Assembly: GCA_017610385.1 (NCBI GenBank)
Contig: JAFCCC010000005.1
Location: 1 to 39,313 of the forward strand
Direction: 5' to 3'
Source of the DNA: Candidatus Nanohalarchaeota archaeon
GTDB taxonomy: Archaea > Nanohalarchaeota > Nanosalinia > Nanosalinales > JAFCCC01
Length of the DNA: 39,313 nt
Both the position numbers and the translations under genes were made by a program. Below, piece after piece: positions 1 through 39,313 of this stretch. The notes under the pieces are model-generated. The model ran no database searches. It was not told the DNA's origin and was given only the letters and a program-made list of their open reading frames with translations. Within the stretch, counting starts at the first letter, position 1. The number at the start of each line of letters is the position of its first letter.

Positions 1-2
1 AA

Positions 3-212
3 CCCAAAAAATTTATTATAAGTAAGCTAGCTCCAAATGCTCGCGGTGAAATTAATAATCTTCTAAATGAACTATTTCGAGATGGATTTATAGAATATCA
101 TAAAAACAAAAATTGCATTTCTCTAAACCCAAAAAACAAAAAAGAAATTTGTAATTATACAAAAAATCATGTGTCAGAATACTCTTGGAAAAACTTTTGT
201 GCAGAAAAATAA
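3..212 (+). CDS. C-terminal fragment of a winged-helix-like protein
   Basis: The reading frame is open from the window edge and ends in TAA at 210-212, giving 69 residues of a gene that starts outside the window. The visible part reads like the recognition helix and wing of a winged-helix DNA-binding domain: a stretch containing ARGEINNLLNELFRDGFI is followed by a short beta-like segment (EYHKNKNCISLNP). Archaeal transcription regulators often look like this, but with only the tail visible I cannot name the family or exclude a restriction or repair protein. The gene stops 63 bp before the first of two ~80-bp direct repeats. Confidence 0.5.
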   Translation, partial: PKKFIISKLAPNARGEINNLLNELFRDGFIEYHKNKNCISLNPKNKKEICNYTKNHVSEYSWKNFCAEK

Positions 213-555
213 GGAAATTTCAAAATTGGCAATTTTAGAAGTTTACATATCAAAATAGAACTCTTTGCTACCTGTTAAAATCACCTTAAACCAATTCTAA
301 TGTCTAAGTTCTTCTTCATTTACCCTATAACTTATAATCCTGAGCCCCTAGAGAGTGAATAACGAGGATTTCTGTTCAGGTACGTTTTACAGTTCATAGT
401 AATCATAGTTATCATAGCCAAACCATCTGGTTATGTTTTCAACCAAACAACCTTACATAACATTTCTTTTGGTGGTTTATAAGGTTTTGGGTGGATTTTA
501 TTTTATAAGTAAAATCGTACTAAACTAGAAATTTTAGAGTCATAAACTATAAAAA
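213..555. other. Non-coding stretch holding repeat copy A
   Basis: I see no convincing gene in these 343 bases. They hold the first long direct repeat (275-355) and a small inverted repeat, AACCATCTGGTT, near 420. The rest is AT-rich and lies between two converging genes, so it probably contains terminators, although no classical terminator is evident. Confidence 0.5.
275..355. repeat. Long direct repeat, copy A, ending in a tRNA-like att remnant
   Basis: About 81 bp aligns with 3554-3632 at roughly four identities in five. Long shared blocks include TTAAACCAATTCTA and CTATAACTTATAATC. The right end (343-355, AGCCCCTAGAGAG) matches the plus-strand image of the tRNA-Thr 3' end near 24.4 kb at 12 of 13 positions. 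Shared flank plus shared tRNA-like end suggests an old attachment site or the end of an older integrated element; the function is inferred. Confidence 0.6.
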
Positions 556-2067
556 TTATATAGAATTACCAACAACTCGATCAAAATAACTATTTGAATC
601 TAGACTAGAAAACTCATTCAAATCAACATTATTTCCTGGGCGGAATAAAGATTCTCTTAAGAATCCACCTGCTTCGGGATTATTCCACCAATCCTCACCA
701 TATTCTTCTTTCATACCTGCAACAATATCTTCGGCCCTAATCTTTGCAAGTAAGTATGCGGGACTATAAACCGCCATATATCTTGGAATTATATGGTGAG
801 TCAAGATATATTGTCCAGGTAATTTAATTCCATATTGCTCAGTTAGTTGTTCAAATCTTTCACAAGCTTGATCTATCTCCAATCCCTCCTCATAAATTGC
901 GATTTTGGTTAAAGATAAAGCGGCATAGAATTGAAGATATAATAATTCATTAAACCTTTCTCTTTCACTAACTCGCCCAATCGTTTCTTCATCCATTCCA
1001 AGTTCACGCAAATAAACTGGATCTGTTGCAATTGTTTCAAAAATAGTAGACGGAATTTCAATATCTGAAAGAGGAAAAAGAACTCTTTGGGAAGTAGGTA
1101 AATTCGGATCAATCTCAGTTAAATGACACGCATGTCCGCCTTCATGATATCCGCTTGTTGCATTTTCAAAGGGTCTACCCTTTTTAAAGACAATAATGTT
1201 TCTATTTGGAATTTTAATAGGATGATCACTTGGAGAAGGAGTTTTATCTGGTCTTGGTACATCATCAATCTCCACGTATTTCGCGAAGCCGTTCATGCCT
1301 AGTTGTCTCATAATTTGTGCAAAATTTGTCATGGGTTCTTGGTTGGCGTAAGCTTCATCAAACTCTGTAAACACTACGGGTCTCCACACATACAAATCAT
1401 CAACAGGGTTTATCGGATGCCCCAAAACTTCTGGCCAAACTCTGCTAGCTAGATCTAAAAAGGGATCTCTAGCCACGGTTCCGGATTTATGTATGATTGC
1501 TTTAAGTCTTTCTACAGAAATGCCTGCATCTTGAGCAAAAACACTTACAGGATCTGTACCGTACTGACTATACGCAGTTCTTCCCGCTTCAAAAAGAGCT
1601 TGAACAGGCTTCCTTAAATGTTCATAAGCAAGCTCAATTATTCCATCAAACGCATGTCTTCTCAAATCTAAATTAGCAATATTTGCCGCGTTAAATCTTC
1701 TCCAACTTGCTAAGCTTACTGGAGCTCCATCAACTTCTAAATCTGCCAATATCACGCTTTCCTTACCGAGATTCCTAATTTCTGTTTGTAACGTTTGCGA
1801 AGTAGACATTAAACTTGAAGAAATAGCATCTGATCGTAAAACTTGTGGTATTTCATCTGTAGAAATAATGGTCCCGTTTAAAAGTGCTTGTGCAAGCCGC
1901 TCCCGTCTTCCAGACCAAGAAGTAATACCTTTTGTTATATCTGATACAGCTTCACGAACAACTTGACCAGATTCAAGTAAATACTGCAATTGAGATATAG
2001 CAACTTCTGTCTTTTCATATTCTTCTTCAAATACCTTTAAAGAACGAATCTTACTTGGAGAGATCAT
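556..2067 (-). CDS. M3-like zinc metallopeptidase
   Basis: This 503-residue cytoplasmic protein (no signal peptide or membrane helix) carries the zincin signature HEGGH at residues 308-312. A downstream segment, IPSTIFETIATDP, has Glu344 in the position of the third zinc ligand of the M3 (thimet oligopeptidase/oligoendopeptidase) clan, so the expected role is hydrolysis of short peptides. The helical N-terminal half and the total length fit a small M3 relative rather than an M32 carboxypeptidase (usually HEFGH or HESQS), though M32 is the main alternative. The start at 2067 (MISPSKIRS) is the first Met of the frame and is followed upstream by an AT-rich intergenic space. It is a single gene, divergent from the SDR gene. 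Confidence 0.7.
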   Translation of the reverse strand: MISPSKIRSLKVFEEEYEKTEVAISQLQYLLESGQVVREAVSDITKGITSWSGRRERLAQALLNGTIISTDEIPQVLRSDAISSSLMSTSQTLQTEIRNLGKESVILADLEVDGAPVSLASWRRFNAANIANLDLRRHAFDGIIELAYEHLRKPVQALFEAGRTAYSQYGTDPVSVFAQDAGISVERLKAIIHKSGTVARDPFLDLASRVWPEVLGHPINPVDDLYVWRPVVFTEFDEAYANQEPMTNFAQIMRQLGMNGFAKYVEIDDVPRPDKTPSPSDHPIKIPNRNIIVFKKGRPFENATSGYHEGGHACHLTEIDPNLPTSQRVLFPLSDIEIPSTIFETIATDPVYLRELGMDEETIGRVSERERFNELLYLQFYAALSLTKIAIYEEGLEIDQACERFEQLTEQYGIKLPGQYILTHHIIPRYMAVYSPAYLLAKIRAEDIVAGMKEEYGEDWWNNPEAGGFLRESLFRPGNNVDLNEFSSLDSNSYFDRVVGNSI

Positions 2068-2140
2068 ATTTCTATAAAATATTGTTATTAATCTTTTTAA
2101 ATATTACCATCTCATAATAACTTTTAGAAGTTATATGCTC

Positions 2141-2167
2141 TTTTACCGGATAACTCTAAGAGCCGGT
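2141..2167. repeat. TTTTACCG hairpin motif, copy 1
   Basis: TTTTACCGGATAACTCT opens a small inverted repeat: ACCGG at 2145-2149 pairs with CCGGT at 2163-2167, enclosing CTCTAAGAG. It lies between divergent promoters of the peptidase and SDR genes. Very similar starts occur at 3007 and 3437. Confidence 0.4.
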
Positions 2168-2230
2168 TTCATTCGGGAAGAATGCTCGAGTATTAGGAAG
2201 ATTATTATATTTTAAATCTAAAGAAATACT

Positions 2231-2968
2231 ATGTTTAAAAATAAAGTTGTTTTAGTAACTGGTTCATCACGAGGCATTGGTAAAGCCACGGCCCTGCTTT
2301 TTGCGAAAAAAGAAGCTAAACTCGTAGTTAATTATTCTTCATCTGAAAAAGAAGCTTGTGCTGTTGTTAATGAAATCAAAAATCTTGGATCAGAAGCTAT
2401 TACAATAAAATGTGATGTTTCTAACGAAAGCGAAGTTAAAAAAATGGTTCAAAAAACGATTGATAAATTTGGAAAAATTGACATTTTAGTTAATAATGCG
2501 GGAATCGTTTTTGACGTTCCTTTTTTCGAAAGAACTGTTGAGCAATGGAAGAAAACTTTGGATGTCAATTTACTTGGCACATTTCTTTGTAGCAAATATG
2601 TTTCTAAGCAAATGTTAAAAACCGGTGGCGGTAAGATAATTAACATTTCTTCAACAAATGGTATTGATTGTTTTAGTCCTGAAGCAATAGATTATGACAC
2701 TTCAAAAGCCGGTATTATCATAATGACTAGAGATTTAGCAAAGGAGCTTGCACCCACAATTCAAGTTAATTCCATTGCTCCAGGCTGGGTTGATACTAAA
2801 ATGAATAAAGATTTGCCTAAAGACTTTATTAAAAAAGAAACAGAAAACATATACCTGAAACGCTTTGCAAAACCAGAAGAAATCGCTAATGCCGTTTTAT
2901 TTTTAGCATCTGATGCCGCAAGTTACATTACAGGATCTATTCTAAAAGTGGATGGTGGTTATGGTTAA
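2231..2968 (+). CDS. Short-chain dehydrogenase/reductase (FabG-like)
   Basis: This 245-residue classical SDR should carry out NAD(P)H-dependent oxidation or reduction of a hydroxyl/keto group. It has the nucleotide-binding motif TGSSRGIG (residues 10-17), NNAG (88-91), an active-site Ser around 140-141, and the YxxxK catalytic pair Tyr155/Lys159. The C-terminal end, TGSILKVDGGYG, is typical of the 3-oxoacyl-ACP reductase (FabG) branch. The family is too broad to name the substrate, and archaea of this type often lack fatty acid synthesis, so FabG function should not be assumed. It stands alone, with a hairpin motif on each side. Confidence 0.85.
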   Translation: MFKNKVVLVTGSSRGIGKATALLFAKKEAKLVVNYSSSEKEACAVVNEIKNLGSEAITIKCDVSNESEVKKMVQKTIDKFGKIDILVNNAGIVFDVPFFERTVEQWKKTLDVNLLGTFLCSKYVSKQMLKTGGGKIINISSTNGIDCFSPEAIDYDTSKAGIIIMTRDLAKELAPTIQVNSIAPGWVDTKMNKDLPKDFIKKETENIYLKRFAKPEEIANAVLFLASDAASYITGSILKVDGGYG

Positions 2969-3006
2969 ATGCAACTTAGGCGAACTCCATTTAATCTCCT
3001 ACATAT

Positions 3007-3037
3007 TTTTACCGCGTAACTCTCAGAGATGCGTAAG
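3007..3037. repeat. TTTTACCG hairpin motif, copy 2
   Basis: TTTTACCGCGTAACTCT is followed by AGAGATGCGTAAGG, which can fold back (TTACCGC with GCGTAA, one bulged C). It lies just after the SDR stop and just after the convergent MazG-like stop, so it could act as a shared terminator. Confidence 0.4.
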
Positions 3038-3057
3038 GAGAACTGGGAAATAATGCA

Positions 3058-3381
3058 TTACTCATATCTTTTATTAACTTTTTCAATTTTCTTTTCAAGT
3101 GCCTTTATGATATCAACGTCCAGAGTTTTTGCTAAAATTAAGGCAGTTATTATCACATCAGCAAATTCTTCTGGCAAGTTTTCTTTATTATGGATTTCTA
3201 ATTTTTGTTTCCTTTGTAAAGAATTATGTGCTAGAATTTCATTGCACAGTTCCCCTAGTTCTTCAGTTAATTTGACAGTTTGACCAAGAATTTGTTTCTC
3301 AGTATCAGAATAACTATCAAAGTAATTTTTAATGCGATTCTCTTCTAGTTCTATAAATGTCAATAATTCATGGAACTCCAT
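3058..3381 (-). CDS. MazG-like nucleotide pyrophosphohydrolase
   Basis: The 107-residue all-alpha protein matches the MazG/all-alpha NTP pyrophosphatase fold. EELGELCNEI (residues 40-49) is the EExxE metal-binding part, and EEFADVI (71-77) supplies the second ExxD set. Such enzymes cleave (d)NTPs to (d)NMP and PPi and serve in pool sanitation; small versions also occur on mobile elements. The start at 3381 gives MEFHELLTFIE and sits about 40 bp from a TTTTACCG hairpin. The protein is close to the usual length of the single-domain family (about 100-110 residues) and is complete. Confidence 0.75.
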   Translation of the reverse strand: MEFHELLTFIELEENRIKNYFDSYSDTEKQILGQTVKLTEELGELCNEILAHNSLQRKQKLEIHNKENLPEEFADVIITALILAKTLDVDIIKALEKKIEKVNKRYE

Positions 3382-3436
3382 AACTATTTTATTAGCGCTT
3401 AACGTTATTACGTTTGTGTTATGATTTCTTCCATAC

Positions 3437-3465
3437 TTTTACCGTGTAAATCATGGAGTTCTTTA
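3437..3465. repeat. TTTTACCG hairpin motif, copy 3
   Basis: TTTTACCGTGTAAATCA is followed by GGAGTTCTTTACG. CGTGTAAA can pair with TTTACG, giving a weak hairpin upstream of the MazG-like gene. It is the third copy within 1.3 kb. Confidence 0.35.
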
Positions 3466-3553
3466 CGATAAAAATACGTACCAGTTTTTATTGTGCTGCA
3501 ACAATTCAGATTATTAGAACTCATATAATAAAAATCTCAATTAAAACTATATC

Positions 3554-3632
3554 TTAAAATCACTTTAAACCAATTCTATCGTTTAAGTTCTACCCCATTT
3601 AAGCTATAACTTATAATCTTAAGCCCCGAGAG
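3554..3632. repeat. Long direct repeat, copy B
   Basis: This is the counterpart of 275-355 in the same orientation. It ends in TTAAGCCCCGAGAG (3619-3632), an exact 14-bp match to the tRNA-Thr 3' end region at 24429-24442, with the rest of the repeat lying on the side away from the proposed element. Confidence 0.65.
3619..3632. other. Candidate distal attachment site of the integrated element
   Basis: TTAAGCCCCGAGAG is identical to the plus strand at 24429-24442, which covers the last bases of the tRNA-Thr gene and two bases beyond. Both copies have the same orientation, as expected for attL and attR made by tRNA-targeting tyrosine recombinases. Fourteen bases is short for such a core, so this is a candidate rather than a proven site. 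Confidence 0.5.
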
Positions 3633-3664
3633 CAATATTGCGGTGCATGGAAATAATAATTGAA

Positions 3665-3930
3665 TTAAATTTCATTGAAATTTTGTCTAAGTTTGTTTAT
3701 TTCTTGAAGTGTTAAAGTTTCACAGTAAGCTCTTAATTCCATAATAAATCTTTGGGCTGTTTTTATTCTTTCACTGCATTTTTCTTTATCAACTGGTTCT
3801 GTGTCAATTATTGGAATATAATATTGATTGTCTATTCGATCTTTTTTAAATTCAGAGAATTTTTCGCATTTTATTCCACATTTGAAAAATATTCAGCTTT
3901 TAATTTATTCAAAAAATTTGATTTTTTCAT
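3665..3930 (-). pseudogene. Remnant of a HEPN (HepT-like) toxin gene
   Basis: The minus strand begins with ATG at 3930 and reads MKKSNFLNKLKAEYF, then meets a stop. In another frame it continues FKCGIKCEKFSEFKK, DRIDNQYYIPI and a helical tail to a stop at 3665. Archaeal HEPN proteins paired with MNT nucleotidyltransferases have this kind of start (FLNKLKxEG) and C-terminus (IKCEN...KKERIDxQYY...TAEEF). Here the two ends are joined directly, so the central four-helix core with the RNase active site is missing and the frame is broken. The start overlaps the end of the nucleotidyltransferase gene by 26 bp, as in intact HEPN-MNT pairs. Family assignment is by recognition. Confidence 0.6.
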
Positions 3931-4498
3931 AATATTTTTCCCCTCCATGGATTATTGCATGATTCTTTATAATTTCTTTTACTAACAAATTATCTAAATT
4001 AAACTTTCCAATCTTCACATTTATTAAATCATAAATTTTTTGGATTTCTTGCTTTATTTTAGGGTTTGTTGTTTCAATGTATATGTCAATATCACTATCT
4101 TTTTTTTCTGTATTTTTAGCATAACTCCCAAACAAAAGTATTAGATCGCAATTACTTTTGGTAATTACATCTTGGAATAATGGTCCAAGTTCGGGGTGTT
4201 TGATTAATATTTTTGATAATTTATAGTTTTCAGCATTTAGAATAAATGATTTTGAGATTAAATTCTTTTTAATAAAATAAATATGATTTTTTCCTTCCAT
4301 ATTATAATCTAAAACACTTATGTTTCTAAGTTCTGTTAAATGGGATTGCACTCTTGTAAGTGATGTTTTGAGTTCTTTCGCAAGTCCTCTTCCGTGCATT
4401 TCTTTTTTTAGTAAGAGCAAAATTATTTCATAAGAATAATTGATTTTTATTTGATTCATATGCCTTTTTAATAAGTCAACACTATTTAAGTCTTTCAT
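3905..4498 (-). CDS. Winged-helix plus MNT nucleotidyltransferase (MntA-like antitoxin)
   Basis: The 197-residue protein has two parts. Residues 20-85 look like a winged helix (GLAKELKTSLTRVQSHLTELRN). Residues 117-190 are a minimal nucleotidyltransferase domain with GSYAKNTEKKDSDIDIYIE: Gly124-Ser125 plus Asp136 and Asp138 of the DxD metal site. In MntA/HepT systems this domain adds AMP to the HEPN toxin and neutralises it. Here the downstream partner survives only as a remnant overlapping the end of this gene, so the protein may be an orphan antitoxin or may act as a regulator through its DNA-binding part. All catalytic residues I can see are kept. Confidence 0.75.
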   Translation of the reverse strand: MKDLNSVDLLKRHMNQIKINYSYEIILLLLKKEMHGRGLAKELKTSLTRVQSHLTELRNISVLDYNMEGKNHIYFIKKNLISKSFILNAENYKLSKILIKHPELGPLFQDVITKSNCDLILLFGSYAKNTEKKDSDIDIYIETTNPKIKQEIQKIYDLINVKIGKFNLDNLLVKEIIKNHAIIHGGEKYYEKIKFFE

Positions 4499-4733
4499 TT
4501 TCAGAGAACTAATTCTTCAAGTATTTGAAAGTAAAGAATTTTAAGTCTCTAACCCTGGATCATATATGCTTTAATTTAAATTAATGTAAAAAATAGTCCA
4601 ATTCAGGTACATTATAGCACATTTAAGATATAATGTCGAGAAAGGTTAAAAACAATGGTTCGATCATAAAACCTAATCTTAGATAGACTTTTAAAGAATG
4701 GACAAATTATAGAAAAATACGGTTTCAATAAAA

Positions 4734-7367
4734 ATGTCTGAAATAGCAATAAATCCAGAAAAAGAAGCAATCATTGAGTTAAAGAGTAATGTTTTGGTTA
4801 CAGCTAACCCGGGCACTGGTAAAACCCTTCTTTTAGCATATAAATACCTTGATTTAATTAACAAAGGTGTTGATCCTGAGCAAATTCTTTGCTTAACATT
4901 TACTGAAAAAGCTAAAAAAGAAATGGAATCTAGAATACTTGAGGTAATTAAAGAAAAAGAAATTAATATGGATATTTCAAAATTAAATGTTTTTACTTTT
5001 CACGCTTATGCGTTAGATAATATTGAAGAAAATGAAATTCTTTCCACAAATCTTTTAAGATATACCATATTTCACTTTCTTAAAGATAATGAAATTCTAA
5101 ATTATTCTGATGAATATCTTCTAAAGGTTATTGTTCCAAAAATGGAAAACCTTATGAGGTATCTAAAGACTTTTGGAATAACACCGGAGCAAATAGATAC
5201 GGCGGAAGTTAAAAAACATCTTGAATCTGGTAGAAACTACGATAAAAAAGAAATAGATAAGTTTGCTGATGATTTTCTGGAAATTTATAAGCATTATGAA
5301 ACTATTAAGAACAGGAGAGGCGTAGATTATGCAGATTTATTAATTAAATTTCTGCAACTAAAAGAAACCCCTAAATTTGATTATGTTCTAGTTGATGAAT
5401 TACAAGATGTTAATGTTATGGAAGCAGAAATAGCTCTGCATTCATGCAAGAATTTTTTCGCGGTAGGAGACAAAAAACAAGCTATATTCGGGTTTCAAGG
5501 GGGTTCTATACTCAATTTCAAGAAATTTTCAAACGCCACTCAAAGAATCTTATCAGAAAATTTTAGAAATACAAATGAAATTTTAACTTACGCTAGAGAA
5601 TATTTTGATTCAAAAACAAAAGAAGAATCTCATAAAAGAGATTTGAAAGATCTGAGAAATGCAAAAAACAAATCTGGGAGCAAACCAATAATTTATGATG
5701 TTAAGCGAGAAAATGTTTATGCGGTTGCTTGTGAGTTAGTAAAAAAATTCAAGGGAAAAACTGCAATTATTGCTAGAACTAATTACCAAATACAAGATAT
5801 TGCAAAAGAACTTTCAGCTCGCGGTATGGATTTTTCCTCAACTTTTTTTTCTGCTTCAAATGATGCCAGAAATCACATAATTACTTTTTTAAAGGGAATA
5901 TTGAGCTCTGATATGCAAGATATAAAAAATGCAATGTTTACTCCATTTTTTCCGTGTTCTTTGCAGGAAGCATTTCAAATAACTGAAAATAGATATATTA
6001 AATTATCAGAACTTTTTGAAAAATTGCCTCAGTTTAGACAAATGAGATATTCTGTAAGAACTGTTGAGGATGTCAACAAATTATTCAAAGAAAAAATAAT
6101 ACCGATTTGTATTAGTTATGGAAAAGAATATTTATCAGCAGCAATATCTCTTCAAGGAGCATATAAAGAAGCACTTGTAGTATTAAAAGAAAAAAATATG
6201 CATTCTTTAATGACTTATCTTCAAGCAACTGATCTTTTATCTCAGGAATCTGATGTAGAAAAAGATATTGTACTTACTACAGTTCATAAAGCAAAGGGAA
6301 AGGAATTTGAAAATGTTATTTATATTCCTTCAAAAACGAGTAATAGAACTAATTTCCAAGACAAAGTGGTTGAAGCTATTCTCTATTCTAAAAATATAAA
6401 TGTAAAAGAGGAACTTGAAGAAGAAACTTTGCGAGTTAATTTTGTTGCATTTACCAGAGCAGAAAAAAATCTTGTGATATTAACTGATAAAATTCAGGAC
6501 TATCTTAACAATTCGGCGCAACTTGGAGAGCTTGAAGCAGAAAATGTGGATGTTTTTGACTTGACAGAAAGTAAATATAGGGCTTTTGACTTATTTGTAA
6601 ATGGTCAATTTGACGAAGCTAAGATATTATTAGAAAACAAAGAAGAATGGATTAGAGATTTTGTAAGAAATCATTTTAAGTCATTGAAGCATATCTCGTT
6701 TAGCTCTTTACCGGATTCTGCCTATACTTATTTTATACAGAACATTCTAGGGATACGAGAAGTAAGTTTTGCTACAACGCTGGGTTCTGAAGTGCATGGA
6801 GCAGCAAAACAAATATTACTAAAAAAGGAGTTTTCAGTAAGTAAAAAAGCAGAACCATTCATTGAAAATGTAAAAAAGATTATTGAAAAAATAGAATATG
6901 ATGAAGTAAAACCTGAATTAAAACTAGAACCACTTCTTTCCTTACTTGGATTTAAATCAGATCTGAAATTTAAGTCATTTATAGATGCTGTTTTTAAAAA
7001 AGGAGAGGAATATTTAATTGTGGACTGGAAAACTGACAAAAAAATAGACTATGCTTCTAAACACAGACAGCAACTGGAGACATATAAAAGAGTATTGTCA
7101 GCTCATGAAGGAATTCCACTTAACAAAATCAAAGTGGCCATTGGTTTTGTGGGCCTTAGAAGCACAATAAATACAGGAAAAATTGGCTTTGAATTTGATG
7201 AAAGGCAACCTGCCAAATCGGCCTTTGACACCTTTTCTAAACGAGTTGAAAAACTATTATCATGGATCGAAGACCCTGAGAACTTCTTCCACGACTTCAT
7301 CGCAGAAGAAAAAGACGAGCTGTTATGGAGAAGTGTCGTAGAAGAATATAGAAAAGACGAGGAGTAA
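4734..7367 (+). CDS. UvrD/Rep-like helicase fused to RecB-family nuclease
   Basis: This 877-residue protein joins an SF1A helicase to a C-terminal PD-(D/E)XK nuclease. Helicase motifs are Walker A GTGKT (27-31), motif Ia LTFTEKAKKEM, Walker B LVDELQD (about 219-225), motif III GDKKQAIFGFQG, motif V VHKAKGKEFENV and motif VI VAFTRAEK (571-578). The nuclease part shows GSEVHG (His688), Asp751 in FIDAVF, DWK (764-766) and RQQLETYK, the RecB/AddB/Cas4 arrangement. It should unwind and degrade DNA ends, in repair or against invading DNA. It lacks a visible AddB/RecC partner and is shorter than AddA. Placed beside radC inside the proposed element, a defence or element-maintenance role is plausible. 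The start at 4734 (MSEIAINPEKEAI) directly precedes the Q-motif region. Confidence 0.88.
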   Translation: MSEIAINPEKEAIIELKSNVLVTANPGTGKTLLLAYKYLDLINKGVDPEQILCLTFTEKAKKEMESRILEVIKEKEINMDISKLNVFTFHAYALDNIEENEILSTNLLRYTIFHFLKDNEILNYSDEYLLKVIVPKMENLMRYLKTFGITPEQIDTAEVKKHLESGRNYDKKEIDKFADDFLEIYKHYETIKNRRGVDYADLLIKFLQLKETPKFDYVLVDELQDVNVMEAEIALHSCKNFFAVGDKKQAIFGFQGGSILNFKKFSNATQRILSENFRNTNEILTYAREYFDSKTKEESHKRDLKDLRNAKNKSGSKPIIYDVKRENVYAVACELVKKFKGKTAIIARTNYQIQDIAKELSARGMDFSSTFFSASNDARNHIITFLKGILSSDMQDIKNAMFTPFFPCSLQEAFQITENRYIKLSELFEKLPQFRQMRYSVRTVEDVNKLFKEKIIPICISYGKEYLSAAISLQGAYKEALVVLKEKNMHSLMTYLQATDLLSQESDVEKDIVLTTVHKAKGKEFENVIYIPSKTSNRTNFQDKVVEAILYSKNINVKEELEEETLRVNFVAFTRAEKNLVILTDKIQDYLNNSAQLGELEAENVDVFDLTESKYRAFDLFVNGQFDEAKILLENKEEWIRDFVRNHFKSLKHISFSSLPDSAYTYFIQNILGIREVSFATTLGSEVHGAAKQILLKKEFSVSKKAEPFIENVKKIIEKIEYDEVKPELKLEPLLSLLGFKSDLKFKSFIDAVFKKGEEYLIVDWKTDKKIDYASKHRQQLETYKRVLSAHEGIPLNKIKVAIGFVGLRSTINTGKIGFEFDERQPAKSAFDTFSKRVEKLLSWIEDPENFFHDFIAEEKDELLWRSVVEEYRKDEE

Positions 7368-7508
7368 GTTTGCTGGGATAAACTCATAAGGGGTTCAATT
7401 ACACAAGATAAGTTTTATCTTCTGCACTTTCCATAAAGTAAAGTTAGCTAGAAGAAGGTATCCTGTATCCAGATTAATTATTAAATACAGAACAATCAAT
7501 TAATCATA

Positions 7509-8180
7509 ATGAGGATAAAAGATATATCAAAGGAAAATAGGCCCAGAGAAAGGTTCCAGACGTTGGGTGCGTTTGCTTTAAGTGATGCTGAATTACTTGC
7601 AATAATTCTTCAGAAAGGTAGCAAAGAAGAGAATGTGATTGATATGTCTAACAAATTAATCTCAAAATATAAACTAGATAAATTATCCGATTTATCATTA
7701 AAAGAACTTCAAGAAATTAAAGGAATTGGACCTGCTAAAGCTATGCAGATTAAAGCATTATTTGAATTTAACAAAAGATATGATAAAGCTGTTAAAACAA
7801 AAGAAATTGTGACAATAGAAAAACCAGAAGATGTTTATAACTATTTTGTTGATGAATTAAAAGATAAGAAGAAGGAACATTTTTATGCACTTTTATTAGA
7901 CAGTAAAAATAAGATAATCAAGAAAGATTTAATATCTGTTGGGACCTTATATAATTCTTTAGTGCATCCAAGAGAGGTTTTTAAGGAAGCCATTAAGAAC
8001 TCAGCAGCAGGGGTGATATTAGTACATAATCATCCGTCAGGAGACCCAGAACCCAGTGAGAACGATGTTGAGATAACACAAAAAATTGCAAAAGCAGGAA
8101 ATTTATTAAATATAAAAGTTTTAGATCATGTGATAATAGCAGAAAAGGGATGGGATAATATAAAAATAAAATATTCCTAA
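7509..8180 (+). CDS. radC: RadC-family JAMM-domain protein
   Basis: The 223-residue protein has the full RadC layout: an N-terminal helix-hairpin-helix region (SDAELLAIILQKGS and IKGIGPAKAMQIKA) followed by a JAMM/MPN metallo-domain with HNHPSGDPEPSEND, giving ligands His173, His175 and Asp186. RadC was once called a repair protein, but its molecular activity is unsettled, and it is frequent on mobile elements and in defence islands. The length matches the family. It follows the helicase-nuclease by 141 bp on the same strand. It is convergent with hsdR, the two stop regions overlapping by 4 bp, which is very tight packing between transcription units. Confidence 0.92.
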   Translation: MRIKDISKENRPRERFQTLGAFALSDAELLAIILQKGSKEENVIDMSNKLISKYKLDKLSDLSLKELQEIKGIGPAKAMQIKALFEFNKRYDKAVKTKEIVTIEKPEDVYNYFVDELKDKKKEHFYALLLDSKNKIIKKDLISVGTLYNSLVHPREVFKEAIKNSAAGVILVHNHPSGDPEPSENDVEITQKIAKAGNLLNIKVLDHVIIAEKGWDNIKIKYS

Positions 8181-11113
8181 ATTGTTTTACTATTATTTTT
8201 ATTGTGCTTCTTTTTGTATTTATTAAACTCAAAATATAACAAGTCAAACAATGCTGATTTAACTTTCTTCTTTAATTTTTCATTATCAACTATCCTTTTA
8301 TAAAAGTTCATATTGTTGTTTAACAACTTATTCATTTCCTGATTGAAATATTTATCAAATATTGCTTTAACATTCTCTTTTGAGTTATGTTTCATCTTGT
8401 TTATTAAGTCTTTATTTTCTAAAAGATTATTTTTAACCCGCCCTAAAAAAACCTTATCATCATCTGTAAAGTTTGCTCCAAATGCAGCATTAAGGTCTTT
8501 AATAATTCTTGATAGTTTAGTGTTAATATCTGGAGCATATTCACCAACACTAGAACTAATCGGTTTTAATTCTCCTTCGGAATGTAATTTTATTTCTTTC
8601 TCACCTTTTTTAACGATTTTGTAGGATCCCATATCAACATCTTCTAAGACATTGAAAGGTAGTGGGTTATTAATCGTTGGAAGTTTCTTTTGTAAGAATT
8701 TATTGAAAATATATAATTTTTCCAAATTCACATCTGTAAATGGAATTAATTGAGATAGGAAAGAGTATATGCTTTGATATCTTTTAAGAGTTTTCTTGAA
8801 TCCAACTTGTTCCTTTTTGTTTTTATTTTTGAATTCGTGAACAACAGAACTTAAAATATTATGTAACTTAGGTTGAGCCTCTCCTTTTTTGTATAATTTA
8901 ATGAAAGTGTTTACGTCTGATTGTTCAAATATTTGATAATCTATTAATTTTTCTTCTAAGTCATATAATTTATGTGGGTCTGTTCCCTCTTTCAAGAAAG
9001 TAGCGCCATAATATGGCTGAAAAGCTTTTTGAATTACTTCTGGTTGATTTGCGAAGTCTAAAATTAGAGTATCACTTTTATTTGGCGGATAAATTCTATT
9101 AGCTCTACTTAATGTCTGAACAGCAGTTATTCCATTAAGTATTTTATCAACATATATTTTATGCAATAGAGGTTGATCAAAACCTGTCTGATATTTATTC
9201 GTTACAATTAGAATTTTATAAGGCTCTTCTTGAAATGCTCGTTCTATTGTCTTCTTTGAGGAAAGATTGTTCATATTGTTTTCTGTATATTCTTTTTCAT
9301 CATGCTCTACTACCCCCGTAAACGCAACAAGAGTTTTTATTGGATAATTGTTTCCTTTTATTGCTTTGTCAAATGCTTTTTTGTATAAAACTGCATGAAG
9401 TCTTGACCGCGTTACAACCATTGCCCTTGCCCTTCCTTTAATTTTATACATTGAAGAACTCATAAAATGATCAAGCATAATCTCAGTTTTTTTTGTAATG
9501 GCGTGGGGGTGTTTTTCAACAAAATTCCGAAGTAATTTCTTTGCCTTTCTTTCATCGAATAATGGGTCCTCGGGAATTTTCTTGACCAATTTAAAATAGG
9601 TGTCATAGGTGAGATAATTTTTCAATACATCCAGAATAAAACCTTCTTCAATTGCTTGTTTCATAGAATAAAGGTGGAATGCGTGGTATTTTCCTCTTTC
9701 GTCTCTTGTGCCAAACATTTCGAGTGTTTTATTTTTTGGTGTGGCGGTAAATGCAAAAAAGCTGATATTTTTTAAGTTCCTATATGATTCCACTTCTTTC
9801 AAGAGTTCTTCTTCAATTTCATCTTCAACTTCTCTTTCCATTGCTTCTGCTTCTTCGAGACTATTTGTAGAAAGAATCTGTTTAAGCTTTCTTGCCATTG
9901 CTCCGGTCTGAGAAGAATGTGCCTCATCAATAATAACTGCATATTTTCGTTTTGGAAGATTTTTTGTCTCTTCTAAAATGTATGGGAATTTTTGGAGCGT
10001 GGTTACAACAATATTACTTCCTGTTTTCAAAGCTTCTTTTAAATCCTGAGAGGTTTTATTATCATCAATTAATTCAACAATTCCTTTAACTTTCTCGATA
10101 GATTGAACTTGCCTTTGAAGTTGTTTATCTATAACTTTTCTGTCAGAAATAACAATAACCATGTCATAAACTCTTTCATCTAATCTGTTGAATTTATTAA
10201 TTAAACCATGTGAAAGCCACGCAATTGTCTTAGTTTTTCCAGAACCCGCACTATGCTCTATAAGATATTTTTTGCCTGGTTTTGCATCTGCAAGAAGTTT
10301 ATTAACACAATCTAGCTGATGATATCTCGGAAAAATTGGAAATTCTGTGTTATTATCATCATCTTTTTCTATGTATACGAAATTATTGAGTAATTTTGAA
10401 AGCTTGTTGATTTGCAGAATATCATTGTACAAATAGGAGGTTTTGTAATCATTTTTTACTTCTGGATTTTCCAATCCTTTATTAAAAGGTAAAAATCTTG
10501 TTTTCCATCCTTCTAATTTTGTAGCCAGGAATATCTTTTCATCACTCATTGCAAAATGAACAAAACACCTCTGAAAAATCTTTTCTTTTGGGTCTCTATC
10601 ATCTTTATATTGCTTTATTGCTCTCTCAACACCCTGAGAAAAGGTATCTTTAAGCTCGATTGTTAATATTGGAAGGCCATTTATGAAAATCACAAGGTCT
10701 AATCTATTTCCATTTTCTCTAGATTCATATTCTAATTCATCAACTATTGAAAATATATTTTTTTCAAAATTCTCAAATAGATCGGGGTTTTTCTTATTGT
10801 TTGGTTTTGGATAGAATAAGTGAAATTGACATCCTGCTTCCTTAAAACCAGCTCTCAGAATATTTATTGTGCCTTTCTTTTCAATTTCTGAGACTATTCT
10901 AAAGAAGAATTTTTGTTCTGCCTTGTCTCCATACACTCTTTCAAACTTTTTCCAAGTCTTTTCTTGTGTATCTTTAATGAATTTTAATGTAAGTTCAGGA
11001 TCAAGACAAGTTGCTTTATTGTAATTTTGAGTTCCTCGTTTATGATAGCCAGTACTGACTAGGTGCGCAATAATATCATTCTGAAATGCTTTTTCGCTAG
11101 TGTCAGTTTCCAT
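8177..11113 (-). CDS. hsdR: Type I restriction enzyme R (motor and nuclease) subunit
   Basis: This 978-residue protein is complete. The N-terminal nuclease shows LDLVIF (Asp139), IELK (Glu153, Lys155) and a following Gln160. The SF2 translocase has Walker A SAGSGKT (288-294), DEAH (396-399), the motif III segment FFAFTATPKNK, and a C-terminal half with the motif VI segment LSRANRIYPP. A helical C-terminus should dock on HsdM. It translocates DNA from the unmethylated target and cuts at a distance. It is the last gene of the hsd operon, and its start overlaps the end of the DUF262 gene by 11 bp, so translation is probably coupled. Length and motifs suggest the type IB/IC branch rather than IA; I could not test this. 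Confidence 0.95.
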   Translation of the reverse strand: METDTSEKAFQNDIIAHLVSTGYHKRGTQNYNKATCLDPELTLKFIKDTQEKTWKKFERVYGDKAEQKFFFRIVSEIEKKGTINILRAGFKEAGCQFHLFYPKPNNKKNPDLFENFEKNIFSIVDELEYESRENGNRLDLVIFINGLPILTIELKDTFSQGVERAIKQYKDDRDPKEKIFQRCFVHFAMSDEKIFLATKLEGWKTRFLPFNKGLENPEVKNDYKTSYLYNDILQINKLSKLLNNFVYIEKDDDNNTEFPIFPRYHQLDCVNKLLADAKPGKKYLIEHSAGSGKTKTIAWLSHGLINKFNRLDERVYDMVIVISDRKVIDKQLQRQVQSIEKVKGIVELIDDNKTSQDLKEALKTGSNIVVTTLQKFPYILEETKNLPKRKYAVIIDEAHSSQTGAMARKLKQILSTNSLEEAEAMEREVEDEIEEELLKEVESYRNLKNISFFAFTATPKNKTLEMFGTRDERGKYHAFHLYSMKQAIEEGFILDVLKNYLTYDTYFKLVKKIPEDPLFDERKAKKLLRNFVEKHPHAITKKTEIMLDHFMSSSMYKIKGRARAMVVTRSRLHAVLYKKAFDKAIKGNNYPIKTLVAFTGVVEHDEKEYTENNMNNLSSKKTIERAFQEEPYKILIVTNKYQTGFDQPLLHKIYVDKILNGITAVQTLSRANRIYPPNKSDTLILDFANQPEVIQKAFQPYYGATFLKEGTDPHKLYDLEEKLIDYQIFEQSDVNTFIKLYKKGEAQPKLHNILSSVVHEFKNKNKKEQVGFKKTLKRYQSIYSFLSQLIPFTDVNLEKLYIFNKFLQKKLPTINNPLPFNVLEDVDMGSYKIVKKGEKEIKLHSEGELKPISSSVGEYAPDINTKLSRIIKDLNAAFGANFTDDDKVFLGRVKNNLLENKDLINKMKHNSKENVKAIFDKYFNQEMNKLLNNNMNFYKRIVDNEKLKKKVKSALFDLLYFEFNKYKKKHNKNNSKTI

Positions 11114-13184
11114 TTTCTTCCTCTACATTATCAAATGCTTGTTTTATTAAATTTAACACAGAATCCAATTCTTCAAAATTGCTGATTTTTACTTCTGTGT
11201 CTCCATTTCCCCACTTTCCTTTGCCTGAAACATCTCTGCATTTTTCTTGTGGATCTTTTATTTTTTCAAATGGTATGTTTAATGAAAGACTTAGAGCTTT
11301 TTTCTGAGGAATAATATCAACAAAATTTGTTGATGATTTATAAGCTATATACAGTTTTTGCGGTTCTTCTTTAACAGACGAGTCAATATTCAATATTCTT
11401 TTTCTCAATTCATTAAAGAGAGGGTGCATTGGTTCCCCATCTCTTAAATATTCATGATCTTCGATTGTATATTTCTGTTTTGGTTCTTCTTCGGTTTTGT
11501 ATTTTTCTAACGTTTCTGCTTCAACAGAAGGATAACTCCATATTTCTTTTGCTATATTTATAATCTCTGATGCTCTTTTCTTTATTTCAGTTTCGCTCCA
11601 TTTCTCTAATTGGGCTAATCCTCTGTTTATTCTTATTGGGCTGTCCTTGAATCCTCCTTTCATATCTCTTTTTTCTTTGAAAGGTTTATCGCTTAATTCA
11701 GGATTATAACCGGTTAAAGTGAGATTTCCAATAGTATGAAGATATGTTTTCTGTATTTCTTTCCAATTTTCTCCTAAATCTTCTTTCCATTGTTCAGAAA
11801 GCTTTGGGTTTTGAGGCATAATATGTTCAATAGTATATGATTCTACATCAACAAATTCCTTTCTGTCATGATTCTCAAGCTTTCTTAAGATATAATTCCT
11901 ATTTCTAAAATGGTAAATCTCTTTTATTTGAAGCTCTTTTTGAAATTCTTCATCATCAGGTATTCTTCTGTATGAATCTTGCAGAACAATAATTGCCTTT
12001 ATGCTCTCAAGATAGTTCTCTTTATCTACTTTTTTGTATAATGTTGAAAAAGTTTTGTTTAAAGAATTTGTAGGCACTCCACAAATTGCTCTTCTAAATA
12101 CATAACTTTCAATCACTCTGAGAATTTCGATAAATTGCTCTTTTGTTATCTTTTTATTAGCATAATCATGATAAACACTAAGTATAAATGGATATGAAAC
12201 ATCCACTTTTAACTCGTTAATGTCCGCAAAAGCACTTCTTATATCTTTATCTGGTTCTTTTTCCAATGAGAAGTTTACATAATATTTGGAAAACTTATGC
12301 AGATCAACAACTAATTCTTTTATTGAGCTGAATTTTTTTGAGAATAGCTTGAATGCTTGATATACTTCTTTTATCTTTGGGATCTTATTTTCTTTCATGA
12401 TTAAATAAGACCTTACAAAGAAGTCAAATTCAGCTGTAAATGCTGATTGTCTGAAGTCCTTTTCCATTTCAAACCAGTACTTATTGTATAGTTCTTCCTG
12501 CTCGCTTTTTTCCAATCCCATCAAAATGTAATTTCTGATTAAATCTGCTTGCGTTAGTTCAAGTCCTGTGGAGTTTAAGCTCTCAAAGATTAACTGCGGA
12601 TTGTCTTTTTCTCTATCCAAAGAAACATCAATTATGATTAATTTTGATAGACCTTTGTAGATAGTGTTTAAATCAGCTTTTGCAATCTCGTCCTTAAAGA
12701 AATCATAATTCTCTTTTATCCTTAAAGAATCTTCATTAGTTAAATCAAGATTATCTAATATTTTGAATAATGCAGTTTTATCGCTTTTTGTAAGAATTAA
12801 TTTATATTTATCTTCTCCTTCTTCATTGTCATTCATAAGATAATAGTTTGATAATTTTTTGGGGTTTAATTCTGTTTGAGTACTATTTTCTGTTATGTGC
12901 TTGCATAATGCTGATATCAGTAAGGATAATGTAGTTAATCTTTGCTGACCGTCAATTACTAAGAGCTTTGGGAGTGTTGAAACTTGGTATAATCCTTTTT
13001 CAACATAAACAACAGAACCAATAAAATGTCCTGAAATAGAATCATCTTCTCCAGCTTTGATAATATCTTTCCATAACTGCTTGCATTCTTTTTCTTTCCA
13101 ACTATATGTTCTTTGATAGATTGGAATAACCAATTGTTTCGGTGAATTCAAAAACCGTAAAAAATTAACTTCTTTAGCTTCCAT
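11103..13184 (-). CDS. DUF262-DUF1524 GmrSD-like restriction protein inside the hsd operon
   Basis: The 693-residue protein carries the DUF262 (GmrS) NTPase-like motifs IPIYQRTYSW (20-29) and VIDGQQRLTTL (76-86). It then has a DUF1524 (GmrD) HNH-type nuclease with EHIMPQ (His454) and GNLTLTGYN (from about 486). A C-terminal DUF5655-like region reads like a small conserved fold (IPFEKIKDP, GKGKWGNGDTEV). GmrSD-type enzymes are modification-dependent: they cut DNA carrying modified, for example glucosylated, cytosine. The gene begins in a TAATG overlap with the hsdS stop and overlaps hsdR by 11 bp, so it is an integral operon member. It probably guards against modified DNA that escapes the type I enzyme; that pairing is inference. 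Confidence 0.88.
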   Translation of the reverse strand: MEAKEVNFLRFLNSPKQLVIPIYQRTYSWKEKECKQLWKDIIKAGEDDSISGHFIGSVVYVEKGLYQVSTLPKLLVIDGQQRLTTLSLLISALCKHITENSTQTELNPKKLSNYYLMNDNEEGEDKYKLILTKSDKTALFKILDNLDLTNEDSLRIKENYDFFKDEIAKADLNTIYKGLSKLIIIDVSLDREKDNPQLIFESLNSTGLELTQADLIRNYILMGLEKSEQEELYNKYWFEMEKDFRQSAFTAEFDFFVRSYLIMKENKIPKIKEVYQAFKLFSKKFSSIKELVVDLHKFSKYYVNFSLEKEPDKDIRSAFADINELKVDVSYPFILSVYHDYANKKITKEQFIEILRVIESYVFRRAICGVPTNSLNKTFSTLYKKVDKENYLESIKAIIVLQDSYRRIPDDEEFQKELQIKEIYHFRNRNYILRKLENHDRKEFVDVESYTIEHIMPQNPKLSEQWKEDLGENWKEIQKTYLHTIGNLTLTGYNPELSDKPFKEKRDMKGGFKDSPIRINRGLAQLEKWSETEIKKRASEIINIAKEIWSYPSVEAETLEKYKTEEEPKQKYTIEDHEYLRDGEPMHPLFNELRKRILNIDSSVKEEPQKLYIAYKSSTNFVDIIPQKKALSLSLNIPFEKIKDPQEKCRDVSGKGKWGNGDTEVKISNFEELDSVLNLIKQAFDNVEEENGN

Positions 13185-14470
13185 TATGCAACAGCCTCCT
13201 TTACATCAACCTTTCCAGTCACAACATGATGGATTAATGATGTTTTATACTCTTCCCTGAGATTAAACTTTTCTTGGATTTTATTAATTGTTTGGTCAAT
13301 CTTTGAAGTTTCTTTGTCTAAATATTCAACTATTTGGAATTGTTCTTTTTTTGGTGGAACAGGCAACTTAATATTTGAAAGAGTAGTAGGATCTGCTCTT
13401 GGCATCTTCACTCCGTAAGTGAGTGAATTTACATAGTCTATATATCCTTTAGAAATTAGTCTATATTTTAGAAATAAAGGTAAGACTTCCTTAGCTTCAT
13501 AAACAATGATTTCTGTACTGCATACACCTCTATCTTGTGTTATTACAACTTTTACTAAATATGGTCTTAATTTTCCAAAGAGTACATTATTTTCAGTAAA
13601 TGTTAATGTGTCTCCATCAACATCATTAGAATTTCCATATTTTTTTAGTTTTCCAGTTTCAGACTCAATATGTTCAAGTCCAATATATTTCTTGTTTTCT
13701 GCATCTTTAACTTTATTTTTCTTTTCATTTGCAAAGAATTTTAACTTTTTAACTTCCCAACCATCAGGAATATCTCCAATCCAGTCAATCCCAGAATCTT
13801 TCATCTTTGCTTTAGGATCAAGCCCTTTTGTCACAACATGATTAATGAGAGCTGTTCTTTTTTCTTTCAAGAGTTCAATCAATTCCTTGTCTTTTTCGAT
13901 AGTTTGGTCTATTTTTGAGGTCTTTGAATCGAGGAAAGAGGTTATAGCTTCTTGTTCTATTTTTTGAGGAAATGCACAAAAAAGATTTACAATATCCTCT
14001 TTATTAATACCTGCTTGCGCACCACCAGTTTGATGTAGTAAAATTTGTTCTCTTTGAGATAAAAGATAGTAAAAAACATACTTTGAATTTGTTTTTCTAT
14101 TTGGTTGAATTCCAATTACTGACTGGTTTGCTGTAGCTCTAAAAGTTAAATATCCAATATTTGCACAAGTAGCTCCAGTTAAAGCTACTAAAACAGAGTC
14201 CTTTTTGATCCATTTAGCTGAACTTTTTGATAATCCTTCTAAAGTAATAAATGTGGTCACTTCATTTTCATGGATTGACTTATCATGCACCCTTCCAGAA
14301 GGAAGCCAAGGAATCTTTCCATCCCAAAAAGCAGTATTTGTAGTATCGGGAGTCCCTCCAGCAATCGAAATAGAAAAATGTTTAACTTTTTTTACTTCCC
14401 ACTCTTCTGGGATCTCTCCAATCCATTGGATTCCTGAATCTTTGTATTTTAGATAGGGTTTGAGTTTCAT
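13184..14470 (-). CDS. hsdS: Type I restriction specificity subunit
   Basis: The 428-residue HsdS has the usual two-fold design. Each half starts with a near-identical cap (KDSGIQWIGEIPEEWEVKK near 10 and KDSGIDWIGDIPDGWEVKK near 223), followed by a target recognition domain and a coiled-coil spacer ending in INHVVTKGLD or IHHVVTGKVD. The two target domains (roughly 30-165 and 245-385) differ, so a bipartite asymmetric DNA target is expected. The protein bridges two HsdM copies and sets specificity for both methylation and cleavage. The ATGA overlap with the upstream gene and the TAATG overlap with the downstream gene show tight coupling. Confidence 0.95.
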   Translation of the reverse strand: MKLKPYLKYKDSGIQWIGEIPEEWEVKKVKHFSISIAGGTPDTTNTAFWDGKIPWLPSGRVHDKSIHENEVTTFITLEGLSKSSAKWIKKDSVLVALTGATCANIGYLTFRATANQSVIGIQPNRKTNSKYVFYYLLSQREQILLHQTGGAQAGINKEDIVNLFCAFPQKIEQEAITSFLDSKTSKIDQTIEKDKELIELLKEKRTALINHVVTKGLDPKAKMKDSGIDWIGDIPDGWEVKKLKFFANEKKNKVKDAENKKYIGLEHIESETGKLKKYGNSNDVDGDTLTFTENNVLFGKLRPYLVKVVITQDRGVCSTEIIVYEAKEVLPLFLKYRLISKGYIDYVNSLTYGVKMPRADPTTLSNIKLPVPPKKEQFQIVEYLDKETSKIDQTINKIQEKFNLREEYKTSLIHHVVTGKVDVKEAVA

Positions 14471-16131
14471 TTTGAAATGCCTCCAAAATGAGTTTCAATA
14501 TATTCATACTGCTTTTTCCCAGAAAGCTTATCTGTTGCAGGATTTGTTCTCACATAAAATTCTTCATCTTTTCCTAGAAATACTGGTTTTTTACTTGGTT
14601 TACATTCAAAGTGTAATACTTTCTTATCTTCAACTGAAATTATTTTATAATTAATCAAGTCATAGAATTCAGGACCAAAATCTCTTTTAATTAAATTCTT
14701 CACATGTTTTAGAATATCATCATTAGATTCAAAATCATCATTGTTCAAGCCCAGTATTTCTCCTTCATCATTAACACCAACTAATAAAATTCCCCCTGCT
14801 GAATTCATAAAACCAGCAATATTTTTTAGTGTCGCCTTTTCAATTACTGAATCTGGAACGCCTTCTTTTTCAATTGATTTTCTTAAAGTTGATTTAAATT
14901 CTAAAGTTTTACTTTCTCCTTCTCTAATTAATGATAATATTTTATCTGAATCTTTTAACATATCTAAAGAATCAAGCATACTAGTTAAATCCTTTTCAAT
15001 AGATTCAACACTTTTTGGATTTAGAGCGATTTCCTCTTCAAACGAATCTATTTTTAATTTTAGTTGATTCAACTTTCTATCAGATTCAATTACCTTATTT
15101 TGTAGTTCTATAGAAGGTACAGAAACTAATAAGTTTTCAACATCGGCCTTGTTTATGTGAGGAATTACTGTACCAGAAAAAAGGCTCTTTAAATTTAATT
15201 TTCCTATTTTTGAATTAAAAAATAATGATAAATATTCTGATTTAACTAAATTCTTATCTAAAACAATTTGTATAAGATTCTGATGTTTAACTGAAACTTT
15301 TTTTAAATCAGAGGTAGTTTTTAAAGTCCCAACTTTTGGAATATAGATTGAATTATCTTTTTCATCTACTCTATTTCTTATATTAATTTCATTAGATAAT
15401 TCTTTCAATGAATATTTTTTAAAATCTTTGTATAATTTTGATAATTTATCTAATTGTTTAGAGATTTTGTATTTCTCAAAACCTCTAAAATTAGTATCCA
15501 GAAACATACCTTCCGCTAGACTAACCGAGTTTCCCTTATTTTTATTTTCTAAAACTCTATTTATATCACTATTCTCTTCAATTTCTGCTACAAAAATTTT
15601 ATTCTTTTTTTCTTTAGAGATAACAACAATTATTGGTCTCAAGCCGGTGGCAGGTTTTAATATATTTTCAGGAATGTTAAAAACACTTTCAATGTAAAAT
15701 CCTCTCTTATTAAGCAAATCAATAAAATTAGCTCCAGTTTGAGAATTTAATAGTAATGGCTCAACTAAATAAATACCCTTGCCATTTTCAGATAAGTTGT
15801 ATAAAGATCTTAAAATAACAATCCAATTTTTTCTTTCTTTTATATCAATATTTTTTTTAGGATTTTTGTACTCTTCCTTCATCCAGCCAAAGGGTAAGTC
15901 TCCTACGATTAAATCGAAATTTTGTTTTAATCCATCTAATAACAAAAGAGGATCACCATATTTTATTTTTTCGTTCTCTCCTTTTTCATGAATCTTAAAA
16001 ATTAAATCTGCTTCATTATCTAGCTTTGAAAATAAACTAAATTCAGATAGATCCATTAACAATGTTTTATGTAAACTCCATTTTTCTTTAATTGCCAGTA
16101 CAAATTTAGATAGTTCCATCTTATTCAACAT
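14467..16131 (-). CDS. Fusion of a methylase-like domain, HsdS-like TRD and AlbA_2 (Schlafen-type) domain
   Basis: This 554-residue protein sits between hsdM and hsdS. Residues 1-200 follow the second half of an N6-adenine methylase: FDLIVGDLPFGW (72-83) occupies the place of motif IV (NPPY), followed by a LRSLYNLSENGKGIYLVEP strand-helix. There is no SAM-binding motif I, and NPPY is changed to DLPF, so catalysis looks lost. Residues 240-375 resemble one HsdS target domain with its spacer (FSGTVIPHINKADVENLLV, then coiled coil). Residues 400-530 are an AlbA_2/divergent AAA-4 domain (GESKTLEFKSTLR; NSAGGILLVGVNDEGEILG), also the core of Schlafen nucleases and of many defence regulators. It may be a methylase-derived DNA sensor, an alternative specificity subunit or an RNA/DNA-acting effector. 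Overlaps of 11 bp with hsdM and 4 bp with hsdS tie it to the operon. Confidence 0.75.
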   Translation of the reverse strand: MLNKMELSKFVLAIKEKWSLHKTLLMDLSEFSLFSKLDNEADLIFKIHEKGENEKIKYGDPLLLLDGLKQNFDLIVGDLPFGWMKEEYKNPKKNIDIKERKNWIVILRSLYNLSENGKGIYLVEPLLLNSQTGANFIDLLNKRGFYIESVFNIPENILKPATGLRPIIVVISKEKKNKIFVAEIEENSDINRVLENKNKGNSVSLAEGMFLDTNFRGFEKYKISKQLDKLSKLYKDFKKYSLKELSNEINIRNRVDEKDNSIYIPKVGTLKTTSDLKKVSVKHQNLIQIVLDKNLVKSEYLSLFFNSKIGKLNLKSLFSGTVIPHINKADVENLLVSVPSIELQNKVIESDRKLNQLKLKIDSFEEEIALNPKSVESIEKDLTSMLDSLDMLKDSDKILSLIREGESKTLEFKSTLRKSIEKEGVPDSVIEKATLKNIAGFMNSAGGILLVGVNDEGEILGLNNDDFESNDDILKHVKNLIKRDFGPEFYDLINYKIISVEDKKVLHFECKPSKKPVFLGKDEEFYVRTNPATDKLSGKKQYEYIETHFGGISK

Positions 16132-18139
16132 CTTCCTTTATCAACTCTTGAATCTCAGCAGTTACTTTCTTAATATCCGCTTCAATCTCTTCCAAAGGTC
16201 TTGGCGGGACATACTTGTAAAAATACTGGGTGAAGTTTATTTCATAGCCTATCTTGTCTTTTTTCCTGTCCATCCACGCATCAGAATAGTAAGGTTTTAC
16301 TTCTTTTTCAAAATATTCTTCGATGTCTTGCTTTAATGGGATCTTCTCTGAATCTCTTAGTGCAGAATCTGGTTTCTTCTTTCCTTTATTGTCTGTAACA
16401 TACTCAGCAGTTTCATCAGGCTCAGATAAAGCAAGAATAATATTCTTGATAAAAGCAGGAGTTAATTTTATGCCTTTCAAAGCTTCGGTAATCTTGTCTT
16501 CAAATTCGTCCCAATTCTTATATAATGATGAACCGATTGTTTTCAAAGCACGGATAATCTCATCTTGTTTCTTCCGTCCTTCTTCCTCTTCTTTTAGTTT
16601 TTCATCAGGATTTTCTTTTTTACTTTCAGCCAATTTTGAAAATCCCTTATAGGCATATAAATTCTCAAGTCTTTCTTCATTAACACAGAAATTTAGTTGT
16701 AACGGTCGTTCAACGGTTACTTTAGTATATCCAAAGTCTTCATTATCAAATATTTTTACATTTTTAGAATTGCTAAATTTCTTATAATATTCAAGAATTT
16801 CTTTAAGGTCATCCTCTGTTAAATATTGTCTTTTGTAACCCAGACTTCTACGCATTTTCTTGAATTTGGACGTTGCATCAATTAACTGGATTTTTCCAAT
16901 TCTTTCTGTTGGTTTATCGTTTGTTAAAACCCAAACATAGGTTCTAATGCCCGTATTATAGAATAATTGACCCGGTAATGCAATAATGGCTTCTACATAA
17001 TCACTTTCGATCATCCATTTTCTAATATTGCTTTCTCCTTGTCCTGCATCACCTGTGAATAATGGAGAGCCATTTGTAATAACTGCAATTCTTGACTTTT
17101 CTTTAGTTTTCATCTTAGAAAGCATATGTTGTAAAAATAATAATTGTCCATCATTTATGCGTGGTAAACCTGCCCCAAACCGGCCTTCAAAACCTCTTTC
17201 TGCCTCTTTTTTTACTTCGTTTTGATCTGCTTCCCATTTGGTCCCATAAGGTGGATTCGATATTATAAAATCAAATTTTTCATTTTTGAACTGATCATCA
17301 GACAAGGTACTTTTAGGACCCTTAATGTTATTGGATTCTTCTCCCTTTATCAACATATCTGCCTTGCAAATTGCGTAAATTTCCTCATTCAATTCTTGAC
17401 CAAATAATACCGTTTCAATAGAATCGTTCATCCGTCTAATGAATTCTTTACAACTAGTAAGCATCCCTCCCGTACCACACGCAGGATCATAAATTGTTTT
17501 AATAAGGTTTTTTTCAGATAAATGAACCCCATTTTCAATAAAAATCAATTTAGTCATCAAACCCACCACATCTCTAGGCGTAAAATGTTCTCCCGCCTCT
17601 TCATTAGATTGTTCTGCAAATCTCCGGATCAATTCCTCAAAGATGGTGCCCATTTCATGATTGGATACTACTTCAGGATGTAAATCTACTTTTGATTCAG
17701 AAAATTTCTTAACAAGCAAAAATAAAAGATTTGCTTTTGCCAATCTTGCAATGTGATTTTTTAAATAGAAATTTTCAAAAATATCTTGAACATTCTTACT
17801 AAATCTATCTAGATAATGCATTAAATTTTGTTCAATATGTTCTGGATCTTCAAGTAATGTTTTGAAATCGTACCTAGAATAATTATAAAATCCAAGGGGT
17901 CTTCCCTTTTTGTCTTTTGCAGCAGTTTGCAAAACGTGTTTTAAATTTTCAAATTGGTCTTTGTATTTGTTATATGCTTCCAAAACTTGAGATTTAGAAT
18001 CACTTAAAACCGAATCGAATCTTTTTAAAACAACAAAAGGAAGTATAACTTTCTGGTATTCATTGCGTTTATAGGTGCCCCGCAATAAATCTGCTAAGTC
18101 CCAAATGAATGTTATTTTTTCTTGAAAATTGTTTTTCAT
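16121..18139 (-). CDS. hsdM: Type I restriction DNA methyltransferase subunit
   Basis: This N6-adenine methylase of 672 residues has the HsdM N-terminal helical domain (IWDLADLLRGTYKRNEYQKV, an hsdM hallmark), SAM motif I YDPACGTGGM (217-226) and catalytic motif IV NPPYG (295-299). The C-terminus is longer than usual, with a charged EEEEGRKKQDE segment and PPRPLEEIEADIKKV near the end. With HsdS it methylates the target in host DNA. I chose the Met at 18139 because residues before it (from 18196) read MFHNPLKRIFLF and lack family similarity. It is the first gene of a five-gene overlapping operon of about 10 kb. A TTTAAAAA box lies roughly 45 bp upstream of the start. Confidence 0.93.
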   Translation of the reverse strand: MKNNFQEKITFIWDLADLLRGTYKRNEYQKVILPFVVLKRFDSVLSDSKSQVLEAYNKYKDQFENLKHVLQTAAKDKKGRPLGFYNYSRYDFKTLLEDPEHIEQNLMHYLDRFSKNVQDIFENFYLKNHIARLAKANLLFLLVKKFSESKVDLHPEVVSNHEMGTIFEELIRRFAEQSNEEAGEHFTPRDVVGLMTKLIFIENGVHLSEKNLIKTIYDPACGTGGMLTSCKEFIRRMNDSIETVLFGQELNEEIYAICKADMLIKGEESNNIKGPKSTLSDDQFKNEKFDFIISNPPYGTKWEADQNEVKKEAERGFEGRFGAGLPRINDGQLLFLQHMLSKMKTKEKSRIAVITNGSPLFTGDAGQGESNIRKWMIESDYVEAIIALPGQLFYNTGIRTYVWVLTNDKPTERIGKIQLIDATSKFKKMRRSLGYKRQYLTEDDLKEILEYYKKFSNSKNVKIFDNEDFGYTKVTVERPLQLNFCVNEERLENLYAYKGFSKLAESKKENPDEKLKEEEEGRKKQDEIIRALKTIGSSLYKNWDEFEDKITEALKGIKLTPAFIKNIILALSEPDETAEYVTDNKGKKKPDSALRDSEKIPLKQDIEEYFEKEVKPYYSDAWMDRKKDKIGYEINFTQYFYKYVPPRPLEEIEADIKKVTAEIQELIKEDVE

Positions 18140-18327
18140 TGTACCGAACTGCCTCTGAGAGAATAAAAATATTCTTTTTAAAGGATTATGAAACAAACTT
18201 AATATTTGTAACTCTTAATCACACCCATCGTTACCCCTTACCTTTTATCCACCCAAAAAGGTAATTTAACTACTTACTAACTTGCAGATAAGGAATTATT
18301 GCCTGAAAGTGTGCTGGTTTTTGCGGA

Positions 18328-18690
18328 TTAAGAAGTGGATGTGAGATTCTGCCTTATCTGATCCTTCAAATTTTCTTCAATCCTCGTCACAAGATTTTTA
18401 GAAATAACTTCATTCGCTTCGTACCAATCCAACCCGGACTTTAATAAATAAGCTAAAACAACGGCATTACTTCTAGACATACCACCACGACAAACAACTA
18501 TTACTTTTTTTCCTTTTTTCAGAGCCTTTTCAACTAATTGCACTTTACTCATGAATTGACCCCAATTATCCTGATACCCATCAATAAGATCCCAAACAAT
18601 AATAAATTCTATTTCAGGATTTTCTTTAACACGAAGGCTCTCGTAATTGTAATAATTGCAAGTTCCGAGGTTTTCATTGTACCAGAACAT
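18328..18690 (-). CDS. Dual-specificity-phosphatase-like protein
   Basis: The 120-residue protein ends a compact phosphatase fold with VVCRGGMSRSN: Cys67 and Arg73 form the CX5R P-loop, followed by Ser74 and a long helix. Asp34 or Asp37 in VWDLIDG could be the general acid. The usual His before Cys is Val here. It should remove phosphate from Tyr/Ser/Thr or from RNA or phosphoinositide-like substrates; I cannot choose. It lies just upstream of the hsd operon on the same strand. A decayed copy of its last ~50 bp occurs at 27899-27950 on the other strand, so this gene has been duplicated or moved before. Confidence 0.7.
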   Translation of the reverse strand: MFWYNENLGTCNYYNYESLRVKENPEIEFIIVWDLIDGYQDNWGQFMSKVQLVEKALKKGKKVIVVCRGGMSRSNAVVLAYLLKSGLDWYEANEVISKNLVTRIEENLKDQIRQNLTSTS

Positions 18691-18713
18691 AATAAATAAT
18701 TCGTTATGAAATT

Positions 18714-19013
18714 TTAAATGTTCTTCACAACTACGCTATTTTTTTCTCGGTTAAGTATGTTATCAATAACCCAATATTTGTAATTTCCTATGTTCAGATA
18801 GAGATACGAATTACTTCTAAATTTTCCAGAATATCCTTCTTGATCTATACGTGCCTTGAAATCATCAAATAATTTCTTATCAGACTTAGAAAGTACATTC
18901 CTAACAATATATTCGTGCGGGGTCTCCGGCATCGTTTTTGCAAAAGTCCAAGTATTTTTACTTATAAGTTCCTTGCATTTATCTAAAGAAAATTCTTGGA
19001 GAGTTTTATTCAT
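18714..19013 (-). CDS. Small conserved protein with FAKTMPxxPHEY motif
   Basis: This 99-residue soluble protein contains WTFAKTMPETPHEYIVRN at about residues 22-39, then a mostly helical middle and a beta-like SYLYLNIGNYKYWVIDN segment. I recognise the FAKTMPxxPHEY pattern as recurring in small bacterial and archaeal proteins of unknown role but cannot assign a function. It is 23 bp upstream of the phosphatase and 6 bp downstream of a PD-(D/E)XK nuclease gene on the same strand, so the three are likely co-transcribed. Confidence 0.6.
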   Translation of the reverse strand: MNKTLQEFSLDKCKELISKNTWTFAKTMPETPHEYIVRNVLSKSDKKLFDDFKARIDQEGYSGKFRSNSYLYLNIGNYKYWVIDNILNREKNSVVVKNI

Positions 19014-19019
19014 TTTAAC

Positions 19020-19601
19020 CTATTTGAACAACTTTTCAAAATTATTGCAATAAAACTGTATTCCTTCGTCTTCACACGCTTTTTTTGCTATTTCTTTTGC
19101 TTCTATTATTCGTTTTGTTATGTCTTTCCGCTTCGTTAACCATCTTACTATAAAAACAAAATGTGCACTTTTTATTTTCTCTGTATTTAACAACTCTGTA
19201 AGTCGCTCAATATCCTTTTTCAATCTAATTTCCAGATTTTTGTCGGCCCCGCCAATATTTATTTTTATTTCAATTGCATCTTGAAGTCTAACGGAGCTAT
19301 AACCTTTTTTTTCAGGAGATTTGAAAACAAGCCAATTTGTATCTATTTTTGAAATTTCATCTTTGTCAAAAACAACAATATCGATTCGTCCGCCTTCTCC
19401 GGCAAAATATTCTTGATGAACAAGATTTGTTAGATATTCCTTCCCGTTACAATCAAAGAGTCCTAATTTATGTTTAGTATCATATTCTTTCAAAAGTTCA
19501 GAATAAATAAGCCCTTGTATGTCTGATTCGCTATTAAAAATAAACGGGGTTTGATTAATTGTTTCAATTACACGAGTTATGGCTTCTTTTGTTTCTTCCA
19601 T
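19020..19601 (-). CDS. PD-(D/E)XK nuclease-like protein
   Basis: The 193-residue protein shows a restriction-endonuclease-like core: an N-terminal helix with acidic residues (SESDIQGLIYSELL, Glu25/Asp27), GRIDIVVFD (Asp74) and AIEIKI (Glu111, Lys113). A helix-rich tail follows, then HFVFIVRW. This is the D-(E)xK signature of nucleases used in restriction and repair. No DNA-recognition domain is evident. It is flanked by two small unknown genes in the same orientation and may be the catalytic member of a small defence module upstream of the type I operon. Nuclease activity is inferred from motif order only. Confidence 0.6.
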   Translation of the reverse strand: MEETKEAITRVIETINQTPFIFNSESDIQGLIYSELLKEYDTKHKLGLFDCNGKEYLTNLVHQEYFAGEGGRIDIVVFDKDEISKIDTNWLVFKSPEKKGYSSVRLQDAIEIKINIGGADKNLEIRLKKDIERLTELLNTEKIKSAHFVFIVRWLTKRKDITKRIIEAKEIAKKACEDEGIQFYCNNFEKLFK

Positions 19602-19625
19602 ATTTGCTGCCTCAGTACAAAAGCC

Positions 19626-19883
19626 TTACTGGGAATTTTTGTGCTTAGTTACTTGCACCCTCACGTTTCTAAGATATTTTTGATTATCTTCATTGAAATG
19701 AATCTTTACGGCATGAAATGCTGCTCTTGAAGTAGTTTTATTGATGCCTTGTTCTTCCATAATTTTGCAGAATGTGTTTTCCTCATCTAACTCTATCAAA
19801 ACCCCATTCCCTTTCTCTATCATATGTTTGTTTAAGAACTCTAAGATACTTTCCCAATACGCTAGTTGGTTTTCTTCATCCAT
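19626..19883 (-). CDS. Small unknown protein
   Basis: The 85-residue soluble protein MDEENQLAYWESILEFL... has acidic N-terminal helices, a central CKIMEEQGINKTTSRAAFHAV that could be helix-turn-helix-like, and a basic C-terminus (RVQVTKHKNS). I do not recognise a family. It is the first gene of a same-strand run with the PD-(D/E)XK protein 24 bp downstream. A small DNA-binding or antitoxin-like partner would fit that place, but this is a guess. Confidence 0.5.
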   Translation of the reverse strand: MDEENQLAYWESILEFLNKHMIEKGNGVLIELDEENTFCKIMEEQGINKTTSRAAFHAVKIHFNEDNQKYLRNVRVQVTKHKNSQ

Positions 19884-19975
19884 AAAATGAAATTACCTTT
19901 TAGTTCTAATAAATCTACTTTTTTCAGCCATTATGCATTTAAGATTTTGAGACTACACATATACTAGTGAGTGTA

Positions 19976-20146
19976 GTGGATAAAGAAGATAAACAGGCTT
20001 TATGGGTTCTTAGTGGTCTAGCTCTTCTAGCATGGCTTTTGAGTAGAAAGCACGGAAAATGTCCAAGATGTAGTTATCCTGTTACCTCTAGAAACCCTCA
20101 TTGTCCGAATTGTGGTCAAGAATTAGACTGGGGGAGATTTGAATGA
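19976..20146 (+). CDS. Small membrane-anchored zinc-ribbon protein
   Basis: A 56-codon frame starts at GTG 19976 (an in-frame GTG at 19967 is an alternative) and ends at TGA 20144-20146. It encodes one hydrophobic segment (residues 8-23, ALWVLSGLALLAWLLS) followed by a double-CxxC zinc ribbon with Cys29, Cys32, Cys43 and Cys46 (CPRC...CPNC). The stop overlaps the next start as ATGA, so the two are translated together. Membrane zinc ribbons of this size are common in archaea without a known role. The clear Cys pattern makes coding likely despite the shortness. Confidence 0.65.
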   Translation: MDKEDKQALWVLSGLALLAWLLSRKHGKCPRCSYPVTSRNPHCPNCGQELDWGRFE

Positions 20147-20400
20147 AAAAAGTACCAAAAAAGATTTCACCACGGGAAACAGCTTTGTCTTGGATATATA
20201 GCTTAATGTGTCTTTTATTGTCCTTAATTTTGGTATTTTGTGCACTTCATTTGTTGAATTATTATATTTACTGCATCAGATTTAATGGATTTTTTAGTAC
20301 AGAAACAATAAAGACGGCCGTTTATCTCATAATTGGATCTTTTTTTGTATTATTTATTAATAGGGATCAAACAAGAAAAATTTTTAAAAGAACCGTCTAA
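20143..20400 (+). CDS. Two-helix membrane protein
   Basis: The 85-residue protein has a basic start (MKKVPKKISPRET), one long hydrophobic helix (about 17-43), a second around 60-75 and a basic tail (RDQTRKIFKRTV), so both ends probably face the cytoplasm. No family is recognised. It overlaps the zinc-ribbon gene by 4 bp and is followed by another membrane protein gene, suggesting a three-gene membrane cluster inside the proposed element. Confidence 0.55.
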   Translation: MKKVPKKISPRETALSWIYSLMCLLLSLILVFCALHLLNYYIYCIRFNGFFSTETIKTAVYLIIGSFFVLFINRDQTRKIFKRTV

Positions 20401-20443
20401 TTTCAATGGATTTTGCACCAAAATAACCAAACGTTTTTAAATT

Positions 20444-21637
20444 TTGGAGAGAGTAGTATTCATACTCAGTCTATTTTCTGGGGCATACACGATGATAAAA
20501 GGGTACTTTTTGATTACAGTAGAATCTTTGATTACTATATCTCTTTTAATTTTAAATTCCTTTTTCTTGCGGGTGGAAAAATATAAATTAATTATTGGTT
20601 GGGTTATGTTTGCCTTATTGGCTGTAGATGTAGCACTAAAGCTATTTAACAAAATTAAAAGTAAGCGTAGAGAAAAGAAGTTAAAAGAAGACAAGGAACA
20701 AAGATGGGAAAAACGGAACAAAGATTTTAAGATAATTAAACAACAGTTACGTGAACAAAAACAACATTATACCGTTTATAAAGATAAACAAGAGAAAGAT
20801 CTTAAAACACTAAATAAATTCTTTTCAAAAAGTTTATTAAATGAAAAGGATGTGTTAAAGTTAGCAAAGTCGGACCAATATTTTGCACTTTATGTGTATA
20901 GTTGGCCTTTCCCCACGATAAAAGATTATGCTTTCAAAACTAAAAGACAGTATCCAATACTACTGAAAAGTTTGGGATTTATTAGGATGGGTAAAGTAAG
21001 TTCATTCTTCATGATAAATAAGACTAAACTAAAACTAAAAAAATTGCAGAATATAGTTGAATTTAAAAGATTTTTAAATAAAACATTAGAAGATGTCAGA
21101 AAAGAGGAGTTTACACTTTATTTAAAAGAAGCTAAAGATCATGACGAAAAACTATATTCAGAGTGCCTTTCAAAGGGTTACAAAAATTATCTAAAAATAA
21201 ACTATCTATTATTTGAAAACATAATTCATCCAGGGAACATTGGTTTCGTTGATGGAGAATTTATTGGTTTAAACAGTAAAAAAATAAATCAAGATCTGGC
21301 GCAGGAGATTTTGGGGGGTATTGATCTAGCAAAAATTAATCTTGATAAAAATACCAAACTCAAAATTAAAGAATACTTTAAAGAACAAGATTTTGACATT
21401 TTACTTGAAGAGGTAGATCAAAAAACAGTTGAATTAATTTCCACTAACCGGGACAAAATAAAATCAAATTTGGGACTGGGCACCATTCTTGACATAGGGA
21501 CTAAAACGTTAGAAGATATTGAAAACATTTTATGCTCAATTGGTGTAAAAAAATACAAAAATGTTGCCTTAAACCTAAAAGATGATGCAAAAAATTATCA
21601 AGAAGCATTGGAGCGTTTGCGCATACAGTTTAACTAA
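20444..21637 (+). CDS. Membrane-anchored coiled-coil protein of unknown function
   Basis: The 397-residue protein has two or three N-terminal hydrophobic segments (within 3-55), then a strongly charged helix likely to form a coiled coil (residues 66-125, KSKRREKKLKEDKEQRWEKR and on), then a mixed alpha/beta domain. A C-terminal part, LGTILDIGTKTLEDIENIL, resembles a helix-hairpin-helix-like segment. The start used is a TTG. A TATA-like TTTTTAAA at 20433 would place transcription after it, so ATG 20492 (MIKGYFLITV) is a serious alternative. No family is recognised. It could be a cytoplasmic-facing sensor or effector of the element. Confidence 0.55.
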   Translation: MERVVFILSLFSGAYTMIKGYFLITVESLITISLLILNSFFLRVEKYKLIIGWVMFALLAVDVALKLFNKIKSKRREKKLKEDKEQRWEKRNKDFKIIKQQLREQKQHYTVYKDKQEKDLKTLNKFFSKSLLNEKDVLKLAKSDQYFALYVYSWPFPTIKDYAFKTKRQYPILLKSLGFIRMGKVSSFFMINKTKLKLKKLQNIVEFKRFLNKTLEDVRKEEFTLYLKEAKDHDEKLYSECLSKGYKNYLKINYLLFENIIHPGNIGFVDGEFIGLNSKKINQDLAQEILGGIDLAKINLDKNTKLKIKEYFKEQDFDILLEEVDQKTVELISTNRDKIKSNLGLGTILDIGTKTLEDIENILCSIGVKKYKNVALNLKDDAKNYQEALERLRIQFN

Positions 21638-21710
21638 AAAAACTTGAATACGGACTTATTTCTAACTGAAACCAAACAATTGAAAATAGTATTCGGTTGT
21701 TATTTTGAAC

Positions 21711-22361
21711 TCATTTATCTTGTGGCTTTCTAGTTATCTTATATTCTTTTCTCCATCGCCCCATAGATGGATAAATTAAAATTTTAATTCTCTCTTTAAA
21801 CGCATGATCTTCGTCTGCAGTTAATCGTGCAGGGTACAATTTTATGATATATTTTTTAGAAAGACTCTGTAAAGCTCCTGATAGAGATTTAAATTCTATT
21901 TTTATAGATAATCTCAAAAGTAGCTCACGAGCACTAATACTCCACCGCATTCTGGGAATTGGTACAGACCATTCTTGACCAGTGTCTTTGTCGTTATAAT
22001 ATTGCTCAGGAGATATTTTTTCACTAAATGCTAATTTTCGTTTTTCTAAAATCTTAAATAATCTTTCTTTCAACTCAATAAATTCCATTTCTTTAGAGTT
22101 TAAATCTACACCAACATACCGCCCAAGCAAAAACCTTTCTTTATTCCAAGTCAAATAAAACTCAAAATTTAGATCTTTTGCAGGCAAATTGCCCACATTT
22201 TCTAAATTCAAATCTAATTCTGAATTAAGATCTAATTTTAAGAGCGGTACGTTTTGAATTCTAAGTTGGTCTACCATTCGTTTATTTTGAAAAGCATAAT
22301 ATCCTGTAACTAGAATCAGTACGAAAGCGAGACTCGCATTCACCCAAGAGGTGGCGTCCAT
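21711..22361 (-). CDS. Single-pass membrane protein of unknown function
   Basis: This 216-residue protein has one N-terminal membrane helix (about 6-24, WVNASLAFVLILVTGYYAF) followed by a cytoplasmic or external domain with beta-like segments (LLKLDLNSELDLNLENVGNLPAKDLNFEF). The layout recalls the widespread small proteins that follow a TM helix with an Ig-like beta domain, but there is no signature I can name. It is convergent with the coiled-coil membrane protein gene and read away from the KTSC-like gene. Confidence 0.55.
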   Translation of the reverse strand: MDATSWVNASLAFVLILVTGYYAFQNKRMVDQLRIQNVPLLKLDLNSELDLNLENVGNLPAKDLNFEFYLTWNKERFLLGRYVGVDLNSKEMEFIELKERLFKILEKRKLAFSEKISPEQYYNDKDTGQEWSVPIPRMRWSISARELLLRLSIKIEFKSLSGALQSLSKKYIIKLYPARLTADEDHAFKERIKILIYPSMGRWRKEYKITRKPQDK

Positions 22362-22456
22362 AATCCTTCTTTTGATTTAAAAGATTAAATATGCGCGCAG
22401 ATAAAACTAAATATCTCATACCCAGTATGCAAACTAAATTAAAATTAATGATAACT

Positions 22457-22726
22457 TCAGGATTTATCAAATGAGTGTCTTACATAAAGATTGATATATC
22501 TGTGTAACCCACTACCGGCAATTGCAAGTTCATGCATCTGATTAATTTTTGATTTTTCAATCTTTTTTGTAGAGTATGTAAACAGTTTCGAATCTTTTAA
22601 GAATTTAACACAGATAAAATCTTCACCCAGTTCATAACTCTCTATTCCAGAAGTTCCACTAAGATTTTTATATTTCTCCATAAGTACTTTTTGTTGAATA
22701 ATCTTTTTACGCATTTCGGCTTCCAA
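22457..22726 (-). CDS. Small KTSC-like protein
   Basis: The 89-residue protein has a lysine-rich helix, then VKFLKDSKLFTYSTKKIEKSKINQMHELAIAGSGLHRYINLYVRH. Strand-strand-helix followed by an Ser-Gly and Tyr-Ile-Asn segment resembles the KTSC fold found in phage and mobile-element proteins, but the match is loose. An upstream 190-bp gap carries a pair of imperfect direct repeats that could control it. Confidence 0.5.
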   Translation of the reverse strand: MEAEMRKKIIQQKVLMEKYKNLSGTSGIESYELGEDFICVKFLKDSKLFTYSTKKIEKSKINQMHELAIAGSGLHRYINLYVRHSFDKS

Positions 22727-22819
22727 TTAAACTTCTCAGGGCTTTCTCTTAGTCGCTTTTTCGATACCCGGACTTTACTTCTAAACTGCAAATTTGATAA
22801 CTTAAATTACACACAAAAT

Positions 22820-22903
22820 CATGTACTTTTATTCAATAAACAAGTTATCCCACAACAAAAATAGTTTAGTCATAAAAACATGTATTTTTACTCAAGAAAC
22901 AAC
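22820..22903. repeat. Pair of imperfect 25-bp direct repeats
   Basis: CATGTACTTTTATTCAATAA (from 22820) and CATGTATTTTTACTCAAGAA (from 22879) share most positions over about 25 bp and are spaced 59 bp apart. They lie between the end of the integrase gene and the start of the KTSC-like gene. They may be regulator-binding sites or recombinase accessory sites. Confidence 0.45.
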
Positions 22904-22921
22904 TCAATATTTTTCATACAT

Positions 22922-24376
22922 CTATTGCTCTTGTTGACCTTCCCAAATACGCTTGGAGATCTTCTGTAACTCTTGCGGATCGATTTCTCCGTTAATAATT
23001 CCCGTCATAATCTCTTGGAACATTTCTCCGTATTTCTTGCTTTTCTTCTGGAATTCCATCGCCGTCTTTTGGGATAATGGCCTTCGGCAATTCCAGCATA
23101 AACTTCTGTCTCCTGAATTAGTACTGCCACATACACCACAAACAATGCTCTCTTTTTTGTTATCTTTGATCTCGTATCCGTACAATTCACTTAGTACGGT
23201 TTTATCGGTTCTGCTATCATTCATATGAATATAAGTTCCGGGAGTTCTCGAGCCTTGGGCCCAACCAAACATAGAACACATTGTTGCTTCCCCTAATCCA
23301 CTTTCCGCAACAATAGAGGCTCTACGATGTCTGAAATTATGACAATATATTTTACTTGAATCTATTCCTGCTTGTTTGGCCTTAGTTTTAAGAAGCATTC
23401 TTAACGCAGAATAATTCAACGGCTCCCAATCTTTTGCTTTAAAATTACCGCAAGTTGCTTCAAAGGGATATTCACTATTTTTTAATTGATATCTTCCGTC
23501 CTTCACCTTTTCAAATACGCCTTGTTTGATCAAACTATTCTTCTTGTCATATAACAAGTATTTAACGACCCTTTGCGAAAGGCCGGAAATCTTTGCCAAA
23601 TGTTCCACACTCCAAAGCACGTCTCTTCGATTTGCCACAAAGGAAAGTAGAAGGTCTCTGGAATGCTCTCTCTGAGTTTTGCCACAATGTACGCAAGTAG
23701 TCCGTTGTACTTTGATGAATAATGGTGCATCAGGATCTTTTGGACTTAGTGGATCTCCTCCAGCAGGATGTTCTGCGATCCAATTTAGTAAATCTCTAAC
23801 ACACTTAACAACTCTAACAGATCTGATTTTTGTTTTACTTTTGGAAATTGTAATCTTTGCTCCATACTCGTCAAAAATAATATCTCCTAGTTTGATAGAT
23901 AATAATTCAGCTGCCCTGAATCCAGATTCTTCCAATAAAGAAATAATTAATCTTGAACGACTATCGTAACAAACAGAAAGTAATTTTTGAATATCTTCTT
24001 CTGTAGGCATGTCAGATGGAATTTTAGAATTCTTAGCTTTCTTCATTGATTTAAAAACACGTGTTTTACGTGGGAAATCTTCTCCGTCTCCTTCCATCAC
24101 TTTGTAGAATTTTCTGATGGCCACTCTGTAATCATATTTAGTATTTTGAGCATATTTTGACTGATTAATATTATACGCCAAGCGTTCTAATTCTTCTTGA
24201 GTAGAATCAATTAATTTAAATTCAGGATTCATTAATTTGCGAATTGCATTAAAAGAAACTTTGTATTTTTTTATTCTTATTTCACTTAAACCTTCAACAC
24301 TACATTTGTGTAAAAATCTATTTACAGCTCTATCATTTTCCCATATAACGTCTACGACCATTATATTCGACCCCAT
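22922..24376 (-). CDS. Tyrosine recombinase (integrase) with zinc and winged-helix insertion
   Basis: The 484-residue protein has an N-terminal SAM-like core-binding domain (20-110) and a catalytic domain with Arg154 (SGFRAAEL), a beta-hairpin Lys near 180-184, HNFR (His346, Arg349), Trp372 (GWAQGS) and Tyr382 (TYIHM). These are the residues of a tyrosine recombinase that cuts and rejoins DNA through a 3'-phosphotyrosine. Between the Arg and His boxes is an unusual insert (225-315): CVHC plus His238, then a winged-helix-like stretch (SVEHLAKISGLSQRVVKYLL). The C-terminus has a zinc ribbon (Cys413, 416, 427, 430). The gene begins 55 bp from the 3' end of tRNA-Thr and reads away from it, the classic place for an element-borne integrase. 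Confidence 0.9.
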   Translation of the reverse strand: MGSNIMVVDVIWENDRAVNRFLHKCSVEGLSEIRIKKYKVSFNAIRKLMNPEFKLIDSTQEELERLAYNINQSKYAQNTKYDYRVAIRKFYKVMEGDGEDFPRKTRVFKSMKKAKNSKIPSDMPTEEDIQKLLSVCYDSRSRLIISLLEESGFRAAELLSIKLGDIIFDEYGAKITISKSKTKIRSVRVVKCVRDLLNWIAEHPAGGDPLSPKDPDAPLFIKVQRTTCVHCGKTQREHSRDLLLSFVANRRDVLWSVEHLAKISGLSQRVVKYLLYDKKNSLIKQGVFEKVKDGRYQLKNSEYPFEATCGNFKAKDWEPLNYSALRMLLKTKAKQAGIDSSKIYCHNFRHRRASIVAESGLGEATMCSMFGWAQGSRTPGTYIHMNDSRTDKTVLSELYGYEIKDNKKESIVCGVCGSTNSGDRSLCWNCRRPLSQKTAMEFQKKSKKYGEMFQEIMTGIINGEIDPQELQKISKRIWEGQQEQ

Positions 24377-24380
24377 ATAT

Positions 24381-24405
24381 CGTAAGAATTCTCACGCTTA
24401 AATAT
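24381..24405 (-). promoter_or_regulatory. Integrase promoter with operator-like palindrome
   Basis: On the minus strand a TATA-like ATATTTAAG (24397-24405) is followed by CGTGAGAATTCTTACG (24381-24396), a 16-bp palindrome with a single mismatched pair. The start codon at 24376 lies about 25 bp from the TATA centre, so the message is probably leaderless. The palindrome sits between box and start, a natural place for a repressor. Confidence 0.45.
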
Positions 24406-24428
24406 GTGGGGGCTACGAAAACGTACAG

Positions 24429-24442
24429 TTAAGCCCCGAGAG
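24429..24442. other. Candidate tRNA-proximal attachment core
   Basis: TTAAGCCCCGAGAG spans the 3' acceptor strand of tRNA-Thr plus two flanking bases and is repeated exactly at 3619-3632 in the same orientation. Confidence 0.5.
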
Positions 24443-24524
24443 AGATTCGAACTCCCGACCTGCTGCTTACAAGGATCGACCAGTATAAACTGTCAGCCGC
24501 TCTGGCCAGCTGAGCTATCGGAGC
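24432..24524 (-). tRNA. tRNA-Thr (TGT) with a short intron
   Basis: Read on the minus strand, the acceptor GCTCCGA pairs with TCGGGGC, followed by discriminator T (usual for archaeal tRNA-Thr). The D arm is GCTC/GAGC and the T arm is GGGAG-TTCGAAT-CTCTC. Removing 19 nt (plus-strand 24475-24493) restores the anticodon stem GCTGC/GCAGC and loop CTTGTAA, anticodon TGT, and a 74-nt mature tRNA. The intron then falls at the fourth/fifth base pair of the anticodon stem (30/31) rather than the canonical 37/38. The exact splice points may shift by a base. CCA is not encoded. The gene is the likely target of the adjacent integrase. Confidence 0.85.
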
Positions 24525-24584
24525 AATTATAGTTTTAATCGTAAAGGTACGCCTTTATTAAATCTAATATGAAAGTCAAACAAA

Positions 24585-24839
24585 CTATTTTTTATTCAAT
24601 TTTTCTATTCTTGATTTCTTTCCACAATTTTTACACAAAACATAATAAGGTTTTCGGGTAAAATGCTCCTCTCCTTCTTGATTTGAACCGCAGAAAGGAC
24701 ATTTCATTTTAAAGTAAAATGTTTCTCTGTCATAGGAAAACATCATAATTGATCCGGTTTCTTCTTTTTCCTTATTCTTCAACTTTCTATTTGTAACGTA
24801 TTGAACTCTATTATAATCTATATTTGAAAAATCTACCAT
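24585..24839 (-). CDS. Small zinc-ribbon protein
   Basis: This 84-residue protein has a basic N-terminus and a zinc ribbon made by CPFC (Cys47, Cys50) and CKNC (Cys69, Cys72), with KKSRIEKLNKK at the end. Stand-alone ribbons of this type are common in archaea as nucleic-acid-binding or subunit-like proteins. No specific role can be assigned. It is the first gene on the tRNA side outside the proposed element. Confidence 0.6.
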   Translation of the reverse strand: MVDFSNIDYNRVQYVTNRKLKNKEKEETGSIMMFSYDRETFYFKMKCPFCGSNQEGEEHFTRKPYYVLCKNCGKKSRIEKLNKK

Positions 24840-24881
24840 AAACTGTCTTTTACAGACAAGAATATAAACCTTTTTTATGTT

Positions 24882-25739
24882 TCATAATAATGCTTGGAAT
24901 TCCTCTAAAACTTCTTTTTTAGTTAAGGAACAATTTGGATATAAATAAGGTAATGGAGAAAATTCCTCAGACTCTACGGTTTCAAGATCTTCTATTGTTT
25001 TCCCAGAAACAAGAGCTTTAATCTCCAATAAATTAATCAAATTTCCAAGATCCTTCCTTTTAGATTCTACGACTTTTATATCCGGATCAAACTCTTTTAA
25101 AATTTCTACAAATTTCTTTTGTCTTCTAGAAATATATTTGAAAGATATTGGATAAATCCTACATCCTCGCTTCATCATTAAAATTGAGGAATAAATATCA
25201 AACTTAGTTTCAAGCAAAGAGAAGATATTACCTTCAATTCCGACGGGAAGTCCGCCGATACAACTTATTTTTTCTGTAAAAATAAAAGATTCTTTATTTC
25301 GAATTTCAATATTAATCCATAAATCTGGATTTGTTAAATCAACTTTCAAATTTAACTTTGTTCTAATCAAATCACCAAGTTTAATTGCAATATCTCTACT
25401 AGAGAATTCATGTGTTCCTGCACGAGTGACTTTTAATCCAAATGTTTTTGGTTTCTTTTCTATTACAAATTTATAACAAACTTTGAATAAATCTTCTAAG
25501 TCTATTGTTGTTTTTTTACAAACAGAAAAAGAAACAATTCCAGGGGTTTTCTTTATTTTTTCAATTATCTTTTCAGTATTGATTTTATAATCAATGTAAA
25601 TTCTACTAAATTCGCATTTAACAGAACAGTTTAATTCATTTAACTGCCTTTTTAAATTCTCAACTAATTTTTTTTCGAACTTTTTCTTAACTTTTGGGCT
25701 CTTTAAACCTAATTCTCCATATCTTGCTAAAATCAACAT
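24882..25739 (-). CDS. ThiI-like THUMP protein with degenerate PP-loop
   Basis: The 285-residue protein follows ThiI (tRNA 4-thiouridine synthase): an N-terminal ferredoxin-like domain (ARYGELGLKSPKVKKKFEKK, from residue 5), a THUMP RNA-binding domain (about 60-155) and the start of the ATP-pyrophosphatase domain (GGLPVGIEGN, 162-171; MMKRGC, 188-193). Between these, the ATP-binding PP-loop SGGxDS is replaced by ETKFDI (about 177-182), so adenylation of tRNA should not work. There is also no rhodanese domain, as in archaeal ThiI. It may be a non-catalytic tRNA-binding relative or a gene in decay, although the frame is intact. A GC-rich palindrome and TATA box lie 25-55 bp upstream. Confidence 0.75.
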   Translation of the reverse strand: MLILARYGELGLKSPKVKKKFEKKLVENLKRQLNELNCSVKCEFSRIYIDYKINTEKIIEKIKKTPGIVSFSVCKKTTIDLEDLFKVCYKFVIEKKPKTFGLKVTRAGTHEFSSRDIAIKLGDLIRTKLNLKVDLTNPDLWINIEIRNKESFIFTEKISCIGGLPVGIEGNIFSLLETKFDIYSSILMMKRGCRIYPISFKYISRRQKKFVEILKEFDPDIKVVESKRKDLGNLINLLEIKALVSGKTIEDLETVESEEFSPLPYLYPNCSLTKKEVLEEFQALL

Positions 25740-25773
25740 ATTTTTACTTTTTTTATTAAGAATAAATATATAG

Positions 25774-25793
25774 AACTCCGAGCGCTCGGAGTT
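25774..25793. promoter_or_regulatory. Perfect 20-bp palindrome upstream of the ThiI-like gene
   Basis: AACTCCGAGCGCTCGGAGTT is perfectly self-complementary. It stands next to a TATATATTTATT box (25761-25772) that would serve the ThiI-like gene. Its 14-bp core recurs at 26704. It is a candidate regulator-binding site; it could also form a hairpin ending the message of the gene to its right. Confidence 0.55.
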
Positions 25794-25834
25794 ATTAAGA
25801 ATTTTATTCTAAATTAATAAGAACTTAATTGACA

Positions 25835-26608
25835 TCAAATCAGGTTTTCTTCTTGTAAGAATTCCTTATATGCCTTTGTTAATGTAGAATTAGTTTTTTC
25901 TGGATTTGTTTGAACTAAATCTACTGCAGAATCTAAAGCGATCTTTACTTTCTGTATTGTTTCAGTCGCCTTAGGAACGTTTAAATACGCATACGAATCT
26001 GAATCAGAAGCAATATCTCTTGCAAGTCCCCAATTCCCTTGTAACCTTATTAATTCATCAGAAACATATGAACCCAATGGATCTGAATATTTGGAAAAGG
26101 GATGGATCATTTTCATCCATTTCCTTACATTCTTTAAAATATCATCTAAATCCTCTGGACGAAGCTTCATGTCTTCTTTTTTTAATAAACTGTCAATAGA
26201 AATCACAGTATCTCTTTCTTTATCTAGTGCACCAATATTCATACGAGTCAAAGAATCTATAATCCGCGGTAAGTTAATTTGATTTGAGAATAATCGGTCT
26301 ATCTCTTCAAAAACCTGTTCTGAGGTTCTTGTTAGTATCTCTTCTTCTAAAAGTTGATCATAACCTAATACCTGAATCTTCCCGTAAGTAGGTTTTTTAA
26401 CAAATAAAGAGGAGAAAGGATCTCTTGTAAAAACACTGACATCAGATACTTTAACTAAGGTGGGCTGGTCAACACCGCTGGTAGGGAATACTCCATAAAT
26501 TACATTAATAGGCAAACAAGAACCATAAGATGATTTTAAATCTGTTTGCTGCCTTTTTTCTGATTCATCTATTCTATCACCATTTTTTCCTAAATCTGTA
26601 GAATTCAT
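25835..26608 (-). CDS. Unknown protein bounded by matching palindromes
   Basis: This 257-residue soluble protein begins MNSTDLGKNGDRIDESEKRQ. It has a beta-rich N-terminal half (INVIYGVFPTSGVDQPTLVKVSDVSVFTRDPF) and a helical C-terminal half (QVFEEIDRLFSNQ..., KATETIQKVKIALDSAV). There are no membrane segments and no catalytic motif I can name. Codon use looks like its neighbours. Palindromes sharing the core TCCGAGCGCTCGGA lie 42 bp past its stop and 95 bp before its start. Confidence 0.55.
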   Translation of the reverse strand: MNSTDLGKNGDRIDESEKRQQTDLKSSYGSCLPINVIYGVFPTSGVDQPTLVKVSDVSVFTRDPFSSLFVKKPTYGKIQVLGYDQLLEEEILTRTSEQVFEEIDRLFSNQINLPRIIDSLTRMNIGALDKERDTVISIDSLLKKEDMKLRPEDLDDILKNVRKWMKMIHPFSKYSDPLGSYVSDELIRLQGNWGLARDIASDSDSYAYLNVPKATETIQKVKIALDSAVDLVQTNPEKTNSTLTKAYKEFLQEENLI

Positions 26609-26703
26609 GGTAAGTTATTTCTTTAGAAACTATAAATTCTTTGGTAATGCGAAAGTAACACGGAAAGAAATTATAAAGCAATAAAAATAAATGCATAGGT
26701 AAT

Positions 26704-26717
26704 TCCGAGCGCTCGGA
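26704..26717. promoter_or_regulatory. 14-bp palindrome, second copy
   Basis: TCCGAGCGCTCGGA is identical to the core of the palindrome at 25777-25790, and both are followed by TTATTA within a few bases. It lies 95 bp before the unknown gene on the minus strand and about 50 bp from the TATA box of the LAGLIDADG gene. Confidence 0.55.
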
Positions 26718-26764
26718 CATTATTAGTATTTTAAGACGGTAACTATGCAATTAGAACCATCGAG

Positions 26765-26776
26765 CTTATATTTATA
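26765..26776 (+). promoter_or_regulatory. TATA box of the LAGLIDADG gene
   Basis: CTTATATTTATA is a good archaeal TATA box. Transcription would begin near 26795, which favours GTG 26799 as a leaderless start over the upstream TTG at 26781. Confidence 0.45.
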
Positions 26777-26798
26777 GTGTTTGCACCAAATTGTAAAG

Positions 26799-27749
26799 GT
26801 GTTTCCTCTAGAAAATTATCTTGAAAATCTTGATCAAGAAATAAGAATATTTGGTGTAAATAAAATTCTAATGCAATTCCATAAAAAACATGGACAAGAA
26901 GTTATTGATAAATTACAAGAAACAATTCATATCTCGACATATTACAACTGGCTTTCTGGAAAAAGTCCAATACCTATAAAATTTATTAGAGCTTTCGCAA
27001 AATATGATCCAAACATATTAGCTAAATGTTATAACGAAATGACATATCTATCTGTATCAAGAAAAAAATGTATTTTACCAAAAAGTATGACTAGGAAACT
27101 TGCATATCTTATAGGCGTATTAAATGGAGACGGGCATATGCACAAAAATAGAAAATATTTTACAATAACAGTAGATTCTTTAGATTATATTCACAAAATA
27201 TTATTGCCTCATATTCGAAATCTTTTTGAATGTGATGGATACATTAATCACTTTGAAAATTACTATCGATTAGATATAGGTAGCAAAGTAATCCATTCTT
27301 TTTTGTCACTATTCTGTCCAGTAGGTAAAAAAACAGGGAAGTTATATGTACCAACCCTAATCAAAGAAAATAAAGAATTTTTGAAGGAATATTTGTGTGG
27401 TTTATTTGATACAGATGGATGTATTGGGTATGGTAAGAAAAAGAAAAATTTGTATTTCGTATTTGTCCAATCAGATAAAAAATTTGTCTTTGAGATCCAT
27501 CAGTGTTTGATTTCTTTAGGAGTTCATGTAAATCTTCCTAGAAAATTTATGTCTCCAGCAAAGCCCTATGCAAAAAGTAGACAATTAGAAGAATGGAGAA
27601 TTTATGTTGGATCTAAAAAAGATCTAAAAGATTTATTGAATATAATTCACTTTAAGCATCCGAACAAAATTAAAAAATCAAGAGAAGTTAAAGGAGAGTT
27701 AGATGGGTTCGGAGAGATTCGAACTCCCGACCTCTTGACCCAAAAGTAA
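26799..27749 (+). CDS. Free-standing LAGLIDADG homing endonuclease
   Basis: The protein of about 316 residues has an N-terminal helical, HTH-like domain (VIDKLQETIHISTYYNWLSG). Two LAGLIDADG helices follow, YLIGVLNGDGHM and EYLCGLFDTDGCIGY, each ending in the catalytic Asp, so a single chain should form the pseudo-dimeric endonuclease. I take GTG 26799 as start because of the TATA box at 26765; TTG 26781 would add six residues. The last 15 codons (GFGEIRTPDLLTQK) are the complement of the tRNA-Val 3' half, so gene and tRNA overlap by 46 bp on opposite strands. It is not inside an intron or intein here. Insertion into, or spread next to, the tRNA gene is inferred. Confidence 0.85.
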   Translation: MFPLENYLENLDQEIRIFGVNKILMQFHKKHGQEVIDKLQETIHISTYYNWLSGKSPIPIKFIRAFAKYDPNILAKCYNEMTYLSVSRKKCILPKSMTRKLAYLIGVLNGDGHMHKNRKYFTITVDSLDYIHKILLPHIRNLFECDGYINHFENYYRLDIGSKVIHSFLSLFCPVGKKTGKLYVPTLIKENKEFLKEYLCGLFDTDGCIGYGKKKKNLYFVFVQSDKKFVFEIHQCLISLGVHVNLPRKFMSPAKPYAKSRQLEEWRIYVGSKKDLKDLLNIIHFKHPNKIKKSREVKGELDGFGEIRTPDLLTQK

Positions 27750-27808
27750 CAGATCACTTTTGGTTCGCCACGTCAAGGCGACGTCATAACCGACTAGACC
27801 ACGAACCC
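27704..27808 (-). tRNA. tRNA-Val (GAC) with a 31-nt intron
   Basis: On the minus strand, the acceptor GGGTTCG/CGAACCC with discriminator A, D arm GTCT...TGAC, anticodon arm TCGCC-TTGACGT-GGCGA (anticodon GAC) and T arm GGGAG-TTCGAAT-CTCTC give a 74-nt tRNA after removal of 31 nt (plus 27734-27764). The intron lies between the anticodon stem and the variable loop (43/44), not at 37/38. It carries its own hairpin (CCAAAAGT/ACTTTTGG). Its last bases GTCAAG are complementary to CTTGAC of the anticodon loop, so the precursor could fold differently. The 3' end overlaps the LAGLIDADG gene. Confidence 0.85.
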
Positions 27809-28146
27809 AAATTGGCTCTCACTGTATTTCATTTTCTAATTAGGTTTTTATATTTAAGTGAGCTATTATTAGATCCCAGACACATACCGCATATGTTAGA
27901 AAAAATTTGAAGGATCAGATAAAGCAGAATCTCTCACCCTCTTCTTAATCTGTCCAGTTCACCACACCTCCAGCTAGAAATCTTGTTTTCAGAGGGTTTT
28001 AGGTTATTGTATTGCGTTTTTGGGGTGTAAGAAATAAAGACGACATAGAGATTAACCTTTACCGCCTATTTTAACGCAAAAGTTTAAACAAGTAACGTAA
28101 TAGGAATATAAAAACATTTTTAATAATTCATCTCAAATTTAAAGTG
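27809..28146. other. Intergenic stretch with a gene relic
   Basis: These 338 bases hold no intact gene. They contain the phosphatase-gene relic at 27899-27950 and, near 28105, an AATATAAAAAC box that could serve the nuclease pseudogene starting at 28147. Confidence 0.5.
27899..27950 (+). pseudogene. 3'-end relic of the phosphatase gene
   Basis: About 52 bp match the last codons and stop of the phosphatase gene at 18328-18378 (opposite strand) at nearly nine positions in ten; the block ATTTGAAGGATCAGATAA is shared exactly. One base is missing relative to the intact gene, so the frame is broken, and the similarity stops abruptly on both sides. It is a remnant of a second copy. Confidence 0.65.
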
Positions 28147-28837
28147 ATGACAATAAAACTTTCTCCTTCTGACTTACATTTATTTCTTGAGTGTCCCGAT
28201 GCTTTTAATTGGCAAAGGTCAAAGGGATTAAAAGACCTTCTGAAACATCTCCGTCTTCTGGACTTGACAAAATGATAAAAGAACATTTTGAGGGATTTCT
28301 AGCATTAAATACGTTGCCACCAGAATTGAAAGAAGAAAAGGAAATCAAAAAATGTCATTTATTTTCTAATGAGTTTATTGATAAAAGCGAATCAAACACC
28401 CGTAGTAATGATTTCAATCTATTCAAGATGTTAACTTCAGAATGATTCAAACTCGTGATAAAAAATCTGGAGTCATTTTGGCAAACACAGTTGATGCTCT
28501 TTTAGTTGACGACAAGCACTTAGTAGCATTAAACCACAAAACAAGAGGATATCCCTTAAACAAAGATAAATATGCGCCTTACAGTTTAGAGATGGATTTA
28601 TGTAATTTCATTTTAAAAGAAAATGGGTATAATACCTCGGAATATGCCTTTCTTTTCTTTTATTATCCTGAAAAAGTCGATGAGAAAGGATATATTGTTT
28701 TTAATACAAAATTAATCGAAACCGATCCTGCACGAGGAGAAAAGGTTTTCAAGGATGCGATTAAGGTTTTGCAGATTGAAACTGCGCCAGAACCTTCGAA
28801 AGATTGTGAATTTTGTAAGTGGAGGAATAGTATCTAA
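28147..28837 (+). pseudogene. PD-(D/E)XK (Cas4/RecB-like) nuclease pseudogene with two frameshifts
   Basis: Three consecutive frames together read as one nuclease: MTIKLSPSDLHLFLECPDAFNW (28147-), KVKGIKRPSETSPSSGLDKM...LPPELKEEKEIKKCHLFSNEF (28209-), and TVDALLVDDKHLVALNHKTRGYPL...SKDCEFCKWRNSI (to 28837). Each junction needs one extra base: near 28208 and between about 28400 and 28440. The family expects xDxKTRG at the metal site, whereas here it reads ALNHKTRG, so the acidic residue is lost too. Single-base losses plus a changed active site argue for real decay rather than sequencing error alone. The family is a small stand-alone archaeal PD-(D/E)XK protein of unknown role, related to Cas4; no CRISPR array is nearby. 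Confidence 0.7.
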
Positions 28838-28913
28838 TCATCTAATTTTGTATAGGGGTTCAATTAAAGCACGCAGGTTTGAATAGGTTCTCCATAAGAT
28901 ATTCCAAACTTTC

Positions 28914-29684
28914 CTAAATACTGAACCCCTTTATGAATTTCATCATATCCCCAAACTCTCGTTTAGGAATCTCCTCTAATTTTAAAACTTGTGATATAAT
29001 GCATCTAGTAGAGAACATAAAGGCTGTTTGAAGTTCACAAATCTGTTTTTGAGGCTCTAAAATTCCGTCTACCCCTTCTTTCCCCCAAAAAATATTTTTA
29101 GCAAATATTTCTTGATCATATTCTATGCCTGGTCCAAACTCAAATTCTTCTAGATTTATTGAATGTATGGGTGGTTTTCGTTCTTTTTCCCAGTCTTTTA
29201 CATCTTTAATCCATTGAACTACTTTTTCAATGTCTTTGCCTTTTTGATAATGAAATATCAAATTTCTTACAGGAATTAAGGTATTCTTTAATATCCCTGA
29301 ATTATTATCATAATCTTGAGCGGCAACAATTAAAGGATTAATGCTTTCTATTTCTAATGTTGTTAACCTTTTTTCAATTTTTTTGAAAAACTCAGTTTTA
29401 ATGAAGTTTCCAAAAAGAAATAATGCTTCTCTTAGCTGCGACGCCGCAAGATTAAAAATCCAAGTAATTGTGGGATCATTGTCCGCCCAAAAAATTATTT
29501 CTGAGTCTTCCTTCAGATTTTTCGGACGCATTTTCAAAAGAAGATTACAAATTAGTTTAATATGATTTGCGGCACGCATTAATTCTATAAGATATGCTAA
29601 ATCCGCGTTTTTAGTTTTTTTGAACTCTGAAAATAAAAAATGATACTGTTTTTTGTATTTGCTTTGGAAATCTTCGTAATCCAT
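28914..29684 (-). CDS. Unknown helical protein with a HEPN-like RxxxxH motif
   Basis: This 256-residue all-alpha protein has VRNLIFHYQKG, in which Arg140 and His145 are spaced as in the RxxxxH RNase motif of HEPN domains. Long helices on both sides (DLAYLIELMRAANHIKLICNLLLK; LQTAFMFSTRCIISQVL) would fit that fold. I do not recognise a named family. If it is a HEPN RNase, it could be a stress or abortive-infection effector, but it has no visible nucleotidyltransferase partner. It is divergent from a membrane protein gene with only 33 bp between the starts. Confidence 0.5.
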   Translation of the reverse strand: MDYEDFQSKYKKQYHFLFSEFKKTKNADLAYLIELMRAANHIKLICNLLLKMRPKNLKEDSEIIFWADNDPTITWIFNLAASQLREALFLFGNFIKTEFFKKIEKRLTTLEIESINPLIVAAQDYDNNSGILKNTLIPVRNLIFHYQKGKDIEKVVQWIKDVKDWEKERKPPIHSINLEEFEFGPGIEYDQEIFAKNIFWGKEGVDGILEPQKQICELQTAFMFSTRCIISQVLKLEEIPKREFGDMMKFIKGFSI

Positions 29685-29717
29685 ATTTTTAAATTATTTT
29701 AAAATATTATTAACTTA

Positions 29718-30161
29718 ATGAGTGAAGCGTCATTGGGGACCCATGAACTAGCATTTGCTTTTTCTGGGATATATTTGGGATTGCTACTGAGATTTCTATT
29801 GATAGATCTTTTAACTTCCTTTTCAACAATTCCTTTTTTACTTCTAATCATGATATTTGTCTTGATTTCGACCATAGTCTTAAAAAAAGGTTCACTAGGC
29901 ACCTATCGAATTATTTATTTCGTTTTTCGGTCAATTTGTTTTGGAGATAGAAAAAGAATACGCAAATATCCTTTAACAGAATACGACTTTAATATCCTTG
30001 TACCTAGCGTTACCACATCTTTAATTGTAGCAGATTTATTTTCTTATTTTAGATCACTTGTTAAAGACAATTTATTGGTTCTTTTGTTGACTCTGATAAC
30101 TTCTTTTGTTGTATTTTGGGCTTCTTATAAAATTTCACACAAAGGATTGCCTTTAATTTGA
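29718..30161 (+). CDS. Four-helix membrane protein of unknown function
   Basis: The 147-residue protein has four hydrophobic segments (about 10-32, 36-55, 95-110 and 117-137) and a central basic loop (CFGDRKRIRKYPLTEYDF). There are no motifs of a known transporter or enzyme. It is divergent from the HEPN-like gene, so the two may share a promoter region. Confidence 0.55.
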   Translation: MSEASLGTHELAFAFSGIYLGLLLRFLLIDLLTSFSTIPFLLLIMIFVLISTIVLKKGSLGTYRIIYFVFRSICFGDRKRIRKYPLTEYDFNILVPSVTTSLIVADLFSYFRSLVKDNLLVLLLTLITSFVVFWASYKISHKGLPLI

Positions 30162-30280
30162 TCATTTCTCGGACCCAAATACAAATGCATACGAATCTCT
30201 CCAGATCCATTTATTTTTTGTAAAATCAAAAAGAGAACATAAATTTAAAAAGTATTGTGTGAATGTTAATTTGAGACAAA

Positions 30281-30757
30281 ATGTATACACAAGCGCCGAT
30301 TATACTTCCAGAACCATATGAAATTTTAAATTGGATACTAGGCTATACTAGAACAGCCGCCGGTGTAACCTATGACGCAATTGAATCTTATTTTGTGGGT
30401 TCAAATCCTACTGACAAAGACACAGAGGTATTAAAATCACTTATTGAACCATTGCGTAATCGTTCTAGAGTGGTTATAGCAATGAAACCAGTTTATAGGT
30501 CAGTAACGGACTGGGATTATCCTGAAAATCTTACTACCAACCAAAAACAAGTCTTGGATTATGTTAGACATTTAACAGAAGAGGTTGGAGGATCTTGTGT
30601 AGGTCAAGAAATTATACCTTTTTACGTCAAAGGAAGAGAAGAATCTCAAAGAGCATTGGACGAACTTGTAGAATTGGGCGCCCTTTCAAGAACTAAAGAA
30701 GAAACTTGGAAAATATTTGATCCGCTCGTAGATAAACGCGGAGAGATTTCAGGATAG
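30281..30757 (+). CDS. Unknown protein with a C-terminal winged-helix-like region
   Basis: This 158-residue soluble protein starts MYTQAPIILPEPYEILNWILG. The C-terminal half (LTTNQKQVLDYVRHLTEEVGGSCVGQEIIPFY, then SQRALDELVELGALSRTKEETWKIF) reads like a winged helix with a recognition helix and wing, so DNA binding is possible. An AATTTAAAAAGT box about 40 bp upstream is a fair promoter. No family is recognised. Confidence 0.55.
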   Translation: MYTQAPIILPEPYEILNWILGYTRTAAGVTYDAIESYFVGSNPTDKDTEVLKSLIEPLRNRSRVVIAMKPVYRSVTDWDYPENLTTNQKQVLDYVRHLTEEVGGSCVGQEIIPFYVKGREESQRALDELVELGALSRTKEETWKIFDPLVDKRGEISG

Positions 30758-31064
30758 ACGCGTTACGTGGGGGGTTTTTGCATGTTTAAATATATAAAAT
30801 ATACTATAAACTTGCATGAAAATATACAACAGATATAAAATTTAAATATTTCCTACGTTCTAATAATTTCATACTTTTTGAAGTGAGTTATAAAGTAACT
30901 CGCTCCGGTGCTAACTGACGTCAGCTAACCAATAGATTTAAATATAACCTAAATCTTTAGCTTCTAATAACAATTATAGTACTAAATAAGAAAGGGCACT
31001 TTTACACCGTAAAGGAATAATTCGCTTTTTCTACGAAAGTGCTTATTAGTTAAAGGTAAATAAA
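30758..31064. other. Long leader region before the DEAD-box gene
   Basis: There is no gene in these 307 bases, but several inverted repeats are present: GTGAGTTA/TAACTCGC (30884-30904), the palindrome CTGACGTCAG (30915-30924) between two GCTAAC words, and a larger hairpin at 30996-31042. A TTTAAATATAAC box lies near 30937. Confidence 0.5.
30996..31042 (+). promoter_or_regulatory. 5'-UTR hairpin before the DEAD-box helicase gene
   Basis: GCACTTT (30996-31002) pairs with AAAGTGC (31036-31042). An inner CGTA/TACG pairing extends it. The hairpin ends 22 bp before the start codon at 31065 and lies downstream of the probable promoter, so it should be in the mRNA. Long structured leaders are typical of cold-induced RNA helicase genes; a thermosensing or autoregulatory role is inference. 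Confidence 0.45.
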
Positions 31065-32506
31065 ATGAATGAATTTGAAAAATTAGGGCTTAAGCCAGTC
31101 ATATTGCGAGCAATAACTCAGTTGGGTTTTACAGAACCAACAGAAATACAACAAAAAACTATTCCGTATATCTTAAAAGGAAAAGACGTAATAGGTCAAT
31201 CAGCAACAGGGTCTGGAAAAACATTAGCTTTTGGTTGCGGAATTTTAGAACAAGTTATCCCGGGAAAGGATTACAAGCATTAGTTCTTACTCCAACAAGA
31301 GAATTAGCTCAACAAGTCAAACGTAATTTAGATGAGATGGCACAACTGCATCCATTAAGAATTACATTAGTGTATGGTGGTGTTTCATTAAATCCACAAA
31401 CAAGAGAATTGCAAAAATCAGAAGTAGTTGTCGCTACTCCTGGAAGATTATTAGATCATCTAAATAGAGGAAATGTTAAACTAGATAAAATAGATTTTTT
31501 AGTTTTAGATGAAGCTGACCGAATGTTAGATATGGGATTTATAATTGATGTTGAAAAAATTATTCGAAGATGTGTACAAAAAAGACAAACTTTATTCTTT
31601 TCAGCAACAATGCCTACCAGAATCAAGGAATTAGCTAAAAAATACATGAAAAATCCATTAAATATTTCAGCAAAGAAATTTGTAGATCACAGCAAATTAA
31701 AACAAGTTTATTATAATGTTCAAAGAGATATCAAATCTTCTTTATTATCATATTTGCTTGAAAAAGAAGAATCAGAATTAGCAATGGTCTTCTGCAACAC
31801 CAGAAGAACTGTTGATTACGTTGTAAGAAGATTAAGATCTGCTGATGTAAATGCGATTGGTATCCATGGAGGTCTTTCTCAATACGCCAGAGATAAAACA
31901 TTAACAAGCTTTAAAAAATCAAAAAGGGGTGTTTTAATCTGCACAGATGTTGCTGCACGAGGATTAGACATAAATTACGTATCTCACATTTATAATTATG
32001 ACTTACCACAAGATCCAACAGATTATGTACATAGAATTGGAAGAACTGCGCGAGCAGGAGAAAAAGGTAAAGTAATTAATTTGCTTTGTGAAAGAGATCA
32101 TGAGAATTTTAGGAAAATTCTAAAAGATTACTCTCAATTCAAAATTCAAAAGGAAGATACACCATATGTTAAGAAAATTAAAGTGGAACATAGATCAGAA
32201 GGAGATGGAGGCAACACACGGAGAAAAGCCTATTCTAAATCAAGAAGAAATTCAGATTCTAAATATTCATCAAAGAGAAGTACGGGGTCTAAATATTCAT
32301 CAAGGAGCAGTTCCAGCTCTACATCTTACTCGAGAAATAGTTCTGACTCAAAATATCCTCATAAAAAAAGTTCAAGCGCTAAATATTCCTCAAGAAATAG
32401 TTCAGGTGATACATCTTCTTCGAAAAACAGTGCTGACTCAAAATATCCACATAAAAAAAGTTCAAGTTCTAACTACCAAAAAAGAAGGTTTGAACATAAA
32501 AAGTAA
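31065..32506 (+). CDS. DEAD-box RNA helicase split by a -1 frameshift
   Basis: Two frames join into one helicase of about 480 residues. Frame 1 (31065-31283) has the Q motif region TEPTEIQQKTIP and Walker A ATGSGKT, then ends DYKH-stop. Frame 2 supplies PTRELAQQ, VLDEADRMLDMGF, FFSAT, TDVAARGLD and HRIGRTARAG. The join is exact at 31262-31268, G GGA AAG: a -1 slip there gives VIPGKGLQALVLTP, the expected family sequence. Either one A was lost from AAAA (in the genome or in sequencing) or the cell uses programmed frameshifting. The C-terminal 90 residues are a Ser/Lys/Arg/Tyr-rich disordered tail with repeats (SDSKYPHKKSSS), which probably binds RNA. The enzyme should remodel RNA structures, for example in ribosome assembly or cold growth. 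Confidence 0.85.
31262..31268 (+). promoter_or_regulatory. Slippery heptamer G GGA AAG at the helicase frame change
   Basis: The heptamer fits X XXY YYZ in the zero frame (CCG GGA AAG). The same heptamer drives -1 frameshifting in phage lambda gpG/gpGT. The zero-frame stop follows 12 bases later. I see no strong downstream hairpin. Confidence 0.4.
32343..32466 (+). repeat. 34-bp direct repeat in the helicase tail
   Basis: A 34-bp stretch beginning CTGACTCAAAATATCC at 32343 recurs at 32433 with one mismatch, 90 bp apart. It encodes the repeated SDSKYPHKKSSS / ADSKYPHKKSSS of the disordered tail, so the tail grew by in-frame duplication of about 30 codons. Confidence 0.75.
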
Positions 32507-32518
32507 ATTTTTATAAAA

Positions 32519-33127
32519 ATGTCAGTTAAATTATATAAAATGAAATTCGACAAAAGATTAATCGGATTTGGAGCAATTGCAATTGTTGTGATTATGGTAG
32601 TAGTGATTTTTATGACAGATTCAAATATTAATTCAAATTCAGGCCCAACAAAGGTCAAATTAGAAACAACAAAGGGAGATATAATAATCGAACTTTCTGA
32701 GAATATGCCCATCACCACAGGGAATTTTGAAAAATTAGTTAAACAAGGGTTCTATAACGGAATCATTTTCCATAGAGTCATTCCAAACTTTATGATTCAG
32801 GGTGGAGATCCAACAGGAACCGGAACAGGTGGTCCAGGATACACAATAAAGGATGAATTTGTAGAAGGAAGTTCAAATTTAAGAGGAACTATTTCAATGG
32901 CAAATACAGGTCAACCAAACTCAGGAGGAAGCCAGTTCTTTATTAATTTAGTTAACAATACCAATTTAGATTGGGATAAACCGCCAGTACAGAGCAAACA
33001 CCCAGCTTTCGGAAAAGTAACTGAAGGAATGGATGTGGTTGATGCAATTGGTAAAAGTAAAACCAACGCAATGGATAGACCTGTTGAAGAAGTCAAAATT
33101 ATTAAAGCCAAAGTAATTCAACAGTAG
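32519..33127 (+). CDS. Membrane-anchored cyclophilin-type peptidyl-prolyl isomerase
   Basis: This 202-residue protein has an N-terminal signal anchor (about 14-32, RLIGFGAIAIVVIMVVVIFM), a Ser/Asn linker and a complete cyclophilin domain. Active-site landmarks are FHRVIPNFMIQGGDP (catalytic Arg, then Gln), SMANTGQPNSGGSQFFI and KHPAFGKVTEGMDVV. It catalyses cis-trans isomerisation of prolyl bonds, probably outside the cytoplasmic membrane. The position of the cyclosporin-binding Trp is taken by another residue, as in many prokaryotic forms. It starts 13 bp after the helicase stop, so co-transcription is likely. A Met at 32540 is an alternative start. Confidence 0.88.
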   Translation: MSVKLYKMKFDKRLIGFGAIAIVVIMVVVIFMTDSNINSNSGPTKVKLETTKGDIIIELSENMPITTGNFEKLVKQGFYNGIIFHRVIPNFMIQGGDPTGTGTGGPGYTIKDEFVEGSSNLRGTISMANTGQPNSGGSQFFINLVNNTNLDWDKPPVQSKHPAFGKVTEGMDVVDAIGKSKTNAMDRPVEEVKIIKAKVIQQ

Positions 33128-33200
33128 AACTAATTTAACTTAAACAGAACTAATTTAACTTAAACAGAAGTAACCTAAACAGAACTAATTTAATTTAATT
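33126..33200. repeat. 20-bp tandem repeat after the cyclophilin gene
   Basis: The unit AGAACTAATTTAACTTAAAC occurs twice exactly (33126, 33146), then as a 15-bp shortened form (33166) and a diverged fourth copy (33181). It fills the space between the convergent cyclophilin and ion-channel genes. Confidence 0.8.
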
Positions 33201-33210
33201 AAGCCTTTGT

Positions 33211-33537
33211 TTATTGTTTTGGTTCAATAACTGATTTTTTAGTTCCAATATGAACTCCTTTTTCCGTACGTGCAATTAATCTTGCACCAATTAATCCAAT
33301 GGATGCAAAGACTACTGCAACTCCAAACAAAACATAAAAGGAAGTAAATAACCTAGAAAGATTGGTTGTAGGAGCTAAGTCGCCTAATCCAACAGTAGTT
33401 AGTGTTGTAACAGAAAAGTAAAACGCTTGAATCCAATCCCAATTCTCAATTCGTTGATAAACAATGGTTCCCATACTAATCCAAATGAACAAACTTAAAA
33501 TTGCTGCGCTAATATGAGATTTTAATTTAAAATCCAT
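33211..33537 (-). CDS. Two-helix potassium channel subunit
   Basis: The 108-residue protein has two membrane helices (about 8-26 and 62-84) flanking a pore loop with TTVGLGD, the potassium selectivity filter with Leu in place of the usual Tyr of TVGYGD. The short basic C-terminus carries no RCK/TrkA-N regulatory domain, so it resembles minimal KcsA-like pores that form tetramers. Gating is not evident from the sequence. It is the last gene of a minus-strand set of small membrane proteins. Confidence 0.85.
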   Translation of the reverse strand: MDFKLKSHISAAILSLFIWISMGTIVYQRIENWDWIQAFYFSVTTLTTVGLGDLAPTTNLSRLFTSFYVLFGVAVVFASIGLIGARLIARTEKGVHIGTKKSVIEPKQ

Positions 33538-33578
33538 AATAAAGTATTGATTAGGTTACAATATAAAATAAACTAAAA

Positions 33579-33713
33579 CTAAGCTCGACTTTCTGTATAA
33601 TATCCAATTCCACAAGCATAAAAGTTCAAAATAGAATGACTAATTGTAATTAAAATCAAATTTGGAAATAAAAAGTAAATTGAAGCAAAGCCTGTTCCTG
33701 CCAGGAAAATCAT
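33579..33713 (-). pseudogene. C-terminal remnant of a CPBP (CAAX-type) membrane protease
   Basis: The frame from Met at 33713 reads a hydrophobic segment ending FPNLILITISHSILNFYACG. This matches the last conserved motif of CPBP intramembrane proteases (a Leu-rich helix followed by H...N). The upstream helices with the EExxxR site are absent, and the open frame overlaps the neighbouring gene in another frame, so this looks like a leftover end rather than a working protease. Confidence 0.4.
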
Positions 33714-33765
33714 TAAAAACCCTAAAAAATCAATTTTATAGAGAATTAGGTTATGCAAGTAAATC

Positions 33766-34050
33766 TTATTTAATACTCCAAAATTTCCATTCATGTGGTT
33801 TATCAGGACCCCAAATTCGCATATGCAAAAAATCATCTAAATCACTAATAAAATGACCAAATCCAATTGAAAAAAGAATTACACATACGGACAAATTCGT
33901 CCAAAAAACTCCAAGAACCATTAAAATCAGTCCATAAATCCAATGATGAGGAGCATTCAAATGACCTCCGTATTTATCACCAATTCTACCCATCGCGAAG
34001 GCAATAAACCCAGAAAAGATACTAATTAAACCCAAAATCCAAAAATTCAT
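33766..34050 (-). CDS. Small membrane protein with conserved His/Trp C-terminus
   Basis: The 94-residue protein has three hydrophobic segments and conserved-looking polar stretches: GGHLNAPHHWIYG in the middle, and GHFISDLDDFLHMRIWGPDKPHEWKFW at the end. His, Asp and Trp clusters at the membrane edge suggest a metal or cofactor site, but I know no function. It is read toward the channel gene and is divergent from tatD. Confidence 0.6.
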   Translation of the reverse strand: MNFWILGLISIFSGFIAFAMGRIGDKYGGHLNAPHHWIYGLILMVLGVFWTNLSVCVILFSIGFGHFISDLDDFLHMRIWGPDKPHEWKFWSIK

Positions 34051-34115
34051 AATAAAAAGATATTCGTTTGAAATGTCTTATATATTTTTTAGTTCTTATA
34101 TCTCATTTAATAGAA

Positions 34116-34877
34116 ATGAAAAATTTAATTGATACTCATGCGCATCTTAGTTTTGAACAATATGACGAAGATAGAGAAAAAGTTATTGAGGAGTGTAAAA
34201 AGAAATTAAAGGCAGTAATAACTTCTGGAACAAAATTCGACACAAATGAAGATTCAATAAAATTAGCGAAAAAATACAAGAATTTTATTTACTCAACAAT
34301 GGGTTTACATCCATCTTATGTAAAAGAAATGTCTCAGGCAGATGTTGATAAAATAAAAAATCAAATCAGAAAAAATAAAGATAAAATCGTAGGAATTGGA
34401 GAAATAGGATTAGATTATTTTCATACAAAAGATGTTGAAACAAGATTAAAACAAAAAGATATTTTCAAACAACTTCTTGATTTAGCTGAAGAGTTAGATC
34501 TGCCTGTTGTTTTGCATACGCGAGATGCAGACAAACACGCCCTTCGAATATTAGAATCAAGAAATGTTCGAGGCACAATGCACTGTTTTAATGGAAATAT
34601 AGAATTATTAAACAAAGCTCAAAGAATAGGATTTTTTATATCAGTTTCAACTCAAGTTGCTTATTCTAAACGAGTTCAAGAAATTGCAAAGTATGTTGAT
34701 GTAAATAGAATTCTTTTGGAAACAGATTCTCCATATTTGGGTGGTGGAGAAAAAAACTATCCGTGGAATATTCATAATTCATTATATAAAATTGCAGAAA
34801 TAAAAGAAATACAACCAGAAAAATTAGCTGATATTATTTTTAATAACACTAAAAAAATATTTCCGGTAATAAGGTGA
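34116..34877 (+). CDS. tatD: TatD-family metal-dependent DNase
   Basis: The 253-residue TIM-barrel hydrolase has the family signatures: THAHL (His8, His10), GLHPSY, GEIGLDYFH, LHTRDADKHAL, MHCFNG and the C-terminal ETDSPYLG with the last metal Asp. It should act as a 3'-5' exonuclease/DNase with two metal ions. I chose ATG 34116 because the 16 residues before it (MKCLIYFLVLIS...) are out of family and TDTHAHL-type starts are normal. It overlaps the next gene by GTGA, so the two are a coupled pair. Confidence 0.9.
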   Translation: MKNLIDTHAHLSFEQYDEDREKVIEECKKKLKAVITSGTKFDTNEDSIKLAKKYKNFIYSTMGLHPSYVKEMSQADVDKIKNQIRKNKDKIVGIGEIGLDYFHTKDVETRLKQKDIFKQLLDLAEELDLPVVLHTRDADKHALRILESRNVRGTMHCFNGNIELLNKAQRIGFFISVSTQVAYSKRVQEIAKYVDVNRILLETDSPYLGGGEKNYPWNIHNSLYKIAEIKEIQPEKLADIIFNNTKKIFPVIR

Positions 34878-35338
34878 TCACGATTTTTAAGAAAAAACCT
34901 AAAACTTCTGAAAAAAATTTGGCTGTTTTTATTGATGGACCAAATATTATCAGAAAAGAATTTGAAGTGAATCTAGACAAATTAAGAGAAGACATTAAAA
35001 AAAGAGGAAAGATTAAAGTTGGAAAAGTCTTTTTGAATCAATACGCATCTAACAAATTAATAGAGGCAGTAATTAGTCAGGGTTTTGAACCGTCTTTTGG
35101 TTTAGGGGAAAAAGACGCAGAAAGTGATGTAGACGTATATATGGCAGTTAATGTCATGGACGCAATTCAAAATCCACACATCAACACAATCGTTTTAGTT
35201 ACACGAGATGCAGATTTTTTACCAGTTGTTCAAAGAGCTAAAAAAGTCGGCAAAGAAGTCATAATTTATGGAACAGAACCTGGATTCGCAACCGCACTAA
35301 AAAACGCGGCAGATGAGGCCGTAGTTATTAATGGTTAG
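34874..35338 (+). CDS. NYN-domain (LabA/DUF88-like) protein
   Basis: The 154-residue protein has the NYN/PIN-like nuclease layout: AVFIDGPNI (Asp21, Asn24), ESDVDVYMAVNVMD, and VTRDADFLPVVQRAKKVGKEV, giving the acidic residues of a metal-dependent RNase. It belongs to the archaeal conserved TIGR00288-like group. It begins with GTG in a GTGA overlap with tatD. The stop overlaps the convergent aRF1 stop by 4 bp. A role in RNA processing or decay is the usual inference. Confidence 0.85.
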   Translation: MITIFKKKPKTSEKNLAVFIDGPNIIRKEFEVNLDKLREDIKKRGKIKVGKVFLNQYASNKLIEAVISQGFEPSFGLGEKDAESDVDVYMAVNVMDAIQNPHINTIVLVTRDADFLPVVQRAKKVGKEVIIYGTEPGFATALKNAADEAVVING

Positions 35339-36564
35339 AGTTTATATCTCAAAATTGCGGCGATTCCGCCCAATTGCTCTAATCTTTTTCCTTCTTGAGT
35401 TTCAGTAGAAATTATATGTAAAGAAGATCCCATTTCTTCTGTTTTTTCTTCTAAGTATTCCAGTAAATCATCTATCTCTATAGTAACAGTATCAGAACCA
35501 CATTTAGAACAAGGTTTTTTATTAATTTTAGATAACTTATCTTTTCTAATATATTCTATGAAAACATGACCACAATTCCCGCATTTAAATTGCATTCTTT
35601 TTATTTCTAAAGTTTCAGAAACCAATAGTTTTTTAACTGCACCCATTTCCAATGCACGAATTGTTTGAATTAGACCGTAGGTATTTTTGCCGTCACCTTT
35701 TTTTAAGCTTTCAAAAAATTCTGAAACTAAACTTTTTTCATGAGCTATTTCAGAATCAACTAAAACCTCTTTTAATTTATCCATCATTTCGTTTATGCCA
35801 TCTTCTCCAGCATAATTTGTTGAAATTCTTGCAATAACTTTATCTTTTAATTCTCCATGAAAATGATCATCAACAACATCGTCTTTAGCAAACCCTGGAC
35901 CAGCAACAATAATTCCCATCATTTTTCCGGTCCTTAGCAATTCCAAAAATGCAGTCTGACAAGTTTCAGCGATTTGAGATAAAAAAGTCAAATAAAGTCC
36001 TTCTCTATTTCTTGCAAATCGTTGCTGTGACTGCCCTCCCGCCTTAATCTTTCCTGGAACATTTGAATCTAAAGTTTTAATAATTTCTATGGATTTTCCT
36101 TTCAAAAAAGCTACGGTTCCTTCTTGTCTATCAATAGAAATTAAACCATAGACCTTTTTTTCTTCCACCATATCTTTCAAAGGCTCTAAAACAAAGGTTT
36201 TATCACATCGATAAATCCTGGAAGTAACTGGCACAGGAGGAACAATTTCCCACATTTTCATGTTTGTTTTTCCCTCTAATTCAGAAACATTTCCACAAAA
36301 TAGAACCACTCCATTTTCAGGATTTTTATTAACTTCTCGTAACCTTCTTTGAATCTTTTCTAAAGCTCCCTGAACATTTTTTCTAGTAGTTTTGGACTTG
36401 ATATTTTCAGCCTCACTTCTTTCTGTGGTCAAAAAACTCACAATTTCATTTAAATTATAATCTCCAGGAACATAAACTGAAACTAATTCTGTATGGCGCC
36501 CTCTGAGTGGTTTCAATTCTTTTATTACTCGTTTAAGTTCAAATTTGGTTAGCTGGTGTGACAT
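35335..36564 (-). CDS. prf1: Peptide chain release factor aRF1 (eRF1 homologue)
   Basis: This 409-residue protein contains the stop-codon-reading NIKS motif (54-57), the catalytic GGQ (176-178) in KAGGQSQQRFAR, and a C-terminal domain with a zinc ribbon (CGNCGH and CSKCGS). It recognises all three stop codons and releases the nascent chain; aRF1/eRF1 is found only in Archaea and Eukarya. I chose Met 36564 (MSHQLTKFELKRV) since the nine residues upstream (from 36591) are out of family. It is followed upstream by the ValRS gene, 45 bp from that gene's stop. Confidence 0.95.
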   Translation of the reverse strand: MSHQLTKFELKRVIKELKPLRGRHTELVSVYVPGDYNLNEIVSFLTTERSEAENIKSKTTRKNVQGALEKIQRRLREVNKNPENGVVLFCGNVSELEGKTNMKMWEIVPPVPVTSRIYRCDKTFVLEPLKDMVEEKKVYGLISIDRQEGTVAFLKGKSIEIIKTLDSNVPGKIKAGGQSQQRFARNREGLYLTFLSQIAETCQTAFLELLRTGKMMGIIVAGPGFAKDDVVDDHFHGELKDKVIARISTNYAGEDGINEMMDKLKEVLVDSEIAHEKSLVSEFFESLKKGDGKNTYGLIQTIRALEMGAVKKLLVSETLEIKRMQFKCGNCGHVFIEYIRKDKLSKINKKPCSKCGSDTVTIEIDDLLEYLEEKTEEMGSSLHIISTETQEGKRLEQLGGIAAILRYKL

Positions 36565-36608
36565 TTTAACCCTAAAAGAAATTTTGTGCAAATGATTATA
36601 AAAGAAAG

Positions 36609-39230
36609 CTATATTTCAATTAATAATAATTCATTATCAGTTTTTAGTAATTTTCCAGGCAAATTGAATCGCATCTTTTTCTTGATATAAATCTCGTTTC
36701 CGCGCAAGGTAATTTTCTCTCCACATAGTTCCAATATTATTTTTTCTCCATCCAATGTTAGATTTTTAACCTGACTAAGTTTTTTGACAATATCCTTTAC
36801 TTTTGATCCGTATCTCGGGCCCAATTCTGCAAAATTAGCTTTAACTTCAATAAGTTCCTCTTTTATTTCTGGGGTATTCTTATTAAAAATTAATTCTTTG
36901 ATTTGCATTGCTTCCTTTAAAGTCCCCCGAATTGGTTTTAAATCTTCTTTTGTGAATAGGGTAATTTTTTTCAATTCTTGATTTAGAGAAAGATTGTTCT
37001 TTGCTTTGAATTTTCTTAATGAACCAATAATCTCAATGGCTCGATCTCCTAACTTTTCGATTTCCTCCTCTTTTTCTTTTGAAATTAAATTTAAAGGTTT
37101 TGGCCACACTGAAACTGTAATACTTTTATCATTTTCAAATTTCTTAAAAATTTCATGATAAAGTTCTTCGGTGATGAAAGGCAATAGAGGACTCAATAAT
37201 TTTAGATTTGTTAAGAGAACATGATATAAAGTAAATAAAGAAGATTGATCTGTTTTAGAATATAATCTACTTTTTGCTAGTTCAACATAATTATCACAAA
37301 ATAAATGCCAAAAAACTTCTCGAATATTCGCTCTAATTTTGGAATATTCGTATTTGTTAAAAGTTCGTGTAACTTCTTTGAGTAATTTATCAGTTTTAAT
37401 AAACATCCATTGATCAATCAAAGCCAATTGGACTGGTTTCTTGGGTTTTTCTGTTATAAAATTAGAAGAGAATCGCGAAGCATTCCAGATTTTATTTAAA
37501 AATCGCTCACCAGTTACCAAATCTTTATCTCTGAATGGTAAATCTTCTCCTAGTTTTGCCCCAGCGCACCAAAAGCGTATTGCATCACAAGAATATTTTT
37601 TCATTATATCTAAAGGATGAATAATATTCTCTCTGGATTTTGACATTTTTTTACCTTTCTCGTCTAAAATCCAGCCATTAATGGTAATATCTGTAAAAGG
37701 AATTTTATTATAGTGCATTAAACTTTTGGCAACGGTATTAAACAACCAAAAAGTAACAATATCATGTCCTTGTGGTCGTAATGTGGTTGGAAACAATTTT
37801 TTGTCGTATTTTTCACCATCCCATCCCGCATTAATTAGTGGAGTCAATGAAGAAGTAGCCCAAGTATCTAAAACATCTTCTTCTGGAATAAATTTAGTTG
37901 AGCCACATTTTGGACAGGGCTTTTTAGGTTTATCTACGAGAGGATCAACAGGTAAGTTTTTTTTGTCTGCTAAAATAATTTCGCCGCAGTCTTTGCAATA
38001 CCAAACTGGAAAAGGAATTCCATTGTATCTTTGTCTAGAAATACACCAATCCCATTGCAATCCTTTAATCCAATTGTCGTATCGATTTTTCATATATTTT
38101 GGATACCAATTCATTGCATTTCCTGCTTTCAAAAACTCGTCTTTTAAATCAAGATATTTAATAAACCATTGCTTTGAAACAAGGAACTCTATTTCCGTTC
38201 CACATCTTTCATGAGTATTAACCATATGTTTGATTTTCTTTTGGGATGAAAGCAAATTAGATTTCTTTAAATCATGAATAATCTGTTTTCTGGCTTCTTT
38301 TATGTGCAATCCATCATATTTACCAGCCAATGCGGTCATATGACCTGTTTCATTAATCGCTACCCTTAAAGGTAAATTATATGCATAAAACCAATCAACA
38401 TCTGTCTGATCTCCAAAAGTACAACACATAACAACTCCTGTTCCTTTATCTAATTCAACTCTTTCGTCAGATTTTATAGGAACCTCGAAATTAAATAATG
38501 GGACTTTGGCTTTTTTACCTACTAAATGAGCGTATTTTTTATCATTAGGGTGAACAAAAATACAAACACATGCTGGAAGCAATTCTGGTCTAGTTGTAGA
38601 AATAATCAGGTCTTTTCCGTCTTCTAATTTAAAAATTATATCATTAAACTGAGATTCAATTTCTTTATCTTCTAACTCAACTTGAGACACTGCTGTTGAA
38701 CACGTAGGACACCAAAAGGTTGGACCCTCTTTTTGATATTCCCTTCCCATTTTATACAAATCAATAAAAGATATTTGAGAAATCTTCCATATTTCCGGAT
38801 CAATTGTTCTATAAAGCCGACTCCAGTCTGGACTTAGTCCCAACTGAATCCACATCTTTTTCATTTCATTTTCCATTTTTTTGGTAACTGTACTACACAA
38901 TTCACAGAATTTTTTTCGCCCTAGTTCTTGTGGACTCTTTTTAGTTTTTTTCTCAACCAAACGTTCTGTTGCAATACCATTATCATCAAAACCAAAAGGA
39001 TAGAATACATTAAACCCATTCATTCGTCTATATCGTGCTGTATAATCCTGCTGTACGTATCCATAAACATGACCCATATGTAAGTTTCCAGAAACAGTCG
39101 GTGGCGGGGTGTCAATAGAATAAATAGGTTTTTTTAAAGTTGAGTTAAATTTGTAAAGCCCGGAATCTAACCATATTTTACTCCACTTTGATTCTATTTT
39201 TCGTGGGTTGTATTTTTTTTCTAATACCAT
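36609..39230 (-). CDS. valS: Valyl-tRNA synthetase
   Basis: The 873-residue class I synthetase charges tRNA-Val. It shows HMGH (about 51-54, the HIGH motif), KMSKS (528-532), editing-domain segments (STTRPELLPACVCIFVHP; GTGVVMCCTFGDQTDVDWF) and zinc-knuckle Cys pairs (CPTC, CKDC, CPKC). The Pro-Pro-Pro TVSGNLHMGH start is typical of ValRS. The C-terminal anticodon-binding domain is present, without the long coiled coil of bacterial ValRS, as in archaea. The start MVLEKKYNPRKIES lacks an upstream gene in the window. Confidence 0.95.
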   Translation of the reverse strand: MVLEKKYNPRKIESKWSKIWLDSGLYKFNSTLKKPIYSIDTPPPTVSGNLHMGHVYGYVQQDYTARYRRMNGFNVFYPFGFDDNGIATERLVEKKTKKSPQELGRKKFCELCSTVTKKMENEMKKMWIQLGLSPDWSRLYRTIDPEIWKISQISFIDLYKMGREYQKEGPTFWCPTCSTAVSQVELEDKEIESQFNDIIFKLEDGKDLIISTTRPELLPACVCIFVHPNDKKYAHLVGKKAKVPLFNFEVPIKSDERVELDKGTGVVMCCTFGDQTDVDWFYAYNLPLRVAINETGHMTALAGKYDGLHIKEARKQIIHDLKKSNLLSSQKKIKHMVNTHERCGTEIEFLVSKQWFIKYLDLKDEFLKAGNAMNWYPKYMKNRYDNWIKGLQWDWCISRQRYNGIPFPVWYCKDCGEIILADKKNLPVDPLVDKPKKPCPKCGSTKFIPEEDVLDTWATSSLTPLINAGWDGEKYDKKLFPTTLRPQGHDIVTFWLFNTVAKSLMHYNKIPFTDITINGWILDEKGKKMSKSRENIIHPLDIMKKYSCDAIRFWCAGAKLGEDLPFRDKDLVTGERFLNKIWNASRFSSNFITEKPKKPVQLALIDQWMFIKTDKLLKEVTRTFNKYEYSKIRANIREVFWHLFCDNYVELAKSRLYSKTDQSSLFTLYHVLLTNLKLLSPLLPFITEELYHEIFKKFENDKSITVSVWPKPLNLISKEKEEEIEKLGDRAIEIIGSLRKFKAKNNLSLNQELKKITLFTKEDLKPIRGTLKEAMQIKELIFNKNTPEIKEELIEVKANFAELGPRYGSKVKDIVKKLSQVKNLTLDGEKIILELCGEKITLRGNEIYIKKKMRFNLPGKLLKTDNELLLIEI

Positions 39231-39313
39231 CTAAATCACAATCTGAGTTACACACCTTATTGAATATTAATTTACAATAGTCAATTGATATTTTATAAAG
39301 AATGGGGTGCTAT

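Follow-up and report, generated by a model that had tools for sequence, protein, structure and literature searches.

The tRNA-U8 4-thiouridine (s4U8) synthetase ThiI/TtuI is a single polypeptide that forms a homodimer with two active sites in trans (PMC4041423). In T. maritima ThiI the tRNA is held by one subunit and modified in the active site of the other, the dimer is formed mainly through the pyrophosphatase domains and the catalytic cysteine of the C-terminal loop is Cys344 (PMC4041423). Among archaeal ThiI proteins an iron-sulfur class has been defined by a CXXC motif together with a further C (PMC5372739). A shorter archaeal relative, PH1313 from Pyrococcus horikoshii, has a structure that was released in 2005 (1vbk); in the accessible text of a 2023 review it is called "ThiI-like", its activity is given as unconfirmed and no partner is named for it (PMC9957541).

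The window, which is the whole stretch of 39,313 nucleotides analysed here from a Candidatus Nanohalarchaeota archaeon, encodes a ThiI-like protein of which the features are listed in Table 1. We refer to this type of pseudo-ThiI as T and to a stand-alone ThiI catalytic domain as P. The T frame opens with ATG and contains zero internal stops. Both N-terminal domains match their Pfam profiles well above cut-off (ThiI_fer, 68.9 bits against 25; THUMP, 53.1 bits against 20.6), and T is the sole THUMP match in its genome at E ≤ 0.01. The ThiI pyrophosphatase profile PF02568 gives only a sub-threshold match on residues 169-209 (17.8 bits, cut-off 20.5), and TIGR00342, the profile for ThiI, reaches 149.2 compared to a cut-off of 264.5. 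When T is aligned with fused ThiI proteins, ETKFDI stands at the position of SGGIDS, preceded by the retained GG-LP-VG linker and followed by the retained LMMKRGC helix. T also lacks the segment that carries the CxxC region, as well as the GQVASQT loop and the Cys loop at the C-terminus; hence the pyrophosphatase domain has been shortened, beyond point mutation. Taken alone, T has the NFLD and THUMP domains of a ThiI and lacks SGGxDS, GQVASQT and the equivalent of Cys344. The preliminary description of the gene, as a ThiI-like protein that keeps NFLD, THUMP and the GGLPVG and LMMKRGC context while SGGxDS has become ETKFDI, is thus confirmed.

Table 1. Coordinates of the T gene, its domains and the neighbouring features in the window
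Feature	Position	Strand	Remarks
Putative T subunit gene	24882-25739	-	ThiI-like, 285 aa, ATP-binding PP-loop motif missing
N-terminal ferredoxin-like domain (NFLD)	25524-25733	-	aa 3-72
THUMP domain	25275-25502	-	aa 80-155
Pseudo-pyrophosphatase domain and GG-LP linker	24885-25253	-	aa 163-285; fold retained, active-site loops and C-terminal part gone
ETKFDI replacing PP-loop motif SGGIDS	25194-25211	-	aa 177-182
Putative integrated defence island	4734-24524		adjoins the T gene
GajB/UvrD-like helicase	4734-7367		in putative defence island
Type I restriction-modification genes	8177-18196		in putative defence island
DUF262/Orf5-like gene	11103-13184		in putative defence island
XerA-like integrase	22922-24376		beside tRNA-Ile
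tRNA-Ile	24432-24524		anticodon TAT
LAGLIDADG-type ORF	26781-27749		opposite strand to the tRNA gene that it overlaps
tRNA gene	27704-27808		105 bases, probably with an intron

The stretch that adjoins the T gene looks like an integrated defence island. Its tRNA-Ile carries the anticodon TAT, here in an archaeon; in most archaea AUA is described as being read by a modified CAU anticodon. The other tRNA gene was recognised by an Rfam match and missed by ARAGORN. Both tRNA genes carry U at position 8, which is ordinary.

The predicted structure of the window T has a mean pLDDT of 90.2 and a pTM of 0.84. It aligns with full-length ThiI structures with Z scores of 22 to 26, and its residues ~163-285 align with other PP-loop enzymes with Z scores of ~8 to 10. 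The alignment of the model ends at residue 332 of B. anthracis ThiI (2c5s) and at residue 331 of T. maritima ThiI (4kr6), and T therefore lacks the loop that bears the catalytic cysteine. The closest solved structure is that of PH1313, with a match that spans the entire protein (E 3.4e-25; Z 26.1 over 282 residues). Like T, PH1313 combines NFLD and THUMP with a shortened pyrophosphatase domain devoid of SGGxDS, and the two proteins are ~27% identical. The T of one surveyed genome, G054, is a close homologue of PH1313 (E 1.2e-138).

The preliminary description had pointed to a second intact ThiI as something to look for in the genome, which comprises 788 kb in 18 contigs and is 93.5% complete. 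No full-length one was found in a profile search of this whole assembly, and a fused ThiI could possibly have been missed since the assembly is 93.5% complete. What the search did find, as the single ThiI pyrophosphatase domain above cut-off, is a stand-alone P of 212 residues beginning MKILALVSGGIDSPVA (G000:C11:84864-85502, also L001 1498-2136). P has intact SGGIDS, GQVASQT and DK motifs and a Cys at the place of Cys344, and among solved structures it is nearest to the pyrophosphatase domains of ThiI from B. anthracis and T. maritima. No NFLD or THUMP was found on P, which carries no RNA-binding domain. T and P jointly contain every domain of an RHD-less ThiI with the catalytic residues intact, and these domains and their order are the same as in 4kr6 and 2c5s. 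A thiolation enzyme without adenylation chemistry, as T had initially been described, hence fits the T subunit but not the genome, which keeps this chemistry in trans on P. With regard to the iron-sulfur class, this P retains C and the third Cys and shows CxxS for CxxC, as do P proteins of the window's order. The same CxxS, instead of the usual archaeal CxxC, is seen in P of G002, G005, G007 and G013, so that a change of the cluster-binding site known from methanogen ThiI is possible in these proteins.

Profiles of T and P were searched over 140 archaeal genomes, with that of the window among them. ThiI was counted as fused when the pyrophosphatase match shared one frame with a THUMP match, weak matches in G030, G057, G072 and G092 were left out of the ThiI count, and the start of each T was set by rule at the nearest upstream Met. 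The ThiI pyrophosphatase domain was found in 111 of the 140 genomes. Fused ThiI occurs in 78 of them, 73 without P and 5 with it (G032, G083, G094, G114 and G134), while T replaces intact ThiI in 29 genomes, which span 22 family groups by family codes and all of which have a separate P. In another four (G002, G005, G007 and G049) P is present and T was not found. Among these genomes, which are related and many of which are incomplete, the presence of P in 29/29 T genomes compared to 5/78 fused ones gives a Fisher p of 2.3e-21, or of 4.7e-20 when G086, in which a degenerate THUMP protein is present and P was not found, is counted as a counterexample. For independent pairs on the starred branches of the NFLD-THUMP tree, six go the same way, none goes the opposite way and one is undecided (sign test p 0.031).

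Four genomes (G004, G009, G011 and G106) have degenerate ThiI-like paralogues alongside an intact fused ThiI. Given these paralogues, the P-only genomes and G086, T and P are not strictly inseparable, and gaps in the genomes (completeness 75-92%) may explain the P-only cases and G086. Proteins of this more degenerate kind, with remnants of the linker and of the pseudo-domain, lie at loci L207 (G011), L209 (G004), L202 (G086) and L208 (G106). Some fused genomes carry additional ThiI-type matches. In G036 and G058, both of family f14, there are two ThiI-type pyrophosphatase domains per genome, each in a long frame. Among 17 candidate stretches for relatives on viral contigs, 0 were confirmed. 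Within the order of the window's organism, other genomes, such as that of Nanohaloarchaea archaeon SG9, have an intact fused ThiI, and no separate P was found in these fused-ThiI genomes.

The conservation of single residues was then compared, using the numbers of their T. maritima ThiI equivalents as taken from alignments. For trees and residue tables, 43 fused rows (44 with G107) were available out of the 78 fused genomes, the rest being overlapping in-frame matches. The equivalents of Lys17 (Lys13 of the window T, in NFLD), Gly126, Val138 and Gly168 are invariant in 29/29 T, and those of Phe103, Lys109 (as Arg) and Val140 (as Leu) are retained in 28/29. The positions of Arg141 and Lys19 vary among T proteins, which indicates that the contacts are not all kept. 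One of the invariant T residues has a T. maritima counterpart that extends into the active site of the partner subunit (PMC4041423). On the catalytic side, S, the second G, D and S of the PP-loop motif and Lys320 are invariant in 38/38 P, and the Asp319 position is D in 36/38 and N in 2/38. Fused ThiI shows D at Asp319 in 39/44 and K at Lys320 in 44/44, compared to 7/26 and 5/26 in T, where two of the 29 proteins end before Asp319 and one is without the anchor proline. A T-P pair would need the linker from T and Asp319 from P with no reciprocal contact, and the residue pattern matches this arrangement. However, the loss of Asp319 and Lys320 in T could be explained by the loss of catalysis alone as well.

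Purifying selection on T proteins with the same loss, which had been put forward as a check, is borne out by a pair from Thermococcus (L210 and L214). Its pseudo-domain displays a dN/dS of 0.18 (NG86) or 0.12 (YN00), similar to the 0.14 (NG86) or 0.12 (YN00) of the N part. A more distant T pair, G054 and G074, was left out as its pseudo-domain is saturated, and close relatives of the window's organism for the same calculation were looked for in vain. Considering the low dN/dS together with the predicted fold, the dead domain of T seems to be retained as a structural part.

T and P lie apart in 27/29 of the surveyed split genomes, that of the window included. In four genomes the two genes overlap or are adjacent. 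In G100 the order is P-T on one strand and the T start overlaps the P stop (ATGA), in G053 the same order is found on one strand with a gap of 2 bases, and in L210 and L214 the order is T-P with a GTGA overlap.

A careful NFLD-THUMP tree of 72 rows displays 13 changes between the fused and the split state, 7 of which are forced by starred branches, these being counts that do not separate gain from loss. A single T clade is rejected (AU test p = 5.9e-5), which rules out one ancient split. Quick trees needed 12 changes (NFLD-THUMP) or 8 (catalytic domain), and took in T_G130, which was judged to be another THUMP enzyme beside the separate row of that genome's fused ThiI, and P_G107, which is actually a fused ThiI. 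The former was excluded from the careful tree and the latter is counted as fused in the residue table. Hence, the T + P state seems to have arisen repeatedly. In family f10, to which the PH1313 homologue of G054 belongs, genus g23 has fused ThiI and P whereas genus g44 has T and P; in the quick trees the g44 T clusters with the g23 fused ThiI (99*) and the P of both genera cluster together (95*).

Within Thermococcus, the fused + P state is found at MAG loci L211, L212, L213, L220, L221 and L224. At L210 and L214, which are Thermococcus MAG loci too, a T with broken motif is followed immediately by P, and no further ThiI pyrophosphatase match was found in these two genomes. In G031, a near full-length ThiI with broken motif occurs in addition to P. 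Read from the genes, the Thermococcales would thus display the steps of a fused ThiI with a spare P, of T with P and of an overlapping T-P gene pair. Simple gene fission is not favoured as the origin, given that T retains a whole, though shortened, pyrophosphatase domain; duplication of the catalytic domain and then decay fits better.

We propose, with a probability of about 0.8 and on the basis of sequence comparisons, that T is a catalytically dead, tRNA-holding subunit which together with P would form a hetero-oligomeric tRNA-U8 4-thiouridine synthetase. T-P is taken as a two-gene ThiI because the roles split by T and P match the trans division of the ThiI homodimer. T would grip the acceptor stem and the CCA end of the tRNA through NFLD-THUMP and dock on P through the pseudo-pyrophosphatase domain and the GG-LP linker. 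U8 would thereby enter the active site of P, which would adenylate it with ATP and insert the sulfur. The T-P pair would correspond to a single one of the homodimer's two trans sites, with each gene having kept the half that is used there. As for its origin, a copy of the catalytic domain would have taken over in trans while the domain of the parent gene decayed. We infer the complex, its stoichiometry and its s4U8 product alike. Against the proposal weigh the CxxS of P in the window's group, the distant location of the T and P genes in most split genomes, the P-only genomes, G086 and the degenerate paralogues. Furthermore, the ThiI homodimer could break cleanly into an obligate pair because it works through trans active sites, and we regard it as rather probable that it did so several times independently, across 22 of the sampled family groups, with PH1313 counted among the T proteins. 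In the literature searched, which covered few subscription papers, no split U8 enzyme, no T-P pairing and no partner for PH1313 was found described.

The roles first suggested for T were those of a tRNA-binding chaperone, of a regulator or of the partner of a separate catalytic subunit. The last one alone is supported, by the P of the genome and by its recurrence in 29/29; the other two gain nothing from the data. Both would return if P acted alone, as a U8 thiolase or within a different sulfur pathway, for example that of thiamine, with T being an independent tRNA-binding protein. We consider this unlikely. It would accommodate the four genomes in which P is present and T was not found, the five with P beside an intact fused ThiI and the degenerate paralogues that accompany an intact ThiI, but it leaves aside that P is there whenever T replaces intact ThiI, that T and P genes overlap in some genomes and that P is without an RNA-binding domain of its own. 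Moreover, the T residue whose T. maritima equivalent enters the neighbouring subunit's active site (PMC4041423) is invariant. T could instead be the partner of another PP-loop enzyme of the NcsA/TtuA type and serve a different tRNA position, given that the genome does encode one such protein (G000:C10:14479-15015). However, both the survey and the gene order link T to P, and NcsA is described as active on its own and equipped with zinc-finger domains (PMC10067955), which makes this pairing very improbable.

A further possibility is local decay, with T as a nascent pseudogene while the genome loses s4U8. The small size of the genome (788 kb) and the intact fused ThiI elsewhere in the order would agree with this, and intact SGGxDS in sister genomes is indeed what had been named beforehand as speaking for decay. 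It is literally found, yet decay does not follow from it because those genomes have no P and the window's genome does. Against decay, the T frame is open and the tRNA-contact residues are invariant, an intact P is retained, the same state is seen in 28 other genomes and the pseudo-domain of the Thermococcus T pair is under purifying selection; we therefore hold it to be scarcely credible. Likewise, a frameshift hidden in the assembly, the other objection raised at the outset, did not materialise: T is no lone frameshift or chance event since the same loss is present in 28 other genomes of the 140, and in PH1313. On account of this recurrence, each time with P, frameshift and local decay are both rejected. 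Most likely, T and P are a split ThiI, a variant of a known enzyme that has arisen more than once.

The pairing offers a testable function for PH1313, whose structure is known and whose activity is described as unconfirmed in the available part of the review (PMC9957541), as well as for many ThiI-like archaeal proteins without the motif and for short stand-alone ThiI catalytic domains. This function and the recurrence of the split would be of interest to specialists, and the Thermococcales intermediates make the order of events testable. If the pairing is true, a homodimeric tRNA enzyme with trans sites would repeatedly have become a set of catalytic and pseudo-catalytic subunits, and to predict s4U8 from a THUMP-bearing ThiI gene alone, or from a lone catalytic domain, one would have to check both genes.

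Compared to the known systems, ThiI/TtuI has its two trans active sites in a homodimer of one polypeptide (PMC4041423), whereas here two genes are found and one of them is dead. For the PH1313 type a partner is proposed here, while the review, in its accessible text, names none (PMC9957541). Tan1/THUMPD1 is also a THUMP protein that lacks a catalytic domain and serves another enzyme, in that case a tRNA acetyltransferase (PMC9957541). Its reaction differs from U8 thiolation. To our knowledge, Tan1 is without a pyrophosphatase remnant. The eukaryotic U34 thiolase Ctu1/Ctu2 (Ncs6/Ncs2) likewise consists of a PP-loop catalyst and its diverged paralogue, and this pair has been proposed to descend from an archaeal homodimer (PMC10067955). 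Indeed, a catalytic and a pseudo-catalytic homologue are found together in each of the 29/29 T genomes. However, Ctu1/Ctu2 belongs to another PP-loop subfamily, acts on another tRNA position and has zinc fingers and no THUMP; furthermore, both of its proteins share the overall layout whereas here P has lost NFLD-THUMP. If the T-P pairing is true, prokaryotes would repeatedly have gone through a counterpart of the shift from homomeric to heteromeric tRNA enzymes that took place in eukaryotes.
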